NCBI RefSeq assembly: GCF_002222595.2 | Contig: NZ_CP022413.2 | Span: forward strand, 194,501-258,500 | Source: Blautia hansenii DSM 20583 | GTDB lineage: Bacteria; Bacillota; Clostridia; Lachnospirales; Lachnospiraceae | Direction: 5' to 3' | Length of the DNA stretch: 64,000 nucleotides | Part shown: positions 1 through 64,000 of the stretch, one piece after another | Position numbering within the stretch: the stretch's first letter is position 1 | How the letters are laid out: the number at the start of each line of letters is the position of its first letter | Program-made: the position numbers and the translations under genes | Notes under the pieces: model-generated | Told to the model about the DNA's origin: nothing | Databases searched by the model: none | The model's input: the letters and a program-made list of their open reading frames with translations, nothing else

Positions 1-1
1 G

Positions 2-424
2 TCCACAGATACCATGCAGCACGATGTAGATGCCAGAGAATTCGGATATCCTCTGGGACAGATACCTCGTATGGAAACACTGGCATTTGAGGCAGATGAG
101 AATTTAAGAAAGCTGGCAAAGGAAGTGTGCGAAGAAGTTAATCCTGATATTCAGGTATTTGAAGGGCGTGTTGCCAGCGGTGACCAGTTTGTAGCAGACA
201 AAGAAACAAAAGAAAGAATTATTGAAAATACACAGGCGTACTGTACGGAAATGGAAGGGGCTGCTATTGGACAGGCTGCATATTTAAACAAAATTCCGTA
301 TCTGGTAATTCGTGCTATTTCCGACAAAGCAGATGACAGCGCACATGTAGATTACCCTACCTTTGAAAGACAGGCAATCCGCCACACGGTAAACCTTGTC
401 AGCCGTATGATGGAATGCTTGTAA
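2..424 (+). CDS. mtnN: 5'-methylthioadenosine/S-adenosylhomocysteine nucleosidase, 3' part
   Basis: The reading frame is open from base 2, so the gene begins before the window and about 140 C-terminal residues are present. The family hydrolyses MTA and SAH to adenine plus the thioribose sugar, recycling methylation and autoinducer by-products in the cytoplasm. The TEMEGAAIGQ stretch and the RAISDKAD stretch match the family's substrate-binding region (including the Met-Glu pair) and the catalytic Asp region. TAA ends it at 424. It is ordinary chromosomal housekeeping outside the mobile element. The only uncertainty is the missing N-terminus. Confidence 0.93.
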   Translation, partial: STDTMQHDVDAREFGYPLGQIPRMETLAFEADENLRKLAKEVCEEVNPDIQVFEGRVASGDQFVADKETKERIIENTQAYCTEMEGAAIGQAAYLNKIPYLVIRAISDKADDSAHVDYPTFERQAIRHTVNLVSRMMECL

Positions 425-572
425 AGAAGCTATTTGCATAAACTGTCATTTCAGGCGGGGATTTGTCGAGCGAATTTTGTTTCCAAAAATGATTAGGTGC
501 TATATAATAGAGCTCATAGAGAAAAAGAGACGCAGGACAGAAATGTTCATGCGCCGAAAATGAGGAGGAGCT

Positions 573-1292
573 ATGGAGTACCTGATTTTTTATTATGGGA
601 CATGCCTTATGGGGCTTTTCAGCATTGTAAGTATGCTGGCAATTTACACAAGTAACAAAAGAGTTTTGAAAGAGTCGAAAAACCCGACACAAGCAAAAGA
701 GAAATGGACAGCAAATTTTATTTCAGAACATCAAAAGCTGTTAAAAGATAATATACAGATACATAACCCTGCAGTTTATGTAATGAAACGCATGAGAGGA
801 CGAAAGATAGGACCATGGAGTATGCACCAGATAAAAGGCATTTCCTGGATTACTTTGTGCCTCTCATTTTTATTTGCCGGAGCACAGTTTTTTTTATTGG
901 GAGAGGGCAGAGATAAAGTTGTAAGACTTTTCCCGCTAAAGGCAGAGCTTCCTGCCATGAGCCTTACAGTCTTTACTACCATTGGACTGGGAATTGTACT
1001 TTTGGGGTTAAAAATATTGACGGGAACAGGATATCACGAGGAAGAAATTGAGACAAACCTGTTAGACTATGTGGAAAATCGCTGCAAAGAGCCTGTAAAG
1101 GCCGTTCCTCAAAAGAAAGCGGCAAAACCGGTTGAAAATCCGAAAAAAGATGAGGTTTTAAAAGAGCTTGAGCAGGGGATTTTAGAAACGGCTGCCACAG
1201 ACAGTCGCTATGCGCATTTACTGGATAAGGAAGAAAAGGCCATTGTCAAGAATGTGGTAAAGGAATTTTTTGCAGGAAGTCAGAAGAAATAA
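573..1292 (+). CDS. Hypothetical two-to-three-helix membrane protein
   Basis: 239 residues. The ATG at 573 follows GAGGAGG at good distance. Hydrophobic segments appear at about residues 1-25, 90-110 and 130-150. The C-terminal third is charged, with a Lys/Pro-rich linker (about 170-190) and a predicted helical tail. No catalytic motif is recognised and I cannot name a family. It is flanked by the nucleosidase gene and a rho-independent terminator, so it is probably monocistronic. Function unknown. Confidence 0.75.
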   Translation: MEYLIFYYGTCLMGLFSIVSMLAIYTSNKRVLKESKNPTQAKEKWTANFISEHQKLLKDNIQIHNPAVYVMKRMRGRKIGPWSMHQIKGISWITLCLSFLFAGAQFFLLGEGRDKVVRLFPLKAELPAMSLTVFTTIGLGIVLLGLKILTGTGYHEEEIETNLLDYVENRCKEPVKAVPQKKAAKPVENPKKDEVLKELEQGILETAATDSRYAHLLDKEEKAIVKNVVKEFFAGSQKK

Positions 1293-1310
1293 AAGAATAA
1301 GAGATAACAG

Positions 1311-1358
1311 AAAACCTTCTTTGGCGAAAGCTAGCCAGAGGAGGTTTTTGGATTTTTT
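1311..1358 (+). terminator. Rho-independent terminator
   Basis: The AAAACCTTCT arm pairs with AGGAGGTTTT around a short loop containing GGCGAAAGCTAGCC, and T-rich sequence follows. It ends the hypothetical membrane protein transcript. Confidence 0.8.
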
Positions 1359-1443
1359 AGAAAAAATATCATGAGAAGTACATGACAGAGAATGAAAAAA
1401 GTGCTAAGATGGAAAGAATAAAAATTTTGGAAGGAATGAGAAT

Positions 1444-2316
1444 ATGGAACAGGAAAAAAAGACAGCAATGCGGGTATCGGCAGTTACCATTGTGTGGAAT
1501 GTTATCCTTTCTATTTTTAAATTGATAGCAGGTATTGTAGGACATTCGGGAGCAATGATTTCTGATGCGGTTCATTCTGCTTCTGATGTATTTAGCACCA
1601 TTATTGTAATTTTAGGAATTAACATTGCCAGCAGACAATCCGATGACGACCATCAGTACGGGCATGACAGACTGGAATGTGTGGCGGCAATTTTATTGGC
1701 GGTTGTGCTGTTTGCTACAGGTATTGGCATTGGTATCGGAGGTATTAACAAGATTATTGAGGGTACGGCAGGAAAAGATGAAATCCCCGGAATGATTGCC
1801 CTGATTGCAGCGGTTGCTTCTATTGTGGTGAAGGAAGGAATGTTTTGGTATACCAGAAGCGCTGCCAAGAAAATAAATTCCGGCGCTTTGATGGCAGATG
1901 CGTGGCATCACCGCTCGGATGCCTTGTCTTCCGTTGGCGCTCTTATTGGTATCGGCGGCGCACGTCTGGGATTTCCGGTGTTAGACCCGATTGCCAGTGT
2001 GATTATCTGTGTGTTTATTGTGAAAGCAGCTTACGATATTTTTAAAGATGCCATTGATAAAATGGTGGATAAATCTTGTGATGAAGAAACAGAAGAAAAA
2101 ATGCGCCGGTTAATTGAAGAACAGCAGGGAGTTTTAAAAGTGGATGTACTGCGCACCAGATTGTTTGGGGCAAAGATGTATGTAGATATTGAGATTGCGG
2201 CAGACGGAGATATTACCTTGAGAGAAGGACACGAAATAGCACAGGTTGTTCATGATAAAGTAGAGGAGGAATTTCCTCTGGTGAAACACTGCATGGTACA
2301 TGTAAATCCATTATAA
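1444..2316 (+). CDS. Cation diffusion facilitator (CDF) family efflux transporter
   Basis: 290 residues. CDF proteins are dimeric proton antiporters that export Zn2+, Fe2+, Mn2+ or Co2+. About six membrane segments occupy residues 12-200, and a soluble metallochaperone-like C-terminal domain (about 210-290) ends in HCMVHVNP. Two metal motifs are visible: SDAVHSASD in helix 2 and ADAWHHRSD in helix 5. Both carry the H-x-x-x-D form known for Zn-type members, whereas Mn exporters usually have D-x-x-x-D. The ATG at 1444 follows GGAAGGAATGAG. Metal preference is inferred from motifs only. Confidence 0.93.
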   Translation: MEQEKKTAMRVSAVTIVWNVILSIFKLIAGIVGHSGAMISDAVHSASDVFSTIIVILGINIASRQSDDDHQYGHDRLECVAAILLAVVLFATGIGIGIGGINKIIEGTAGKDEIPGMIALIAAVASIVVKEGMFWYTRSAAKKINSGALMADAWHHRSDALSSVGALIGIGGARLGFPVLDPIASVIICVFIVKAAYDIFKDAIDKMVDKSCDEETEEKMRRLIEEQQGVLKVDVLRTRLFGAKMYVDIEIAADGDITLREGHEIAQVVHDKVEEEFPLVKHCMVHVNPL

Positions 2317-2329
2317 AAGGGGGAAATAA

Positions 2330-3907
2330 ATGAAAGCATATCAGTTAAAAGTACAGATTAAAAATTCACATCCGCCTATTTGGCGAAGAGTTATAGTGCC
2401 TTCCGGTATTACTTTTCAGTATTTATCAGAAATATTGAATGTGACTATGGGATGGATTGGGTATCATTTACACAGTTTTGAGTTTTTTCATTCAGGTATT
2501 TCGGTTGAAATGAAGTCAGACGAACTGAATTTTTTTGATGCTATGGATAATAAAAGTCTGGATGAACAAGAAACTGTGATAGATACTTTTTTAGAGAAGG
2601 AAAATACCTTTACTTATATATACGATTTTGGAGATTTCTGGGAACATAAGGTTACTGTGGAAAAGGTCTTATATGATTATGAATATTCTTATGCTCAAGT
2701 CTTAAAATATAAGGGTGAAACACCTTATGAGGATTGTGGAGGTATATATGGTTATTATGAAATGCAGGATATTTTAAGTAACCCAAAACATCCTCAATAC
2801 AAACAGACAAAAGAATGGGTAGAAGAGCAGATTATTCAGAAGTATGATTTAGAGAGCATCAATGAAGTGTTAAGTGAGTTAAAAGGGATGAATTTTGATG
2901 CAACTTTAAAAGAAATTTTAACAGAATACTCAAAACCAGAGTTGGTGGAAATTGCAAAAATACATCACTTATCCGGTTATTCAAAATATAAGAAATCGGA
3001 TTTAGTGGAATTTTTAATAAAAGAGCTGTTGAGTAAAGAGGTTATGTGCAGGTATTTCAGATTTTTAAATGAAGATGAAATCCAGTTTTTAGAAGGAGAT
3101 GAGAGAACACGTAAGGTTTTTCTCCAGGATACGAGATATGTGTACTTATTAGAAGGAGGTTATGCAGGAGTCTATGCAGACTGGGAAGATAGTGTATTTT
3201 GCTTGCCGGAGGAAGTAAAAGCTGCTTATAGAGAAAACTGTACAGAGGAGTGGAAGAAAGAACTTCGGGAAGAGGAAAGGTTTTTGATGTATTTTAACGT
3301 GGCAGCAGAGCTTTATGGAAATTGTCCTGTAGAAAATGTAGTAGAATTATATAAGAGAGATACAGGAATAGAAAAAGACGAATTTTCTGTGTTGGCTTTT
3401 CTAAAAGATGTTCCGAAAAACAAAAAATGTTTTGTGCTGCAGGGTAACCAAATCGTATTATCATTATATAAAGAAAAAAATGAATACAACAGACTTCTCA
3501 GAGAACAGCAGGGAGAGGATTTTTATATTCCATCCCAGGAAGAAATTGAATGTTTAGGGAAGAAAGGCTATCTGCCATTTGGAAAGAATATGGAGCAGTT
3601 AAAAGCTTTCTTTATAAAGGAAGGAAAAGAAGAAAAGGAAGATGCAGAGCTTTTGTGCCGAACTATTCAGTTTATTATTCGAATTGGTGGAACAATGGAA
3701 GAAATTTTGGATATGTTAGAGAATGCTTTTTTGGAATATGATAAGGTTATGGAAGATAATAGATTAAGAGGAAAATTATTCTTTAAAATAGAAAATGTAT
3801 GGAAAGAAACGAATACAGTTGTCATGCGAGGAAATGCAGAAAAGTCTGAGACATCTGCGCAGACAGCAAATGATAAGATTATTTTATTTCCTGGGAAAAA
3901 ATATTAG
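2330..3907 (+). CDS. Plasmid pRiA4b ORF-3-like protein with long C-terminal extension
   Basis: 525 residues. The first ~190 residues resemble the pRiA4b ORF-3 family (YQLKVQIKNSHPPIWRR at the start, then YIYDFGDFWEH and EDCGGIYGY), a fold of unknown biochemical role common in Firmicutes. Residues ~195-235 resemble a small Rho-N/SAP-like helical module, and the remainder is unrecognised. It starts 13 bases after the CDF gene behind AAAAGGGGGAAAT, so the two may be cotranscribed. The local base composition is more AT-rich than guaA. Confidence 0.8.
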   Translation: MKAYQLKVQIKNSHPPIWRRVIVPSGITFQYLSEILNVTMGWIGYHLHSFEFFHSGISVEMKSDELNFFDAMDNKSLDEQETVIDTFLEKENTFTYIYDFGDFWEHKVTVEKVLYDYEYSYAQVLKYKGETPYEDCGGIYGYYEMQDILSNPKHPQYKQTKEWVEEQIIQKYDLESINEVLSELKGMNFDATLKEILTEYSKPELVEIAKIHHLSGYSKYKKSDLVEFLIKELLSKEVMCRYFRFLNEDEIQFLEGDERTRKVFLQDTRYVYLLEGGYAGVYADWEDSVFCLPEEVKAAYRENCTEEWKKELREEERFLMYFNVAAELYGNCPVENVVELYKRDTGIEKDEFSVLAFLKDVPKNKKCFVLQGNQIVLSLYKEKNEYNRLLREQQGEDFYIPSQEEIECLGKKGYLPFGKNMEQLKAFFIKEGKEEKEDAELLCRTIQFIIRIGGTMEEILDMLENAFLEYDKVMEDNRLRGKLFFKIENVWKETNTVVMRGNAEKSETSAQTANDKIILFPGKKY

Positions 3908-4000
3908 AGAAATTTTTCTTGTAAATCATCAAAGTCTATTTTATAATAGAAACCATTCTTGATAAAATATTTCAGAGCTAGAGTGTTAGGAGGAAAAAGC

Positions 4001-5545
4001 GTGAAAAACGAAGTAGTCATCGTTCTTGATTTCGGTGGACAGTACAATCAGTTAATCGCAAGACGCGTGCGAGAATGTAATGTTTACTGTGAAATTTATT
4101 CTTATAAAACAGATATTGAGAAAATTAAAGCAATGCAGCCTAAGGGTATTATTTTTACAGGTGGACCAAACAGCGTTTATCTGCAGGATTCTCCTACTTA
4201 TACAAAGGAAATATTCGAGCTGGGTATTCCGGTTTTAGGAATTTGCTATGGTTCTCAGCTTATGATGCACCTTCTGGGAGGAAAAGTTGAGAAAGCGCCA
4301 GTGAGAGAATATGGTAAAATTGAAGTAACCGTTAATCAGAATTCTAAACTTTTCGAAAATGTGTCAGAGAAGACCATTTGCTGGATGAGTCATAACGACT
4401 ATATTTCCCAGATTGCTCCGGGATTTGAAATCAGCGCTCATACAGCAGACTGCCCGGTTGCAGCTGTTGAAAACAAAGGAAAGAATTTATATGCAACACA
4501 GTTCCATCCGGAAGTACTTCATACACAGGAAGGAAAGCAGATGCTTTCTAACTTTGTTTATAATGTATGTCAGTGTTCTGGTGACTGGAAGATGGATTCT
4601 TTTGTAGAGGAGTCTATTCAGGCAATTCGTAAGAAGGTAGGAAATGGTAAAGTTCTTTGCGCTCTTTCCGGTGGTGTGGATTCTTCTGTGGCAGCAGTTA
4701 TGCTTTCAAAAGCAGTAGGAAATCAGCTGACTTGCGTATTTGTAGACCATGGTCTTCTTCGTAAAGATGAAGGCGATGAGGTAGAAGCTGTATTTGGGCC
4801 AAATGGCCAATACGATTTGAACTTTATTCGTGTAAATGCACAGGAACGTTTTTATGCAAAATTAAAAGGCGTGGAAGAACCGGAAGAGAAACGTAAAATT
4901 ATCGGTGAAGAATTTATTCGTGTATTTGAAGAGGAAGCAAAGAAAATCGGAGCTGTTGATTTCTTAGTGCAGGGAACGATTTATCCTGATGTGGTAGAAA
5001 GTGGCGTTGGCGGTGAGTCTACAGTTATTAAATCACATCATAATGTAGGTGGTTTGCCAGATTACGTTGACTTTAAGGAAATTATTGAGCCACTGCGTGA
5101 TTTGTTTAAGGACGAAGTGCGTAAAGCAGGTCTGGAGCTGGGTATTCCGGAATATCTTGTGTTCAGACAGCCATTCCCAGGACCGGGACTTGGTATTCGT
5201 ATCATCGGCGAAGTTACTGCTGAGAAAGTAAAAATGGTTCAGGAAGCAGATGCGATTTGGCGTGAGGAAATCAAAAAAGCCGGATTGGATAAGGAAATCG
5301 GACAGTCTTTTGCAGGCCTTACCAATATGCGTTCTGTGGGTGTTATGGGTGATGAGAGAACTTATGACTACGCAGTGGCATTAAGAGCGGTAACAACTAC
5401 GGACTTTATGACTGCGGAGAGCGCAGAAATTCCGTGGGAGGTTATCGGAAAGACAACAAGCAGGATTGTGAATGAGGTGAAACACGTAAATCGTGTTATG
5501 TACGATTGTACGGGAAAACCGCCTGCGACGATAGAGTTTGAGTAG
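4001..5545 (+). CDS. guaA: GMP synthase (glutamine-hydrolysing)
   Basis: Converts XMP to GMP with ATP and glutamine, the last step of guanylate synthesis. I chose the GTG at 4001 ([17 protein letters not shown]) because AGGAGG at 3988-3993 sits just ahead. A TTG further upstream adds 14 unlikely residues. 514 residues is close to the family norm. Visible parts are the glutamine amidotransferase domain with GICYGSQ and QFHPE, the ATP pyrophosphatase P-loop SGGVDSS, and the dimerisation domain ending in PPATIEFE. The end of the gene is the apparent integration site of the following element, and the coding frame is preserved. Confidence 0.97.
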
Positions 5546-5622
5546 TACGCGGTAGGCTAAAAAGCCTTTATTTACGGGCTTTGTCGGCATCGATGACTCT
5601 GGATTGCATTATTATTGCATTT
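5500..5622 (+). other. Putative left attachment region (attL) at the 3' end of guaA
   Basis: A tyrosine integrase gene ends 77 bases after the guaA stop codon and points towards it. The 3' end of guaA is a known integration target for genomic islands and ICEs. A small hairpin (AAAGCC / GGGCTTT, about 5560-5582) lies in the gap. I found no second copy of the guaA 3' sequence within the window, so the core cannot be delimited. Confidence 0.5.
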
Positions 5623-6804
5623 TTATATTTTCCTGTGATACGACGCAGTAAACTGGTTATGTGTATAATCAGCGATGCTTTCGGTAGCAGGAGTGAAGTT
5701 AATAACTCCGCCTAACAGTTTGGCAACCTCAAAGTTGCTGTTAGGATATAGATGTCCATAGGTCCCTAAAGTTGTCTGGATTTTTTCGTGTCCCAGACGG
5801 TCTTTGACGATCAATGGATTCACCCCCATGCTGATTAAAAGTGCTACATGTGAATGTCTTAATGCATGGATTTTAATGCGGTGAACACCGGCAAGCCCTG
5901 CCAGCTTTTCCAGGGCTCTTGGCAGGGTATGCTTGCTGGTGGGAATCCCACTATAGCTCAGTACAAAATTACAGTCTTTCAGAACTTTCTTCTGCACTTC
6001 CCTCCAATCTTTCAGTTCCCTTATGGTATCTTCATCAAGCACAACGGTCCTGATGCTGGCAGATGTTTTGGGATCTACAAATTTGTATTCATTCATAGAT
6101 TTGTAATATAACGTTTTTGTCACGCTGAGTAATCCGCTTTCAAAATCGATGTCATCCCACTGTAATGCAGCAGCCTCTCCAATTCGTAATCCTGTTGTGA
6201 ACAGGAGCCAGAAACAGATAAACAAATAATGTTCGTAGTAATCTCCTTTGTATAAAAGAGAAATTACTTTCTGGAATTCTTCCAATGTCCAAAAATCCAC
6301 TTTTACTTTCTTATATTTAATATTGCCGACCATACGTGCGGGATTTTTCTTGGCAAGGCCGAGGATGATTGCACGGTCAAATGCCAGAGAAAGCATACCT
6401 TGTATAATTCGTACATAATTAGGACTGTAGTCTTTTGCCAGTTTTAGCTGCCAGGTTTGTACATGAATCGGTTCTATTTCGTTTACCTTTTTCCGATAAA
6501 AAAATTTAAAGTGTTTTTCGATGGTATTTAAACGGTTTCTATAGGTACTCTCTTTGACTTGTGTTTTATACCATGGAAGATAAATTTCTTCAATAAATTG
6601 TTTAAATGAGGGTTGCTTCTTTTCCATTGCCAGTTCATCTTCAGCAGCGATGATGAGTTTGGAATATTCTGCACGGGCCTCTTTTTTTGTAGAGAAACCA
6701 CTTCGATATTTCTGAATCTGCTTTCCAGTTACAGAATCATAGCCCAGATTTGCTCTGAAATAGTAAGTTCCATTGTTTGCCCTTTTAATTGGATCCTTTG
6801 CCAT
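5623..6804 (-). CDS. int: Site-specific tyrosine recombinase (integrase)
   Basis: 393 residues. Start ATG at 6804 (AKDPIKRANNGTYYF) behind AAAGGAGGA; an upstream in-frame codon gives a longer but unlikely product. Domains: an AP2-like arm-binding N-terminus with GYDSVTGKQ, a core-binding SAM-like domain (about 60-160), and a catalytic domain. Catalytic residues are visible in TGLRIGEAAALQW (Arg), HALRHSHVALL (His-x-x-Arg) and LGHEKIQTTLGTYGHLY (His and Tyr). It resembles Tn916/phage-type integrases. The DUF3173 gene upstream and guaA downstream make it the recombination module of the element. Confidence 0.95.
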   Translation of the reverse strand: MAKDPIKRANNGTYYFRANLGYDSVTGKQIQKYRSGFSTKKEARAEYSKLIIAAEDELAMEKKQPSFKQFIEEIYLPWYKTQVKESTYRNRLNTIEKHFKFFYRKKVNEIEPIHVQTWQLKLAKDYSPNYVRIIQGMLSLAFDRAIILGLAKKNPARMVGNIKYKKVKVDFWTLEEFQKVISLLYKGDYYEHYLFICFWLLFTTGLRIGEAAALQWDDIDFESGLLSVTKTLYYKSMNEYKFVDPKTSASIRTVVLDEDTIRELKDWREVQKKVLKDCNFVLSYSGIPTSKHTLPRALEKLAGLAGVHRIKIHALRHSHVALLISMGVNPLIVKDRLGHEKIQTTLGTYGHLYPNSNFEVAKLLGGVINFTPATESIADYTHNQFTASYHRKI

Positions 6805-6839
6805 AAAAATTCCTCCTTTGCATAAACACACAAGAAGTA

Positions 6840-7037
6840 CTATTGGTTTTGTTCGTCTGGCAATTTAATCCCCAGAATTTCTTCAACGGCTTCTTTGGGT
6901 ACCCTGTCTAATTTTCTTGACTGGTAATAAGTATGTCCACGTTCAATCATAAGAATTTTGGCCTGTCTTATAATGTCTGAAGAGAAAGATGGACCATACC
7001 CCAGTGCAATCAGATCTTTTTTTGTAACAGTAATCAT
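6840..7037 (-). CDS. DUF3173 protein, probable integrase accessory or excisionase-like factor
   Basis: 65 residues beginning MITVTKKDLIALGYGP, from ATG 7037 with GAAGGGAGG ahead of it. The pattern of an SxxIIRQAK helix followed by RKLDRVPKEAVEEILGI is that of DUF3173, a small DNA-binding-like family usually encoded next to integrases of ICEs. A directionality role is inferred from position and size. It lies 35 bases upstream of the integrase start and is likely cotranscribed. Confidence 0.8.
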   Translation of the reverse strand: MITVTKKDLIALGYGPSFSSDIIRQAKILMIERGHTYYQSRKLDRVPKEAVEEILGIKLPDEQNQ

Positions 7038-7498
7038 ATACCTCCCTTCTATGAACAGGGTAATCATAATACCTGTTCATTATTATAACAAATTTTGAGT
7101 AATTGTGTAGGCAGAATGACTTCTTGCTGAAAAATAAAAGTATCTTATCAGGAAACCGTTTCCTATGCCTTGTTTCAGGCACGTAGAAGGCGTTACTATG
7201 TAAACATCAAGCAGCAGGTGTGCAATTATGCGACACTATCTACAACACCTATATACATTTCCAGATAAGGTATGAAGTTATCAAGGTACAAAGGCGTAAG
7301 ACTTAGTTTTGTCTTAGCAATTTCATTAAGTAATTAACTGAGATTTTTTCAGATTGAACAGATTATGTACTTTTTATTAAAAATTTTTCTATAAACTTGA
7401 AAAAAGAGAGGTGGGATACGTGATATTTCAATATTTTAATTGAAGTCATATATGCAAAGCATAGTATTTAAGAACATACAATATATTGTGCATGAAGA
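7038..7498. other. Non-coding gap between the integration module and the replication block
   Basis: No convincing gene. It holds a perfect 13-bp palindrome GGAAACCGTTTCC at 7151-7163, a small TGCCT/AGGCA hairpin just after it, and AT-rich sequence leading into the promoter at 7499. It could hold integrase arm sites or an origin, but nothing proves either. Confidence 0.5.
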
Positions 7499-7527
7499 TT
7501 GACATATACTATATCATGTGCTACTAT
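7499..7527 (+). promoter_or_regulatory. Sigma-A type promoter for the 7.8-16.2 kb operon
   Basis: TTGACA at 7499-7504, a 17-base spacer, TACTAT at 7522-7527. The 12-mer GTGCATGAAGAT (7488-7499) abuts the -35 box and recurs at 18235-18246 beside the XRE repressor gene, so it may be an operator. Confidence 0.75.
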
Positions 7528-7692
7528 ACTGCTATAGTTAATTTTATGCGTACCCATAGGGGGAGTTTTGGATTTGTATAAATCCGAAGACTCAAGGAGA
7601 GCAGTAAGGCTGCTTATTCCGCATAAGTTGTTTATGATTGTATAAAGTGTCACTATCTGTCCTTATGGGGCAATAGCGGCACTTTTGTTTTT
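7528..7692 (+). promoter_or_regulatory. Structured leader with intrinsic terminator (attenuator candidate A)
   Basis: The transcribed leader can form a CCCATAGGG hairpin (about 7553-7561), a long hairpin around GGATTT/AAATCC, an AGCAG/GCTGCT hairpin, and a terminator whose arms are AAGTGTCACTAT and ATAGCGGCACTT followed by a T-rich run. The terminator loop contains CCTTATGGG, nearly complementary to the 5' CCCATAGG, so an alternative fold is possible. Similar leaders precede the ligase operon (41.1-41.3 kb) and the SSB operon (52.8-52.96 kb). Confidence 0.6.
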
Positions 7693-7838
7693 TCGGTAAT
7701 ATTATCAGGGATATGAGAATGGATAGCGGAGGAATACTTCTCTTTTCATTCTTTTTTTATGCCCAAATGAAAGGCAGGATTGCCACAATCAGCTTTGGCT
7801 GTTTATGGATAAATAAATTTAAGAAAGGTGGTACACAC

Positions 7839-8981
7839 ATGAAAGAAACAAAGATTTATGCAGATGAGTTTTGCACTACATTTGCAAGCACAACGGAGAT
7901 GCTGGAATTTCTGGCTGAGAGGGCAAAGCAGTCCAAGTGGATTCGAAAGCCTACCAGGATGCTAAAACTGGTTCCATTGGAAAAGGAGGCAGAAACCATT
8001 GAAGAAGCCTGTGAAAAAGAACTGGAAGGAATAGTAGAGGATACAGAAAAGAATACCCAGTTGGTATTAAAAGTGAACAAGGATTTTTATCCGGTTCGTG
8101 ACTGTGCTATTCATACAATTCTGAAAAGAGCCGGCATTAATGGAACAGGATTAAAGAAACTGGAGAAAGCTACTTATGCAAAGGTAGTAAACTACTGTCT
8201 TCAGGTAGCGAAAGGAGATGCCTTAATCAAGGTGGCAGATGGAAAAGTATCTGCAGTACATGGCGGTGATGATCATGATTACTGTGTACTGGATATGCAG
8301 ACAATCTTCAATATGACAAGTGATTATCTGAAAGCACATTTTAAGGGAAGTACTTATCTGGAGGGATCTGGAAGTTTTGACCATTCCATTGTGTCCGCTA
8401 TGTGGACTTTAGGAGGAAATCAGGAACTTTTGGATACTTATCACCAGGCTTTGGAGGATCATGGAATTGAGGATAAGAGCCTTGCTCCTGCACTGCGCCT
8501 GACTACTTCTGATGTAGCAGTAAGTGGTGTGAATCTGTATCCCATGATGCTCTCACAAACCAGTAACCGTGTCATTAACCTGGGCAGTCCTATCAAACTG
8601 TCACATGATAGAGGGGCGACCTTACAGGATTTCCGGAATAATCTGGACAAAATTTTTTCCCGTTATCAGGAAGCAGTTAAAGGAATTGTTGGTTTGATGG
8701 ATATAGATATCCAAAACCCTGTAAACTGTCTGCATCTGATTATGAAGGAACTCAAAATCAATCAGAAAATTCGAAATGAAGTAGTAGATCTTTTTGTGGG
8801 ACAATATGGGGAAGAACCATGCACAGCTCATGATCTTTATTTTGCCATGCACGAAGCTGCTTTCTTTGCTGCTTGTGAAGGATTTTCTGCACCACGGATT
8901 TTAAAATTGGAAGAAGATATTGCAAAAACACTGGCCTTTGACTGGAAAGGGTTTGATGTATATGGAACGATTAAATTATAA
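7839..8981 (+). CDS. Conserved element protein of unknown function
   Basis: 380 residues from ATG 7839, behind AAGAAAGGTGG; upstream in-frame starts lie inside the leader and are not credible. No membrane segment or signal peptide. I recognise no catalytic motif. It loosely resembles phage/plasmid DUF932-like proteins, but this is only an impression. It is the first gene after the attenuator and is followed 12 bases later by a YqaJ nuclease, so a part in recombination or ssDNA handling is inferred from context. Confidence 0.75.
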   Translation: MKETKIYADEFCTTFASTTEMLEFLAERAKQSKWIRKPTRMLKLVPLEKEAETIEEACEKELEGIVEDTEKNTQLVLKVNKDFYPVRDCAIHTILKRAGINGTGLKKLEKATYAKVVNYCLQVAKGDALIKVADGKVSAVHGGDDHDYCVLDMQTIFNMTSDYLKAHFKGSTYLEGSGSFDHSIVSAMWTLGGNQELLDTYHQALEDHGIEDKSLAPALRLTTSDVAVSGVNLYPMMLSQTSNRVINLGSPIKLSHDRGATLQDFRNNLDKIFSRYQEAVKGIVGLMDIDIQNPVNCLHLIMKELKINQKIRNEVVDLFVGQYGEEPCTAHDLYFAMHEAAFFAACEGFSAPRILKLEEDIAKTLAFDWKGFDVYGTIKL

Positions 8982-8993
8982 GGAGGAAATGAG

Positions 8994-10031
8994 ATGAATA
9001 CAGCATTAAATTATCAGCCGGAAGTTCTTGTTGATACAGCAGATTTGAGCCGAGAAGATTGGTTGGATTACCGGCGTCTTGGTATTGGTGGAAGCGATGC
9101 AGCGGCAATCATGGGCTTATCCCCATTTGCGACAATCAGGGATTTGTATTTCGATAAAATTGGTGTTACGCCAGTAATCGAAGAAGAGGAAGAAAACTGG
9201 GTAGCGAAAGAAGTGGGACACCGCCTGGAAGATTTGGTTGCCATGATTTTTGCCAAGAAGACTGGACTTGAAGTTTTCCCTGTACGAAAAATGTTCCGGC
9301 ATCCGCTATATCCGTTTATGTTAGCGGATGTGGATTACTTTATCCGTTTTCCAGATGGCAGCATTGGGATTTTGGAATGTAAAACCTGTAATTACAATGC
9401 AAAAGACAAATGGGCAGATGATGGGATTCCTGAAAACTATGTTTTGCAGGTTCGTCATTATCTTGCAGTCATGAATATGAATAAGGCATATATTGCTTGC
9501 CTTTATGGAAACAATGAAAATGAATTTGTTTACCGGTGTCTGGAACGAGATAGAATGGAGGAAGAAGAACTCATTGACCAGGAGAAATACTTCTGGGAGG
9601 AATATGTGGAGAAGAAAATAGAACCACCGTATTCCGGAAAGCCAGATCTCATTTTGGCTAGTATCCGGAAATATAATGGTTACGCAGACAAATCAATTCC
9701 TGAAATCAGCATATCTAGCTTGGAATCACGCAGTCTTGAAAAATATCTCAAATTATCTGAAGAAAAATCCCAATTGGAAAAGAGAAAAAAGGAGATTGAA
9801 GCGGAACAACGTGCATTGAGTGTACCGTTTGTCGAGCTTCTTGGACAAGGGTGTAAGGCAGTGATCGAGGATGGGAGTTTCCGTTACCGGATTACTTATA
9901 ATCCTACGATACGCACCCAGATTGGAAAAGAAAATATGGAGAAGCTGAAAAATCAGCATCCGGATATCTACGAAGAATACACAAGCACTACAGAAAGCAG
10001 GATTTTCCGGATTAAAAAGGAGGTTGCATAA
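8994..10031 (+). CDS. YqaJ-type viral recombinase / lambda-exonuclease-family nuclease
   Basis: 345 residues. The N-terminal half has the YqaJ signature: RLGIGGSDAAAIMGLSPF, then GHRLEDLVA, then LADVDYFI and ILECKT, which supply the acidic and lysine residues of the PD-(D/E)xK nuclease site, then YVLQVRHYLAVM. The C-terminal third is partly coiled coil. Such enzymes resect dsDNA 5'-3' and feed a single-strand annealing protein in phage-like recombination. The start has AAGGAGGAAATG. The stop codon shares a base with the next start. Confidence 0.9.
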   Translation: MNTALNYQPEVLVDTADLSREDWLDYRRLGIGGSDAAAIMGLSPFATIRDLYFDKIGVTPVIEEEEENWVAKEVGHRLEDLVAMIFAKKTGLEVFPVRKMFRHPLYPFMLADVDYFIRFPDGSIGILECKTCNYNAKDKWADDGIPENYVLQVRHYLAVMNMNKAYIACLYGNNENEFVYRCLERDRMEEEELIDQEKYFWEEYVEKKIEPPYSGKPDLILASIRKYNGYADKSIPEISISSLESRSLEKYLKLSEEKSQLEKRKKEIEAEQRALSVPFVELLGQGCKAVIEDGSFRYRITYNPTIRTQIGKENMEKLKNQHPDIYEEYTSTTESRIFRIKKEVA

Positions 10032-10432
10032 TGTTACAAGGAAAAAAGGCATATATCTGTTCTCCGCTGTCTGCCCGGAATCCAGAGGGAGTGCAGCATA
10101 ATATGGAATTGGCAAAATACTATCTCATGCAGATGAAACGGCTGTATCATTGCCGTACTTTTGCTTCACATGCTCATCTTCCGTTAATGTTGGATGACCG
10201 TATCCCAGAAGAGCGTGAGACTGCAATGCAGATTGGAGCTTTGATGCTGGATTTATGTGAAGTATTAATTATTTGTGGCTCCTGCATTAGCGAAGGAATG
10301 AGAAGAGAGATTCAGACAGCATTCGAGAAAGGAAAGGACGTTTATTGGTATGATTCCAAGATGAAACCAGGCGAATTGATGAAAGTAGAGAACTGGAGGA
10401 GTATAGACGATGAGGTGCAAATATATACGTAA
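10031..10432 (+). CDS. Small nucleoside-deoxyribosyltransferase-like protein (DUF4406/DUF7768 type)
   Basis: 133 residues. It opens with KKAYICSPLSA, has a middle HLPLMLDDRIPEERETAM, and ends with VLIICGSCISEGMRREIQTAFEKGKDVYWYD. That layout is typical of the Rossmann-like deoxyribosyltransferase superfamily found in phages and elements. Catalytic activity is not assured. TAATG overlap with the nuclease and a 23-base overlap with the helicase gene indicate a tightly coupled operon. Confidence 0.75.
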   Translation: MLQGKKAYICSPLSARNPEGVQHNMELAKYYLMQMKRLYHCRTFASHAHLPLMLDDRIPEERETAMQIGALMLDLCEVLIICGSCISEGMRREIQTAFEKGKDVYWYDSKMKPGELMKVENWRSIDDEVQIYT

Positions 10433-12653
10433 GATTTTTCAAAATGAGGAAAACGGATATACGGTTGCATTATTTTCCACGCTGGATCATGAGGTTCCTC
10501 TTTCTGCCAGAGATAAATTTTGGGCAGACAAAAAAATCATTGCGTTTACTGCAAAAGGATATGACCTGCCTCTTACGGATGAAATCGAAATAGAAATGGA
10601 AGGCGAGTGGGAGACAAATTCCCATGGAACACAATACAAGGTAGAAACTTTTTTGGAAGTTGTACCTAGAACAAGGGAAGGTATCTTAGGATACCTTTCT
10701 TGTGGTTCTTTAAAGGGAATTGGTCCCAAAACGGCAGAACGGATTGTCGATCGTTTTGGTCTGGATACCTTGGAGGTAATGGAAAAGTATCCACAGGAAT
10801 TATTAAAGATTCAGGGGATATCTCAGAAAAAACTGGACCGTATTGTGGATTCTTTTGGAAAAAACAAAGTATTCCGGGAATTGATGACTTTTTTATCACC
10901 GTTTCATGTTACGCCTAAAAAAGCAAATATGATTCTTCAGAAGTTTCGGGATCAATCCGTAGAAATCATTCGGAAGCAGCCTTATATACTCTGCTCAGTC
11001 AAAGGGTTTGGTTTTCTCACTGTGGATGCCATTGCAAGGCAGTGCTGTGCTGCAACAAATGATCCTATGCGTATTTCCGGATGCGTCAGCTATGTGTTGC
11101 GGGAAGCCATGAAGCAGAACGGACATTTATATCTGGAGCAGGAAATTCTGGTGAAAGATGCATTGAAGGTTCTGAATAAAGAACCGGATCTTCAGCCGGT
11201 GACGGAAACAGAGATTTTAAAAGTGTTATATCGTCTGGTCATGCAGGACAGTATCGTAGTAGAAGAGAATAGGGTTTACATTACCAAACAGCATCAGGAA
11301 GAAGAGGATACAGCCTCTATGATTGCAAGAAAATTGCACGAGCAAATTCCAGCTCTTACGATTGAAAAGGAACTGGAGGAAGCACAGGAGGATTTAAACA
11401 TAACATTATCCGAACAGCAGAAAGAAGCAGTGCGTATGGTTTTTGCAAACCCGATCTGCATTATTACTGGAGGACCTGGAACCGGCAAAACAACGGTTTT
11501 GAAGGTCATTTTGTATATCTATCAGAAAAAATGTGGGAATGAAGTCAAACTGATGGCACCGACTGGACGTGCTGCAAGGAGAATGGCAGAGAGTACTGGA
11601 AATGGAGATGCAACTACTATGCACATGGCACTGGGGCTTTTTGGTGACGGTGATTATGAAGCACTTACGGATAAACTATCCGCAGATTTTATTAATGCGG
11701 ATGAGGTATCTATGGTAGATATGCACCTTGCCTATGAATTTTTTTACAAGATAAAGGCAGGGGCAAGGGTGCTTTTGGTCGGGGATGTCCATCAGCTTCC
11801 TTCAGTAGGAGCTGGGGATGTGTTCCGGCAGCTTATCTTGTGCGGGAAAATACCGGTTACTGTTTTAAATCTGGTATATCGCCAGGGGAAGGACAGCAAC
11901 ATCCCCATAAATGCTCAACTTATCAATGAAGGAAAGACAAACCTGCAATGGGGGGATGATTTCCAGATGGTCGAATGTTCAGGAGCAGATGCGGCGGCAC
12001 AAATTGTTAAAAATATCTATCTCAAGGAAATTCAGATGTATGGTATGGAGCAAGTACAGATACTCTCTCCATATAAAGTGAGAAGTGCAGCCGGTGTCTT
12101 GGAACTGAACCGCAGTCTGCAGGACGAGGTAAATCCCCCTGTATCCGGAAAAAGGGAGCTTCATCTTGGCGGTGAGATATTTCGGGAAGGTGACAGAATC
12201 CTTCAAAACAAGAATACAGAATTTGCCAGTAACGGAGATTTGGGTACATTGGTACAGATTGCTGAAGATGAGGACAATAACCCTCTGGTTCAAATCGTAT
12301 TTACAGATGGCCGCAGGGTGAAGTATGAGGCAGAGCAGGTGGAAATGATTGAACATGCAAACGCCGTAACCATACACAAAAGCCAAGGAAGCGAGTGCCA
12401 GGTGGTCATCATTCCGTGGTTAAAAGCTTTTTATCCCATGCTGAAGCGGAACATCTTTTATACGGGAATCACCAGGGCAAAACAGCGTGTTTATATTGTT
12501 GGGGAATGGAAAGCCGTTTGTCAGGCAATCCACACAGATGATACGGGAACCAGAAAGACGATGCTGGCAGTAAAAATACAACAGTATTGTGAAAGGTATC
12601 AGAGACAGGAAAACAGACGGATTCCTGCAACAATTTACAACAGGGCTGTGTAA
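10410..12653 (+). CDS. RecD2-like SF1B DNA helicase
   Basis: 747 residues. The N-terminal part has OB-like and helix-hairpin-helix repeats (GSLKGIGPKTAERIVDRFG, KIQGISQKKLDRIVDSF). The Walker A is GGPGTGKTT at about residue 353, Walker B region is ADEVSMVD, and RVLLVGDVHQLPSVGAGDV follows. The C-terminal UvrD-like VTIHKSQGSEC and FYTGITRAK motifs are intact. It is the RecBC-independent RecD2 architecture, a 5'-3' helicase. With YqaJ and SSB-like proteins it would serve element recombination or replication. ATG at 10410 overlaps the preceding gene. Confidence 0.93.
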   Translation: MRCKYIRKIFQNEENGYTVALFSTLDHEVPLSARDKFWADKKIIAFTAKGYDLPLTDEIEIEMEGEWETNSHGTQYKVETFLEVVPRTREGILGYLSCGSLKGIGPKTAERIVDRFGLDTLEVMEKYPQELLKIQGISQKKLDRIVDSFGKNKVFRELMTFLSPFHVTPKKANMILQKFRDQSVEIIRKQPYILCSVKGFGFLTVDAIARQCCAATNDPMRISGCVSYVLREAMKQNGHLYLEQEILVKDALKVLNKEPDLQPVTETEILKVLYRLVMQDSIVVEENRVYITKQHQEEEDTASMIARKLHEQIPALTIEKELEEAQEDLNITLSEQQKEAVRMVFANPICIITGGPGTGKTTVLKVILYIYQKKCGNEVKLMAPTGRAARRMAESTGNGDATTMHMALGLFGDGDYEALTDKLSADFINADEVSMVDMHLAYEFFYKIKAGARVLLVGDVHQLPSVGAGDVFRQLILCGKIPVTVLNLVYRQGKDSNIPINAQLINEGKTNLQWGDDFQMVECSGADAAAQIVKNIYLKEIQMYGMEQVQILSPYKVRSAAGVLELNRSLQDEVNPPVSGKRELHLGGEIFREGDRILQNKNTEFASNGDLGTLVQIAEDEDNNPLVQIVFTDGRRVKYEAEQVEMIEHANAVTIHKSQGSECQVVIIPWLKAFYPMLKRNIFYTGITRAKQRVYIVGEWKAVCQAIHTDDTGTRKTMLAVKIQQYCERYQRQENRRIPATIYNRAV

Positions 12654-12742
12654 AAAAATAGCAAAATAGTTCAATGTTGGGAATTGGCAGGTTATTACTT
12701 TATGAAGGGATGTCCTGCCGGTTCCAAAGAAAGGAGCAGGCA

Positions 12743-13675
12743 ATGAGCGAATTATTATATAACAAGTCAAAAGCAGTAGAAGAACTGAATAAAGTGGAAG
12801 GATTTTATCCTCTGGAACTTGCCAGAGTTATTTCTAATGAAGGGCAGGAGGAACAACGGTATCTGGATGTGAAATATCGGAAGCTGTGGTTCCGTCTGGT
12901 AAATCCTACAGGCAAGATTATCAGCCGGATTGTTCACTTTACCGAAAATATGGCAGTCGTAGAAGCCAGAATTTATCTGGATAAGTGTGATCAGGAAGAT
13001 AATTATATTGCCAATTCCTTTTCACAGAAGTTTCGTACAGCAGATACACAGTTTGGGGATAAATTTCTTGAAATGGCAGAAACAGCGGCAATTGGGCGAG
13101 CTTTGGCAGATGCGGGGTATGGTCTGCAATTTGCTGATGTAGGGGAAGGAAATGATCCAATGCAGGTAGATGCAGGAATTCCTGTAAATCAGGGAACACA
13201 GATGCAGACTGCGATGCCAGCACAAACCCCTGCACCAGGAATGCAGCAGACTCCCAATCAGTCAGCAGGAACCATGCCATCATTTCCGCTTCAAGCAACT
13301 CCGGGGCAGCAGATGATGGAACAGTTTTATCAAGAAGCACAAGCCAATGGAAATACGATTGGCGGGGGAACGGGTACAGGACAGATGACAAATCCGGTAA
13401 TGATTCCGGCAACTGGATCTGTACCAGTTATGCAGCAGATGCCTTCTAAGCCGCAATTTCTGGATCCCAATATGCCAGTGGAAGAACTGGTGAAAAGGAT
13501 GAGTTATGAGCAGGCAATACAAGTAGCCGTAACAGGACAGGGAAAATTTAGTGGAAAAACCATGGGACAGGTTGCAATAGAAAGTCCTTCCAGCTTGCAA
13601 TGGTTCGCAGAACAGTATCATGGACAGAACCATTTCATACCGGCGGCAGCCAGAGTAATTCTTGCAAAGGCATAG
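12743..13675 (+). CDS. Probable ssDNA-annealing or recombination protein with ExoX-like C-terminal domain
   Basis: 310 residues from ATG 12743, behind AAAGGAGCAGG. Residues 1-140 form a conserved globular part (EGFYPLELARVI, YLDVKYRKLWFRL, ETAAIGRALADAGYGLQF); the last segment resembles the start of Rad52/ERF-type annealing proteins. A low-complexity Met/Pro/Gln/Gly linker follows (about 145-240). The last ~60 residues (SYEQAIQVAVTGQGKFSGKT, then SLQWFAEQY) look like the small ExoX-like C-terminal module. An annealing role next to YqaJ is inferred and not proven. Confidence 0.6.
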   Translation: MSELLYNKSKAVEELNKVEGFYPLELARVISNEGQEEQRYLDVKYRKLWFRLVNPTGKIISRIVHFTENMAVVEARIYLDKCDQEDNYIANSFSQKFRTADTQFGDKFLEMAETAAIGRALADAGYGLQFADVGEGNDPMQVDAGIPVNQGTQMQTAMPAQTPAPGMQQTPNQSAGTMPSFPLQATPGQQMMEQFYQEAQANGNTIGGGTGTGQMTNPVMIPATGSVPVMQQMPSKPQFLDPNMPVEELVKRMSYEQAIQVAVTGQGKFSGKTMGQVAIESPSSLQWFAEQYHGQNHFIPAAARVILAKA

Positions 13676-13699
13676 CAAATAGCCGGCTTAACATTCTTT

Positions 13700-13721
13700 C
13701 CACAGCCAAAAAAGGCTGTGG
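13700..13721 (+). other. Perfect 8-bp hairpin just before a ribosome site
   Basis: CCACAGCC, six A, GGCTGTGG. There is no T-run, so it is not an intrinsic terminator. It ends six bases before AGGAGG of the primase-like gene and could protect the mRNA or tune translation. Confidence 0.6.
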
Positions 13722-13741
13722 AAGAAAGGAGGAACCATAGA

Positions 13742-14932
13742 GTGTATGATATGTCAGGCTTTAGCTACGATATCACAGATGTCGTGCATTTACTGCAACT
13801 TAGAGTACGGCATAAAAATTCTTCGTCAATGGATGTGAATTGTCCATTTTGTGGAGAAACAAAAGGGAAAATGAATGTTAATCTTCAGAAAAATGTGTTC
13901 CGGTGTAATCGGTGTGATGCTTCAGGTGGAATGCTAGAATTATACGGAAGACTGCATGGTGTTTCCAGTGCAGAGGCAAACCGACAGATCCGGGAAGCTC
14001 TGGGAAAGGGGGAATACCGGACGGATTATCAGGTAGTTCATAAAGAAGAGCCTGTAGAAATTTTCAATGCCGAGTTAGCGGATGCAGATGTCATTGACCG
14101 AACATATCAAGAAATGTTGTCGTTATTGACCTTAAATGATAAACATCAGGAAGATCTTAAAAAAAGAGGGCTGACGAAAGAACAGATCGAGATACAGAGG
14201 TATCGTAGTGTACCGTTGTTTGGAATTAAAAATATGGTACAAAAACTGTTGGAATCCGGACAGACGGTAAAAGGTGTGCCAGGATTTTATGAAGATCAAG
14301 ATGGGAAATGGACAATTAATTTTACTTCTAAAAATTCTGGGATTTTGATACCGATTCGATCCGTGGAAGGAAAAATACAAGGATTTCAGATACGGTTGGA
14401 TCAGGTAATGGAGGGACGGAAGTATATCTGGCTTTCCAGTGTGAAATTCCAAAATGGAGTATCATCAGGGAGTCCGGTACATGTCATAGGAAGTCTGGAC
14501 GCAGAACAGATCTATTTAACAGAAGGTGCATTAAAAGGTACGATAGCCCACTATTTATCTGGAGATACGTTCATTTGCGTTGCAGGTGTCAATCAGTACA
14601 GAAATTTAAAGCCAGTTTTGGAAACACTGAAAAGCAGGCATCTGCAGCACCTATATGAAGCTTATGATATGGATAAAAAAATGAAGGTATATTGTGATGG
14701 GGATTCTGAGAAATGTGATGCCTGTCAACGTAAACTAGCCACTTTTTATTGTCCGCATAAGATGCAGAAACGGCAGATTCTACAGAACGCTTGTAGAAAG
14801 GTGTATGAAATCTGTAGTGGATTGTCTATTTCCATGAGCCGTATGGTTTGGGACATGGATTCTTATGGTGAGTGGAATGGGCAGATCAAAGGAATTGATG
14901 ATTATTACTATGTATTGAAAAATACGGGGTAA
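13742..14932 (+). CDS. CHC2 zinc-finger primase-like protein with Toprim-like region
   Basis: 396 residues from GTG 13742, nine bases after AGGAGG; an in-frame ATG at 13718 lies on top of the hairpin and is less likely. The zinc ribbon is CPFCGETKGKMNVN...FRCNRCDASGG (C-x2-C...C-x2-C), the DnaG-type CHC2 finger. The LDAEQIYLTEGALKGTIA segment and the later YEAYDMDKK look like a Toprim/DUF3854-like catalytic region. It probably primes element replication or binds ssDNA. A second Cys cluster (CDGDSEKCDACQRKLATFYC) near the C-terminus is unusual for DnaG. Confidence 0.8.
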   Translation: MYDMSGFSYDITDVVHLLQLRVRHKNSSSMDVNCPFCGETKGKMNVNLQKNVFRCNRCDASGGMLELYGRLHGVSSAEANRQIREALGKGEYRTDYQVVHKEEPVEIFNAELADADVIDRTYQEMLSLLTLNDKHQEDLKKRGLTKEQIEIQRYRSVPLFGIKNMVQKLLESGQTVKGVPGFYEDQDGKWTINFTSKNSGILIPIRSVEGKIQGFQIRLDQVMEGRKYIWLSSVKFQNGVSSGSPVHVIGSLDAEQIYLTEGALKGTIAHYLSGDTFICVAGVNQYRNLKPVLETLKSRHLQHLYEAYDMDKKMKVYCDGDSEKCDACQRKLATFYCPHKMQKRQILQNACRKVYEICSGLSISMSRMVWDMDSYGEWNGQIKGIDDYYYVLKNTG

Positions 14933-14978
14933 ATATGGACCGGGCAAGTTGTCCGGTCTTATGGAAGAGGAGGATTCG

Positions 14979-15767
14979 ATGAAACGAAAGAAAATTTACG
15001 GTATATTTATGCTTGTAGCCATTGCTGTTTTTTTATTTGCAGGAGGAAGGATATTGCAAATTTATTTGAATTATCAGGAAAGTCAAAAAGTCTATGAGCA
15101 GATGGAAGGGTTTACACAAAAGATAGAGGATCAAAACCTGTCACCAGAAGCGGTTCCAGGGGAAACACCAGAGGAGGTCGCAGAGCAGGGATTCCTACAG
15201 GTGGATTTTAACAAGCTGGAAGAAATCAATCCAGATGTCATTGCATGGATTGAGATTCCTGGTTTGGAAATTAGTTATCCGGTAGTCCAGGGGAGGGATA
15301 ATGACTATTATCTACATCACCTGATTACGGGAGAAAATCATAAAAGTGGCAGTATTTTTATGGACTTTCACAACCAGGAGGATTTATCAGACAGAAATTC
15401 CATTATCTATGGGCATAATATGAAGGATGGGAGCATGTTTGGAACCCTAGATCAGTATCAGTCACAGGCACTTTATCGAAACTATCCCTATTTTTATATG
15501 TATGTGACAGGATATATTTATGAGTATCAGATTTTTTCCTGTTATGCAGCACCGACGGATCATCCAGCATATACTTATGATTTTCCTACTTCTGAGGACT
15601 ATGAAGTTTTTCTGGAAACACTACAAAGAAGTGCTGAGTATAACACAGGGATGACAGTTACCAAGGAGGATCAGGTAGTGACCTTATCAACTTGTGTAAA
15701 TACCCGAAAGGATTATCGCTATTTAGTACATGGAAAACTGAAACAGAAAATAAAAATGGAGGAATAA
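14979..15767 (+). CDS. Class B sortase
   Basis: 262 residues from ATG 14979 behind AGAGGAGG. A single N-terminal membrane anchor (about 5-27) precedes an extracellular sortase fold: PDVIAWIEIPGLEISYPV, IIYGHNMKDGSMFG (catalytic His), VTLSTCVN (catalytic Cys), and the Arg in DYRYLVHG. Class B sortases in elements usually attach a surface or pilus-like conjugation protein to the wall. I saw no LPXTG/NPQTN-type substrate in the window, so the partner is probably further along the element. Confidence 0.92.
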   Translation: MKRKKIYGIFMLVAIAVFLFAGGRILQIYLNYQESQKVYEQMEGFTQKIEDQNLSPEAVPGETPEEVAEQGFLQVDFNKLEEINPDVIAWIEIPGLEISYPVVQGRDNDYYLHHLITGENHKSGSIFMDFHNQEDLSDRNSIIYGHNMKDGSMFGTLDQYQSQALYRNYPYFYMYVTGYIYEYQIFSCYAAPTDHPAYTYDFPTSEDYEVFLETLQRSAEYNTGMTVTKEDQVVTLSTCVNTRKDYRYLVHGKLKQKIKMEE

Positions 15768-15770
15768 CAG

Positions 15771-16187
15771 ATGTTAGATTTTGAATATGCAAAGGCATTG
15801 GTAGAGGTTGTGCTAGATACAACTTGCAGCGAAAAAGAAAGAGAAGTACGGCTGGAGTGTTTAACCCCAATATTTGGCAGAGCAAATGCTTATTTAAAGA
15901 AAGGCTTCTTACCCAATGTGGTAGAGGCTTTTTTTGTGCGAAAAATGGAAGGTTTGCCACTGGTATCGACAAAGCAGGATATGCAGGATTTTTTGAAAGT
16001 CAGTACACCCCATTATTTCGGCGGGAAATTTACAGTTAGTAATATTCCGTATTATTCAGAGGAAGAAGAACTGCTACTTTGGTCAGAAACATCACTTCGT
16101 GGTCCATTGATTACAGCCGGATACGAACGCTATATGGAACTGTTTAAAAAGATTTTGCCTCAAAAGGCAGAACAGATTAATTTTTAA
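15771..16187 (+). CDS. Hypothetical small cytoplasmic protein
   Basis: 138 residues, ATG 15771, three bases after the sortase stop, so translationally linked to it. No signal peptide or membrane helix. Nothing catalytic is recognised. The sequence starts LDFEYAKALVEVVLDTTCSEKE and has an aromatic middle. Followed by a strong terminator at 16271. Function unknown. Confidence 0.65.
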   Translation: MLDFEYAKALVEVVLDTTCSEKEREVRLECLTPIFGRANAYLKKGFLPNVVEAFFVRKMEGLPLVSTKQDMQDFLKVSTPHYFGGKFTVSNIPYYSEEEELLLWSETSLRGPLITAGYERYMELFKKILPQKAEQINF

Positions 16188-16270
16188 AAAGAGAAATAAT
16201 TCAAATGAGGACTGGAAATGTATAGTAGGTAAAGATGAATGTTAAAAATCATTGTATAGGAAGAATGCAT

Positions 16271-16306
16271 CTGTCTGTGGCAAAATTCCGCAGACAGAAT
16301 TTTTTT
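16271..16306 (+). terminator. Rho-independent terminator
   Basis: CTGTCTGTGG (16271-16280) pairs with CCGCAGACAG (16288-16297), then seven T. It ends the operon that starts at 7499. Confidence 0.9.
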
Positions 16307-16376
16307 GAAAAAAAGTTGCTTTGTACGGAAGTTCTGCGTACAAGAGAAGTATAAAGAAAAAAGGAGAGATGATTTT

Positions 16377-17297
16377 ATGATAAAAAAAGTTCGGATTGCG
16401 GTAGACCATGGTAATAGAAATATGAAAACCTGTTCCCAGGTATTTACGACAGGGCTTACCATTCAGGATAAAAAGCCTGCCAGAGGGGAAAAGTTCCTGT
16501 TCTATGAGGGAAAGTATTATGTGCTGAGTGAAAATAGGATTCCTTATCAAAGAGATAAAACGCAGGATGATCGTTTTTTTATCCTTACTCTATTTGCAAT
16601 CGTAAAAGAGCTGGAGGAAAACCCTCAAATTCAGCCAGAGGATGTCATTCAAGTGGATCTTCCGATTGGGCTGCCACCCAAGCATTATGCAGAACTTTGT
16701 GAACGGTATGAATCATATTTTAAAAGGCAAGGGAAAATCTATGATATCAATTACTGTGGTAGTACATATCATATCACTATTGGAGAGGTAATGGCATTTC
16801 CACAGGACTATGCGGCTATGATGACTATGATTGAAAAGCTACAGCAGATTCCCAAAGTAGTAGGAATTGATATAGGAGGATTTACTACAGACTATCTTCT
16901 GATGCGGAAAGGTAATCCGGATATGGAAGCCTGTGATTCCATGGAAAAAGGCGTGATTACCATGTATAACAAGATTATTTCCGGGATTAACAGTGAATAT
17001 GATATTTTGTTAGAGGAAAGTGATATTGACAGTATCCTTCAGGGAAACACAGAGTTTTATGAAGAGGCTGTAGTCCGTATGACAGAAGGCATGGTGCAAG
17101 ATTTTGTAAAGGATCTGCTGAACAGTATTCGAGAAAGAGGCATAGATACCAAAGCAGCATATACGGTATTTATTGGAGGCGGGGCAAAGCTATTGAGCCA
17201 TTTCCTAGAACAATCAGACCGTCTGGGGAAATATACCTTTATTGAGGATATTTCTGCCAATGCCAAAGGATATGACAGACTGTTTCAGATTATGTAG
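16377..17297 (+). CDS. ParM/Alp-like actin family segregation ATPase
   Basis: 306 residues from ATG 16377, behind AAAAGGAGAG. Actin-fold nucleotide motifs are seen: RIAVDHGNRNMK (phosphate 1), VVGIDIGGFTTDYLL (phosphate 2) and TVFIGGGAKLL (adenosine). These proteins polymerise to push plasmid copies apart. Here the likely role is stabilising the excised or replicating form of the element. A partner-like small gene follows after seven bases, which supports a type II partition pair. Confidence 0.88.
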   Translation: MIKKVRIAVDHGNRNMKTCSQVFTTGLTIQDKKPARGEKFLFYEGKYYVLSENRIPYQRDKTQDDRFFILTLFAIVKELEENPQIQPEDVIQVDLPIGLPPKHYAELCERYESYFKRQGKIYDINYCGSTYHITIGEVMAFPQDYAAMMTMIEKLQQIPKVVGIDIGGFTTDYLLMRKGNPDMEACDSMEKGVITMYNKIISGINSEYDILLEESDIDSILQGNTEFYEEAVVRMTEGMVQDFVKDLLNSIRERGIDTKAAYTVFIGGGAKLLSHFLEQSDRLGKYTFIEDISANAKGYDRLFQIM

Positions 17298-17303
17298 AGG
17301 AGT

Positions 17304-17678
17304 GTGATTAATGTGGAGAAAAAGAATCCTTATAAATTCACACTTGGGTTTGATAAAACGAAACCAACTCATGTACGTGCAGTAGAGATTTTAAACGCCG
17401 TAAGGGATAAAGCCGACTTAATTGCATCAGCAGTGGTAACTCATATAGATGGCGGCAGAACAGAAGAAGGGGCTGTATTGAACCAAGAAGCTTTGCAGAT
17501 TATGATGTTGGAATTGGTAAAGCAAGAAGTGGAAAAAGCAATGCAGAACTATTCTTCAAAACAGGAGAATGTTCAAGTGGAAGAAGAAATAGAGAAACAG
17601 AAGGTATCTGAATTTGTCCTTGCACCTGAAGTTGCCAAAAGCGTTAGAGATGCAATGAGTGCATTTAGAAATAGATAG
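17304..17678 (+). CDS. ParR-like partition adaptor candidate
   Basis: 124 residues. GTG 17304 follows TAGAGGA closely; a second GTG at 17313 is a possible alternative. A short basic N-terminus (NPYKFTLGFDKTKPTHVRAVEIL) resembling ribbon-helix-helix openings is followed by a Gln/Glu-rich helical tail. Position right behind a ParM-like gene suggests it binds a centromere site and the filament. Assignment rests mostly on context. Confidence 0.6.
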   Translation: MINVEKKNPYKFTLGFDKTKPTHVRAVEILNAVRDKADLIASAVVTHIDGGRTEEGAVLNQEALQIMMLELVKQEVEKAMQNYSSKQENVQVEEEIEKQKVSEFVLAPEVAKSVRDAMSAFRNR

Positions 17679-17683
17679 AAAAG

Positions 17684-17720
17684 AAAAAAGAAGCATCGGA
17701 TTTTGAGTGCTTCTTTTTTG
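17684..17720. terminator. Strong bidirectional terminator
   Basis: AAAAAAGAAGCA (17684-17695) pairs with TGCTTCTTTTTT (17708-17719). It serves the par pair and, in reverse, the XRE gene at 17822. Confidence 0.9.
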
Positions 17721-17821
17721 TTGCACATTTATGCCAATTCACAGGAACCCCACAGATTTCGCACAGGTTTCTCACAGATTTCATCCGTATAATCAAAAGT
17801 CAGATATTGTCAGAAAAAGGC

Positions 17822-18172
17822 TTAATTGAGTGGATCCTTTTCTTTCAATGCAGAAAGAAGCCCACGCAAGGTGCGTAGGGCAATTTGCCGCTCATCTTCA
17901 GAGCAGTTTTGCAGTTCTTTCATAATCTGATAGGTAGTAGTGTCCGGTTCCTTTCGTTCATCCTGAACAGCTGCATCAATTGAAATATTCAGAAATTGAG
18001 CGATTGGGATTAAAGTTGCAAGTTCCGGATTGCCATTACAGGTTTCAATATCAGAAATGGTCCGGGTGGACACACCGGCTTGTTCTGCAAGTCTTGATTG
18101 TGACAGACCACGCCTTTCTCTTTCACTTCTTACCATATAGCCTAATTTTTTCTTGACAGTATCCATCAGCAT
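17822..18172 (-). CDS. XRE-family helix-turn-helix repressor
   Basis: About 116 residues. Three in-frame ATGs lie close together (18178, 18172, 18166); 18172 has the best spacing from GAGGTG. The HTH is RERRGLSQSRLAEQAGVSTRTISDIE. The C-terminal half is helical. It is divergent from the regulators at 18.3-19.2 kb, a layout like the control region of Tn916-type elements, so it probably represses element genes. The dyad at 18225-18260 in its divergent promoter is a candidate operator. Confidence 0.85.
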   Translation of the reverse strand: MLMDTVKKKLGYMVRSERERRGLSQSRLAEQAGVSTRTISDIETCNGNPELATLIPIAQFLNISIDAAVQDERKEPDTTTYQIMKELQNCSEDERQIALRTLRGLLSALKEKDPLN

Positions 18173-18224
18173 CCGCATCACCTCACTTATTGTTTTATTT
18201 TATCGTAGATTGATAGTAAGAGAA

Positions 18225-18260
18225 ACGCATTATAGTGCATGAAGATACGCAATATAATGT
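18225..18260. promoter_or_regulatory. Divergent promoter region with dyad and shared 12-mer
   Basis: CGCATTATA and TATAATGTG form an imperfect dyad around GTGCATGAAGAT (18235-18246). TATAAT at 18253-18258 with TTATAG 17 bases upstream gives a plausible rightward promoter. The 12-mer is identical to that at 7488-7499. Confidence 0.55.
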
Positions 18261-18299
18261 GAATTGCGGGGCAGGAGAACCTACAAAGGAGGAGCATCT

Positions 18300-18401
18300 A
18301 TGCTGCAAGGAAAGACAAGGCACTTGTGTAATGATTCGTCAAAAAAATCTTGCTTTTGCAGGGGTGCCAAAAGGGTTATTTATATGCAGTATATGCGTTA
18401 A
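18300..18401 (+). CDS. Small ORF, 33 residues, Cys-containing
   Basis: ATG 18300 follows AAAGGAGG at good spacing. The product begins MLQGKTRHLCNDSSKK and has three Cys and several basic residues. Its first residues resemble those of the 10031 gene product, which may be chance. It lies between the divergent promoter and the sigma-like gene. Translation is suggested only by the ribosome site. Confidence 0.4.
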   Translation: MLQGKTRHLCNDSSKKSCFCRGAKRVIYMQYMR

Positions 18402-18567
18402 TATATGAAGTCATCGTGCAGGATGATGCATGGGATAAGAAAGATGTCGAGCCAGAAGAAATGTGGTTCGGCGTTTTCTTTTACCAAAATAAAAATATCC
18501 TTCATAGATGCAGATCTCCACCTCTGAAGTTTGGAAACTTATTGATTTCAAATTTCGGAGGTAGAAA

Positions 18568-19014
18568 ATGAAAGAAGAACAAAAATATCACGGATCTAAG
18601 ACAAGAAATTATTTTACTGCGTACTTGTTGGCATCTATAAGAGGAAAAAGACTTCGGTATCTGGAAAAGCAGCAGAAAATATTATTTGCAGAGGAAAATC
18701 TGGAAGATAAAGAATTTACAGATACGGATATTTCGCCAGAGGAAAGGCTGGAATTGGAGCAGAAAGAGCGACTGCTCATGGAAGAAGCACAGGGGATTTA
18801 TCCAGAATGGAATGGGATGACGGACATAAACCTTATGGAAGCCATGTTTTCTTTGCATGAGGAAGAACGAAAGCTTATCTATCAGCATGTATTTGAGGAA
18901 CGTACATTTAAAGAAATGAGCATCTTGAATCAGATGCCGGAAGAACGGTGTAAAGGTGCATATTATTGGGCTATCCGGAAAATACGCAAGAGAATGGGAG
19001 GAAAGAAATCATGA
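18568..19014 (+). CDS. Sigma-70 region-4-like regulator (Tn916 orf7-type)
   Basis: 148 residues, ATG 18568 behind TTCGGAGGT. The N-terminus is rich in charged helices. The C-terminal part (EEERKLIYQHVFEERTFKEM, then CKGAYYWAIRKIRKRM) is a region-4 type helix-turn-helix. Small sigma-like factors of this kind control Tn916-type elements. It overlaps the next gene by ATGA. Confidence 0.75.
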   Translation: MKEEQKYHGSKTRNYFTAYLLASIRGKRLRYLEKQQKILFAEENLEDKEFTDTDISPEERLELEQKERLLMEEAQGIYPEWNGMTDINLMEAMFSLHEEERKLIYQHVFEERTFKEMSILNQMPEERCKGAYYWAIRKIRKRMGGKKS

Positions 19015-19199
19015 ATTTTAAAGAATTGTTATACCGGGCAAGGCAAGGGAATCAAGAGGCCATACTGGAAATATTTGAAATGTACCGGCCACTTTTAATT
19101 AAAAATGCTTTGGTAGAAGGGATTTTTGATGAAGATCTGTATCAGGAATTAACAGCAGAATTGCTGAAGTGCATACGGTATTTTAGAGATGTAGAATAG
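19011..19199 (+). CDS. Small helix-turn-helix protein (Tn916 orf8-type)
   Basis: 62 residues, ATG 19011 in an ATGA overlap with the sigma-like gene. LLYRARQGNQEAILEIFEMY followed by DEDLYQELTAELLKCI is the pattern of the short HTH_16-like sigma-region-2 proteins found in conjugative transposons. Together with the upstream gene it forms a split sigma-like pair. Function inferred from this pairing. Confidence 0.75.
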   Translation: MNFKELLYRARQGNQEAILEIFEMYRPLLIKNALVEGIFDEDLYQELTAELLKCIRYFRDVE

Positions 19200-19214
19200 T
19201 ATTATAGTAGTATA

Positions 19215-19250
19215 GGAAGAGGCGTGACTGGTAAGGTACGCCTCTTCCGT
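19215..19250 (+). terminator. Hairpin terminator
   Basis: GGAAGAGGCGT (19215-19225) and ACGCCTCTTCC (19238-19248) pair perfectly. The T-run is weak. It separates the element regulators from the peptide cluster. Confidence 0.7.
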
Positions 19251-19385
19251 ATATCATAGAGAGCTGAACGATAATAAAAGAATGTTGTGATTACCAAGTA
19301 GGCAATAAAAAAGGCAATCTATACAAGAAAACTAGACTAGTATCAATGAGGACATTTATTATAAAAAGATAAGGAGGATGTATTC

Positions 19386-19568
19386 ATGGGAAGGGAACAG
19401 AATAAAAAGGGTTTAGATGAAATAAACAGAAATCATGATGAGAAACAAAATATAACGGAGAAAGAATGGGCATTATTAGAAAAATATAGAAATCTTTGTG
19501 AGGAAAATAAATTAACAATAGATATTTTGATTCAACGATTATTGACACATCAGAAAGGCAGGGAATAG
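19386..19568 (+). CDS. Small charged protein at head of peptide cluster
   Basis: 60 residues, ATG 19386 behind AAGGAGGATG. Highly charged and helical (NITEKEWALLEKYRNLCEEN), no signal peptide. One base separates its stop from the start of the LytTR regulator, so they are translationally coupled. It may be a small regulator partner; no family recognised. Confidence 0.6.
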   Translation: MGREQNKKGLDEINRNHDEKQNITEKEWALLEKYRNLCEENKLTIDILIQRLLTHQKGRE

Positions 19569-19569
19569 G

Positions 19570-20298
19570 TTGATTAAAGTAGGATTGTGTGATGACATTA
19601 CAGACTATAACAAAAAAATGGAGAACTATATAATACGTTATGGTAATGAAAACCATATAAAGGTTAAAATTACTGCATACGGAAGTGGTTCACAATTGTT
19701 ATTAAACTTTCAAAAGAGAAAGTTTGACATAATTTTTTTGGATGTTTCTATGCCGGAATTAGATGGGTTTGAAACAGCAGAACGAATTAGAAGTATAGAT
19801 GAAAATGTTGTAATAGTATTTTGTACATCCTTTTACACAATATCAAATGCAGGGAAAGGTTTTGAAGTGGATGCAGAGGATTTCTTATCAAAGCCATTAT
19901 TATATAAAAAGGTAGAACACCTTTTAAATAAAGTATATAAAAAGAAATTGTTGTGTGCAGAGGAAAAATTATTTTTGAAGTGCCAAGATGGATTGATTAC
20001 GCTACAGCTTTCAGATATAATCTACATACAGGTAAGGAACAAACTATTGATTCTGCATACGAATAAGGGAGAAATACAAAGTAGCCAAAGGATGAGGGAA
20101 CTGGAGGAAAGATTAAGCCGAAAATTATTCTTCAGATGTCATAACAGCTACATAGTAAATTTTGATTATGTAGAAGGTTTAAAGAATGATAGTGTACTCG
20201 TTAAGGATAAGAATCAACAGTTAAAAGAGATTCCGGTGAGTCAATATAAAAAAGAAGAATTTATGAAAGAATTAGCTATTTATGTAGGAAATAGATAG
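19570..20298 (+). CDS. LytTR-family response regulator 1 (AgrA/VirR-like)
   Basis: 242 residues from TTG 19570. Receiver domain at 1-120 with VGLCDDITDY (acidic pocket), FLDVSMPELDGFE (phospho-Asp) and FLSKPL (Lys). The C-terminal LytTR DNA-binding domain (about 135-240) has IIYIQVRNKLLILHT and FFRCHNSYIVNFDYVEGL. Such regulators control peptide quorum sensing and bacteriocin or toxin genes. No kinase is directly adjacent; the AgrC-like kinase at 22850 lies behind a second LytTR gene. Confidence 0.9.
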   Translation: MIKVGLCDDITDYNKKMENYIIRYGNENHIKVKITAYGSGSQLLLNFQKRKFDIIFLDVSMPELDGFETAERIRSIDENVVIVFCTSFYTISNAGKGFEVDAEDFLSKPLLYKKVEHLLNKVYKKKLLCAEEKLFLKCQDGLITLQLSDIIYIQVRNKLLILHTNKGEIQSSQRMRELEERLSRKLFFRCHNSYIVNFDYVEGLKNDSVLVKDKNQQLKEIPVSQYKKEEFMKELAIYVGNR

Positions 20299-20323
20299 AT
20301 TGAATATTTTATGCAAAAAAAAA

Positions 20324-20372
20324 GTCGATTTAGACATGGAATGTTGATATATAGGAAAAAGCAGAGTATAGT
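20324..20372 (+). promoter_or_regulatory. Promoter of precursor A with possible LytTR site
   Basis: TTGATA (20344-20349), 17-base spacer, TATAGT (20367-20372). Just upstream, TTTAGACATGGAATGTT overlaps the -35 box. A similar string, TTTAGTCAAATATTGTT, precedes the phospholipase gene, and TAGACAT also precedes precursor B. Confidence 0.55.
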
Positions 20373-20410
20373 TTGGACATACTTACTGATATTGAAAGGA
20401 GAGAAAGGAT

Positions 20411-20566
20411 ATGCAGGAAATTAAAACAACAGAGGAATATCAAAAAGAAGTGGAGATAACAGAAGAAGAAATAGAAAGTTATTCCGGCTGTTCAGAAAGA
20501 ACACAGAGATGTTTAACTGATTGTCCCTGGCCGTTCCCAGGATCTTATATTAATGCAGCAAGCTAA
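20411..20566 (+). CDS. RiPP precursor peptide A (three-Cys, radical SAM substrate candidate)
   Basis: 51 residues, ATG 20411 behind AAAGGAGAGAAAGG. The N-terminal leader is acidic (KTTEEYQKEVEITEEE). The core-like part carries Cys27, Cys34 and Cys38 and ends in Gly/Pro/aromatic-rich sequence (CPWPFPGSYINAAS). The motif TEEE-[IV]-x2-YS-x-C, Gln, CL-x-DC is shared with the peptide at 31635, with identical C-x6-C-x3-C spacing. It has its own promoter and is followed by a strong terminator and then a radical SAM gene, the usual RiPP layout that over-expresses the precursor. Thioether or other Cys crosslinks are expected but not shown. Confidence 0.85.
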   Translation: MQEIKTTEEYQKEVEITEEEIESYSGCSERTQRCLTDCPWPFPGSYINAAS

Positions 20567-20573
20567 ATTAGAG

Positions 20574-20620
20574 AACCGCATACCTATCTGAAAAATGGAT
20601 AGGCTGTGCGGTTACTTTTT
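20574..20620 (+). terminator. Terminator between precursor A and its maturase gene
   Basis: AACCGCA (20574-20580) pairs with TGCGGTT (20607-20613), with an inner CCTATC/GGATAGG stem, then a T-run. Partial read-through would give less maturase than precursor. Confidence 0.88.
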
Positions 20621-20632
20621 TGGAGGAAAGAG

Positions 20633-21691
20633 ATGTATACGATTACTTTAGAGGTAAATCAAATTTGTAATTTACGATGCGACTATTGCTATCTTGGAGA
20701 GAAAACAAATCAGATAATGCCCGAAGAAATTGCCTGTAAAGGGCTAGAAATAGCTTTTCTAAATGTAGAAAAGCATAAGGATAAAAGATTGTGGGTTGAT
20801 TTTGTAGGAGGAGAAGCGTTAATTAGTTTTGCACTTTTACAGAAATTGGTCGAATATATTGAAGAGGAGGCTGCGAAACGAACAATTGCGGTTTCTTATT
20901 CTATTACCACGAATGGTACAATTATGAATAATGAAGTTTTGGAATGGTTAGTAAATAATAGAGTTCATTTAAAATTGAGCATAGATGGAACAATGGAAAC
21001 TCATGACAGAAATCGCAAAACAAAACATGGTATAGGAAGTTATAGGAATATAATGCAGAACATAAGTTACTTTAGAGAGTACGAAGAGAGAACAAAACAA
21101 TATATTCAGGTCGCTCATGTAGTTACTCAGAATAATTACTGGGAAGCTTTTAAGTCTGTTAAACATCTAGTAGAAGATTTACATTTTAGTATCGTAGATT
21201 CTTCTATAGATGTTACACATAGGTGGACTGTTGAGCAATTAGATAAATTGGGGCAGGAATGGGAAAATATTTTATGTTATTATATAAAGAAAAAAGAGAA
21301 CGGACAAGCATTTTTGTGGGCACCAATATTGGATTTAAAAAAATATGGAGAAGAATACGTGAATTCCGGATTCTGTGGAGTGGGGTTAATCCAAATATAT
21401 GTGAAAACAGATGGTGGGATTTATGGATGTGCAGCTAATTTAGAGTCTAGTGGGTGTTTAGGAGATGTGGAGAAAGGTTTCTCCGTAAGAAAAATAAAAG
21501 AATATCGGGAATTAGCAAACCAAAGTAATGCTTGTTTAAAGTGTAATATACATGCCAAATGTCAGAGCTGTAAATGTATTATGAACAATCTATCATACAG
21601 TAATCAGATAAATGGATATAATCCAGATATGTGCTATTTTGAAAAGAAAAAAATAACTTTATGGAATAAGTATGATAAAAAAATAGGATAA
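20633..21691 (+). CDS. Radical SAM/SPASM peptide maturase A
   Basis: 352 residues from ATG 20633 behind GGAGGAAAG. The radical SAM cluster motif is C12-x3-C16-x2-C19 (CNLRCDYC), followed by FVGGEAL (GGE motif) and SIDGTMETHDRNR. The C-terminal SPASM region holds CGVGLI, GGIYGCAAN and the Cys-dense CLKCNIHAKCQSCKC for auxiliary Fe-S clusters. It is a close paralog along its length of the enzyme at 29166. It probably installs thioether or C-C links in precursor A, encoded 67 bases upstream. Reaction type is inference. Confidence 0.92.
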   Translation: MYTITLEVNQICNLRCDYCYLGEKTNQIMPEEIACKGLEIAFLNVEKHKDKRLWVDFVGGEALISFALLQKLVEYIEEEAAKRTIAVSYSITTNGTIMNNEVLEWLVNNRVHLKLSIDGTMETHDRNRKTKHGIGSYRNIMQNISYFREYEERTKQYIQVAHVVTQNNYWEAFKSVKHLVEDLHFSIVDSSIDVTHRWTVEQLDKLGQEWENILCYYIKKKENGQAFLWAPILDLKKYGEEYVNSGFCGVGLIQIYVKTDGGIYGCAANLESSGCLGDVEKGFSVRKIKEYRELANQSNACLKCNIHAKCQSCKCIMNNLSYSNQINGYNPDMCYFEKKKITLWNKYDKKIG

Positions 21692-21797
21692 AATAAACTT
21701 GATAAATTAGTAAAAATGCGTTATTTTTATTATGAGACATCATAAATACTTGATATGTTGGTATTTGATTAAAATGATAGTAAAAGTGGTGATGAAA

Positions 21798-22160
21798 ATG
21801 AACATAATTAGGAAGAAACGTAAGGAATTAGGAATTTCTCAAAGCGAATTAAGCGAAAAATTGGGAACCAGTCAGCAAACAATCAGTAGGATTGAGAAGG
21901 CGGGGATTGAAAACATACCTTGTAATCTTTTGATAAAATTGGCAGATATATTCCATGTTCCTATTGACATTCTTATTTATGAAGAACAGAATAATTTGTT
22001 TAGTTCACAGGGAGAAGAATTGTGGGAAATATATAAGCAACTCGATGAGGCAAATAAGACCACTTTGCTAACGCTTGGCAGAAGATTAAGTGAAGCACAA
22101 GTAGAAAATATGTTTAAAAGACAAATGGGTGATGAAAGTGATAAAAATAGCGATATGTGA
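21798..22160 (+). CDS. XRE-family transcriptional regulator
   Basis: About 120 residues; ATG 21798 (or 21792). The HTH is RKKRKELGISQSELSEKLGTSQQTISRIE, at the extreme N-terminus. The C-terminal half (QGEELWEIYKQLDEANKTTLLTLGRRLSE) is helical and resembles the tails of XRE regulators in peptide-sensing loci. It overlaps the next regulator gene by about 30 bases. It probably controls cluster genes. Confidence 0.85.
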   Translation: MNIIRKKRKELGISQSELSEKLGTSQQTISRIEKAGIENIPCNLLIKLADIFHVPIDILIYEEQNNLFSSQGEELWEIYKQLDEANKTTLLTLGRRLSEAQVENMFKRQMGDESDKNSDM

Positions 22161-22848
22161 TGACGAAAAATGTTTTATAGATACAATAGAAAAAATGTTA
22201 AAAGTTTATGAAAAGAAAAATGAGCAGGATTTTATAATAAAAAAATATACTAAGCCATTGCAGTTAATGGAATCTTTAAAAGAAGAATTCCAGATTTTCT
22301 TTTTAGATATAGAAATGCCAGCTATGGATGGTATGGAATTAGTGGATATTATAAGAAAGCATGATGAAAAGTCAATTGTTCTTTTTGTGTCTTCGCATAA
22401 TGAATTCCTGGGAGCTGGTTATAAGTATGACGTGCAAAATTTTATTACGAAGCCGATTACACAAGTCCAAATAAATTGTGAAATGAACCGGGCACTACGA
22501 AAACTGAATACATATGAACAGAGATATATTGCAGTAAAAAATGAAAAAGGTTATTTTAAACTATTTCTTTCAGATATCGAATATATTGAAACAATAAATC
22601 GGAAAGTACTGTTTCATTTAAGAAGTGGAAAGAAAGAAGCAGGATATTTTAAGATGAAAGATTTGGAAGAACGATTAGAACAGTTCTTCTTTGTTCGTTG
22701 CCATAACGGAATTATTGTCAATGTAGATTGCATAGAATCATTACATGATCTCACTGTAACACTTTATTCTGGAAACAAAATATATATTACACGTTCCAGA
22801 AAACAGAACCTTATGAAGAAAATGGCGGAACGGGGAGGAGCTGTTTAA
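22132..22848 (+). CDS. LytTR-family response regulator 2
   Basis: 238 residues from ATG 22132 (GTG at 22129 or 22138 are alternatives, ribosome site weak, overlap with XRE gene). Receiver: KIAICDDEKCF, FFLDIEMPAMDGMEL (phospho-Asp), FITKPI. LytTR domain: IEYIETINRKVLFHLR, FFVRCHNGIIVNVDCIESL. Its partner is the kinase gene that starts two bases after its stop. Together they form an Agr-type two-component system. Confidence 0.92.
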   Translation: MKVIKIAICDDEKCFIDTIEKMLKVYEKKNEQDFIIKKYTKPLQLMESLKEEFQIFFLDIEMPAMDGMELVDIIRKHDEKSIVLFVSSHNEFLGAGYKYDVQNFITKPITQVQINCEMNRALRKLNTYEQRYIAVKNEKGYFKLFLSDIEYIETINRKVLFHLRSGKKEAGYFKMKDLEERLEQFFFVRCHNGIIVNVDCIESLHDLTVTLYSGNKIYITRSRKQNLMKKMAERGGAV

Positions 22849-22849
22849 G

Positions 22850-24190
22850 GTGCACGGACAAGTTATATTAAAAAACATATTTTCTGTACTCAATATTTTA
22901 TTAATATTATATCTCATGCTCGGTGAAAGAAAAAGTAGAAGGTATAATGCTGTAAGGAGTAAGTATTCGTTAATTTTTTGCGTTGTGAGTTTAGTGCTTT
23001 TTAGAATGATGGCGAATGGAGCAGAACTACATATTGTATATAATTATGTAAGCATTATCATTATAGTTATGATTATAGGACATTTTCTATTCCAGTATAG
23101 TATAAAATATTGTTTATTACTTGGGAGCGTTTTCTTATCAGTTATACTTTTAGGTCAACTGATTAGTTGCATTTTTTTCTATAGATATAGCAGTGATGGA
23201 ATATTAGCAGATCTGTCTGAAAAATATCAAATCCATATGATTTTGATTGCTGAAATAGTAATTATTATTGGAAATTTAGTAATAAAAAAGATTGTAAATA
23301 AAATCCCATTATTACTTTCTGGACTGAACGTTGTTACAATTATTATTCCGTTGTTTATCAATATAGTAGTAATGGCAATATGTGCGGATCAGTTATATAA
23401 CGACAAAAGGATGATTGTTGACAATGTATGGTCAATAATAACTATTATAGCTGTGTGTATTGTGGTGTTTATGGGGACTGTTTGTAATATTGTTGTTCTT
23501 GAAAATTATTTGAATGTTAAAAAGATTGAGAATGAAAAGAACTTGCAGATTAGCGAGATGAGCTTACAATACGATTATTATATGAAACAATCCAATGATA
23601 TGGAAAACATTAGAAAGATTTCTCATGATATTAAAAATCATTTGGAGGCATTAAGAGGGAATGTGGATTATCAACAGAAGCAAGAATACATAGATGGAAT
23701 TGAAAGTAAGTTGGACATTTATCAAAGCTATTATAAAACAGGTAATGCATTTCTTGATAACCTATTACATGCAAAAAGACTGGAAGCTCTTGAAAAAAAG
23801 ATTGAGTTTAAAGTATTTGCAGACTTTACACCATTTAAGCGAGTTAAAAATGAAGATCTATGTGTGATTGTCTCAAATACAATCGACAATGCACTACGAG
23901 AATGCCAACTCATGAAAGCGGATAATCCGAAAATAGAATGTTTAGTACAGCTAAAGGCTAGAAAAATAAAAGGATTTCTATCTATTATATGTGAAAACAG
24001 TTTGAGAGAAAGCCAGGCAGAAGCTTTACGTGGAAATTTGGTAATGGAAACATCAAAGGAAGATAAAAAAAATCATGGATTTGGAGTGAAGAATATTAAG
24101 CGTGTTGTGAGAGAATATGGGGGAGAGGTATCATTTAATGTGGTGGATGATATGTTTTCAGTATCGATTCTTATTCCTATCGAAGTATAG
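22850..24190 (+). CDS. AgrC-like sensor histidine kinase (GHKL type)
   Basis: 446 residues from GTG 22850 behind GGGGAGGAG. About six or seven membrane helices (1-225) are followed by a dimerisation helix with the His box RKISHDIKNHLEAL, and a GHKL ATPase domain with NTIDNALREC (N box) and HGFGVKNIKRV (G box). This architecture senses a secreted peptide. No agrB or agrD lies nearby, so the matured cluster peptide may be its signal; that is inference. Confidence 0.92.
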   Translation: MHGQVILKNIFSVLNILLILYLMLGERKSRRYNAVRSKYSLIFCVVSLVLFRMMANGAELHIVYNYVSIIIIVMIIGHFLFQYSIKYCLLLGSVFLSVILLGQLISCIFFYRYSSDGILADLSEKYQIHMILIAEIVIIIGNLVIKKIVNKIPLLLSGLNVVTIIIPLFINIVVMAICADQLYNDKRMIVDNVWSIITIIAVCIVVFMGTVCNIVVLENYLNVKKIENEKNLQISEMSLQYDYYMKQSNDMENIRKISHDIKNHLEALRGNVDYQQKQEYIDGIESKLDIYQSYYKTGNAFLDNLLHAKRLEALEKKIEFKVFADFTPFKRVKNEDLCVIVSNTIDNALRECQLMKADNPKIECLVQLKARKIKGFLSIICENSLRESQAEALRGNLVMETSKEDKKNHGFGVKNIKRVVREYGGEVSFNVVDDMFSVSILIPIEV

Positions 24191-24196
24191 AATAAT

Positions 24197-24230
24197 AAGT
24201 GGTATTTACGAAAGTAAGTATCACTTTTTT
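24197..24230 (+). terminator. Terminator after the sensor kinase
   Basis: AAGTGGTATTTAC (24197-24209) pairs with GTAAGTATCACTT (24214-24226), GAAA loop, then T-run. Confidence 0.85.
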
Positions 24231-24328
24231 ATATCCAAATACGGTAAAAAAAACGCAATTTAGTCAAATATTGTTTTCTTTTTTACATTAAGATGTAAGA
24301 TAAAGAAAAAAGAAGAGGAGGCATGGGT

Positions 24329-25174
24329 ATGCGAAAAAAAATGAAACTATTTATTGCCATGGTATCAGTGGGGGCTTTATTGGGAACGATGCCAGTTATG
24401 GCAGCGGAACAGCCAGAACTTCCAACAAAAGTGCAGGATATTGCGAATGGTTCTGATGAACTTTACGGGGAAGGAGTTCCGATTGAGCATGGTACAAATC
24501 CAGATGAAAGATTTTCGTCTGGTGGTGTAGATCATACACATCAGTATATTGTTGCAAACACACTTAAAATTCTGAGCAATGATAAGGGAAATAGTGCATT
24601 CAATGGTGAGCTTAACTCATCTATTCTTATGGAGGCAACCGACTGGCCGGATAAACTTGGAAATGAAACAGATGCAGGAACTTTTGCAGGACACTTTTAT
24701 GATCCTGATACTGGAAAAAACTGGCTTGGTCAAAAATCTCCGACAGCTAGGACAAGAGCAGAGTCATATTTTCAGGCAGCAGTCAATGCGTATCGTGCAG
24801 GGGATGTACAATTGGCTATGTCAAACTTAGGAAAAGGCACCCATTATGTATCGGACTTAAACGAACCGCATCATGCATCGAACTTGACAGCAGTAAACAG
24901 CAATCATTCCGCTTTTGAAAAATATGTTGATAAAAACCGTAAATCTTACACAATAGCAGGAAATTCGTTTGGTTCCTCCGTATATACAACTGCATTAAAT
25001 ACATCAACAGGAGATTTGATGTATTCAGCAGCAAAATATGCGAAAGGGCTTGCGGCGGAGGCTCAAAAGGAAAGTTCCTATGATAGTGCAGGTAGAAAAT
25101 CTGTACAGCATGCTATACAGACAGTAACACAATATATGTATAAATTTGGTAAGGAAGTTGGAATTTATAAATAA
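24329..25174 (+). CDS. Secreted zinc-dependent phospholipase C family protein
   Basis: 281 residues from ATG 24329, seven bases after GAGGAGG. Signal peptide at about 1-25 (LFIAMVSVGALLGTMPVMA, Ala-type cleavage). The zinc ligand pattern of Bacillus/Clostridium PLC is present in order: HTHQYI, DWPD, TFAGHFYDP, GKGTHYVSDLNEPHHA, NHSAFEKYVD. The N-terminal Trp ligand that is residue 1 of mature Bacillus PLC has no obvious counterpart; about 40 residues separate the signal peptide from the first His. It has its own terminator and an upstream motif shared with precursor A. It may be a regulated exoenzyme; lipid activity is untested. Confidence 0.85.
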   Translation: MRKKMKLFIAMVSVGALLGTMPVMAAEQPELPTKVQDIANGSDELYGEGVPIEHGTNPDERFSSGGVDHTHQYIVANTLKILSNDKGNSAFNGELNSSILMEATDWPDKLGNETDAGTFAGHFYDPDTGKNWLGQKSPTARTRAESYFQAAVNAYRAGDVQLAMSNLGKGTHYVSDLNEPHHASNLTAVNSNHSAFEKYVDKNRKSYTIAGNSFGSSVYTTALNTSTGDLMYSAAKYAKGLAAEAQKESSYDSAGRKSVQHAIQTVTQYMYKFGKEVGIYK

Positions 25175-25178
25175 TGTT

Positions 25179-25224
25179 AAAAAGATCTTGGTATTGAGAA
25201 ATCAAATGCCAGGATCTTTTTAGA
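25179..25224 (+). terminator. Terminator after phospholipase gene
   Basis: AAAAAGATCTTGG (25179-25191) pairs with CCAGGATCTTTTT (25209-25221). Confidence 0.85.
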
Positions 25225-25320
25225 GTAAGCACTGAAATATATAAAATAAGCAAATTATATGGATAAATGCGAAAAGTTGGTTACAATTATTTTTAAAATA
25301 CAAGCAAAGGAGAAATATTA

Positions 25321-26484
25321 ATGTTTAGTTTTACGCTTTATATAACGACAGATTGTAACTTAAAATGCCAATATTGCTATGAGGACTATCATAACCACTA
25401 TCAGTTGAATGAAAAAACACTTGTGGATTCTTTGGAGTTTATTATGAATTATGGGGATAGAGGGAAAGTTTTGATTGATTTTTTAGGCGGTGAGCCTTTG
25501 CTGAAGAAAAACTTAATTTACCAAGCAGTATCCTATATCAAAAATAATTATCCGGAAAGGGAAGTAAAGTATTATATTACTACCAATTGTTCCCTAATGG
25601 ATGATCAGTTCATTGCATTTATGAAAGAATATCATTTTACAGTACGCCTCAGCTTTGATGGGAATAAAGAAACCCATGATTTAAACAGAATTGCAAAAGA
25701 TGGAGTTTCTTGCTATGGCAAAATTTTTGAGAATATCATGAAGGTAAAGGATAGTGGATTGAATTTTTCTGTAAGAATGACAGTCACAGAAAATACCATT
25801 CCGTTTATGTTCGAAAATATCCGTTACTTGCATGAGCATAATCTGGATAACATCTGTATGATTATGGATGTATATTTAAAAATATCTGATGAGCTGAAGG
25901 TAAAATTTGAAAAGCAGGTGGGACAAATTTTGCAGTACTATTTGAATGAGGCTGCAGCGGGCAGAGTTTTTACCATTGATCAATTTGATGGAAAAATGTT
26001 TAATATGCTGTGTGATTTTGGGAACTGCTTTGGCATGTGCGATGCTGGAATTGGAAACTTTAAGGTATTTCCGAATGGTCAGATATACCCATGCGGATTT
26101 CTTACAAGTAATGAAAAATATTGTATAGGAAATATCAAGGAAGGTATCGACATAAGAAGGGCAAAATTAATAGCAATATCTAATTTTGATAAAAACGATC
26201 CGAAATGTAAGGGATGCACAATCCGAGATTTTTGTCATGGTATGAAATGTGGGTATATGAATTTTGTCAATACAGGGAAGATTAATGTACCATCGGATGC
26301 AGAGTGCATCTTTGAACATATCTTTTATAAGGCAATGGTACAAATTCTTGAATATTATTTACAGCAGCCGATTGAAATAGTTAGAGAAAAATTAGGCATG
26401 TATATAGACTATATCCAGGAGGAAAATTTAAAATTCAGTGAGTTTGGTGAGAAGATTGCCCAGAGGTTAAGCAATGAAAAGTAA
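25321..26484 (+). CDS. Radical SAM/SPASM peptide maturase B
   Basis: 387 residues, ATG 25321 behind AAAGGAG. Cluster motif C12-x3-C16-x2-C19 (CNLKCQYC), FLGGEPLL, SFDGNKETHDLNR. The SPASM part shows CDAGIGNFKVFPNGQIYPCGF and CKGCTIRDFCHGMKCG, then a helical tail of ~80 residues. It shares the overall plan of maturases A and C but is more distant. It overlaps the ABC gene by 11 bases, so it is part of the operon running to 31.5 kb. Its substrate is unknown; no small ORF lies directly upstream. Confidence 0.9.
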   Translation: MFSFTLYITTDCNLKCQYCYEDYHNHYQLNEKTLVDSLEFIMNYGDRGKVLIDFLGGEPLLKKNLIYQAVSYIKNNYPEREVKYYITTNCSLMDDQFIAFMKEYHFTVRLSFDGNKETHDLNRIAKDGVSCYGKIFENIMKVKDSGLNFSVRMTVTENTIPFMFENIRYLHEHNLDNICMIMDVYLKISDELKVKFEKQVGQILQYYLNEAAAGRVFTIDQFDGKMFNMLCDFGNCFGMCDAGIGNFKVFPNGQIYPCGFLTSNEKYCIGNIKEGIDIRRAKLIAISNFDKNDPKCKGCTIRDFCHGMKCGYMNFVNTGKINVPSDAECIFEHIFYKAMVQILEYYLQQPIEIVREKLGMYIDYIQEENLKFSEFGEKIAQRLSNEK

Positions 26485-28156
26485 AAAAAAACGCCCATAT
26501 CTTGGATTTTTAAAAGAGTATGCTTTTAAGAAAAAGCTACTACCTTATTACATTTTAACGATAGCGATAATTGTGTTAACAGCTGGGGTTTCTTTGGTGC
26601 GTCCAGAGCTGCAGGGAAAAGTGATAGATGATTTGGGAAATCCGCATGGTACCAGTTTATCTGCATTTATGCTTCTTCTGGCGGTGTTCCTGGGAATGTT
26701 ACTTCTAAACTACCTTATGAATTATGTACAGCGTTATGTTGTGGCTGTCATATCGGAAGAGATAGCAGCAGATATGCGACAAAAGGTAGAAGATAAATTA
26801 TCAACAGTAAGCGTAAATTTTTTTGAGAAGATAAAGCTAAGTGACATTTTGCTAAAAGTGGATAAAGATGTTTCAGCAGTGAAACAATGTGGAATCACAA
26901 GCATTATTACACTGATTTCTAACATTGTTATCCTGGTAGTGGTTCCTCCGTATATGTTTTCTATCCATAAGGGAATTGCCGTATCTAATATTATCTTACT
27001 TGTCAGCGTTCCTTTTATCAGCAGAATACTAGGAAAATTGATACAGGAAACCAGTAGTCAAGTTCTGGAAGGATACAATAGTATCACCAGTGTGCTGACA
27101 AATACCTATGATAATTGGTTTATTACAAGACTCTTTCAATGTGGGCAATATGTGCATGATAGGTACTTTGAGAAAAACCAGAAATATAAAAAAGAGACGA
27201 ATCGCCAGAATTTATTGTACATATTGAATACATCTACGATACTTGTAATTCAGTTTATTGGAACAGTCATAATTTGGGTAGTAGGTGCACAAGAAGTATT
27301 TAAAGGGAATATGACCATAGGTACCATTATGGCATTGATGAATTACCAGACAATTATTATGAATCCTATTATTGGAATTGCACAATTTGCTAACGAGTAC
27401 CATACAGCCGTAGTTTCCTTAAAGGATATCAATGGTCTGCTTCAGTATCCGGATCAGAAACAAGGAGACAGAAAGAAAATAACAACAGTTAACAACATTT
27501 CCTTAGAAGCGATGAGTTTTTCTTATCCAGAGTCAAATAAGAAGGTATTTGACCGCCTCAATTTGAATTTTGAAAAAGGCACTCTTTACGGTGTTCATGG
27601 GAAAAGTGGACAGGGTAAAAGCACTTTGTTCAAAATTATAACAGGTGTGTATCAGCCGACAGAGGGAAAAGTAGTTGTAAATAACACAGATTTACAGGAA
27701 TTAGATATTAACAGCTATTGGGAAAATACAGGATATGTTATGCAGCGTACACAGTTCTTCAATGATACAGTAAGACGGAACATGGGATTACTACATACTG
27801 TTTCGGAGGAAGAAATGGATATGGTGGCAAAGTGCTTGGATTTGTATGATGAAATGCATACTTTAGAAATGGTATGGGATACCGAGATAAAGATAGATCC
27901 ATGCAATTTCTCAGAGGGACAAATGCGACGTTTGGATATTATGAGGAATATTTTGAAAAATTCACAAATTCTGATTTTTGACGAAGCGACAGCAAATATT
28001 GATGAAAAGCGAAGAGGGCGTTTTTATCAATTATTGCATGAATTATCAAGGGAGAAAATTATTATTTTTTCTACGCATAATCTGGAAGAATTGCGAGAAG
28101 CGGATATTATCGTGGATTTGGAAAAGATGCATATAAGGCAGGTGAGTGAAAAGTGA
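26474..28156 (+). CDS. ABC exporter, fused membrane and ATPase domains
   Basis: 560 residues, ATG 26474. Six membrane helices (about 20-310) are followed by a nucleotide-binding domain with GKSGQGKSTL (Walker A), a variant signature FSEGQMRRLD in place of LSGGQ, and ILIFDEATANID (Walker B). No N-terminal C39 peptidase domain, so leader removal must be by another protease; the subtilisin-like gene that overlaps its 3' end is the natural candidate. Likely exports the matured peptides. Confidence 0.92.
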   Translation: MKSKKKRPYLGFLKEYAFKKKLLPYYILTIAIIVLTAGVSLVRPELQGKVIDDLGNPHGTSLSAFMLLLAVFLGMLLLNYLMNYVQRYVVAVISEEIAADMRQKVEDKLSTVSVNFFEKIKLSDILLKVDKDVSAVKQCGITSIITLISNIVILVVVPPYMFSIHKGIAVSNIILLVSVPFISRILGKLIQETSSQVLEGYNSITSVLTNTYDNWFITRLFQCGQYVHDRYFEKNQKYKKETNRQNLLYILNTSTILVIQFIGTVIIWVVGAQEVFKGNMTIGTIMALMNYQTIIMNPIIGIAQFANEYHTAVVSLKDINGLLQYPDQKQGDRKKITTVNNISLEAMSFSYPESNKKVFDRLNLNFEKGTLYGVHGKSGQGKSTLFKIITGVYQPTEGKVVVNNTDLQELDINSYWENTGYVMQRTQFFNDTVRRNMGLLHTVSEEEMDMVAKCLDLYDEMHTLEMVWDTEIKIDPCNFSEGQMRRLDIMRNILKNSQILIFDEATANIDEKRRGRFYQLLHELSREKIIIFSTHNLEELREADIIVDLEKMHIRQVSEK

Positions 28157-29154
28157 GGATAGGTGTGTTGGATTCCAATGGATCTTTTGATAATCCTTTT
28201 TTTCTGGATAAGAAAATTGTAAAAATAGACTGCAAGTGGAATGGTCAGGAATACAGTAAAGATACCTTTGGATTTACCCATGCGGAATATGTCTGTTCTT
28301 TTATTTTAAAGGAAAACCCGGAAGCGGAAATTGTTCTGGTACCCATTGTGAGGAAGAACAAAAAGAGTACGGTTCTGGATATGATAGAAGGTATTGAATT
28401 ACTGATAGAGGAACAGGTAGATATAATTAATATGAGTATGGGAGATGAGTACAAGTATCACAAAGAAATCGAGGAAGTGTGTAGGGCAGCTATAGAAAAG
28501 GGGATTTTGATTGTGGCTGCATATTCCAATCAGAAAGCAGAAGCAACCTATCCAGCTTCATTCCCCTTTGTAATGGGAGTAAGATGCCTGGATATGGAAA
28601 AACCGGTACAAGTGCTTCAATATGATGAAAAGAAAAATGATGTAATTTTTTCTTGTGGGCTTTTCTTTTTATATCACTTAGGAATACCGGTTCTACATCC
28701 AGGAAATAGCCTTGCCTGTGCTGTGGTAACAGGCTATTTGAGTAACTATGAGAAACAGTATCAACAGGCAATTTTACAGTTTACTCTCAACACTTTGAAT
28801 CACTATTATCCATATCAAACATTGAAGCAGAAACAATGTTATTTTCTAACGAACCGTATAGAAGAACCTTTAGAGCAGCGTTTCATACGGGAAGTTACGA
28901 GAACAGAGAGATGTGATACTTTTGAAAGTGGAATGGAAAAATTGAGAAATAAAAAAACAGCAGAGCAGTATCCGGTGCTATTTATTGATCACAACAATTA
29001 TCAGGAAATATGTGAGTATAAAGAGAGAATCAGGATATATGCCATGGAACATCCGAAGACAGAAATTGTTTTGCGATATCCCTTATTTAATATGGTGGAA
29101 AGATTGGATTTCCAGAAGAAAACAAATAGAAATTTGAACCAATTTACAGTTTAG
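28153..29154 (+). CDS. Subtilisin-like (S8) serine protease, cytoplasmic
   Basis: 333 residues from GTG 28153, overlapping the exporter stop by four bases. The S8 triad is visible as VLDSNG (Asp7), FGFTHAEYV (His43) and HPGNSLACAVVTG (Ser186), with IINMSMG and the oxyanion Asn in VAAYSNQ (Asn126). No signal peptide or prodomain. The C-terminal ~130 residues are not protease-like and may bind substrate. Between exporter and maturases it is the likely leader peptidase acting before or during export. Specificity is unknown. Confidence 0.85.
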   Translation: MRIGVLDSNGSFDNPFFLDKKIVKIDCKWNGQEYSKDTFGFTHAEYVCSFILKENPEAEIVLVPIVRKNKKSTVLDMIEGIELLIEEQVDIINMSMGDEYKYHKEIEEVCRAAIEKGILIVAAYSNQKAEATYPASFPFVMGVRCLDMEKPVQVLQYDEKKNDVIFSCGLFFLYHLGIPVLHPGNSLACAVVTGYLSNYEKQYQQAILQFTLNTLNHYYPYQTLKQKQCYFLTNRIEEPLEQRFIREVTRTERCDTFESGMEKLRNKKTAEQYPVLFIDHNNYQEICEYKERIRIYAMEHPKTEIVLRYPLFNMVERLDFQKKTNRNLNQFTV

Positions 29155-29165
29155 GAGGCAGGAAA

Positions 29166-30272
29166 ATGTATACATTGTCATTAGAGATTATAAATAAGTG
29201 CAATTTGAATTGTACTTACTGCTACCTGGGCGAGAAGAAAAATACATACATGAGTTTAGAAACGGCTCAAAAGGTAATCGATATTGCTGTGCATGAAGCA
29301 AATAAGCAGCATGATCGGACACTTATGGTTTACTTTATTGGAGGGGAACCTCTTATGGCATTTAATCTGATAAAAGATGCTGTAGATTATACGAAGAAAA
29401 AATGCCAGGAAACAAACTTAATATGCAAGTTCAGTACTACGATAAATGGAACGTTAGTTACAGATGAGATAATTGATTTTTTTGTGGAAAATACATTTGA
29501 GGTGAAGGTGAGTTTAGATGGTCCTGAGTATGTTCAGAATTTGAACAGGAGAGACTATGCAGGAAATGGAAGTTTTGAAAAAATCATGAAGAATCTTCCG
29601 TTATTGAGAAAATATGAGCAGGAAACAGGAAATCAGATTTCGGTAGCCAGTGTTGTGACAAGTAATAACTATCAATATTATGCAGAAAGTTTCCAGTTTT
29701 TGATTGATTTAGGAATTAAAAAATTAGAATCAGGAATTGATTATTATTGCTCCTGGAGTGATGAGCAGATACAGGGATTACGAGAGCAGATAGAGAAAGT
29801 ATTTGGCTTATATAAAGCATATATACAAAAAAATCAAGAAGTAATCTTCTGGAATCTCTGGGAACAATATCTGAAATCATTCCTGATTCCATGTCCATTT
29901 TATGCATGTAAGGCGGGTTTGACAACTTGCTATGTAACAACGGATGGTGGGATTTATACTTGTGCGGAACTTCCAGAATTTAAAATCGGTTCTGTAGAAG
30001 TCGGGTTGGATGTTCCGAGGATTCGAGAGATTATTTACCTAGAGGATCAAGAGGATACAATGTGTAAAGAATGTCAATATATTAGACATTGTAAAACAAG
30101 AGGCTGTCAGGTGGCAAATTATGAAATTCACCAAAATGTATATCAACCTATAAAAGTGAATTGTGAAGTGACGAAGTGGATGTATCATCTGATTCAAACA
30201 AACTTAACTGAAAAACAGCTTGAAAAGCTGAAACAAGAATATGAAAGGAGATATTTACGTCATGGAAAGTAA
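29166..30272 (+). CDS. Radical SAM/SPASM peptide maturase C
   Basis: 368 residues, ATG 29166 behind TTAGGAGGCAGG. Cluster motif C12-x3-C16-x2-C19 (CNLNCTYC), FIGGEPLMAF, SLDGPEYVQNLNR. SPASM: CKAGLTTCYVTTDGGIYTCAE, then CKECQYIRHCKTRGCQ. It aligns with maturase A from the first residue (YT-[IL]-[TS]-LE) through the SPASM, so the two are paralogs, matching the two paralogous precursors. It overlaps maturase D by 11 bases. Confidence 0.92.
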   Translation: MYTLSLEIINKCNLNCTYCYLGEKKNTYMSLETAQKVIDIAVHEANKQHDRTLMVYFIGGEPLMAFNLIKDAVDYTKKKCQETNLICKFSTTINGTLVTDEIIDFFVENTFEVKVSLDGPEYVQNLNRRDYAGNGSFEKIMKNLPLLRKYEQETGNQISVASVVTSNNYQYYAESFQFLIDLGIKKLESGIDYYCSWSDEQIQGLREQIEKVFGLYKAYIQKNQEVIFWNLWEQYLKSFLIPCPFYACKAGLTTCYVTTDGGIYTCAELPEFKIGSVEVGLDVPRIREIIYLEDQEDTMCKECQYIRHCKTRGCQVANYEIHQNVYQPIKVNCEVTKWMYHLIQTNLTEKQLEKLKQEYERRYLRHGK

Positions 30273-31521
30273 GATGAATGAGTTTATTAAGATAACTGAG
30301 GGAGAAAAAGTGGCTTTAATTGATCCGGTAGGAAAAGTCTGCCTGGGGGTAAGTAAAAGATTTGCAGACAATTTAGATAAACCAGAGTTTCAGGAAAAGT
30401 TATTCCCTGTATGGAAGCAGCAAACTGAATTTATAAAGGAAATAGAAAATAATCATGAGAAAATCAATACGGTATATTTGATGGTAACCAGGAAATGTAA
30501 TATGAATTGTGATTTTTGTGCGATCAGTGCAAACGACAAGCTTCGTCCAGAAAAAGAATTTAAGCTGGAGGATATACAGAATAAGGTGATTCCGTTCTTT
30601 CAGAAAAATAAACCACATAAAATGATTCTTACAGGTGGAGAGCCACTGATTAAAGATCAAATTGTGGAAATTGCAAAAGCATTAAGAAATGGTTTGACTT
30701 GCCCCATAACACTGCAGAGCAATGGTCTTGCAATCACCAGAGAATTAACAGAACAACTCAAAGGATATATAGACGAAATTGATTTCAGTACCATGCACAT
30801 GTTTGGAACGCCTGAAAAGGAGCAGCAGCTAATTAATCATATCGAGATGTGTCAGCAAGCTGGAATAAAGGTGGTTCTTAGCTTTATTTATGAGAAAACT
30901 AATGAAGTGGATTTGTATCGATTGATTGATATAGCTGTTAAATATGACATTAATGTTCTTTTTAATATTGTTTCATCCGTGGGTAGGGCGAAAGAAAACT
31001 CTAAAATTTTATCAGATATGGAACATCTTGATATGAACCTGAAGATAGCAAAATATATATTGAAACAGGGATACGAGAATAAAAAAATAGGAGAAGCCTT
31101 TTACCAAAGGATTCAGGTAAGAAATTCTTGTGGGGGTTATGGAAAAGTTATGGCAATTTTCCCGGAAGGCGATATTTATATGTGTCAGTGTATGGAAAAG
31201 AATCAGGTTCGAATGGGCAATATACTTACAGATAGTTCTGAAAAGATTTTGAAAACTCAAGACTGTTTGCTGAAGGAAGATGAAATAAAGCAGTTATTTT
31301 GTGTGGACTATAAAGAAATATGTAAGGAATGCGATTATCGTTATATATGTGGTGGGAAATGTATGGCTTCGGAAGGAGAATATGACCGTAAATGTATTTT
31401 TGCAAAAGCAATGTTTAAATATGTGCTATTTTATTACAAACAGCAGGATAAAAATAGAGAAAAACTTGAAAATTATGTTCAATATCTTGAAAAAATAAAG
31501 AAATGTATGGGAGAAAGATAG
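30262..31521 (+). CDS. Radical SAM/SPASM enzyme D with N-terminal extension
   Basis: 419 residues from ATG 30262 behind AAAGGAG. About 70 residues precede the cluster motif C79-x3-C83-x2-C86 (CNMNCDFC); this part (ITEGEKVALIDPVGKVCLGVS) may be a peptide-recognition module. LTGGEPLI follows. SPASM: CGGYGKVMAIFPEGDIYMCQC and CKECDYRYICGGKC. It is clearly a different subfamily from A, B and C. A second modification step on the same peptides is a reasonable guess. Confidence 0.9.
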   Translation: MESKMNEFIKITEGEKVALIDPVGKVCLGVSKRFADNLDKPEFQEKLFPVWKQQTEFIKEIENNHEKINTVYLMVTRKCNMNCDFCAISANDKLRPEKEFKLEDIQNKVIPFFQKNKPHKMILTGGEPLIKDQIVEIAKALRNGLTCPITLQSNGLAITRELTEQLKGYIDEIDFSTMHMFGTPEKEQQLINHIEMCQQAGIKVVLSFIYEKTNEVDLYRLIDIAVKYDINVLFNIVSSVGRAKENSKILSDMEHLDMNLKIAKYILKQGYENKKIGEAFYQRIQVRNSCGGYGKVMAIFPEGDIYMCQCMEKNQVRMGNILTDSSEKILKTQDCLLKEDEIKQLFCVDYKEICKECDYRYICGGKCMASEGEYDRKCIFAKAMFKYVLFYYKQQDKNREKLENYVQYLEKIKKCMGER

Positions 31522-31548
31522 TGAATCCATGTAGGAAGAAAAAAATGC

Positions 31549-31594
31549 AAAATAGACATAAGTTGTAGTCGTTAAATTAGAAAAGGGATATATT
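31549..31594 (+). promoter_or_regulatory. Probable promoter of precursor B
   Basis: TAGACAT (31553-31559) as in the precursor A promoter, followed by TTGTAG (31563-31568) and an AT-rich -10-like stretch at about 31587-31594. Exact boxes are uncertain. Confidence 0.4.
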
Positions 31595-31634
31595 TAAAAT
31601 TGTTTTACATACGGAAAATTAAGGAGGTAATAGT

Positions 31635-31760
31635 ATGAATGAAAAGTTGGAACTGACAGAGGAAGAAGTTAATGTGTACAGTGATGATTGCGGAAAAATA
31701 CAGGTAGATTGTTTAAATGATTGTATTGATGGAAGTGCATGGCTAAGTATCGAATCTTAA
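31635..31760 (+). CDS. RiPP precursor peptide B, paralog of precursor A
   Basis: 41 residues, ATG 31635 behind AAGGAGGTAATAGT, a near-ideal ribosome site. Leader KLELTEEEVNVYS aligns with ITEEEIESYS of precursor A. Cys19, Cys26 and Cys30 have the same C-x6-C-x3-C spacing, and CLNDC matches CLTDC. The C-terminal tails differ (IDGSAWLSIES here). It lies directly after maturase D and before the system 2 maturase, but homology assigns it to system 1. Confidence 0.82.
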   Translation: MNEKLELTEEEVNVYSDDCGKIQVDCLNDCIDGSAWLSIES

Positions 31761-31811
31761 TAGAGATTTACGATGACATGATGATTAAGGAGATACGGTT
31801 TAGGTAACAAG

Positions 31812-31839
31812 TAACTTTAAAGTTAAAAAATACTATAAT
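31812..31839 (+). promoter_or_regulatory. Palindrome-containing promoter of system 2
   Basis: TAACTTTAAAGTTA (31812-31825) is a perfect 14-bp palindrome. TATAAT is at 31834-31839. AAAGTTAAAA recurs at 35132-35141 just ahead of a TATATT box before the Cys-repeat peptide gene. Confidence 0.5.
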
Positions 31840-31868
31840 TTTATGTAGGCAACAAGGAGGAAGTGTAC

Positions 31869-33176
31869 ATGAAATTTTCTAAATTTAATCTGATAATCAA
31901 AGAAGGGAATAAAAGAGTTTTATTTAATACGCTTTCAGGAGAGTGTTTTAAAATATCTACAGGTGTTGAAGAAATAATTGATAATAATCTACCAGATCAA
32001 CTTAATAAAGAATTATATGATGATTTTTTGAAAAAAGGAATTATTGTGGATGATCAGGTTGAAGAAAATAGATATTTTAGCTACATTCAAAACCAAACAA
32101 GATTCAATAATAGTGTATTATCGGCAACAGTACTGCTAACTTGGGCATGTAATTTAGCTTGTATATATTGCTATGAGGGGGCAGGATGTAGAACAACAAG
32201 AATGAATAAAGCAACCGCAGATAGATTTATAGGGTTTATGATAAACCAAGCAAAAGCAAGAAATTCAAAAAGTATGTATATTAATCTGTTTGGAGGAGAG
32301 CCATTACTTAATATAGAATGTGGATTTTATATTTTAGATGCATTAAAGAAATTCTGTGCAGAAAAAAATATAGAGTTTGCATCAGGGATAATAACGAATG
32401 GAACTTTATTAACAGCAGAGATAGTAAGCCAATTAATAAATTATAATTGTCAGCAGATACAAATAACTCTTGATGGTATGCCTGATACGCATAATGCAAG
32501 AAGAAAATATAAGGATGGAAAAGGTTCATTTGAACAGATTATTTCGGCTTTAGAATTGCTAAACAATAAATGTGCCGATATACATACGGTTATAAGAATC
32601 AATGTGGATAAGAATAATTTGGATGAAGTGAGTACACTTTTGGAATATCTTGGAATTAATGGAAAAGGTCTAACAAATTGCAATGTTGACTTTGGAATCG
32701 TTAGAGGTTCTACGCAAGCATGTTCTGCATATTCAGGGAATTGTTTAAGTGAAAGTATTGTAGGAGAGGTATTGAGTAAATTATGGAGTAAGGCTGAAAT
32801 GGAAGGGTTTACTTTATATACAAAACCATTTCATAGATGGATTTATTGTGGATTATATGCTGATAGTCAGTTTACTGTCACTCCCAATGGTGAATTATAT
32901 AAATGTTGGGAACATGCAGGGGATGAGCAACATTTGATGGGGAATATTAATGAGAACGGTAATATTGATAACATAAAATATTCATTTTATGATTGGATGT
33001 CTCATAACCCATTAGAGAATGAAGAATGTAAAGAATGTGTATATTTACCAGCTTGTGGTGGTGGATGTGGGGTGGTTAGTTATAACGAAACTAATAGTTA
33101 CCACTCGAAAGGGTGCTTTAAAGTAAAAGGCGTACTTGAAAAGCAGGTGTTACGGTATTTTAAGGGGAAAATATAA
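31869..33176 (+). CDS. Radical SAM/SPASM peptide maturase E (system 2)
   Basis: 435 residues from ATG 31869, eight bases after AGGAGG. The N-terminal ~85 residues (KFSKFNLIIKEGNKRVLFNT, LKKGIIVDD) form the small winged peptide-recognition-like region common in this subfamily. The cluster motif is C94-x3-C98-x2-C101 (CNLACIYC), then LFGGEPLLN and TLDGMPDTHNARR. SPASM: CGLYADSQFTVTPNGELYKCW, then CKECVYLPACGGGCG. The same N-terminal plan is seen in the truncated gene at 63779. Likely substrate is the eleven-Cys peptide at 35237. Confidence 0.92.
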   Translation: MKFSKFNLIIKEGNKRVLFNTLSGECFKISTGVEEIIDNNLPDQLNKELYDDFLKKGIIVDDQVEENRYFSYIQNQTRFNNSVLSATVLLTWACNLACIYCYEGAGCRTTRMNKATADRFIGFMINQAKARNSKSMYINLFGGEPLLNIECGFYILDALKKFCAEKNIEFASGIITNGTLLTAEIVSQLINYNCQQIQITLDGMPDTHNARRKYKDGKGSFEQIISALELLNNKCADIHTVIRINVDKNNLDEVSTLLEYLGINGKGLTNCNVDFGIVRGSTQACSAYSGNCLSESIVGEVLSKLWSKAEMEGFTLYTKPFHRWIYCGLYADSQFTVTPNGELYKCWEHAGDEQHLMGNINENGNIDNIKYSFYDWMSHNPLENEECKECVYLPACGGGCGVVSYNETNSYHSKGCFKVKGVLEKQVLRYFKGKI

Positions 33177-33193
33177 AACTGGGGGTAATATAT

Positions 33194-33451
33194 ATGGAAG
33201 CTTGCACTAAAGGAACAGTAATTTCAACTAATAGATTATGGTGGTTGAAAATTAATAAAAAACCTATTCGAACACATTTATTAGATGGAGCTAATTTTCC
33301 AACGGTTATTACTGTGCAATATAGTGTTTCTGGTGTTAATTATAAAAAAAGAAAATTTATTGGAGTAGGTACTAGTTGCCCAAAAGAGGGGGAAGAACTA
33401 TCAGTATTCTATCTTATGGATAATCCTAAAAAAGCAAGAATAAAATTGTGA
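33194..33451 (+). CDS. Small DUF3592-like beta-rich protein
   Basis: 85 residues, ATG 33194 behind CTGGGGGTAATA. VITVQYSVSGVNYKKRKFIG followed by PKEGEELSVFYLMDNPKKARI resembles the core of DUF3592 proteins but without their membrane helices. Sandwiched between a maturase and an exporter gene, it may be an immunity or assembly factor. Function not known. Confidence 0.6.
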   Translation: MEACTKGTVISTNRLWWLKINKKPIRTHLLDGANFPTVITVQYSVSGVNYKKRKFIGVGTSCPKEGEELSVFYLMDNPKKARIKL

Positions 33452-33473
33452 TTAGTAATCTGAGGGAGAAGTT

Positions 33474-35120
33474 ATGGCAAGCATTTTTAAAATGTGTGGA
33501 AAGTATCTGATAAAAAATAAGTATAGCGTGATTTGTTATGGGGTGCTGTGTCTTACAAGTAGTATGTTTTCTATGATTTCTCCCTATATAAGCGGCAATT
33601 TTATTGATTATCTGATAGTAGCGGATAATATCAGTAAAATTTATAGATATTGCTTTGCCTTTTTCGGGCTTTTTGTTTTTAATCAGTTGATAGGGTATAT
33701 TGTTAATAGAGTGTATATAAAGATGCAAACTCAAATGGGCTATGACTTGAACAGTGATGTGATACGCCACATACAACATTTGCCAGTTTCATTTTTAAAA
33801 AAGCAGAATATGGCTTATTTAAACCAAAGAGTCAACAATGATTCTAATCAGGTTATTACATTTTGCATCAATATTGTACAAGGGATATTAATAAATAGTT
33901 TAAAACTTTTACTGTCCATTTTTGTATTGGTTCAATTTAGTTGCAATATTACATTGCTATTTATAGCCATAATATGTGCTTATGCATTATCGTATAAGAT
34001 ATTAAAGAAAATCCTTTTTAAAGCACAATTTATTTTGACAGAAGCACAAGCAAATTATTTTTCAAAATTATTCGAGCAATTTGATAATATTCTCTTTGTA
34101 AAAATGCAGGCTATATATGAAGCTTTTTTAAGTCGGTTAAAGAAAGAGTTTCAAAATATTTTGAAAGTAAGTCTTCAATATCAAAAGATTTCGTATCTAT
34201 TTTCAAGTTTAGATTCTTTGATAATGTCTTTAGCTCAAATAGGAATTTTTATAATGGGTGGGGCATTAGTTATTAGGGGTAAACTTAGTGTAGGTCAATT
34301 AACAATTATGCTGAGTTACTTTGGTATAATGATGGAAGCTTCGAGATATTTTTTTTCATTAACAAAGACAATACAGGACAATAAAGTGGCATATACAAGA
34401 TTAAAGCAGATATTAGATTTAGAAAGTGATGAAAACGCTGGGGTAGAGTTAAAGGATATTAGCCAAATAAGATTAAAGAATATAATGTTCTGTTATGATA
34501 AGAAATGTATATTCCGTGATATTAGTTTAGAATTTAAAAAAGGGAAAATATATTCCATCATCGGAAAAAATGGAATAGGGAAAAGCACTTTGGTAGATTT
34601 GATTATAGGGTTCTATAATAGAGAATATGCAGGTGAGATATGTTATGATGCTTTATCTTTAGATCAAATTGATATTTATAAAACAAGAAAAATGTGTTTT
34701 GGAATATGTGAACAGGAACCGGTGTTATTAGCGGATACGGTAAGATATAATGTATCAATGGATAGTGAAGACAGCATAGATTTAAAGCGATTGTTTTATA
34801 TAGCAAAAAAGATAAATTTGTATTCATTCATAGAAAGTCTGCCAAAGAAATTAGAGACCATTATTGGAGAAAAAAATTCAAATTTGTCTGGAGGAGAAAA
34901 ACAAAAACTTTCTATATTAAGGGTATTATATAAAAATCCACCGGTAATTATTTTAGATGAGCCGACATCTGCATTAGATGAAGAGAGCATAAGATGTTTA
35001 CAAGTCTACTTAAATCAAATAAAAAGAGATAAAATAATTATTTTAATATCGCATAATTCAGATTTTATATCTATATCAGACGAAATCGTAGATTTGGATA
35101 AATTAGATATGGACGTATAG
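33474..35120 (+). CDS. ABC exporter of system 2
   Basis: 548 residues, ATG 33474 behind GAGGGAGAAG. Six membrane helices (about 15-310) then an ATPase domain with GKNGIGKSTLVD (Walker A), LSGGEKQKLSILR (signature) and VIILDEPTSALDE (Walker B). No C39 peptidase domain. It is closest in layout to other peptide exporters; likely carries the Cys-repeat peptide. Very AT-rich compared with the element backbone, suggesting separate acquisition. Confidence 0.9.
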   Translation: MASIFKMCGKYLIKNKYSVICYGVLCLTSSMFSMISPYISGNFIDYLIVADNISKIYRYCFAFFGLFVFNQLIGYIVNRVYIKMQTQMGYDLNSDVIRHIQHLPVSFLKKQNMAYLNQRVNNDSNQVITFCINIVQGILINSLKLLLSIFVLVQFSCNITLLFIAIICAYALSYKILKKILFKAQFILTEAQANYFSKLFEQFDNILFVKMQAIYEAFLSRLKKEFQNILKVSLQYQKISYLFSSLDSLIMSLAQIGIFIMGGALVIRGKLSVGQLTIMLSYFGIMMEASRYFFSLTKTIQDNKVAYTRLKQILDLESDENAGVELKDISQIRLKNIMFCYDKKCIFRDISLEFKKGKIYSIIGKNGIGKSTLVDLIIGFYNREYAGEICYDALSLDQIDIYKTRKMCFGICEQEPVLLADTVRYNVSMDSEDSIDLKRLFYIAKKINLYSFIESLPKKLETIIGEKNSNLSGGEKQKLSILRVLYKNPPVIILDEPTSALDEESIRCLQVYLNQIKRDKIIILISHNSDFISISDEIVDLDKLDMDV

Positions 35121-35131
35121 TATAAGTTATG

Positions 35132-35150
35132 AAAGTTAAAACGGTATATT
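35132..35150 (+). promoter_or_regulatory. Likely promoter of the Cys-repeat peptide gene
   Basis: AAAGTTAAAA followed by TATATT at 35145-35150, about 85 bases before the start codon. The first ten bases match the system 2 maturase promoter. Confidence 0.4.
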
Positions 35151-35236
35151 AAAGGTTGGCATATGTTATTACATATTGTGACTAATATATTATTTACATA
35201 ACGAAGAGCATACTTATTCAAGAAAGGAGAAATGCT

Positions 35237-35497
35237 ATGGGTAGCGAATACATAGGAAATGGATATGGTCAGTCTAGAGCTGGCGGATGTGTTGGAGGCG
35301 TTGGATGTTTAGCTGATGTAGGGTGTGGTGGAAATGCCTGCGGAGCAGCAGTATGTGGAGCTAATGTTTGTGGAGTAGATGGTTGCGGAGCAGCAGCATG
35401 TGGAATTAATGCTTGCCCACTTAATGGATGCGTGGGCGATGCATGTGCAGCAAACCTTACTCCGTTGCCAGGACCGTTTTCAAATAATGATAACTAA
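35237..35497 (+). CDS. Eleven-cysteine repeat RiPP precursor (system 2)
   Basis: 86 residues, ATG 35237 behind AAAGGAG. After a Gly/Tyr-rich N-terminus come Cys at 18, 24, 30, 35, 40, 45, 50, 55, 60, 65 and 70: two six-residue steps, then eight five-residue steps, mostly of the form C-G-x-x-x. The tail is ANLTPLPGPFSNNDN. There is no conventional acidic leader; the conserved N-terminal 15 residues may serve recognition. A separate promoter and strong terminator indicate high expression. Regular Cys spacing behind a SPASM maturase suggests repeated thioether formation on a helical scaffold; this is inference. Confidence 0.85.
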   Translation: MGSEYIGNGYGQSRAGGCVGGVGCLADVGCGGNACGAAVCGANVCGVDGCGAAACGINACPLNGCVGDACAANLTPLPGPFSNNDN

Positions 35498-35546
35498 TAA
35501 ATAGAAAATAATGATATATTAGTAAAAAAGTATGCGATTCGTACTG

Positions 35547-35598
35547 AGCCTTGAAAGGGTGCAATTCTACAGCAACCTTTCAAGGCTTAATTTTTTTA
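35547..35598. terminator. Strong terminator after Cys-repeat gene
   Basis: AGCCTTGAAAGG (35547-35558) pairs with CCTTTCAAGGCT (35576-35587), then seven T. It also lies at the 3' end of the convergent AAA gene. Confidence 0.92.
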
Positions 35599-36906
35599 TC
35601 ACTGCAAAAAGATTTTAGAAACCTCGATGTTGAAATGAGAGCACGCAGGAAAAACTACAACATTATTTAGAAGAGTCAAAAATCCTATACCTTTTCCAGC
35701 TTTCACTTCTATCAAATATCGGGTGGAAGAAGATAGGCTTTGTGCCACAAAGTCAATTTCTCCGCCACGGTAGGTAGCAAAAGCAGGGGTTTCAAAGGAA
35801 ATTTCCTGTGGAAAATCCTGGCGTTTCTTCAGATTGATATAGACATAATTTTCATTTAATGTGCCTGCAAGTACACGGGAATCGGTACCGGTACGTGTCA
35901 GATAATAGTTTGCCAGTCCCATATCCATGAAGTAGCAGCGGCTTGCGGACTTAAAATCCAGAATATCCATTTCTGTTATTTTGGCACAGAATCCGATGAT
36001 TCCGGAAAAGTACAGCCAGCTAATGGCACGGTTGCAGGTAGCCTTTGAAATATTGCTGGAGTAGTCTTTGGTTACCAGTTTTTGCAATTCTTCGCTGATG
36101 CTGTCTTCTGAAAATCCTTTCTTTTCACGGTTTAAAATACGGCAGATGGAAAAGAAAATATGGGTAAACACTTTGGTATCCAAAATATCCGTAAAATAGC
36201 GAATGGATTCATTGGTAAAGGTATCAATGATTTTTACAAGTTCGCCTTGTGCTTTTACGATGCTTTGGTTCTCCAAATAGTTTTCTACTACTTTGGGATA
36301 GCCACCAATTTGGCAGTACAGCTCATAGGTTTCTTTTAAGTGATCATAGACCTCGGCTTTAGATGAATGGAGAGGTATTTTTTTATAATCGTCATATAGG
36401 CTTTGGTCATAGGCCATCAAAAATTCTTCAAAAGAAAGTGTGTAGATAGTAAGCTTTGTGACATCACCGCTGGAATAACGGAATTCTGGATCATAAATCC
36501 GTCCAAGGTAGCTTCCTGTGATGATGAAATGGGCTTTAAAGTGACGTGTAAACTCCCGGATACGGTTATAAATTTCGGAAGACTCCTGGATTTCGTCAAT
36601 AATGATGACGGTATCTTCAGAATCAATAAAGTCCGGTTCATATAACTGGAAGGCATCGTGGAGAGGATGCTCCCGCCGTTTTGTTCCAGGTGTCCAGTCG
36701 GTTGCCTGTTTATAACATTCCATAAACTGTTTGCCGCTTAATTCAAACAGGTTAATATAAATTTTGTGTTTGTAGTTTTCGTCAGCGAATTTCTGTATCA
36801 GGTAGGTTTTTCCAACCTGACGGGCTCCACCGACTTCCAGGGTACTATGACCTCCTTCATTTTTCCAATCCAGAAGACGGTCATAGACAAAACGCTTCAG
36901 ATACAT
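35599..36906 (-). CDS. AAA+ ATPase with DUF4143 domain
   Basis: 435 residues from ATG 36906 (a GTG at 36912 is possible). N-terminal AAA_14 ATPase: EVGGARQVGKTYLI (Walker A), DTVIIIDEIQES (Walker B), FIITGSYLGRI (sensor). C-terminal DUF4143 domain with a nuclease-like ending (YRGGEIDFVAQS, IEVKAGKG). These proteins are frequent, sporadic accessory genes; the biological role is unsettled. Monocistronic here. Confidence 0.88.
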   Translation of the reverse strand: MYLKRFVYDRLLDWKNEGGHSTLEVGGARQVGKTYLIQKFADENYKHKIYINLFELSGKQFMECYKQATDWTPGTKRREHPLHDAFQLYEPDFIDSEDTVIIIDEIQESSEIYNRIREFTRHFKAHFIITGSYLGRIYDPEFRYSSGDVTKLTIYTLSFEEFLMAYDQSLYDDYKKIPLHSSKAEVYDHLKETYELYCQIGGYPKVVENYLENQSIVKAQGELVKIIDTFTNESIRYFTDILDTKVFTHIFFSICRILNREKKGFSEDSISEELQKLVTKDYSSNISKATCNRAISWLYFSGIIGFCAKITEMDILDFKSASRCYFMDMGLANYYLTRTGTDSRVLAGTLNENYVYINLKKRQDFPQEISFETPAFATYRGGEIDFVAQSLSSSTRYLIEVKAGKGIGFLTLLNNVVVFPACSHFNIEVSKIFLQ

Positions 36907-36992
36907 AAGCACAAATCCTTTCTTTAAAATCTATCTTTCATTATAGCAAAATATTTGCAGTTCATACAGTGCAAAATTGGATAAATTATGTT

Positions 36993-37454
36993 TTAACATT
37001 CAAATTGAAGCTTTGCACGTATATCCATAAGAATTTTGCCCAGATGATTTTCGCCATGACCATTTACAGAACCCCAAAAATAATCTCCCCAGTTGTTTCC
37101 TTCAACAAGGTGACAATTCCCAGTAGCAAGTAATGCTTTACATAGGGTAGGATTCTGCATGAATTTGCACATACAAATTTCATACATGTACATAAGCTTT
37201 ACACTTTCCCAGTCTGAACGGAGCTGCACTTCTCTTCCCAGTTTTTTTGCATCTTTTGGATTCCTTAATTTGGTAAATTGAAGCTGTTCTTTAGGGGAAA
37301 TGGTCTTTTGTGCCTGGAAAGCAGCCTCATTATTTGCATACCAGTAGCCCCGGTAATATATCCGGGAAGGATAGAAGTTACTAAGAAAAGCGTATGCTCC
37401 ATGAAAGTGGTCAATTGTTTGCTGGTAATGATTCGAATAGGTATTAATATACAT
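36993..37454 (-). CDS. NADAR (YbiA/DUF1768) family protein
   Basis: 153 residues, ATG 37454. FHGAYAFLSNFYPSRIYYRG, NNEAAFQAQKT, WGDYFWGSVNGHGENHLGKILMDIR are the conserved NADAR segments. The family includes N-glycosidases of riboflavin intermediates and enzymes that remove ADP-ribose from guanosine, acting as antitoxins to ADP-ribosyltransferases. Its position after an ADP-ribosyltransferase-like gene supports the second role. A terminator between it and the upstream pair could keep their expression unequal. Confidence 0.9.
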   Translation of the reverse strand: MYINTYSNHYQQTIDHFHGAYAFLSNFYPSRIYYRGYWYANNEAAFQAQKTISPKEQLQFTKLRNPKDAKKLGREVQLRSDWESVKLMYMYEICMCKFMQNPTLCKALLATGNCHLVEGNNWGDYFWGSVNGHGENHLGKILMDIRAKLQFEC

Positions 37455-37473
37455 GTAATCCCTTCTTTCTTAT

Positions 37474-37507
37474 ACAAAAAAGGAACCGCTTATGGTAAGC
37501 AGTTCCT
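37474..37507 (-). terminator. Terminator between DUF3791 and NADAR genes
   Basis: On the minus strand GGAACTGCTT pairs with AAGCGGTTCC (plus 37482-37506), followed by seven T. Confidence 0.85.
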
Positions 37508-37530
37508 TCTTAAACATATTTTTTTGTTTG

Positions 37531-37776
37531 TTATTTGTTTATTTGTGCTTCTTCTTGTTCTTCGTAATAGCGGTCTGCAATATAGCCGGCAGATTCCGCC
37601 CAAAGAGTATTTTCTGTATTTTGTAGGGCCTTGTAAGTTTTTGAATGATAAAATTTGCCCATGGCATCCGGAAAGGAAAGATTACTCTTTTCCATAATAA
37701 TATCGATAACATCCCGGATTTGAATATACAGATTCATTGAAATATCTTTTCCGTTAAAAAAATATTTACCTTCCAT
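37531..37776 (-). CDS. DUF3791-like small protein
   Basis: 81 residues, ATG 37776, three bases after the stop of the DUF3990 gene. YIQIRDVIDIIMEKSNLSFPDAMGKFYHSKTYKALQNTE is a helical domain that also appears, diverged, at the N-terminus of the upstream protein. These small proteins commonly accompany DUF3990 genes and may be a regulatory or antitoxin subunit. Confidence 0.75.
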   Translation of the reverse strand: MEGKYFFNGKDISMNLYIQIRDVIDIIMEKSNLSFPDAMGKFYHSKTYKALQNTENTLWAESAGYIADRYYEEQEEAQINK

Positions 37777-37779
37777 GTT

Positions 37780-38466
37780 TTACACATCCTTTCGAGATTC
37801 CAATACCAGATGTTCAAGAGCAAGTGGGGTGTGAAAGGAAACCTGATTATTAACCTTATTATACCGAAGCCTTGTAACCGCTTCATCCACGCTCAAGATA
37901 CCGGACAAATAAAGTTGTACAGTTTCCATGGTATTATCATCCGCAACAGGCCCAATTACAACATCATAGTGATGCTGGATATCGCCGACAGTACGGTTGA
38001 GTTTGACAAACTCCAACCATTCCTTGTCCAAGGTGGCAAAATGTTTGATTTTTAGTTCCTCGGATTGCTGGAAGATATACCGATACACATATTTGCCGCC
38101 AGTATGAGTACGCAAGTACAGGCGGTTCGCCCATTCATTTGCCTGCTGTTCGAGAACTGTGCAATAAAATCCACGACCAAAATCACGACGGTTATGTGAT
38201 TTGTTCAAATCGATTTTATCAAATGCAATATTGGAGCCATGGAAAAGAACAAGCGTGGGCGTATCTTCTTCTATAATATCTTCTACGTATTGAAAAGTAT
38301 CATGAATATCTAATTGGTGCAACGTTTCGTGTTGTACCAGTATTTTTTCAAATACTTGATGTTTGTAGAAAATATTAAAGGCATCGTCTTCTGATATTTG
38401 GTGCTTTTTAGCATAATATTCCAGTGCTTCAATTGATAGCATCTCTATATCTGATTGAATACTCAT
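37780..38466 (-). CDS. DUF3990 ADP-ribosyltransferase-like protein
   Basis: 228 residues from ATG 38466 behind GGAGGGATAAC. Residues 1-65 are a DUF3791-like helical domain. The rest is DUF3990: LVLFHGSNIAFDKIDLNKSHNRRDFGRGFYCTVLEQQANEWA, which fits the Arg/His and G-x-GFY-x-T features of an ADP-ribosyltransferase fold. Candidate toxin of a three-gene set with DUF3791 and NADAR proteins. The toxic activity is inference. Confidence 0.8.
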   Translation of the reverse strand: MSIQSDIEMLSIEALEYYAKKHQISEDDAFNIFYKHQVFEKILVQHETLHQLDIHDTFQYVEDIIEEDTPTLVLFHGSNIAFDKIDLNKSHNRRDFGRGFYCTVLEQQANEWANRLYLRTHTGGKYVYRYIFQQSEELKIKHFATLDKEWLEFVKLNRTVGDIQHHYDVVIGPVADDNTMETVQLYLSGILSVDEAVTRLRYNKVNNQVSFHTPLALEHLVLESRKDV

Positions 38467-38584
38467 ATACGTTATCCCTCCATTTGCTTTCATTATATCA
38501 AAAAAGAAGGTGCTTTCCAACGGTAAAATAATTATAAATGTAAAGTTGCAAAAGATGTTTGAAATGGGGCGTCACCCCATTTCA

Positions 38585-39001
38585 CTATCCCCAAACTTCG
38601 CCCATGATTTCCACAAGAAAATCATCTAATGGAAAATCGGGAGGAAGTAATTCACCAAACGTTTCTTGAATTTCTTGGATAACTTCCGTATAAGAAGAAT
38701 ACGCCTGTGAAAATAAGTGGGAAGAATTTTTAAGTTCAATGATATAAAATTCTTCTCCTGGATTTAAGTCCAGTTCTTCCTGATCTTTGATCCTCCATAC
38801 CGTCATAGACTCAGCAGTGCCATAACGACAGCCATCAAGTTTCTCACAAAGATATTCCTGAAAGGCTAAGAGTGATTCTGGATCAGAGAACTCTTTGTAT
38901 AAATCAGGAAAAACTTCCTCTGTATATCGAAGGATAAGATTAGCAGCCTCTTCTGTAATAAGAAATCCATAGATATGAAAAACGGATGTAATGATACTCA
39001 T
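38585..39001 (-). CDS. Hypothetical acidic protein
   Basis: 138 residues from ATG 39001 (ribosome site GGAGAAATC). It starts MSIITSVFHIYGFLITEE, is acidic and mostly helical, and ends DFLVEIMGEVWG. It begins 10 bases after the ligase stop, so it is the last gene of the ligase operon. No family recognised. Confidence 0.65.
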   Translation of the reverse strand: MSIITSVFHIYGFLITEEAANLILRYTEEVFPDLYKEFSDPESLLAFQEYLCEKLDGCRYGTAESMTVWRIKDQEELDLNPGEEFYIIELKNSSHLFSQAYSSYTEVIQEIQETFGELLPPDFPLDDFLVEIMGEVWG

Positions 39002-39011
39002 AGATTTCTCC

Positions 39012-41066
<2,055 letters not shown>

Positions 41067-41111
41067 TTATTTGTTCCGGTTTTTCTTCCTCCTTTCTTTG
41101 CGTTTAGGCAT

Positions 41112-41308
41112 AAAAAAAGAGAATGACACGGATGTTCATTCTCTAATGCGTGCAGTTTCCTGCAAAATAAAAAAAGCCAGAAGTCCCTGCTGGTAGCGTG
41201 GTATACTTCTGACACTTTTACAAACCTAAACTGCGTGCGTATATCCTTTCCGGATGACACAAATAATAATTACATAGTAAGTGTAACACTATATGTAGTA
41301 TGTGTCAA
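41112..41308 (-). promoter_or_regulatory. Promoter and double-terminator leader of the ligase operon (attenuator candidate B)
   Basis: Reading leftwards: TTGACA (41308-41303), 17 bases, TACACT (41285-41280). The leader then has ATCC/GGAT hairpin, GCAGTTTAGGTT, a terminator with arms GTCAGAAGT and ACTTCTGGC plus seven T, and a second terminator AGAGAATGA/TCATTCTCT plus seven T. AAACTGC between the two terminators can pair with the earlier GCAGTTT, giving a possible antiterminator. The GTGTCA and GCAGTTTA elements recur in leader C. Confidence 0.65.
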
Positions 41309-41398
41309 TATAAAAACACTATATATCGTTTAGTCTGAGAGGAGAATTACTATATATAGAGGAAGCATGGATATGGAAAATATTATCTCTTGATTTCA

Positions 41399-41410
41399 GA
41401 ACGTATGTTC
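41399..41410 (+). promoter_or_regulatory. LexA (SOS) box
   Basis: GAACGTATGTTC, a perfect match to the Gram-positive LexA core GAAC-N4-GTTC, 29 bases before the Y-family polymerase start. Confidence 0.85.
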
Positions 41411-41438
41411 TGTATAATGAGATGTAAAGGAGGGGAAC

Positions 41439-42707
41439 GTGAGTTTGGGAAAAGTGATTTTTCATATAGATGTAAATTCTGCCTTTTTGTCCTGGGAAGC
41501 GGTATATCGGCTGCATCATTTGGGATGGAAAGGCGATTTAAGAGAACAGGTGTCGGCGGTAGGAGGGGATATGGCGATGCGTCATGGAATCATTTTGGCA
41601 AAATCCATTCCAGCAAAGAAATATCGGATACAGACAGGTGAATCAATCTTGGAAGCAAAACAGAAATGTCCCAATCTTATTTTAGTGCCTCCAAATTATG
41701 GATTGTATGAGAGGTGTTCCAAAGCTTTTATGGGAATTTTGCAAGAGTATTCTCCCGTAGTGGAACAATACTCGATAGATGAGGCGTTTGTAGATATGAC
41801 TGGAACGGAATTGCTTTGGGGGACGCCAGTGGAAGTAGCGGAGAAGATGCGGAGACAGATTAAGGAACGGCTTGGATTTACAGTGAATATCGGTATTTCA
41901 GAGAATAAACTGTTAGCTAAGATGGCAAGTGATTTTCAGAAGCCAGACAGAGTGCACACATTATGGAAGTCTGAGATACGGAATAAGATGTGGCCATTAC
42001 CGGTAAGCGACTTGTTTTTTGTAGGACGGGCAACAACAAAGACACTTTTCAAGTTGGGAATCCGAACAATAGGAGATTTGGCAAAGAGCGATCCTGGCTA
42101 CTTAAAACAACAGTTAAAGAAACATGGGGAAGTAATCTGGGGATTTGCAAATGGGATTGATGTATCTGCAGTCCAGTCTGCCCCACCTGCCAATAAGGGA
42201 TATGGTAATTCCACAACGATTCCTTTTGATGTGACAGATGCATCTACAGCAAAATTGGTGCTGTTGGCTTTGGCAGAGACAGTAGGAAGCAGACTTCGTG
42301 GAGCAGGAGCTAGGGCAGAAGTGATTGCAGTAGGGATCAAGAACTATGATCTCAGTTATGCCAGTCACCAGATGACGCTTCAGAATGCAACCAATATTAC
42401 GAAAGAGATTCATCAGTGTGCCTGCCAGTTATTTGACCAGCTCTGGGATGGGACACCCATCCGGCATCTGGGAATCCATACCAGCCGCATCAAGGATCAG
42501 GTGAATATGAGGCAATTGGATCTATTTGATACGAATGATTATGAGAAGCTGGAAAAAATGGATGAAACGATAGATCAGATTAGAAAACGGTATGGGAATG
42601 ATTCGGTAATACGTGCAGCTTTTTTAGGTGGGTGTATTGATCACATGAGTGGTGGCATTTCACGGGAAAAACGTTCTGTGGACTATGAGAAATTAAAGAC
42701 AGAATAG
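41439..42707 (+). CDS. Y-family DNA polymerase (DinB/UmuC type)
   Basis: 422 residues from GTG 41439 behind AAAGGAGGGG. Catalytic motifs are FHIDVNSAFLSWEA (first metal ligand Asp) and YSIDEAFVDMTG (Asp-Glu pair). Little-finger domain follows, with LDLFD near the C-terminus resembling a sliding-clamp binding motif (QLDLF). It performs translesion synthesis. The LexA box upstream makes SOS induction likely. Heads a three-gene plus-strand unit with the SRAP protein. Confidence 0.92.
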   Translation: MSLGKVIFHIDVNSAFLSWEAVYRLHHLGWKGDLREQVSAVGGDMAMRHGIILAKSIPAKKYRIQTGESILEAKQKCPNLILVPPNYGLYERCSKAFMGILQEYSPVVEQYSIDEAFVDMTGTELLWGTPVEVAEKMRRQIKERLGFTVNIGISENKLLAKMASDFQKPDRVHTLWKSEIRNKMWPLPVSDLFFVGRATTKTLFKLGIRTIGDLAKSDPGYLKQQLKKHGEVIWGFANGIDVSAVQSAPPANKGYGNSTTIPFDVTDASTAKLVLLALAETVGSRLRGAGARAEVIAVGIKNYDLSYASHQMTLQNATNITKEIHQCACQLFDQLWDGTPIRHLGIHTSRIKDQVNMRQLDLFDTNDYEKLEKMDETIDQIRKRYGNDSVIRAAFLGGCIDHMSGGISREKRSVDYEKLKTE

Positions 42708-42726
42708 CGGGAAGGGGGAAGAAACG

Positions 42727-43035
42727 GTGGCATTTGGAATCGGAATAAATACAGAGCATACAGAGCAGGAGCCTTTATCCGGAACCTATCATGAGGTGGC
42801 AGTCCAGTGCTGGTTCACAGCTACCGGAAAATCTTTGCCATTGATGTTGAAGGTAAAAGGGGAGGATGAAGAGATTATCCAGATCAATCATATCCAGGTT
42901 CTGACTGTAGAAAAACAGTGGTATGCGGGGATTGTGAACTGGAAGTATAGATGTCAGGCGGTACTTTTGGGAAAACAAATCAATTTTGTGCTCCTCTTTT
43001 GTCCGGAGGATTGTGCATGGAAACTGGTTGTATAA
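42727..43035 (+). CDS. Hypothetical protein between SOS genes
   Basis: 102 residues from GTG 42727 behind GGGAAGGGGGAAG. A compact beta-rich sequence (EVAVQCWFTATGKSLPLMLKV, QINHIQVLTVEKQWYAG). Not recognised. Tightly placed between the polymerase and SRAP genes, so probably SOS-induced with them. Confidence 0.65.
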   Translation: MAFGIGINTEHTEQEPLSGTYHEVAVQCWFTATGKSLPLMLKVKGEDEEIIQINHIQVLTVEKQWYAGIVNWKYRCQAVLLGKQINFVLLFCPEDCAWKLVV

Positions 43036-43078
43036 GATACCCAGGATGAAGTAAAATATGAATGAAGGAGGACAGAAA

Positions 43079-43666
43079 ATGTGCGGAAGATATTATGTGG
43101 ATGATGAAACTTCACAGGAGATTGAGAAGATTGTAAAGAAACTGGACCAGCGTTTAAAGATAGAGCATGGGCAGGACATCCATCCGTCTGAATCTGCAGT
43201 TGTACTTACAAAGGAGTGTAGGGAAGTGGCTGCAAGGCAGATGCAGTGGGGCTTTCCGGGATTCCAGGGAAAGGGACTGCTTATCAATGCAAGGGCAGAG
43301 GCGATACTAGACAAGAAGACCTTTCGAGAAAGTGTGCTACATCGAAGATGTGTGATTCCCGCCCGTCACTTTTACGAATGGAGTAAAAACAAAGATAAAT
43401 ATACTTTTCAAAGTCCAAAGCAGGATGCCACATTATTTATGGCAGGGTGTTATCAAATCTATAATGGCCAAAATCGTTTTGTTATTCTGACTACACAGGC
43501 AAATGCTTCCGTAGCACCGGTGCATGAACGGATGCCATTGCTTTTGGAACGACAAGAACTGGAAGATTGGATTATGGAGGATGCAGCGGTAGAAATTATT
43601 CTTGCTAAGAAGCCCATACCGTTGAATCGGACAGCAGAATATGAACAACTGAAATTATTTTCGTAA
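43079..43666 (+). CDS. SRAP (YedK/HMCES) family abasic-site protein
   Basis: 195 residues. Start ATG 43079 is fixed by the need for Cys2 at the processed N-terminus (MCGRYYVDD) and AAGGAGGACAG ahead. Conserved parts: NARAEAI, CVIPARHFYEW (active-site Glu), MPLLLERQELEDW. SRAP proteins form a thiazolidine crosslink through Cys2 with abasic sites in ssDNA and protect them. In this unit it complements the translesion polymerase. Confidence 0.93.
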   Translation: MCGRYYVDDETSQEIEKIVKKLDQRLKIEHGQDIHPSESAVVLTKECREVAARQMQWGFPGFQGKGLLINARAEAILDKKTFRESVLHRRCVIPARHFYEWSKNKDKYTFQSPKQDATLFMAGCYQIYNGQNRFVILTTQANASVAPVHERMPLLLERQELEDWIMEDAAVEIILAKKPIPLNRTAEYEQLKLFS

Positions 43667-43667
43667 A

Positions 43668-43696
43668 AAGGGAAACCCACAAAAGTTTCCCTTCTT
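43668..43696. terminator. Bidirectional terminator
   Basis: AAGGGAAAC (43668-43676) pairs with GTTTCCCTT (43685-43693). Serves the SRAP unit and the convergent operon. Confidence 0.85.
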
Positions 43697-43715
43697 GACA
43701 TAATAATTTTTGAAT

Positions 43716-44282
43716 TTAGAATCCATTGTTTATTTGTTCTGTTGTTGCAGGCATAGGAGAACTGGATTTTACATAGAGTAATAGTTTCCCGTTCAGATCC
43801 AAATCCTGTTTACTCCATTGCCCATTCTCATAAACCATTTGGGTAATGGTATTGTAGATAATTGGCGTATCCTCTATACGTTCCATATCAACCACAAGGC
43901 AATCCTGAAGGGCAATATATGGATATAGAGCATCTTCAATATATGTCCTTAATTTTAATGCCTGCCTGTGCAGTAGTTCCACATCATACAGTTTTGATAA
44001 GGTATAGCTCATTTCTTTGAGCATCCCGGATGTTGTAATGGTCTGTTGGATAACAGAAATCTGCTGTTCCAGAGATACATCTGGATTTATCATAAGCTTT
44101 GATAATGTAATTTCTTTTACAAAAGCTGTCGCTGTATCACCAATTTGCTTTTTTAGGGTTTCATAAGGAACCCGATACTGTGTCCGTAAAATTTCAAGTG
44201 GAACGTATTCCCGGTTTTTCTTTAAAGTGGAGAGCAATTCACAAAGGCTGCTTCCTAGTTCATATATGTTATTCAAGCACAC
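43716..44282 (-). CDS. Hypothetical helical protein
   Basis: 188 residues, ATG 44282, overlapping the upstream gene by 10 bases. Largely helical with a central hydrophobic pattern, no membrane segment, C-terminal QINNGF. Conserved-looking element protein of unknown role at the end of the operon that starts at 52.9 kb or with the methyltransferase gene. Confidence 0.65.
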   Translation of the reverse strand: MCLNNIYELGSSLCELLSTLKKNREYVPLEILRTQYRVPYETLKKQIGDTATAFVKEITLSKLMINPDVSLEQQISVIQQTITTSGMLKEMSYTLSKLYDVELLHRQALKLRTYIEDALYPYIALQDCLVVDMERIEDTPIIYNTITQMVYENGQWSKQDLDLNGKLLLYVKSSSPMPATTEQINNGF

Positions 44283-44515
44283 ATCACTTCCGATACGGTT
44301 TCTGGTATAAGAACCAGATGGTAAATGGTATTTTCTGTTTCAAAAATGACACTGTCCTTAGATACTTCCAAAATCGTTAGGATAGGAGATGTCAGAATAG
44401 AGAAACCATTGACCCCAGAAATAATAGCACGTTCCCCAACACGTAGCGGAGAATGAAACCATCCAGAGAGTGTTGTTATTTGTTTATCTTTTACATGGTG
44501 CTTTCGATTTGTCAT
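44273..44515 (-). CDS. Hypothetical small beta-rich protein
   Basis: 80 residues from ATG 44515 behind AAAGGAGTG. SGWFHSPLRVGERAIISGVNGF, ILTILEVSKDSVIFETENTIYHLVL suggest a small barrel. Element-type hypothetical; overlaps the following gene. Confidence 0.6.
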   Translation of the reverse strand: MTNRKHHVKDKQITTLSGWFHSPLRVGERAIISGVNGFSILTSPILTILEVSKDSVIFETENTIYHLVLIPETVSEVMCA

Positions 44516-44570
44516 AGTGTTCACACTCCTTTTGTATCGCCATAGAGAATCTGTTTTTCATGGCTCGTTT

Positions 44571-45626
44571 TTATGTAACAGGGTAACTCAAACGAAAATA
44601 TCCTTTCGATACAGGGATATATTCGTCTGGGTGTTCATATAAGGTGGCACGGATACGTTCCTGATAATGCGGATTCTTTTTCGCTTTTGGGTGTTCCTTT
44701 AATAAAGCGTACAGGTCTTTTAAAGCCCCTCTTCCTCCAATACTCTCCATTGTCATCCGGATTAGATGATGCCAAGTTAGTGCAAGAATATCTGTATTTT
44801 GTACAGAAAACACACCTTCTTGCCGGATGCTGAAGGGGATAATGAAAGAATCTGCTTTTTTCAGCAACAGAGCATATTCTGTCACAATGGGAATGAAAGG
44901 CTTTTTGTACGTCCGATTGTCAGAAACACAATTAAACTGGCCCTTTACCAGAAAGGATTCAAAATCACCCATCCGCATTAAATCATGCTGCATACTATAG
45001 AACTTACCATGGAGCCGCATATCGCCTACCAGTATGGCAAGCCTGCCACCTTTCCGAAGTGCCAGGAAAAATTTCCGGATGCAGTGATTTAATTTTTCTA
45101 GAAAATCCGAATAGTTTTCACAGCGGGATAGGTCGTCCGGGTGAGGGTTTCCCCAGATATTTCCGGAATACTGGATCATATTATGGTAAGGTGGATGGAA
45201 AAAGATGAGATCAGCGGAATCCTCCACTTCATCTTTTAGAGCATTCCAGTTACCTTTTCCATAAGCAGGTGCCGGATTTAGATCATAGAGCAGGGAACGT
45301 ACCTGATAACGGTCAGCAGCCGCCTTTGAAGTTCCGGAGCCACTCATAGGATCTAAGAGGGTAAAGGTGCTGGTATCTTTTCCGTAATATCGCATATCGT
45401 CCAGGCAATAGCGTAGAAGCGCTGCAACCACTTCGGGGGAGCAGTTACCACGCCACTGGCTGTTACCGCCTTCTCCCCGTTCTGGGTATGCCATGAAAGA
45501 AGTCAGTTCCTTTCCTACACGTTTTCGCAATCCTTCCGTTCCAAGCATGTCAGCGACAGTACGCCATTGGGGACCAAATTCAGCTTCCAATAGTTGTGCT
45601 GCCCGTTGCAGCAGTAAGTCATTCAT
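44571..45626 (-). CDS. DNA methyltransferase-like protein
   Basis: 351 residues, ATG 45626, one base from the regulator stop. The SAM-binding motif I is LLDPMSGSGTSKAAA, and the catalytic motif IV reads FHPPYHNMIQYSG, an HPPY in place of the usual DPPY/NPPY of N6-adenine or N4-cytosine enzymes. GGRLAILVGDMR is a later strand. No restriction enzyme gene is near, so it is an orphan methylase, possibly protecting the element from host restriction. Confidence 0.8.
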   Translation of the reverse strand: MNDLLLQRAAQLLEAEFGPQWRTVADMLGTEGLRKRVGKELTSFMAYPERGEGGNSQWRGNCSPEVVAALLRYCLDDMRYYGKDTSTFTLLDPMSGSGTSKAAADRYQVRSLLYDLNPAPAYGKGNWNALKDEVEDSADLIFFHPPYHNMIQYSGNIWGNPHPDDLSRCENYSDFLEKLNHCIRKFFLALRKGGRLAILVGDMRLHGKFYSMQHDLMRMGDFESFLVKGQFNCVSDNRTYKKPFIPIVTEYALLLKKADSFIIPFSIRQEGVFSVQNTDILALTWHHLIRMTMESIGGRGALKDLYALLKEHPKAKKNPHYQERIRATLYEHPDEYIPVSKGYFRLSYPVT

Positions 45627-45627
45627 T

Positions 45628-46176
45628 TTATGTCACCTTCCTTTCATAATTTTGTTGGATGTAGCGGGAAATCGCCGCTGCAGTCATTTTGGCACAGCCT
45701 AAATCCATTTCGCTGAAAGGCTGTTGATTTTTTGCACATAGTAAAAGTCCCAGGGCTTCCCCCAATTCGTCTTTTTTAGAAATAGGGAAAAAGGCTGATA
45801 TGGGATATTTTCCTGTCATAGTAGGGTATATGCGTTCCTTTTCAGAGAATAATTTCATCTTTCCCTGTTGCAGAAGCCTTTGAATACTTTCTGTTACAGG
45901 CATATTAAGTGCTGTATGATAATTCTTGGAAGCAATGATTTTGGAATGATTACATAACAGAATCCGGCAAGGGACATTGCTATGTAAAATATCCAGAAAA
46001 CTGTCTAACCGGATATCCATAGGGATATGGGAGTCGCATTTACGAAGACAGATGTTGCGTGTGTCAGCTTCCAACATCAATACATCGCCTGTATGAAGCT
46101 GTAGGGCTTTTCTTACTTTGGCAGGAATAATGATCCGCCCTTGTTGGTCAATATTTAGTGTTGTAGCATAATCCAT
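45628..46176 (-). CDS. SpoVT/AbrB-type transcriptional regulator
   Basis: 182 residues, ATG 46176. The N-terminal swapped-hairpin AbrB domain is TTLNIDQQGRIIIPAKVRKALQLHTGDVLML. The C-terminal ~120 residues resemble the GAF-like sensing domain of SpoVT. It lies between two hairpins and could control the minus-strand element operon. Role in the element is inferred. Confidence 0.85.
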   Translation of the reverse strand: MDYATTLNIDQQGRIIIPAKVRKALQLHTGDVLMLEADTRNICLRKCDSHIPMDIRLDSFLDILHSNVPCRILLCNHSKIIASKNYHTALNMPVTESIQRLLQQGKMKLFSEKERIYPTMTGKYPISAFFPISKKDELGEALGLLLCAKNQQPFSEMDLGCAKMTAAAISRYIQQNYERKVT

Positions 46177-46197
46177 AGAGATCCCCTTTCCTTTATA

Positions 46198-46228
46198 AAA
46201 AGAAGCAGTCTTTTCGGCTGCTTCTTTG
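46198..46228. terminator. Terminator hairpin
   Basis: AAAAGAAGCAG and CTGCTTCTTT arms around TCTTTTCGG; it ends the gene at 46239-46982 on the minus strand. Confidence 0.8.
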
Positions 46229-46238
46229 TTGAAATTCT

Positions 46239-46982
46239 TTAAGCGACATACATACCATTCAGATATTGCTCTTGTGGCTGTCCCTGCATATAGGAAGTCA
46301 TTTCATCTGGCTGTGGCTGTATATTTTGTGCCATTCTTGCTTCCTGTTGCTTTTTAAGCTGTTGTTTGCCGTTTTGAATCAGGAAGGATGCAACATAGGC
46401 TTCCCAATTTACGATATAGGAATCAGCACGTTTTAACAGCATATAAAAATCCATATCTGTCAATTGTATAAAAGCACTTTTTTCAGAGATAAAACTTTGA
46501 GCCTGCATATAAGTGCCGCCGTTATGATTCTTTTTCTTGATACCTTTTCCGTTATTAATTTGAATTCTCCATGGACTGGTCAGTATTTCCTGCTGGTTGT
46601 TATATACGTGGCGGGAAATAAAAAACTGTTGTGCAGTAGAATAGCCATTGCCATCCGGCACACCAAATATTTTACTTTGTGACCATTCAAATTCAGGAAA
46701 GCCAGCGGTAACTCTGGACAGCAGAAATTGAATTTGTTCGGGTGCCAGATGAAAACGGGTGATAATATTTTTATCACCGGTACCACTAGAGTAATCCTGT
46801 ATGGAGATTCCAATAAGGGAGTGAACTTTATGACCATTTTCTTCAAATTCTCCTTTTGCATGAAGCTGTGCATAGCTGTTATAACTTGTGTAGCGGAGGC
46901 GGTCATACAGTGCAATTAATTTTTTACTGGTCTGTACTTTGCATATCTGATCTGTAATTGAGTTTTGATAATTTTCACTCAT
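46239..46982 (-). CDS. Hypothetical element protein
   Basis: 247 residues, ATG 46982 behind GAAAGAAGG. Central beta-rich part (HSLIGISIQDYSSGTGDKNIITRFHL) and a Gln-rich C-terminus (QQLKKQQEAR, QPQPDEMTSYM). No known motif. Encoded directly downstream of the VWA protein, so it may be its partner. Confidence 0.65.
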   Translation of the reverse strand: MSENYQNSITDQICKVQTSKKLIALYDRLRYTSYNSYAQLHAKGEFEENGHKVHSLIGISIQDYSSGTGDKNIITRFHLAPEQIQFLLSRVTAGFPEFEWSQSKIFGVPDGNGYSTAQQFFISRHVYNNQQEILTSPWRIQINNGKGIKKKNHNGGTYMQAQSFISEKSAFIQLTDMDFYMLLKRADSYIVNWEAYVASFLIQNGKQQLKKQQEARMAQNIQPQPDEMTSYMQGQPQEQYLNGMYVA

Positions 46983-46999
46983 GTATGTTTTCCTTCTTT

Positions 47000-49129
47000 C
47001 TATTTCAAATATTGTTTTACAAGCTGTGTCATATTTTTGGGTAAATCTTCTAATTTGGTAATATCTAAAAAACCATCCTGATAAATTCTGCGGATGTTTT
47101 CTTTGTCATCACCAATTGCTGCAGCAAAGATCACAATGCCACGTTTACGATATTCATTCTTGATACCACGAAGATCTGCTTCTGCTTCCGTACCACTGTA
47201 CCCACAATCTGCGGGCTGTCCGTCAGAGATTATGATGAGGAGTTTTTGTGATTCCGGACGCTTTGCCAGGTGTTCCGCAACATAACGAAGTGCAGCTCCA
47301 TCCCGGTTGCCATTACGGGCAGACATATCCATCAGCCGGTAACGGTCAGAGGCATCCAGAGAATCAAATTCAGCATAGGAATACAAAGCAACACCCTTGG
47401 AATCTGTAGAATGCCCATAAATGGTAATAGGAATTCCCAGGCTCGTACAGAAATCATACAGCACGATTGCAGTTTTCCGGGCATGGGTAATACGATCTCC
47501 CCAGCCCATAGAACCACTTTCATCAACCAAAAGTCCCACGGAAAGTTTTTGTTCTTCATCCGGAAGCCTGGTTCTGGTAAAGATACCGCCGTCCTTTCGG
47601 TGTAAAGCCCGCATATCCAGCCTTTTACCAAATAACAGGTTTTTTTGTTTCCCGCCTTCTGCCTCTTCTTTTAATAAAGGAAGAATGGAACTTTGCAGCC
47701 TTTTGGAGGTCCGCAAAAGAGGGGAAGCAACTGTTTGATAAGATTTGATAAAAAAGTCGGAAACGGGATTGATGCGGTGGATTGTTACATGGATGCCTGC
47801 ATGGGCATTTCCGTAATGTATTTCATCCGCCGATTTTTGCAAGTCTTCTGTTAATTCCTGTTCATAATCATTTTGGGCTTTTTCCGTAGCAACATCATTT
47901 AGGATGCGTGCAAGATCATTCGCTGCATTTTCATAACCGGAACCGGCATACTGTGATGCGTATGTGATTCCTGGATTATTTCCATCTAATATTGCTATAG
48001 TTTTAGCAAATTCAATTCTACCCCCTTCTTCCTGCAGTACTTTTTCTGCCTGGTTAATCGCATCTTGCCTGTAATTTGGATCAAGACCAGATAAGTCACA
48101 GGTTATAGGAGTTTTTGATTTTTCTGTAGGACCTGGAATGTTTTTGGGGATTCCTCCGTTTTTACCAGTTGGAAGAGGAGATCCGCTACCTGATTCTTTC
48201 CGCAGCAGATCGTCCAGAGCATCGCCAACTTGGGTACTATCCTGCTTTTTTAAAGACTCTCTGGTTTGCTCTACCATAGGCTGAATATAGTTCCAGCAAA
48301 GTACTAAAAGATAGTTGGAAGCACGGAAGCGTTCTTTCCCCTGTGTGGCAATTAAGGCATCGTCAATATAATCCATGCAGTCTGAGAGTGTGTCCGTGTA
48401 TTCTCCGGAATAATTCGTGCGGTTATTTAGATTACCAGTCCGGCAATAGGACAAAATTAAATTACTCATGATGGAAAACGGCTGATAGCCACAATCAATT
48501 TGTTCCTGTATAGAAGGAATCAATTCAGACATCCGCAGATTATTGATCTGTATTCCCTGCTTAAAAGTTCCGGGATATTCTTCACACATCCGGGCTTCAA
48601 TGTAGATGTCCTCCAGTATATTATTAAACTGTGCAGCACAGCGGGATAGCGTCAGACACGTTGCGTTATCTTTTTCTTCCATGGCATCTAAGATGTCCTG
48701 CAGATTTGCCTTGTATCCAGAAGGAAGATTGTCTGGTGCTTCTGGATAGAAGGAACCATTTTCCATATTGGTCAGATAAAGCTGTAGTGATGCAAAATCA
48801 GAGTAACGCAGATGTCCGATTTCATGTCCGGTCAATCCTGTCAGGCTTTGTGAACGTAGAAATCGGGAAGGAAAGCTTTGGGTTATCGGGTTTGCAGCGT
48901 TACAGTGAATTCTATAATTATCTGTATAAGCGATGTCTGCATTTTCAGAACTGTCCCATTCCATAAGTACCTGAAGTCCATAGCGAGAACGGCCAGTAGC
49001 CGCTTTCGCCAGAGATGTTTGGTATTTTTGGAAAGCCGATGAAAGAAAGAGTTCTTCATCAGTGATTTTTGACTCCGTATCCCGGATCATTCTTTTTAAA
49101 GCTTTTTGAGTGTTATTCAATTTCTTCAC
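47000..49129 (-). CDS. VWA-domain protein with metallopeptidase-like HExxH motif (CobT-like)
   Basis: 709 residues, ATG 49129. The N-terminal third carries GLTGHEIGHLRYSD, an HExxH zinc-protease-type motif. The C-terminal third is a von Willebrand A domain with the MIDAS DESGSMG and later threonine/aspartate positions (IIISDGQPADCGYSG). The middle is Gln/Asn-rich. It resembles CobT-like partners of MoxR AAA+ ATPases, one of which is encoded just upstream. The pair may remodel or load a complex of the element; substrate unknown. Confidence 0.85.
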   Translation of the reverse strand: MKKLNNTQKALKRMIRDTESKITDEELFLSSAFQKYQTSLAKAATGRSRYGLQVLMEWDSSENADIAYTDNYRIHCNAANPITQSFPSRFLRSQSLTGLTGHEIGHLRYSDFASLQLYLTNMENGSFYPEAPDNLPSGYKANLQDILDAMEEKDNATCLTLSRCAAQFNNILEDIYIEARMCEEYPGTFKQGIQINNLRMSELIPSIQEQIDCGYQPFSIMSNLILSYCRTGNLNNRTNYSGEYTDTLSDCMDYIDDALIATQGKERFRASNYLLVLCWNYIQPMVEQTRESLKKQDSTQVGDALDDLLRKESGSGSPLPTGKNGGIPKNIPGPTEKSKTPITCDLSGLDPNYRQDAINQAEKVLQEEGGRIEFAKTIAILDGNNPGITYASQYAGSGYENAANDLARILNDVATEKAQNDYEQELTEDLQKSADEIHYGNAHAGIHVTIHRINPVSDFFIKSYQTVASPLLRTSKRLQSSILPLLKEEAEGGKQKNLLFGKRLDMRALHRKDGGIFTRTRLPDEEQKLSVGLLVDESGSMGWGDRITHARKTAIVLYDFCTSLGIPITIYGHSTDSKGVALYSYAEFDSLDASDRYRLMDMSARNGNRDGAALRYVAEHLAKRPESQKLLIIISDGQPADCGYSGTEAEADLRGIKNEYRKRGIVIFAAAIGDDKENIRRIYQDGFLDITKLEDLPKNMTQLVKQYLK

Positions 49130-49383
49130 CCTTCTTTCTTTTTCATATTTTGGGTTAGGAGATCTTCCATTGTACAGCCGTAATACTGGGCTAACCGAAA
49201 GACGGCGTAAGCAGATGGAAGCGTATGCCCATTTTCATAGTTCATAATTGTTTTTTCCGGTAGATGTAGAAGTCTTGCTACGGCTTTCTGAGAGAGTTTC
49301 GTCTGCTTGGATTTTCTTAAATAAACGAGATTTTCTGCCAGAGTTTTGCGTAGTTCGGCTTCGGTATAAAAGGTGTTCCTCAA
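49126..49383 (-). CDS. Small XRE-family regulator nested between AAA+ and VWA genes
   Basis: About 85 residues. No ATG fits; TTG 49383 (RNTFYTEAELRKTLAENL) starts the conserved part, though a start inside the AAA gene cannot be excluded. The HTH is KLSQKAVARLLHLPEKTIMNYENG. It overlaps the VWA start by four bases, so it is translationally coupled. Probable autoregulator of the operon. Confidence 0.7.
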   Translation of the reverse strand: MRNTFYTEAELRKTLAENLVYLRKSKQTKLSQKAVARLLHLPEKTIMNYENGHTLPSAYAVFRLAQYYGCTMEDLLTQNMKKKEG

Positions 49384-49390
49384 TAGTGTG

Positions 49391-51208
49391 TTATGATGCA
49401 AGAACTGTATCCAAGCAAGAACCTTCAATTTCGATACGGCTTTCAGAATCGGCAGTGACGGAAGATAAAATGGTATAATGAGCAGCTTCCTGTATATCGC
49501 CACATACCATAAAAGACTGAACCCAGGCAATTAATTCCCGGACTCCACAGCAGCCATCTGTTATCAGGTTATCCTGACAATACTGTGCGATGGAACGTAC
49601 AATCTGTGTCATGGTACGTACTGATTTTTTATCGGAACATCCGGTAATAGCAAGAACACGCTCTACCATGGTCTCTTCATCCGGTTCATCCATATCTATG
49701 ACCATATTCATCCTTGAAATGACAGACTGGTTCATGGGACGACAGCCGGCATAGTCATGATTAGTTGTGACTACAATGGTAGTATCCGGATGCCGATGGA
49801 TGACTTCCCCGTTTGGCAGAAATACACTGTTACAACGGTCCAACAGGGAATTAAGCCCTACCAGTACACCAGGATTGGCAATCACCGTAGGCTCCTGTAT
49901 TTCTACCAGATAGCCGTTTCGGATGGCTTCAACCAGTGGTGTATCCACATAGCGGAACTGTTGGCTGCTGGAGGTAGCAGCTTGTTTCTGTTTCATTTCC
50001 TCAGATATATGATGGATCAATTCTTCATAAACTGTATTTTCTGATACTTTTTCATCATAAGTACCCGTTAATTTTTCATAGGCAGTAGCCGGATCTAGGG
50101 TAATGTCTTGAAAAGAGGGCAGTTCCCCTACCAAAGAAAGCTGTTTTTCATCTACATCAGGTAAAATCTGTCCAAGAAGGTCAAAAATTTCTGTATTTGC
50201 CGAGCAGGTGATGCATCGGTAAGGAAGGTGAAGTCCTGCAGCAATGGCTTTGGCACCTTCGGTCTTTCCCGTTCCAGCAGGCCCACGGAGCATAAAATTC
50301 CGCATAGGCTGCTTGCTGTCAGTTGTTAATTTAGCATGTTCGCATATTCTTTGGATTTCTTTTGGGATTACATACCAATCTTCGAGAATAGGAACGGTTG
50401 ATTCTTCTTGGGGAGTTAATGTCCGAGAATTGGACAGGATGTATTTATCGACAAAATCTTCTTTGGGAATTGAAACGGCGGAAGCAGTATAGTGATGTCC
50501 ACCTTTTAATACCTGAAAGGTACCCTGGATAATTTCCGTTGGTGCATAAACACCTTTTTGGATATTCAGTGGTGTAAGTCTTTGGAGCACGCCATTTGCA
50601 GGAGTGTCAACTTTGATGTTCCCGATAGGAAGGGAATCACCATAACGGATCCTGCGGTACACGTTATCACAAAGAACCGCAGCCGTTTCTGCAGCTTTGG
50701 GCAGGTCAGGAAAACCGTCATCACGGTGTTGCTTTAATTCCTGATATTTTTCATTGAATTCGTCATCAGAAAGAAACGTAGGCATTAAAGCAAAATAAAG
50801 AGCACTTCCGGAATCATCATCTTTTTTAAACTGATATGGCTCTGGTTTACTGTCCAGATCCAAAGGTTTTTCATACTTTCCAGCTATAAATTTCCCAGTC
50901 ATACGGTTGTAGACCACTACATGCAACAACTCAGTACGGCTTGGATATTCTGCGATTGTAAAATTGTTTGCCTGGCTTCCAATGGCTCCGAGTTCTTCCT
51001 CTGTTTTTCCAGCAGGTGGATTTTCCAAATCCATATAAGTAAAAACTGCCTGCAAAGTAGCAGAATGCAGAGTGGCTTGCTTTCTTGGCTGAATGCAGTA
51101 TTTGGAAGAAATGCCCTTAAAAATAGCATCACGTCCGGAATAACAATCAAAAGGTTTTGGCAGTGGCCGTTCAAAAGCCCATTTTGGAAAAAAATTCACA
51201 TTTGGCAT
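49391..51208 (-). CDS. MoxR/CobS-like AAA+ ATPase
   Basis: 605 residues, ATG 51208 behind AGGAGGAAATC. The ATPase core begins near residue 305 with FMLRGPAGTGKTEGAKAIA (Walker A); IVVTTNHDYAGCRPMNQSVISRM includes sensor 1. About 290 N-terminal residues are unrecognised. AAA+/VWA gene pairs of the MoxR class act as metal-insertion or complex-remodelling chaperones. Here the pair is part of the element's minus-strand operon. Confidence 0.88.
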   Translation of the reverse strand: MPNVNFFPKWAFERPLPKPFDCYSGRDAIFKGISSKYCIQPRKQATLHSATLQAVFTYMDLENPPAGKTEEELGAIGSQANNFTIAEYPSRTELLHVVVYNRMTGKFIAGKYEKPLDLDSKPEPYQFKKDDDSGSALYFALMPTFLSDDEFNEKYQELKQHRDDGFPDLPKAAETAAVLCDNVYRRIRYGDSLPIGNIKVDTPANGVLQRLTPLNIQKGVYAPTEIIQGTFQVLKGGHHYTASAVSIPKEDFVDKYILSNSRTLTPQEESTVPILEDWYVIPKEIQRICEHAKLTTDSKQPMRNFMLRGPAGTGKTEGAKAIAAGLHLPYRCITCSANTEIFDLLGQILPDVDEKQLSLVGELPSFQDITLDPATAYEKLTGTYDEKVSENTVYEELIHHISEEMKQKQAATSSSQQFRYVDTPLVEAIRNGYLVEIQEPTVIANPGVLVGLNSLLDRCNSVFLPNGEVIHRHPDTTIVVTTNHDYAGCRPMNQSVISRMNMVIDMDEPDEETMVERVLAITGCSDKKSVRTMTQIVRSIAQYCQDNLITDGCCGVRELIAWVQSFMVCGDIQEAAHYTILSSVTADSESRIEIEGSCLDTVLAS

Positions 51209-51219
51209 AAGATTTCCTC

Positions 51220-52005
51220 CTATTCTTTCACCCAGGATAATTCGAGGGCCTGGTCCTTTTCTTTTGCGGTCAATTCATCTTTTTGGAAGATGGAAATGAG
51301 AACATCCCAATAGTTTCGTGGCGGGAAATAATCAAAACAATCCTTGATTTCCGCTGTATCACCATTTTGGATGTAAATTTGCCCGTTTTCATTAATATAG
51401 AGTTTATGGTGTCCTTTCGCATGGAGCTGCCCGATAAGGTTCTCCAGCTTTTTCTTGCCAATTAAGGAATACCAGGATTCCGGATCAGCAAAAGGAACAT
51501 CGTCCTCATCGGTAACTGTGACAGTCTTTTTGAGGCTGGCAATGGTCAGCATTTGAAGTTCCAGATATCCGTATTGGTTCATACGTGCTTCCGCAAAGTT
51601 GTAGTCCTCCGTATGAAAGGTTCTCAGACGTATGGGATTTCCGCAAAGAAGCTGATTCATGGATGGCGGCTTCTGGAATTCCCATGTTGCATTTGGAAAT
51701 GCAGCCTGTAGTTTGTCGGTAATCTGATAGCTGATTTGTCTCCAAAGCAATTCTTCTGTTTCGGAAACTGGCTCAGATGATTTCAAAGAAGACCAAGGGC
51801 TTGTTTTGCCCTGGTTCTTGAGTAGGTTTAGAGTCAGTTTATGGATTTTGGGAAGAAGTGTGGAAAGAAATAGCAGCAGGATGCCAAGGATTCCGATACT
51901 TGCGACTGCATTACGATTTCCATTTCCTGGTATGAATATAGTTGCAATTAACAAAATTATTGTGAGCATACTTAGAACTTTAAGAAATTTCTTTTGTGTA
52001 TTCAC
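51220..52005 (-). CDS. Membrane-anchored hypothetical protein
   Basis: 261 residues, ATG 52005. Two N-terminal membrane segments (about 10-25 and 35-52) are followed by a ~200-residue soluble domain (YGYLELQMLTIASLKKTVTVTDED, LYINENGQIYIQNGD). It sits 11 bases before the AAA+ gene. Could tether the AAA+/VWA system to the membrane; function unknown. Confidence 0.7.
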   Translation of the reverse strand: MNTQKKFLKVLSMLTIILLIATIFIPGNGNRNAVASIGILGILLLFLSTLLPKIHKLTLNLLKNQGKTSPWSSLKSSEPVSETEELLWRQISYQITDKLQAAFPNATWEFQKPPSMNQLLCGNPIRLRTFHTEDYNFAEARMNQYGYLELQMLTIASLKKTVTVTDEDDVPFADPESWYSLIGKKKLENLIGQLHAKGHHKLYINENGQIYIQNGDTAEIKDCFDYFPPRNYWDVLISIFQKDELTAKEKDQALELSWVKE

Positions 52006-52036
52006 TTCATTTCCTCCATGGTTGTTTCAATAGAAA

Positions 52037-52082
52037 AAGGAATTGCAGCAGACCAGTAGATACTGGAAAGTCGCAATTCCTT
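52037..52082 (-). terminator. Hairpin between SSB and downstream genes
   Basis: AAGGAATTGC (52037-52046) and GCAATTCCTT (52073-52082) pair, with an inner CCAGT-AGAT-ACTGG stem. A short T-run follows on the minus strand. Confidence 0.75.
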
Positions 52083-52104
52083 CATTTTAGGGATCTTTGA
52101 TAAT

Positions 52105-52749
52105 TTACGGGAATGGAAGCTGCTGTGGTGGTGTATTTTCCGGAATATTGGTAAATCCATCACCAGATACATTGCCAGCCGTAAATCCCTGTGGTGCATA
52201 AGCCGATCCCCCTGCCGGAGCATAAGACATCTGTTGTGCGGCCTGTGGCATCATATTGTTATTGGCTGGCATTGCGCCAGTAGGCACGGTACCGGAAGGA
52301 TTCATTCCCATTGCCGGGTTTCCATTATAAGTAGCACCGTTTGCTGGTACTGGTGGAACATTCGGATTTCCGACCATTGGATTCCCCGGTACAGGTGTTG
52401 CTGCATTGGTATCATTACGATTCGCAGGTAAGAACTGCCAGTCCTTTACCATAATTTGCGGCGTGATAGCTGCTTGACCTGCATTATTGCCTTTCTGGTG
52501 AATATACGGATGGAGTTCTAAATCTCCGTAGACCATGAGACACGTTGATTTTTTGACACCGGCTTTTATCAGTCGATCTGCAAGAAACTTGTTGCAGTAA
52601 CACTGATAGAAGATGGGTTCTTCCTTTCCGTTTTGACCTCTCTGGTTGGTAGCAAGCCCCAGACTGATGTATTCAGTTCCGGAGTTCTTTGCTTGTTGCA
52701 TAACCGGATCGGCAGTTACCCTTCCTGTTACAATGATAATAGATGACAT
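52105..52749 (-). CDS. ssb: Single-stranded DNA-binding protein-like
   Basis: 214 residues, ATG 52749 behind AAAGGAGAA. The N-terminal OB fold (IIIVTGRVTADPVMQQAKNSGTEYISLGLA) is followed by a very long Pro/Asn/Met/Gly-rich tail. The C-terminus PPQQLPFP lacks the acidic residues of the usual DDDIPF tip, so contacts with host repair proteins may be altered. First gene of the minus-strand operon; likely coats element ssDNA. Confidence 0.85.
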   Translation of the reverse strand: MSSIIIVTGRVTADPVMQQAKNSGTEYISLGLATNQRGQNGKEEPIFYQCYCNKFLADRLIKAGVKKSTCLMVYGDLELHPYIHQKGNNAGQAAITPQIMVKDWQFLPANRNDTNAATPVPGNPMVGNPNVPPVPANGATYNGNPAMGMNPSGTVPTGAMPANNNMMPQAAQQMSYAPAGGSAYAPQGFTAGNVSGDGFTNIPENTPPQQLPFP

Positions 52750-52794
52750 AAAAATTCTCCTTTCTGCCCTTTGGGCGATAAAATAGTGATAAAT

Positions 52795-52956
52795 AAAAAA
52801 AGTGCCATTATAGCACCGTATAAAACGGCATTATAATGACACGATTTTCCAACTTAAACTGCATGTGTACTGGAGATAGTATCCAGACACCCTATAAAGG
52901 GATAACACAAAACTTAAATACAATATTATAGTAACACAAGATATAGCGAAGGTCAA
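52795..52956 (-). promoter_or_regulatory. Promoter and terminator leader of the SSB operon (attenuator candidate C)
   Basis: Reading leftwards: TATAAT at 52930-52925 (upstream TTGACC at 52956-52951 is 20 bases away, so the -35 is unsure). The leader has CCCT/AGGG and CTGGA/TCCAG hairpins, GCAGTTTAAGTTGG, and a 17-bp terminator stem (52802-52818 with 52826-52842) followed by seven T. The order matches leader B. Confidence 0.65.
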
Positions 52957-53043
52957 TAATAAAAATACAGTATGTTGTGTTGCGCTGAAAGAAAATACAT
53001 GAGGGGAGACTCCACGAAAATTTGTGTATCTCCCCTGCTTCTT

Positions 53044-53223
53044 TTATGCGTCTTTTTTATTAGGACAGTTTTTGGTGTCTGTTTTCGGCTTCATAGACCA
53101 AAATAGGACGTTCATAAGAATTACAATTAGTAATACAGCAGCTAAAGCCACCCAGAATCCTATGTTCAGACCAAGCCATTCCGTAGTTCCAAAAAGTGTC
53201 ATCCAAAGTTCTTTCCAGTTCAT
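53044..53223 (-). CDS. Small single-helix membrane protein linked to magnesium ATPase
   Basis: 59 residues, ATG 53223 behind GGAGGTGCAAC, 12 bases after the MgtA stop. It begins MNWKELWMTLFGTTEWLG, has one membrane helix (about 20-43) and a basic Lys/Asn tail. Small membrane peptides such as MgtS and MgtR of enterobacteria regulate Mg transporters; this one has no visible homology to them but the same position and size. Regulatory role inferred. Confidence 0.75.
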   Translation of the reverse strand: MNWKELWMTLFGTTEWLGLNIGFWVALAAVLLIVILMNVLFWSMKPKTDTKNCPNKKDA

Positions 53224-53235
53224 TGTTGCACCTCC

Positions 53236-56001
53236 TTAAAGCAATTCGCCAAAATGACGGACATAAGCCTTTTTCAAGCTTGTTGCCAAAGCCATATACA
53301 ATAAGATACACGGAAGCAGATATGCAAAGTATGCTGCTGGCAGTGCCACAAACCCAAGGAGCTTTCCAAATATCGTAAATGGTATGACGGTTAGAATCGT
53401 AATCCCTGTCATTGTAAGCAATGTCACAGGAGCAGATGCCCGGCTCTGGATAAATGGGAGCTTCGGTGTACGGATCATGTGGATCACTAATGTCTGGCTC
53501 CACATAGATTCTACAAACCAGCCAGCCTGGAACATTCCGATATACTGTGTCTGCATAGCCGTCAGCTCTGCTCCACTAAAATGAGCCGGCAGGTCATTGA
53601 ACAGGATACCCTTGGATACAAAGAACGGGCAGAATACAAAGTACATGAAAATGTAAGTGGTAAAGTCAAAGATGGAGCTGGTTGGTCCGATCCAGATCAT
53701 AAAACTGCCTACACTGGAGGCATCCCATTTCCGTGGTTTGGCAATAAATTCTTCATCTACATTGTCCCATGGGATTGCCGTACAGGACAGGTCGTAGATC
53801 AGGTTCAGGAAAATCAAATGTACACTTTCCATTGGCAGGAATGGCAAAAGAGCCGATGCAGCCAGTACGGAAAACATATTTCCAAAATTGGAAGAAGCCG
53901 TCATTTTGATGTATTTGATCATATTGGCATAGGTTTTCCGACCTTCAATGATGCCCTGCTCCAAAACCATCAGATCTTTTTCTAAAAGAATGATGTCTGC
54001 CGATTCTTTCGCCACGTCTACCGCTGTATCTACGGAGATTCCGATGTCCGCAGATTTCATGGCAGCAGCATCATTGATTCCATCACCCATAAATCCAACG
54101 GTATGACCATTCTCACGAAGAACAGAAACAATACGGGCTTTCTGCTCCGGTGTCAGTTTCGCAAATACATCGGTGGTTTCTGCCGCCCTGGCAAGTTCCG
54201 CATCATTCATGTGTTCCAGATCAGAACCCAGGAGCATATTGCGGACCTTCAGCCCGACCTGTTTACAGATGGTCCGGGTTACTTTTTCATTATCGCCTGT
54301 AAGGATTTTGGTAAGAACCCCATGGTTTTTCAATGCCTGGATAGCATCGGCAGTAGATTCTTTCGGTGGATCTAAAAATGCCAGATAACCAATCAGCACC
54401 ATATCGCATTCATCTTTGACACCAAAAGCTCCCACTGGAGATGGGTTGCTCTTTTGGGCGATAGCCAAAACACGAAAGCCTTTTTCATTTAATCCATCTA
54501 CAGTTTTCAAAATCCGGCTGCGCACTTCATCACGCAGAGGTTGTACATGCCCGTCACATTCTGCAAAGCTACAGATTGAAAGCATCTCTTCCACAGCACC
54601 TTTTGTTACCATCTGTGTCTTTCCGTTTTTATCCTGTACCACAGTGGATAAACGGCGGCGTTTAAAGTCAAAGGGAATCTCATCCACCTTGACGTAGGTT
54701 TCTGACAGGTCAATCAGACGCTTATCTGCCGCCTCCATCTCCTCTGTTTTATGGATAATAGCCAGATCCATGAGATTTTTATATCCTGTCTGAAAGTAAC
54801 TGTTCAGATAGGCATGACGAAGGACTCTGGTATCATCTTCTCCATTTACATTTAGATGATATTCCAATACCACCTTGTCCTGTGTCAGTGTCCCTGTCTT
54901 GTCTGTGCAGAGGATATCCATAGCACCAAAATTCTGAATGGAATTGAGGTTTTTTACAATGGTTTGCTTTTTACTCATGGAAACAGCGCCTTTTGCAAGG
55001 CAGGTGGTTACAATCATCGGAAGCATTTCCGGTGTGAGTCCTACTGCAATGGAAATCCCAAACAGGAACGCCTCCAGCCAATCCCCCTTTGTAATGCCAT
55101 TCACAAAGAATACCAGCGGAACCATAACCAGCATAAAACGGATCAGTACCCATGACACAGCATTGACACCTTTCGTAAAACTGGTTTCCACAGCTTCTCC
55201 GGCAACAGCAGCGGCCATAGAGCCAAATAGCGTATGATCACCGACACAGATAACGACAGCCGTTGCACTTCCGGAGATTACATTGCTGCCCATAAATGCA
55301 ATATTGGTGTAATCCGTTACACTGTCCTTATGTGGGCTTACATGAGGGAGCTTTTCAACCGGCTCACTTTCTCCGGTAAGGCTTGCCTGGCTGACAAATA
55401 GATCTTTTGCATCCAGGATACGGACATCTGCCGGAATCATGTCCCCAGCAGATAAATGGACAATATCACCTACCACCAGGTCATCCATGGGTATCTCTGT
55501 TTTTTCCTGTCCTATGCGGGTGACGGTACAGGTGGTTGTGATCATTGCAAGCAGCTTTTCCGCCGCATTTCCGCTGCGGGATTCCTGCACAAAGCGAAGG
55601 GTACCGGAAATAAATACCATAGTTAAAATGATAACGACTGTCAAAAAATCAAAGTCCTCTGGTACGCTTCCAAAGAGTGAAAAATACGGGAAAATCATAT
55701 CCGTAATCGTGGAAACAAAAGCAAGGCAAAATAAAATAGCAGTAAAAGGGTTGATAAATGCACCCGCCACACGTTTTGCTAGGGATTTCTTTTTTTCGTG
55801 GGTGACTTTGTTCGTACCGTATTTGGAACGGTTTACGGATACGGTATCTGCTTCTAACCCCCTAAGTGTGGTATGAAAGATTTTTAAAACCGCTTTTACC
55901 GGGTTGGTTGCTGCAGATTGGATGCGACGGTTCTGTTCGTCACGGATGACTGCCTTTTCTACAGTCTGGCGAACAGCCATACGATTTTCTTTTTTGTTCA
56001 T
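53236..56001 (-). CDS. mgtA: Magnesium-translocating P-type ATPase 1
   Basis: 921 residues from ATG 56001 behind AAGGAGGTAAG; an upstream in-frame start overlaps the leader peptide and is unlikely. Type IIIB P-ATPase: [11 protein letters not shown] (actuator), [12 protein letters not shown] (membrane helix 4), [11 protein letters not shown] (phosphorylated Asp), [24 protein letters not shown] (hinge). Ten membrane helices are expected. Imports Mg2+. It shares an operon with a second homologue, a winged-helix regulator and a small membrane peptide. Confidence 0.95.
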
Positions 56002-56042
56002 TGGTCTTACCTCCTTGAATTTTTGTAGGGGCAAGGAAGATT

Positions 56043-56114
56043 CTATGAGGGACACGGAATCTGTGGACACTCATACAATATTCTCTGCCTTCGTGGACTG
56101 CCTTCAGAGTCCAT
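56043..56114 (-). CDS. Proline-containing leader peptide upstream of mgtA
   Basis: 23 codons: ATG 56114, six bases after GAGGTG, to TAG 56043, 41 bases before the mgtA ribosome site and start. It begins [13 protein letters not shown] and has prolines at 7, 17, 20 and 22, with a C-x-x-x-x-C-type end. The layout recalls the proline-rich MgtL leader of Salmonella mgtA, which couples translation to Mg2+ or proline supply. No homology is claimed. Confidence 0.5.
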
Positions 56115-56166
56115 GTCTTTCACCTCACAATCTTTAAAAGCTATCTATGTAAAACCGCAATGGGAA

Positions 56167-56478
56167 TTACGGTCTGCGGTATCGGTTGCTTTTTTCGATA
56201 TACCAGACATCTAAGCCGGCAAGTATCATCCATGCAATCATCGCATATACAAACCAGTGGCTTGAAAATAAGGGCAAAAATCCTTTTACCAGAAAGATGA
56301 CACCGTTTAAGGTAATGATTCCTCCGATATTGCGGCAAAGAGGGATAATTCGGAGTTTATCCTTCTCTTTTTGCGGCATATTTTTCCATAGGGAAAGATG
56401 AAGGTAGCCTTTTCCAAAGGCAAACCAAAGACCGGCAAAGGTAAATAGGAATCCAAAAAAAATGCAGGTAAAGTCCAT
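56167..56478 (-). CDS. DUF3784-like small membrane protein
   Basis: 103 residues, ATG 56478 behind AAAAGGAGGATC. Three membrane segments (about 3-25, 50-70, 75-95) with a short loop rich in Lys/Arg (KNMPQKEKDKLRI) typical of DUF3784. Sixteen bases after the preceding small membrane gene. Function unknown; may help the ATPases. Confidence 0.75.
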   Translation of the reverse strand: MDFTCIFFGFLFTFAGLWFAFGKGYLHLSLWKNMPQKEKDKLRIIPLCRNIGGIITLNGVIFLVKGFLPLFSSHWFVYAMIAWMILAGLDVWYIEKSNRYRRP

Positions 56479-56493
56479 TGTCTGATCCTCCTT

Positions 56494-56724
56494 TTAGTGA
56501 TAGAAGCGGTTGCTTCGTTTTGTCAGTTTCAAAAGTTTGGTGATAAGTACAATCATAGTGGTAGCAAGAATAACCCAGACCATAGCGCTTACCTGATACC
56601 AAAACTGAAAGATAATCATTCTATATCCAGAGAAATGCCAGCCCAGATAACCGCATAGGATTGTAAATATGGGGTAGGGAGCAAAAAGGATTGCCCCTTT
56701 CAAATCTTTTCGTTTTCTCTTCAA
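56494..56724 (-). CDS. Small two-helix membrane protein
   Basis: About 76 residues if TTG 56724 is the start, six bases after GGGAGGTG; an upstream ATG at 56754 lacks a ribosome site. Basic N-terminus (KRKRKDLKG), then two membrane helices separated by a short loop (FHSGYR-like region) and a basic tail. First gene after the operator at 56829. No family recognised. Confidence 0.65.
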   Translation of the reverse strand: MKRKRKDLKGAILFAPYPIFTILCGYLGWHFSGYRMIIFQFWYQVSAMVWVILATTMIVLITKLLKLTKRSNRFYH

Positions 56725-56828
56725 TTGCAACACCTCCCAATTGGCATGAATCATTACCTTATTTCTGGATACGTTTCTTTGACCACGAAAAGTATATAAA
56801 AAACAGCCGGGGAATCCTATGGCTAAAG

Positions 56829-56850
56829 TCTTGCGATTTTCATGCGATTT
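56829..56850 (-). promoter_or_regulatory. Tandem 11-bp repeats before the small membrane genes
   Basis: Plus strand: TCTTGCGATTT (56829-56839) then TCATGCGATTT (56840-56850). On the minus strand the pair lies about 9 bases upstream of a weak -35 (AGGATT region) and TATACT. The same unit is found at 60154-60175. Confidence 0.6.
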
Positions 56851-56899
56851 GGCAAGAAAATAGACGGGCTGAAACTAAAATGGTCTCAGTCCGCCTTTC

Positions 56900-57406
56900 T
56901 CATAATTCATCATTAAATTTGTAACCAATCCCCCAGATCGTTAAAATGTATGTGGGAGAATCCGGGGCAGGTTCAATCTTTTTTCGCAGTTTCCGGATAA
57001 AAGCCATGATGTTACTGTTATCCAGAAGATAATCCTCCTCCCATACTGCACGATAAATCTGTTCTTTTGTAAATACTTCTCCACGATTCTTAGCAAGAAA
57101 ATATAAAATATCGAATTCCTTTGGTGTCAGGCTGATTTCAGAACCTTTCATCAGGACTTTCCGGCTCCTTGGATGAATTTCCAGATCACCGATCAGAAGT
57201 TCATCCGAGTGTACACCAATAGCCACCTCTGTATCTTCTAAGGCTCCTAATAACAGCGAGGATACTTCTCCGCTTATCATGTCCTGAATACCGGAAATCA
57301 GCTCTTTTGTATAAGCACTTTCCGGCGGTTCCCTTAATAATTTTTCCAAGAGCCAGATTTCAAGGGCATGATCCATGGGAATATAACTGATATTCTTTTT
57401 CATCAT
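56900..57406 (-). CDS. OmpR-type winged-helix regulator lacking a receiver domain
   Basis: 168 residues, ATG 57406 behind AAAGGAGG. The C-terminal 95 residues are a classic trans_reg_C winged helix (ISLTPKEFDILYFLAKNRGE, YIL-x-WGIGYKFN). The first ~75 residues are helical and have no phospho-Asp or acidic pocket. It is encoded between two MgtA homologues. It may bind the tandem 11-bp repeats at 56829 and 60154, as OmpR-class proteins do. Confidence 0.85.
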   Translation of the reverse strand: MMKKNISYIPMDHALEIWLLEKLLREPPESAYTKELISGIQDMISGEVSSLLLGALEDTEVAIGVHSDELLIGDLEIHPRSRKVLMKGSEISLTPKEFDILYFLAKNRGEVFTKEQIYRAVWEEDYLLDNSNIMAFIRKLRKKIEPAPDSPTYILTIWGIGYKFNDEL

Positions 57407-57417
57407 GAGCGCCTCCT

Positions 57418-60081
57418 TTAAATCAACTCTTGATATTTGTTCTTATAAAAATATTTGGTTACGGAACTTAGCAGCATATAGAAAAATGCCACAAGCAGCA
57501 AAAAGGCAAAATACCAAAGCGGTAATTTTGTCAGTCCAAACAGTGATGCCCCGCTGGTAAACGTAAGGGCTGTAAAAGCAAGAATCCCTACCAGAGTGAT
57601 GGAGACGACCGGTGCAGATGCCCTGCTTTGGAGAAATGGGATTTTGGCAGTACGAAGGAAATGCAGGATCAAAACCTGTGTCCACATGGACTCCAAAAAC
57701 CAGCCTGTCTGGAATAAAGCAGCGTACTGAAGTTTCAGGGAAGGATCGGTAAGCTGCAGGTAAGTTGTCCCTCCGCATAGTGCAGGACATAGGAAATAAT
57801 ACAAAAAGAGGAAAGTCACAATATCAAACAGGGAACTGATCGGTCCGAAAGAAAGCATAAACTGTTTCAGTGTCTTGCCGGACCAGTCTCTTGGGGACAG
57901 TATTTCTTCCTCATCTACATTGTCCCAGGGAAGTACGATACACAGTGTATCATATAACAGATTCAGAAGCAGGATCTGGATGGAGGTCATAGGAAGAAAC
58001 GGTAAAAATGCACTGGCACAAATGATGGAAAAAATATTTCCAAAGTTGGAACTTGCAGTGATTTTAATATACTTCAGCATATTGGTAAAAGTCTTTCGCC
58101 CTTCCAGGACACCCTGCTCCAATACATTTAAGTCTTTTTGCAGCAGTACAACATCAGCGGCATCTTTGGCAGCGTCCACTGCTGTATCTACAGAAATTCC
58201 CACATTTGCCTCATTTAGTGCCGGGATGTCGTTGACCCCATCCCCAAGAAATCCAACGGTATGACCATTCTCTTTGAGTGCAGAAACCAGACGCACTTTC
58301 TGACCGGGAGTAAGCTCTGCAAAAACATGGGTTTCTTCTACCAACTTTTTTAGTTCACAGTCTGTCATTTCATCCAGTTGGGTGCCGGTCAGGATATGTT
58401 CCGCAGAGATTCCAACCCGGCGGCAGACGGATAGCGCAATGGCTGCCTGGTCCCCGGTCAGGATCTTCGGGATTACTTTTAATCTCTTCAGTGCTGTTAC
58501 GGATTCGCTTGCCGTCTGTTTTGGGGCATCAAAGAAAGACAGATAACCAACCAAAGTCATATCCTTTTCGTCGTCAGGTGTGATTTCCCTTCGTGTTCCC
58601 ACATGTTTCCGAGCCACAGCAATAACCTTCATCCCATCCTGCAACATTTCCCCTACCACAGAAAATACGCTTTGTCTGGCATCTTTCTCCATGGGAAGTC
58701 GTGTTCCCCGATATTCTACATGACTGCATCGGGAAAGGATGTGTGCAATATCCCCTTTCATAATCAGATGACTGTTTCCGGTACTGTCCTGCACAAGGGT
58801 ACTGACAAACTTACGGGTATAGTCAAAGGGAATTTCATCTTCCTTCTGATATTCTGTTAGAAGCTTGGCATAATGGATTTCCCTGCCTGGCATGGATTTA
58901 CAGGCAAGAATGGCATTGTCAATGGGATTACGGACGCCGGAATGATAGGAGCTGTTCAGATAAGCCAGATCCAGGACCTCAGTATTTTCATTGCCCAGGA
59001 TATCCATATAATATTCCAGCAGGATACTTTCATTGGTCAGTGTTCCTGTTTTATCCATACAAAGCACATCCATGCTTCCAAAGCTCTGCATGGCGTTCAG
59101 ATCTTTGATGATGGTCTGTTTTTTACCCATAGCAAGGCTTCCTTTTGCAAGGCAGGCAGTGATGACCATGGGGAGCATTTCAGGCATCAGCCCTACCGCT
59201 ACAGACAGTGCGAATGCAAAGGATTCCAGCCACTTTCCACCTGTGATTCCCAATATAAGAAATACAATGGGAACCAGAACTGCCATAAACCGGATCATGA
59301 CCCAGGCAATGGAATTAGCTCCTTTTTGAAAAGCATTTTTATCTTCAGAATCCGGTTTGGTAAATCCTCCGTACAGCGTATCCGTTCCTACGGCCAGCAC
59401 AATGCCTTCCCCTTTTCCGCTGATAACTGTGGTCGCCATAAACGCAAGATTTTCCAATTGTGTTATGGGTTCCTGCTCTTTGTAACAAAGTGTACGGCAG
59501 CTCTTTTCCAAAATGGCGCTTTCTCCAGTGATAGCGGCCTGGGAAATGAATAAATCGGTTACCTTTGTCAGCCGGATGTCCGCTGGAACACGATCACCAG
59601 CAGAAAACAGAACCAGATCTCCTACCACTAATTCTTCACCGGGGATTTCTCTTAGTTCTCCATTTCGTCTTACGGTAACCTTTTCGTGAATTAAACGGTC
59701 AAGCTGTGCAGCGGTGCTTTTCGCCCGCAGCTCCTGAATTAAACGGATGATACCGCTGATTACAATCATGGAAAAAATGATAAGGGCAGTAGTAGCGTTC
59801 CGTGTAAAATTAGAGGCCATAAAAACATCCGTAACGAGAGAAACAATACCTAAAATAAATAGAATCACATGAAATGGATTAATAAACGCTCGCCGCAATC
59901 GCTGGATGGTAGTATCCGTTTTACGTTCCTGAAAACTGTTTTTACCATATCTTTCCCGCATTGCATCCACCTGTTCTTTGGATAGCCCAAGGGCAGATGT
60001 ACCAAGATCCCGGCAGATTTCTGGCGGCTTACAGTAAGCGTATTTTTTGATACGGCTGTCAAATAGTGTTGCTTTCGACAA
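57418..60081 (-). CDS. mgtA: Magnesium-translocating P-type ATPase 2
   Basis: 887 residues from TTG 60081 behind AAAGGAGGAAC. P-type IIIB motifs: [59 protein letters not shown]. It aligns with ATPase 1 across its length but is clearly diverged, so this is an old paralog pair and not a recent duplication. It starts the operon and is preceded by the tandem repeats and a TTAGAA dyad. Confidence 0.94.
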   Translation of the reverse strand: MSKATLFDSRIKKYAYCKPPEICRDLGTSALGLSKEQVDAMRERYGKNSFQERKTDTTIQRLRRAFINPFHVILFILGIVSLVTDVFMASNFTRNATTALIIFSMIVISGIIRLIQELRAKSTAAQLDRLIHEKVTVRRNGELREIPGEELVVGDLVLFSAGDRVPADIRLTKVTDLFISQAAITGESAILEKSCRTLCYKEQEPITQLENLAFMATTVISGKGEGIVLAVGTDTLYGGFTKPDSEDKNAFQKGANSIAWVMIRFMAVLVPIVFLILGITGGKWLESFAFALSVAVGLMPEMLPMVITACLAKGSLAMGKKQTIIKDLNAMQSFGSMDVLCMDKTGTLTNESILLEYYMDILGNENTEVLDLAYLNSSYHSGVRNPIDNAILACKSMPGREIHYAKLLTEYQKEDEIPFDYTRKFVSTLVQDSTGNSHLIMKGDIAHILSRCSHVEYRGTRLPMEKDARQSVFSVVGEMLQDGMKVIAVARKHVGTRREITPDDEKDMTLVGYLSFFDAPKQTASESVTALKRLKVIPKILTGDQAAIALSVCRRVGISAEHILTGTQLDEMTDCELKKLVEETHVFAELTPGQKVRLVSALKENGHTVGFLGDGVNDIPALNEANVGISVDTAVDAAKDAADVVLLQKDLNVLEQGVLEGRKTFTNMLKYIKITASSNFGNIFSIICASAFLPFLPMTSIQILLLNLLYDTLCIVLPWDNVDEEEILSPRDWSGKTLKQFMLSFGPISSLFDIVTFLFLYYFLCPALCGGTTYLQLTDPSLKLQYAALFQTGWFLESMWTQVLILHFLRTAKIPFLQSRASAPVVSITLVGILAFTALTFTSGASLFGLTKLPLWYFAFLLLVAFFYMLLSSVTKYFYKNKYQELI

Positions 60082-60153
60082 AAATAGGTTCCTCCTTTCG
60101 TAGTATGAGTAAGAACATTTTAACATAGAGTTGTGAAAATAACAGATTTATAT

Positions 60154-60199
60154 TCTTGCTTTTTTCTTGCGATTCGCTTAGAAGGATTTATTCTAAACG
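60154..60199 (-). promoter_or_regulatory. Tandem 11-bp repeats and adjoining dyad before mgtA 2
   Basis: Plus strand: TCTTGCTTTTT (60154-60164) and TCTTGCGATTC (60165-60175), then CGCTTAGAA (60175-60183) and TTCTAAACG (60191-60199), a dyad with one mismatch. On the minus strand the repeats end eight bases before CTGTTA, 17 bases ahead of TAAAAT. Confidence 0.6.
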
Positions 60200-60263
60200 C
60201 TACGACCTTTTCAGAATAGGTAAAATGTGGTAGAATGAGGAAAAATTATTAGGAGGATGCATT

Positions 60264-60503
60264 ATGGCAAGACGAAAAAAACTGGAAAACACATCTTTGG
60301 AAGAGCAACTGGAGTATGTGGAACAGGAGATTCGTACAAAAGAGTCCGATTTAAAGGAACTGTGTCATAGAGCAAAAGAGATTCGAAAAAAGATAGAAGA
60401 GAAGCAGAAAGATGAGCTGTTTAAGGCTTTGGTAGCATCTGGGAAAACCATTGATGAGGTTATGAGATTTATAAAGGCAACAGGAGAAGATAAAATCGAA
60501 TAA
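60264..60503 (+). CDS. Small coiled-coil protein
   Basis: 79 residues, ATG 60264 behind TTAGGAGGATG. A long charged coiled coil (LEEQLEYVEQEIRTKESDLK to KKIEEKQKDELF) is followed by a short tail (SGKTIDEVMRFIKATGED). Such small coiled-coil proteins are common in clostridial ICEs. Promoter TTTTCA-17-TAGAAT lies upstream. Confidence 0.7.
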   Translation: MARRKKLENTSLEEQLEYVEQEIRTKESDLKELCHRAKEIRKKIEEKQKDELFKALVASGKTIDEVMRFIKATGEDKIE

Positions 60504-60518
60504 AATAAATGAAAGATG

Positions 60519-60553
60519 CCGTTGAGGGGAGTGAATCTGCAACGGTGTTTTTT
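60519..60553 (+). terminator. Terminator
   Basis: CCGTTG (60519-60524) pairs with CAACGG (60540-60545), then a T-run. Confidence 0.8.
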
Positions 60554-60822
60554 ATGGTCAGCTGAAATACAGATGATTTTCATAGATCACAATCACCGTT
60601 ACCTTGGAAAGGAATATGTAGTGGTTCGAAGTTGTGTCTTTGCATTTGTAATTCGCAGATTTAATATATACTGCGTGGAAGTTAAGCCATTGTAGTGTCT
60701 AAAACTACGGATAACTCAGATGGTGCTTAGACGTATGTGATAGTTAATGAAGTGTTTGTGCCTGAAAAAATTGTTGAGGGTATACCTAGTTGTTTGAAAG
60801 TATGAAAAAAGTGAATAGGGTA
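60554..60822. other. Non-coding gap
   Basis: A 40-codon ORF at 60573-60695 lacks a ribosome site and shows no likeness to anything nearby, so I do not call it. No repeats or promoter are convincing. Confidence 0.4.
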
Positions 60823-60864
60823 AAAAATACCGTTACAGATTAATCTTTGTAATGGTATTTTTTG
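60823..60864. terminator. Terminator hairpin after the response regulator
   Basis: TACCGTTACA and TTGTAATGGTA arms flanked by A-run and T-run, so it can act on both strands. Confidence 0.85.
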
Positions 60865-60876
60865 TGTGAATTTATT

Positions 60877-61551
60877 CTAACGGTGTAATTTATAACCTAT
60901 TCCCCATACAGTATCGATATAAGGGGCTTGGTTTCCTATATGCTCTAGCTTTTTTCTTAGTTTGCTTATATGGACATTGAGAGTATTATCATCTGAAATA
61001 TAATCTTTTCCCCAAATAAGTTGATATAAAGATTCCTTTGTAAAAGTCTGTTTTGGATGTTTGATTAGTAGCTGTAAGAGGTTATATTCGGTAGTAGTCA
61101 GAGAAAGCTCTGTGTTATTTACAAGTACTTTGTGATCATCCACATTTATGCGAATATCTTTAAAGGAATATTCCGTTTGGGGACTTTCGCTGCAACGGCG
61201 CAAAACACTTTCTATTCGTGCGAGAACTTCTTCATGATAAAAAGGTTTAGTTATATAATCATCTGCACCGGATCGGAGAAGGTTTATACGAATCTCAGGC
61301 TGATTTTTGGCAGATATAACAATAACTGGAATAGAATTGTTGTGTTTTTTTAGGTGAAATAGTATTTTTTCACCAGGCAAATCGGGAAGCATCAAATCTA
61401 ATAACATTAAATCATATTTTTTAGAGGAAAGAGCTTCAATTGCTTCTATCCCATTGTGATATGCTGAAACATTGTAATGGTTTCTTTTTAATAATTCTGT
61501 AAGAATAAAGCAAATTTCTTTATCATCTTCTACTAATAATATATTAATCAT
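60877..61551 (-). CDS. OmpR-family response regulator without adjacent kinase
   Basis: 224 residues from ATG 61551 behind AAAGGAG. Receiver domain: NILLVEDDKEICF, LMLLDLMLPDLPGEK (phospho-Asp), DYITKPF. C-terminal winged helix: LSLTTTEYNLLQLLIKHPKQTF, ISDDNTLNVHISKLRKKLEHIG. Divergent from a BcrAB-like ABC pair, the usual layout of peptide-sensing resistance modules, but no histidine kinase lies in the window. It probably controls system 3. Confidence 0.93.
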   Translation of the reverse strand: MINILLVEDDKEICFILTELLKRNHYNVSAYHNGIEAIEALSSKKYDLMLLDLMLPDLPGEKILFHLKKHNNSIPVIVISAKNQPEIRINLLRSGADDYITKPFYHEEVLARIESVLRRCSESPQTEYSFKDIRINVDDHKVLVNNTELSLTTTEYNLLQLLIKHPKQTFTKESLYQLIWGKDYISDDNTLNVHISKLRKKLEHIGNQAPYIDTVWGIGYKLHR

Positions 61552-61772
61552 AATAAACTCCTTTGGTAATAGGTATGGTAAAAATACTAACATGATTTGT
61601 AATTTCATACAAGTTACTGTTTTAAATAATTTGAAGGTTTCATAGGCGAGTGGGAAAATATAAAGATAAATTTATAATTTTATGGAAATTTAAGAACTGA
61701 TTTAAGAGAAATGTTAGAATTAGACATTATCATTATCGTTATAGGATTTAAGAAACGAGGGAAGTGATTAGA

Positions 61773-62702
61773 ATGAAAGAACCCGAAAAAATATTGGAAG
61801 CAAAAGATATTTGTAAAGCATACGGAAAAAATATGGTACTTAATCAGGTAAATCTTACGATAAAAGCAGGCGAGATATATGGACTGGTTGGAGAAAATGG
61901 TGCAGGAAAAAGTAGCCTGATGAAAGTTATTACAGGACTAACAAAGCCGACTTCAGGTGAGATAAGTTTATTTGGTAAAAAAAATCTTGAAGATGAAAGA
62001 AATAAGATAGGATGTTTAATTGAAAATCCAGCTTTGTATATGGACATGACAGCACGCCAAAATTTGGAGATCCAGCGTACTCAACGGGGAATTCCAGGAA
62101 AAAGTAGTATTGATGAAGTTCTGGAAATAATGGATTTAAAGGACGCTGGAAATAAAAGAGTGAAGGCTTTTTCTTTAGGGATGAAACAGCGATTAGGAAT
62201 TGCAATTGCATTGCTTGGTCGCCCACAGTTGCTAATTTTAGATGAACCAATAAATGGCTTAGATCCAACCAAAATTATTTATGTGCGAGAAGTCTTAAAG
62301 AATATGAATGAAGAAGATGGTACAACGATACTTATATCCAGTCATATTTTGCCAGAGTTACATCAACTTGCAACTGTATATGGATTTATACATCATGGAA
62401 AAATGTTACAACAGATCACAGATAAAGAATTAGATGAGAAATGTCGTCGTCATGTTCATATCGAAGTAGACAATGTGGAAAAGGCTAGTTGTATTTTAGA
62501 TGAGAGGTATCCAGAAAGTCAAATAAAAGTTTATTTAAGAAATGTGATTAAGGTATTTGGTTATAATAAAAATATTTCTGATATAACAAAAGAATTAGTA
62601 TATGGAGGAGTTGGTGTAGAAAAAATAGGATATGAAGGAGAAGACTTAGAAGAGTATTACACAAATCTATTATCGGAGGTGAAATCGAATGAGACAGCTT
62701 AA
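61773..62702 (+). CDS. ABC transporter ATPase (BcrA-like)
   Basis: 309 residues from ATG 61773 behind GAGGGAAGTG. GENGAGKSSLMKV (Walker A), FSLGMKQRLGIA (signature), LLILDEPINGLDP (Walker B), and a C-terminal extension. This class energises bacitracin or lantibiotic resistance and export pumps. Its stop overlaps the permease start by 14 bases. Likely immunity or export for the peptide at 63562. Confidence 0.92.
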   Translation: MKEPEKILEAKDICKAYGKNMVLNQVNLTIKAGEIYGLVGENGAGKSSLMKVITGLTKPTSGEISLFGKKNLEDERNKIGCLIENPALYMDMTARQNLEIQRTQRGIPGKSSIDEVLEIMDLKDAGNKRVKAFSLGMKQRLGIAIALLGRPQLLILDEPINGLDPTKIIYVREVLKNMNEEDGTTILISSHILPELHQLATVYGFIHHGKMLQQITDKELDEKCRRHVHIEVDNVEKASCILDERYPESQIKVYLRNVIKVFGYNKNISDITKELVYGGVGVEKIGYEGEDLEEYYTNLLSEVKSNETA

Positions 62703-63498
62703 AGCAGAGTACTATAAAATGAAATATTCGCGAGCCTCGAAGTGGGTTTTAGTATTTATGGCATTTATTTTTTTTATACCGTTCGTTGTGGGAAATGATA
62801 CATTGTTTATGACTTTTGGTGATTATAGAAATATAGATAGCATTGGTTGGATTTGCTACATAGACGACATGAATAATGTAAAAGCTGCAGAAATCGCAAG
62901 ATTTGCATTATCAATTAATTTTTTTTCTTGGATTGGATTAATTGTCTATATTACGACAATGGTATCTGCAGAATTTCATCAAGGAACAATAAGAGCTTCT
63001 GTCGTATATGGGATAAATCGAACCAAATTATTTTTAAGTAAATTACTGGTGATAAATGTTTACTTTTTTATTCTCTATTATATTGTGGAAACTGCATTAG
63101 GCTTAGGATTAGCATGGAAGTATGGTTTTCATTATAAAGGTGAGGAATTTTTGATTTTTATCGGAATGGTTACCTTAAATATGATAGCTATGATTGGAAT
63201 GGAAGCTGTGGCGGTTTTGATTACGGTTTTAGTAAAGAATACAGGAATTGTGGCAGCTTTATCATGTGTATATTTCTTTGCAGGTGCGATTACTTATCCT
63301 ATGGTATATGAGAATTTTCAAAATCAATCAGTGCTTCTTAAAGCATTTTGTGTTATGAACCCGACCACTTATATGTATAATATTTGTGGATATCGGATGA
63401 CAAATGGGATTGTTGTTGGAACTATTATGTATGGTATGGGTGCGTGCCTGGTGGGGATAGTTTTAATGCATTTTGCATTGAAACGTCAAGAACTTTAA
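62689..63498 (+). CDS. ABC-2 type permease
   Basis: 269 residues, ATG 62689 behind ATCGGAGGTG. Six membrane segments: about 18-38, 85-105, 120-140, 155-180, 190-210, 235-260. EFHQGTIRASVVYGINRTKLFLSK is the typical cytoplasmic loop of ABC-2 permeases. Pairs with the ATPase at 61773. Confidence 0.9.
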   Translation: MRQLKAEYYKMKYSRASKWVLVFMAFIFFIPFVVGNDTLFMTFGDYRNIDSIGWICYIDDMNNVKAAEIARFALSINFFSWIGLIVYITTMVSAEFHQGTIRASVVYGINRTKLFLSKLLVINVYFFILYYIVETALGLGLAWKYGFHYKGEEFLIFIGMVTLNMIAMIGMEAVAVLITVLVKNTGIVAALSCVYFFAGAITYPMVYENFQNQSVLLKAFCVMNPTTYMYNICGYRMTNGIVVGTIMYGMGACLVGIVLMHFALKRQEL

Positions 63499-63504
63499 TT
63501 TGTG

Positions 63505-63531
63505 TTTCAAGTAGCTCTTACTACTTTGAAA
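63505..63531 (+). other. Hairpin before precursor D
   Basis: TTTCAAGTAG and CTACTTTGAAA pair around CTCTTA. No T-run; it could be a processing site separating ABC and precursor transcripts. Confidence 0.5.
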
Positions 63532-63561
63532 TAAATAAATATTTTACAGGAGGATATTGCA

Positions 63562-63669
63562 ATGAAGTGGATTAACAAAGCATCAGAGGACAAAAGTACA
63601 AGAATCTGCTGGGTTTACAATGATAAAGGTTGTGGATCTAAAAAGGCTACATGTGTAATTCGTTACTAA
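63562..63669 (+). CDS. RiPP precursor peptide D (system 3)
   Basis: 35 residues, ATG 63562, eight bases after AGGAGG. It begins MKWINKASEDKSTRICW; Cys at 16, 24 and 31, basic overall, ending CVIRY. A terminator follows and then a radical SAM maturase gene begins. No similarity to precursors A, B or C apart from Cys content. The crosslink type is unknown. Confidence 0.75.
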   Translation: MKWINKASEDKSTRICWVYNDKGCGSKKATCVIRY

Positions 63670-63687
63670 AGATATTTGTAGTCAGTA

Positions 63688-63728
63688 AAGGAAAATGTGC
63701 TCAGCAATATGCTGGGCACATTTTCCTT
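63688..63728 (+). terminator. Terminator after precursor D
   Basis: AAGGAAAATGTGC (63688-63700) pairs with GCACATTTTCCTT (63716-63728), with an inner CAGCA/TGCTG stem. Confidence 0.88.
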
Positions 63729-63778
63729 ATTGCAAAGAACACTGTGAAAACAAGAGATTAAGAAAAGAGGATATAATA

Positions 63779-64000
63779 ATGAAATTATCAAGATACAATA
63801 TAGAGAAAAAAGAAGATAAAAGTTGTTTGATTTATAATACGGTCACATCTGCAATACTGGAATTAGATACTGATTATGAAAAAACATATTATGAAATGAA
63901 AGAAGGGAAAAAATGTTCAAAGCCTGATTTAGAGTCAGCATTATTAGAGGGTGGTATGCTAGTTGAAGATGATAAAGATGAATTTGCAGAATTGCTTATA
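63779..64000 (+). CDS. Radical SAM peptide maturase, N-terminal part (cut by window edge)
   Basis: 74 codons from ATG 63779 behind AAAAGAGGATA, open to the last base. KLSRYNIEKKEDKSCLIYNT and LLEGGMLVEDD match in place and character KFSKFNLIIKEGNKRVLFNT and LKKGIIVDD at the start of maturase E, the winged recognition region that precedes the radical SAM domain. The catalytic part lies beyond the window. Confidence 0.75.
   Translation, partial: MKLSRYNIEKKEDKSCLIYNTVTSAILELDTDYEKTYYEMKEGKKCSKPDLESALLEGGMLVEDDKDEFAELLI

Follow-up and report, generated by a model that had tools for sequence, protein, structure and literature searches.

The ranthipeptide freyrasin (PapA/PapB) is a CX3D peptide rich in Cys, in which an Asp-type residue lies a few positions after each Cys, and its maturase PapB bridges CXnD motifs with n from 1 to 5. 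In streptosactin (GggA/GggB), two unnested four-residue Cys(i)-to-i+3 rings are closed by S-Cα bonds, Cys25 to Ser28 and Cys31 to Gly34, and are reportedly assembled processively and in order (PMC8172795, PMC13361665, in the accessible parts of their texts; the review has Cys15 at one other place). SCIFF peptides have six Cys in 45 residues. The SCIFF maturase CteB recognises its leader through an N-terminal RRE (PMC8326336, accessible part), and CteA appears in the accessible text with one thioether. In NxxC (NxxcA/NxxcB), as far as its accessible description goes, Asn and Cys are joined through Cβ, four residues apart, in a single ring with the Asn ahead of the Cys.

Here we describe a precursor peptide, CefA, and its putative maturase, CefB, encoded in a 64,000-nucleotide stretch of Blautia hansenii DSM 20583 (the window; contig NZ_CP022413.2, 194,501 to 258,500). 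Like freyrasin, CefA combines many Cys with Asp-type residues a few places downstream, and PapB and CefB are related SPASM maturases; CefA, however, has CX2[D/N] rather than CX3D, with mostly Asn and 8-11 units against six, and CefB has an additional N-terminal domain. The predicted CefA product would share the unnested four-residue rings of streptosactin, but the latter has two rings, with Ser and Gly as acceptors. CteB is the nearest solved maturase structure to CefB, although CefA is unlike SCIFF in its Cys content and CefB falls below the SCIFF maturase cut-off. With NxxC, the proposed product would share the Cys to Asn β-carbon bond and the four residues of a ring, but not the order of the two residues or the single ring.

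The cefA gene, its precursor and their surroundings

CefA matches NCBIfam model NF038108 ('Cys-every-fifth RiPP peptide CefA') at 63.2 bits (cut-off 30; 41.1 bits in a six-frame search of the genome), and the protein encoded 2.1 kb upstream matches NF038107 (maturase CefB) at 660.5 bits (cut-off 600). This pairing of gene families in one locus is observed directly and supports the proposal of the initial annotation that a RiPP precursor lies near its own SPASM radical-SAM maturase. Given both matches, the family is already catalogued and the window pair is one more member. CefA/CefB is a real, non-random and already named RiPP family, for which we found no published chemistry in the open literature, subscription journals being largely outside that search. 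New here, at the level of sequence, are the C-x-x-[D/N] rule and the register in which it runs, together with relatives with 7/5 steps that lie just outside the curated models. NF038108 matches the 14 members of alignment A4, window CefA included, and the CefA name is borne by a Paenibacillus donghaensis homolog (P0018). The specificity of the model is incomplete: six-frame searches of 14 control genomes give a signal in 2, above its cut-off in one.

Table 1. Features of the cefA locus (window coordinates; peptide parts by residue)
Feature	Coordinates	Strand	Basis or remark
cefB, radical SAM/SPASM maturase	31869..33176	+	NF038107
Small DUF3592-like protein	33194..33451	+	PF12158, 22.2 bits, just below cut-off 25.3
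ABC exporter (membrane and ATPase)	33474..35120	+	PF00664, PF00005
Ribosome-binding site AGGAG	35225..35229	+	7 nt 5' of the cefA ATG, by eye
cefA, 86-aa precursor	35237..35497	+	Translation; NF038108 match
CefA leader, residues 1-17			Contains EYIGNGY
CefA 11-Cys array, residues 18-74
CefA conserved tail			NLTPLPGPF
Nine Cys codons (Cys30-Cys70), 15-nt steps	35324..35458	+	Ends with last unit, C-A-A-N-L
Terminator-like hairpin, then TAATTTTTTT, 3' of cefA	35545..35597	+	Fold

The DUF3592-like gene and the ABC exporter gene stand between cefB and cefA (Table 1), and no peptidase C39 domain appears among the exporter's Pfam matches at E 1. The cefB reading frame opens with a GTG at 31863, and metagenome copies such as P0024 begin at the ATG at 31869 (MKFSKFNL). 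Downstream of cefA, positions 35543-35600 fold at -25.7 kcal/mol (z -6.17); the hairpin is absent from a simple terminator scan, which accepts loops of 3-8 only.

The 11 Cys of CefA occupy positions 18, 24, 30, 35, 40, 45, 50, 55, 60, 65 and 70 (spacings 6,6,5,5,5,5,5,5,5,5). Translation thus confirms the nine Cys at exact five-residue steps from 30 to 70, with two six-residue steps before them, that had been noted in the initial annotation, and a nine-Cys run with a single spacing was obtained in 0 of 100,000 same-residue shuffles, the longest, of seven, occurring in four. The reading of the unit as mostly C-G-x-x-x also holds, with C-G opening six of the nine five-residue units. The eight Asp/Asn of the array all lie at position +3 from a Cys (0 of 200,000 shuffles). 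Apparent regularities in the array, with Asp at every fourth unit (2, 6, 10) or Ala at every third (4, 7), were discounted, since equally spaced triples make up 6 of the 56 placements of three Asp (hand count).

A 15-bp periodicity of the coding DNA, and with it an array free to expand or contract, had been suggested initially. Over codons 30-75, however, same-residue codon reshuffling predicts a DNA identity of 0.553 at lag 15 and the observed value is 0.528 (p=0.91), so that the periodicity follows from the protein repeat only, and we rejected 15-bp expansion at the DNA level. Lags 30 and 60 show no excess of identity in the array. Lag 45 does (0.656 against 0.597 expected, p=0.011, one of four lags, uncorrected), in line with the 80% identity between the 45-nt copies at 35324-35368 and 35369-35413; Tandem Repeats Finder reports only 2.5 imperfect copies in cefA (score 48). 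Across the wider family the arrays range from 3 Cys (L010, see below) to 21 (P0149), but frequent change finds no support: among 16 full CefA sequences, 12 have 11 array Cys, three have 12, and one, P0020, whose N-terminus differs, has 10. A gut allele of 72 aa (P0007) is without units 5-7 (15 residues) and resembles a natural contraction. Its halves match two different gut alleles and its support is three sequences and a single contig no longer than 1,819 bases, so it may be an assembly chimera and the contraction is insecure.

The locus lies in a RiPP hotspot of low GC (window 18000-36000, 0.30-0.35 in 2-kb bins; mean outside 15-36 kb 0.40; the bins at 2-4 and 60-64 kb are low too). The hotspot holds four further radical-SAM genes, at 20606, 25321, 29166 and 30241, the first three scoring 191-206 bits on the PapB model (below 340), an ABC exporter at 26474, a zinc-dependent phospholipase C-like protein (24323-25174, PF00882, 52.7 bits) and an S8 protease (28153-29154) whose nearest model is QhpE (98 bits, cut-off 165). 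Two small ORFs, 20411-20566 and 31635-31760, share an acidic leader, [IL]TEEE[IV]..YS, with three Cys each; they match no NCBIfam model and are perhaps precursors for the adjoining maturases. In P0019, a leader resembling that of ORF 31635-31760 is fused to a CefA tail. Another maturase cluster starts at the edge of the window (63695 to the end; L013:2195-6045), with a radical SAM protein near TIGR04463/Clo7bot (277/272 bits, below cut-off) followed by ABC-exporter-like and histidine-kinase-like ORFs.

The locus is 99.86% identical across 13.8 kb to that of Blautia massiliensis GD8 (L009), and matches to plasmids or viruses were not found. GD8 has about 10.7 kb of extra DNA directly after cefA (L009 from 13828; window 35690), carrying a resolvase-type recombinase (L009:17860-18516), and the window flank returns beyond it at 95% identity.

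The CefB maturase and its distribution

We aligned 98 CefB sequences: the window protein, two locus proteins and 95 homologs taken from the 120 that were listed among 328. The CX3CX2C Cys (C96, C100, C103) are invariant in them, as are C329, C348, C389, C398, C402 and C418 of the SPASM domain, while C392 is kept in at least 90%. In the predicted structure an N-terminal strand/helix domain precedes the radical-SAM motif. The nearest solved structure, 5why, that of the thioether maturase CteB, matches residues 6-434 (391 aligned), the structure-match list bearing mostly on residues 77-434. The order of strands and helices and the start of the 5why alignment at residue 6 would suit an RRE-like domain for leader recognition; with the whole protein as query, Pfam matches at E 1 include no PqqD/RRE family. 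On the PapB model (cut-off 340) CefB reaches 149.4 bits, in an alignment that starts only at residue 86 and so leaves an extra N-terminal domain in CefB; it reaches 117.8 bits on the SCIFF maturase model TIGR03974 (cut-off 425) and 61.6 bits on GggB (cut-off 650). The L010 and L016 maturases described below reach 74 and 61 bits on the latter. RumMC is absent among the best 25 of 73 models listed for CefB.

The distribution of CefB looks wide but thin. In overlapping draws of genomes, only the source genome exceeds the NF038107 cut-off (1 of 20 in the genus, 299 in the family, 392 in the order, 391 in the class and 398 in the phylum), with one match above cut-off among the nine listed for it. 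A second genome of the class draw, G845, has a relative at 573.7 bits, and none of 33 genomes of its order passes 600; control genomes give 0 of 14 above cut-off and a weak signal in 13. In the protein collection, 328 relatives reach E 1e-60 or better, and among the 120 listed, four carry the source name CefB, from Paenibacillus, Thomasclavelia, Paramaledivibacter and one Lachnospiraceae MAG.

Parts of CefB with 94-100% identity also occur in in-frame fusions in metagenome proteins (P0024, P0030, P0031, P0040, P0080, P0103 and P0136), the partners being fragments of other genes in this part of the window (the S8 protease, a sortase-like protein, another radical SAM, a response regulator, 18016-18144), the GD8 extra DNA or an AraC-like domain. 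Each could be a genuine deletion at a restless locus or a chimera of the assembly.

The +3 residue in CefA and its relatives

The search for CefA-like proteins returned 48. Together with the window peptide, 15 form a 16-sequence set (alignment A4, 14 rows, is a subset), 14 form a distant set, and 19 truncated, frame-shifted, chimeric or near-duplicate proteins were left out (P0002, P0004-P0009, P0012, P0014, P0016, P0019, P0021, P0150, P0151, P0158, P0159, P0162, P0165, P0169). The counts take in every Cys, also the single ones that lie beyond the array in P0003, P0146 and the first L016 peptide.

In the 16 sequences, 127 of 180 Cys are followed by Asp or Asn at +3 (N 81, D 46, A 43, others 10), whereas +1, +2 and +4 have Asp/Asn once, never and once. 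The C-x-x-[D/N] motif is a direct observation. The letter at +3 is specific to the unit: from the last Cys backwards it reads N, D (15/16), N, N, A, D, and further back N (15/16), A, N (15/16) and then D in 13 and N in 3. In the distant set, which includes several Gly-Gly leaders, two members with a long N-terminal domain and one with 21 Cys, Asp/Asn occupy +3 at 109 of 171 Cys; the five members scanned on NCBIfam are all above the CefA cut-off.

Relatives outside this pattern of spacing come from L016, the locus in genome G845 of the same class, where the CefB relative (574 bits, below 600) comes after two CefA-like peptides of 25.3 bits on NF038108, below the cut-off of 30. Both have the same Y[IL]GNAY leader, and their Cys steps alternate between 7 and 5 residues. 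Of the 16 units of seven residues, 14 carry Asn at +3 and two carry Lys, and every one has Gly or Ser at position -2 from the following Cys; of the 16 units of five residues, eight carry Asp/Asn at +3 and the others Lys, Glu or His. 'Every fifth' therefore fails as a rule. The initial annotation had named homologs without regular spacing as telling against its reading. Homologs that depart from five-residue steps do exist, but C-x-x-N persists in them, so that it is the motif, not the spacing, that is conserved.

In L010 (Clostridiaceae bacterium M8S5), three precursors lie ahead of a CefB of 657.8 bits. One has seven Cys, with K, D, E, D, D and D at +3 of the six that stand at five-residue steps; the other two have three Cys each, whose +3 residues are K, K, N in one and D, H, K in the other. 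The locus DNA examined around CefB-like genes of a Muribaculum MAG (L011, 31%) and a Bacteroides MAG (L012, 25%) holds no CefA-like array.

Candidate chemistry of the CefA product

From these patterns we consider it quite likely that CefB makes one thioether per unit, from Cys(i) to residue i+3, and a ladder in total, whichever carbon is used. The N-terminal domain of CefB would bind the short leader of CefA, its radical-SAM/SPASM chemistry would join each Cys sulfur to residue i+3, and the ABC exporter would move out the finished product, in which every C-x-x-X unit would form its own four-residue ring, separate from the next. Of the initial suggestions, a repeated thioether ladder is the best inference; CefB may also be processive and install the rings in order. 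By count, rings would have 13 atoms with S-Cβ bonds and 12 with S-Cα bonds. We favour S-Cβ at Asp/Asn, as in freyrasin, over S-Cα, as in streptosactin, because of the Asp/Asn bias and the enzyme scores; a CefB-made ladder of S-Cβ bonds on a CefA precursor is, in our judgement, an even call. Units 1, 4 and 7, which have no Asp/Asn, would then hold free thiols, a disulfide or an α-carbon bond. As a guess, the product is a competition or signalling peptide.

The Ala that is invariant at +3 in two units keeps Cα viable, and the same residue is an argument for a sactipeptide-type ladder, an extended streptosactin in which all 11 Cys would form 12-membered S-Cα rings whatever the side chain; as a whole we find this somewhat unlikely. 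RumC1 has Ala, Asn, Arg and Lys as acceptors and RumC2 has Glu, Asn, Arg and Arg (PMC6779426, accessible part), overlapping the A/N/D/K/E/H alphabet at +3 in the CefA family, so that the Ala units and the Lys, Glu and His of relatives speak for Cα. Further, with Ala counted too, +3 is the position of lowest entropy in the 16-sequence set (1.89 bits), but the mostly Gly +1 is equal or lower in the distant set (2.63 against 2.67) and in L016 (1.37 against 1.65). A ladder indifferent to the side chain would also leave the heavy Asp/Asn bias unexplained; the GggB and RumMC comparisons count against it, and the product of CteB, the nearest structure, is now assigned a Cγ bond in the accessible text. 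A CefB that is itself blind to side chains, a stapler set by distance that joins every Cys to any +3 residue (Asn, Asp or Ala, and Lys, Glu or His in relatives), is doubtful; if true, it would give ladders of 11 rings, and of up to about 20 in relatives, all of one size, and S-Cβ bonds to Ala would make lanthionine by a radical enzyme without dehydration.

Pentapeptide repeat proteins have the unit A[D/N]LXX, with a core filled by L/F. Read around the Cys, the CefA units look like x-[AVIL]-[DN]-[AGVLF], and all 16 sequences close the last unit with N-[LFI], which would suit a Cys-rich solenoid held by disulfides, metal or otherwise, perhaps pentapeptide-like, with a structural role for Asp/Asn and some other modification by CefB. 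We regard this as improbable: none of 14 CefA members matches a Pfam pentapeptide family at E 10 (a scan whose filters remove most matches weaker than about 0.1), +4 is mostly A/G (124 of 180) rather than core-filling L/F, and the 7/5 steps of L016 would disrupt a five-residue coil. The AF2 model of CefA is disordered (pLDDT 39.6) and yields no fold, although a thioether-bearing peptide is beyond such modelling and the model is uninformative. Still less probable, and very much so, is another connectivity, with the acceptor ahead of the Cys (N-x-C) or a Cys bonded to another unit. Under constant five-residue spacing +3 is also -2 of the next Cys, and most homologs therefore cannot tell the side of the acceptor; in the seven-residue units of L016, however, and behind the last Cys of the array, the Asn pairs with the preceding Cys.

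With a Cys-to-i+3 thioether ladder, the C-x-x-X rule replaces a vague 'Cys-rich peptide' with an exact mass prediction, namely a shift of -2.016 Da a ring, or about -16 for eight rings and -22 for eleven. If real, such a repetitive ladder would offer a test of one radical enzyme acting on many near-identical sites and could serve as a modular scaffold for peptide stapling.
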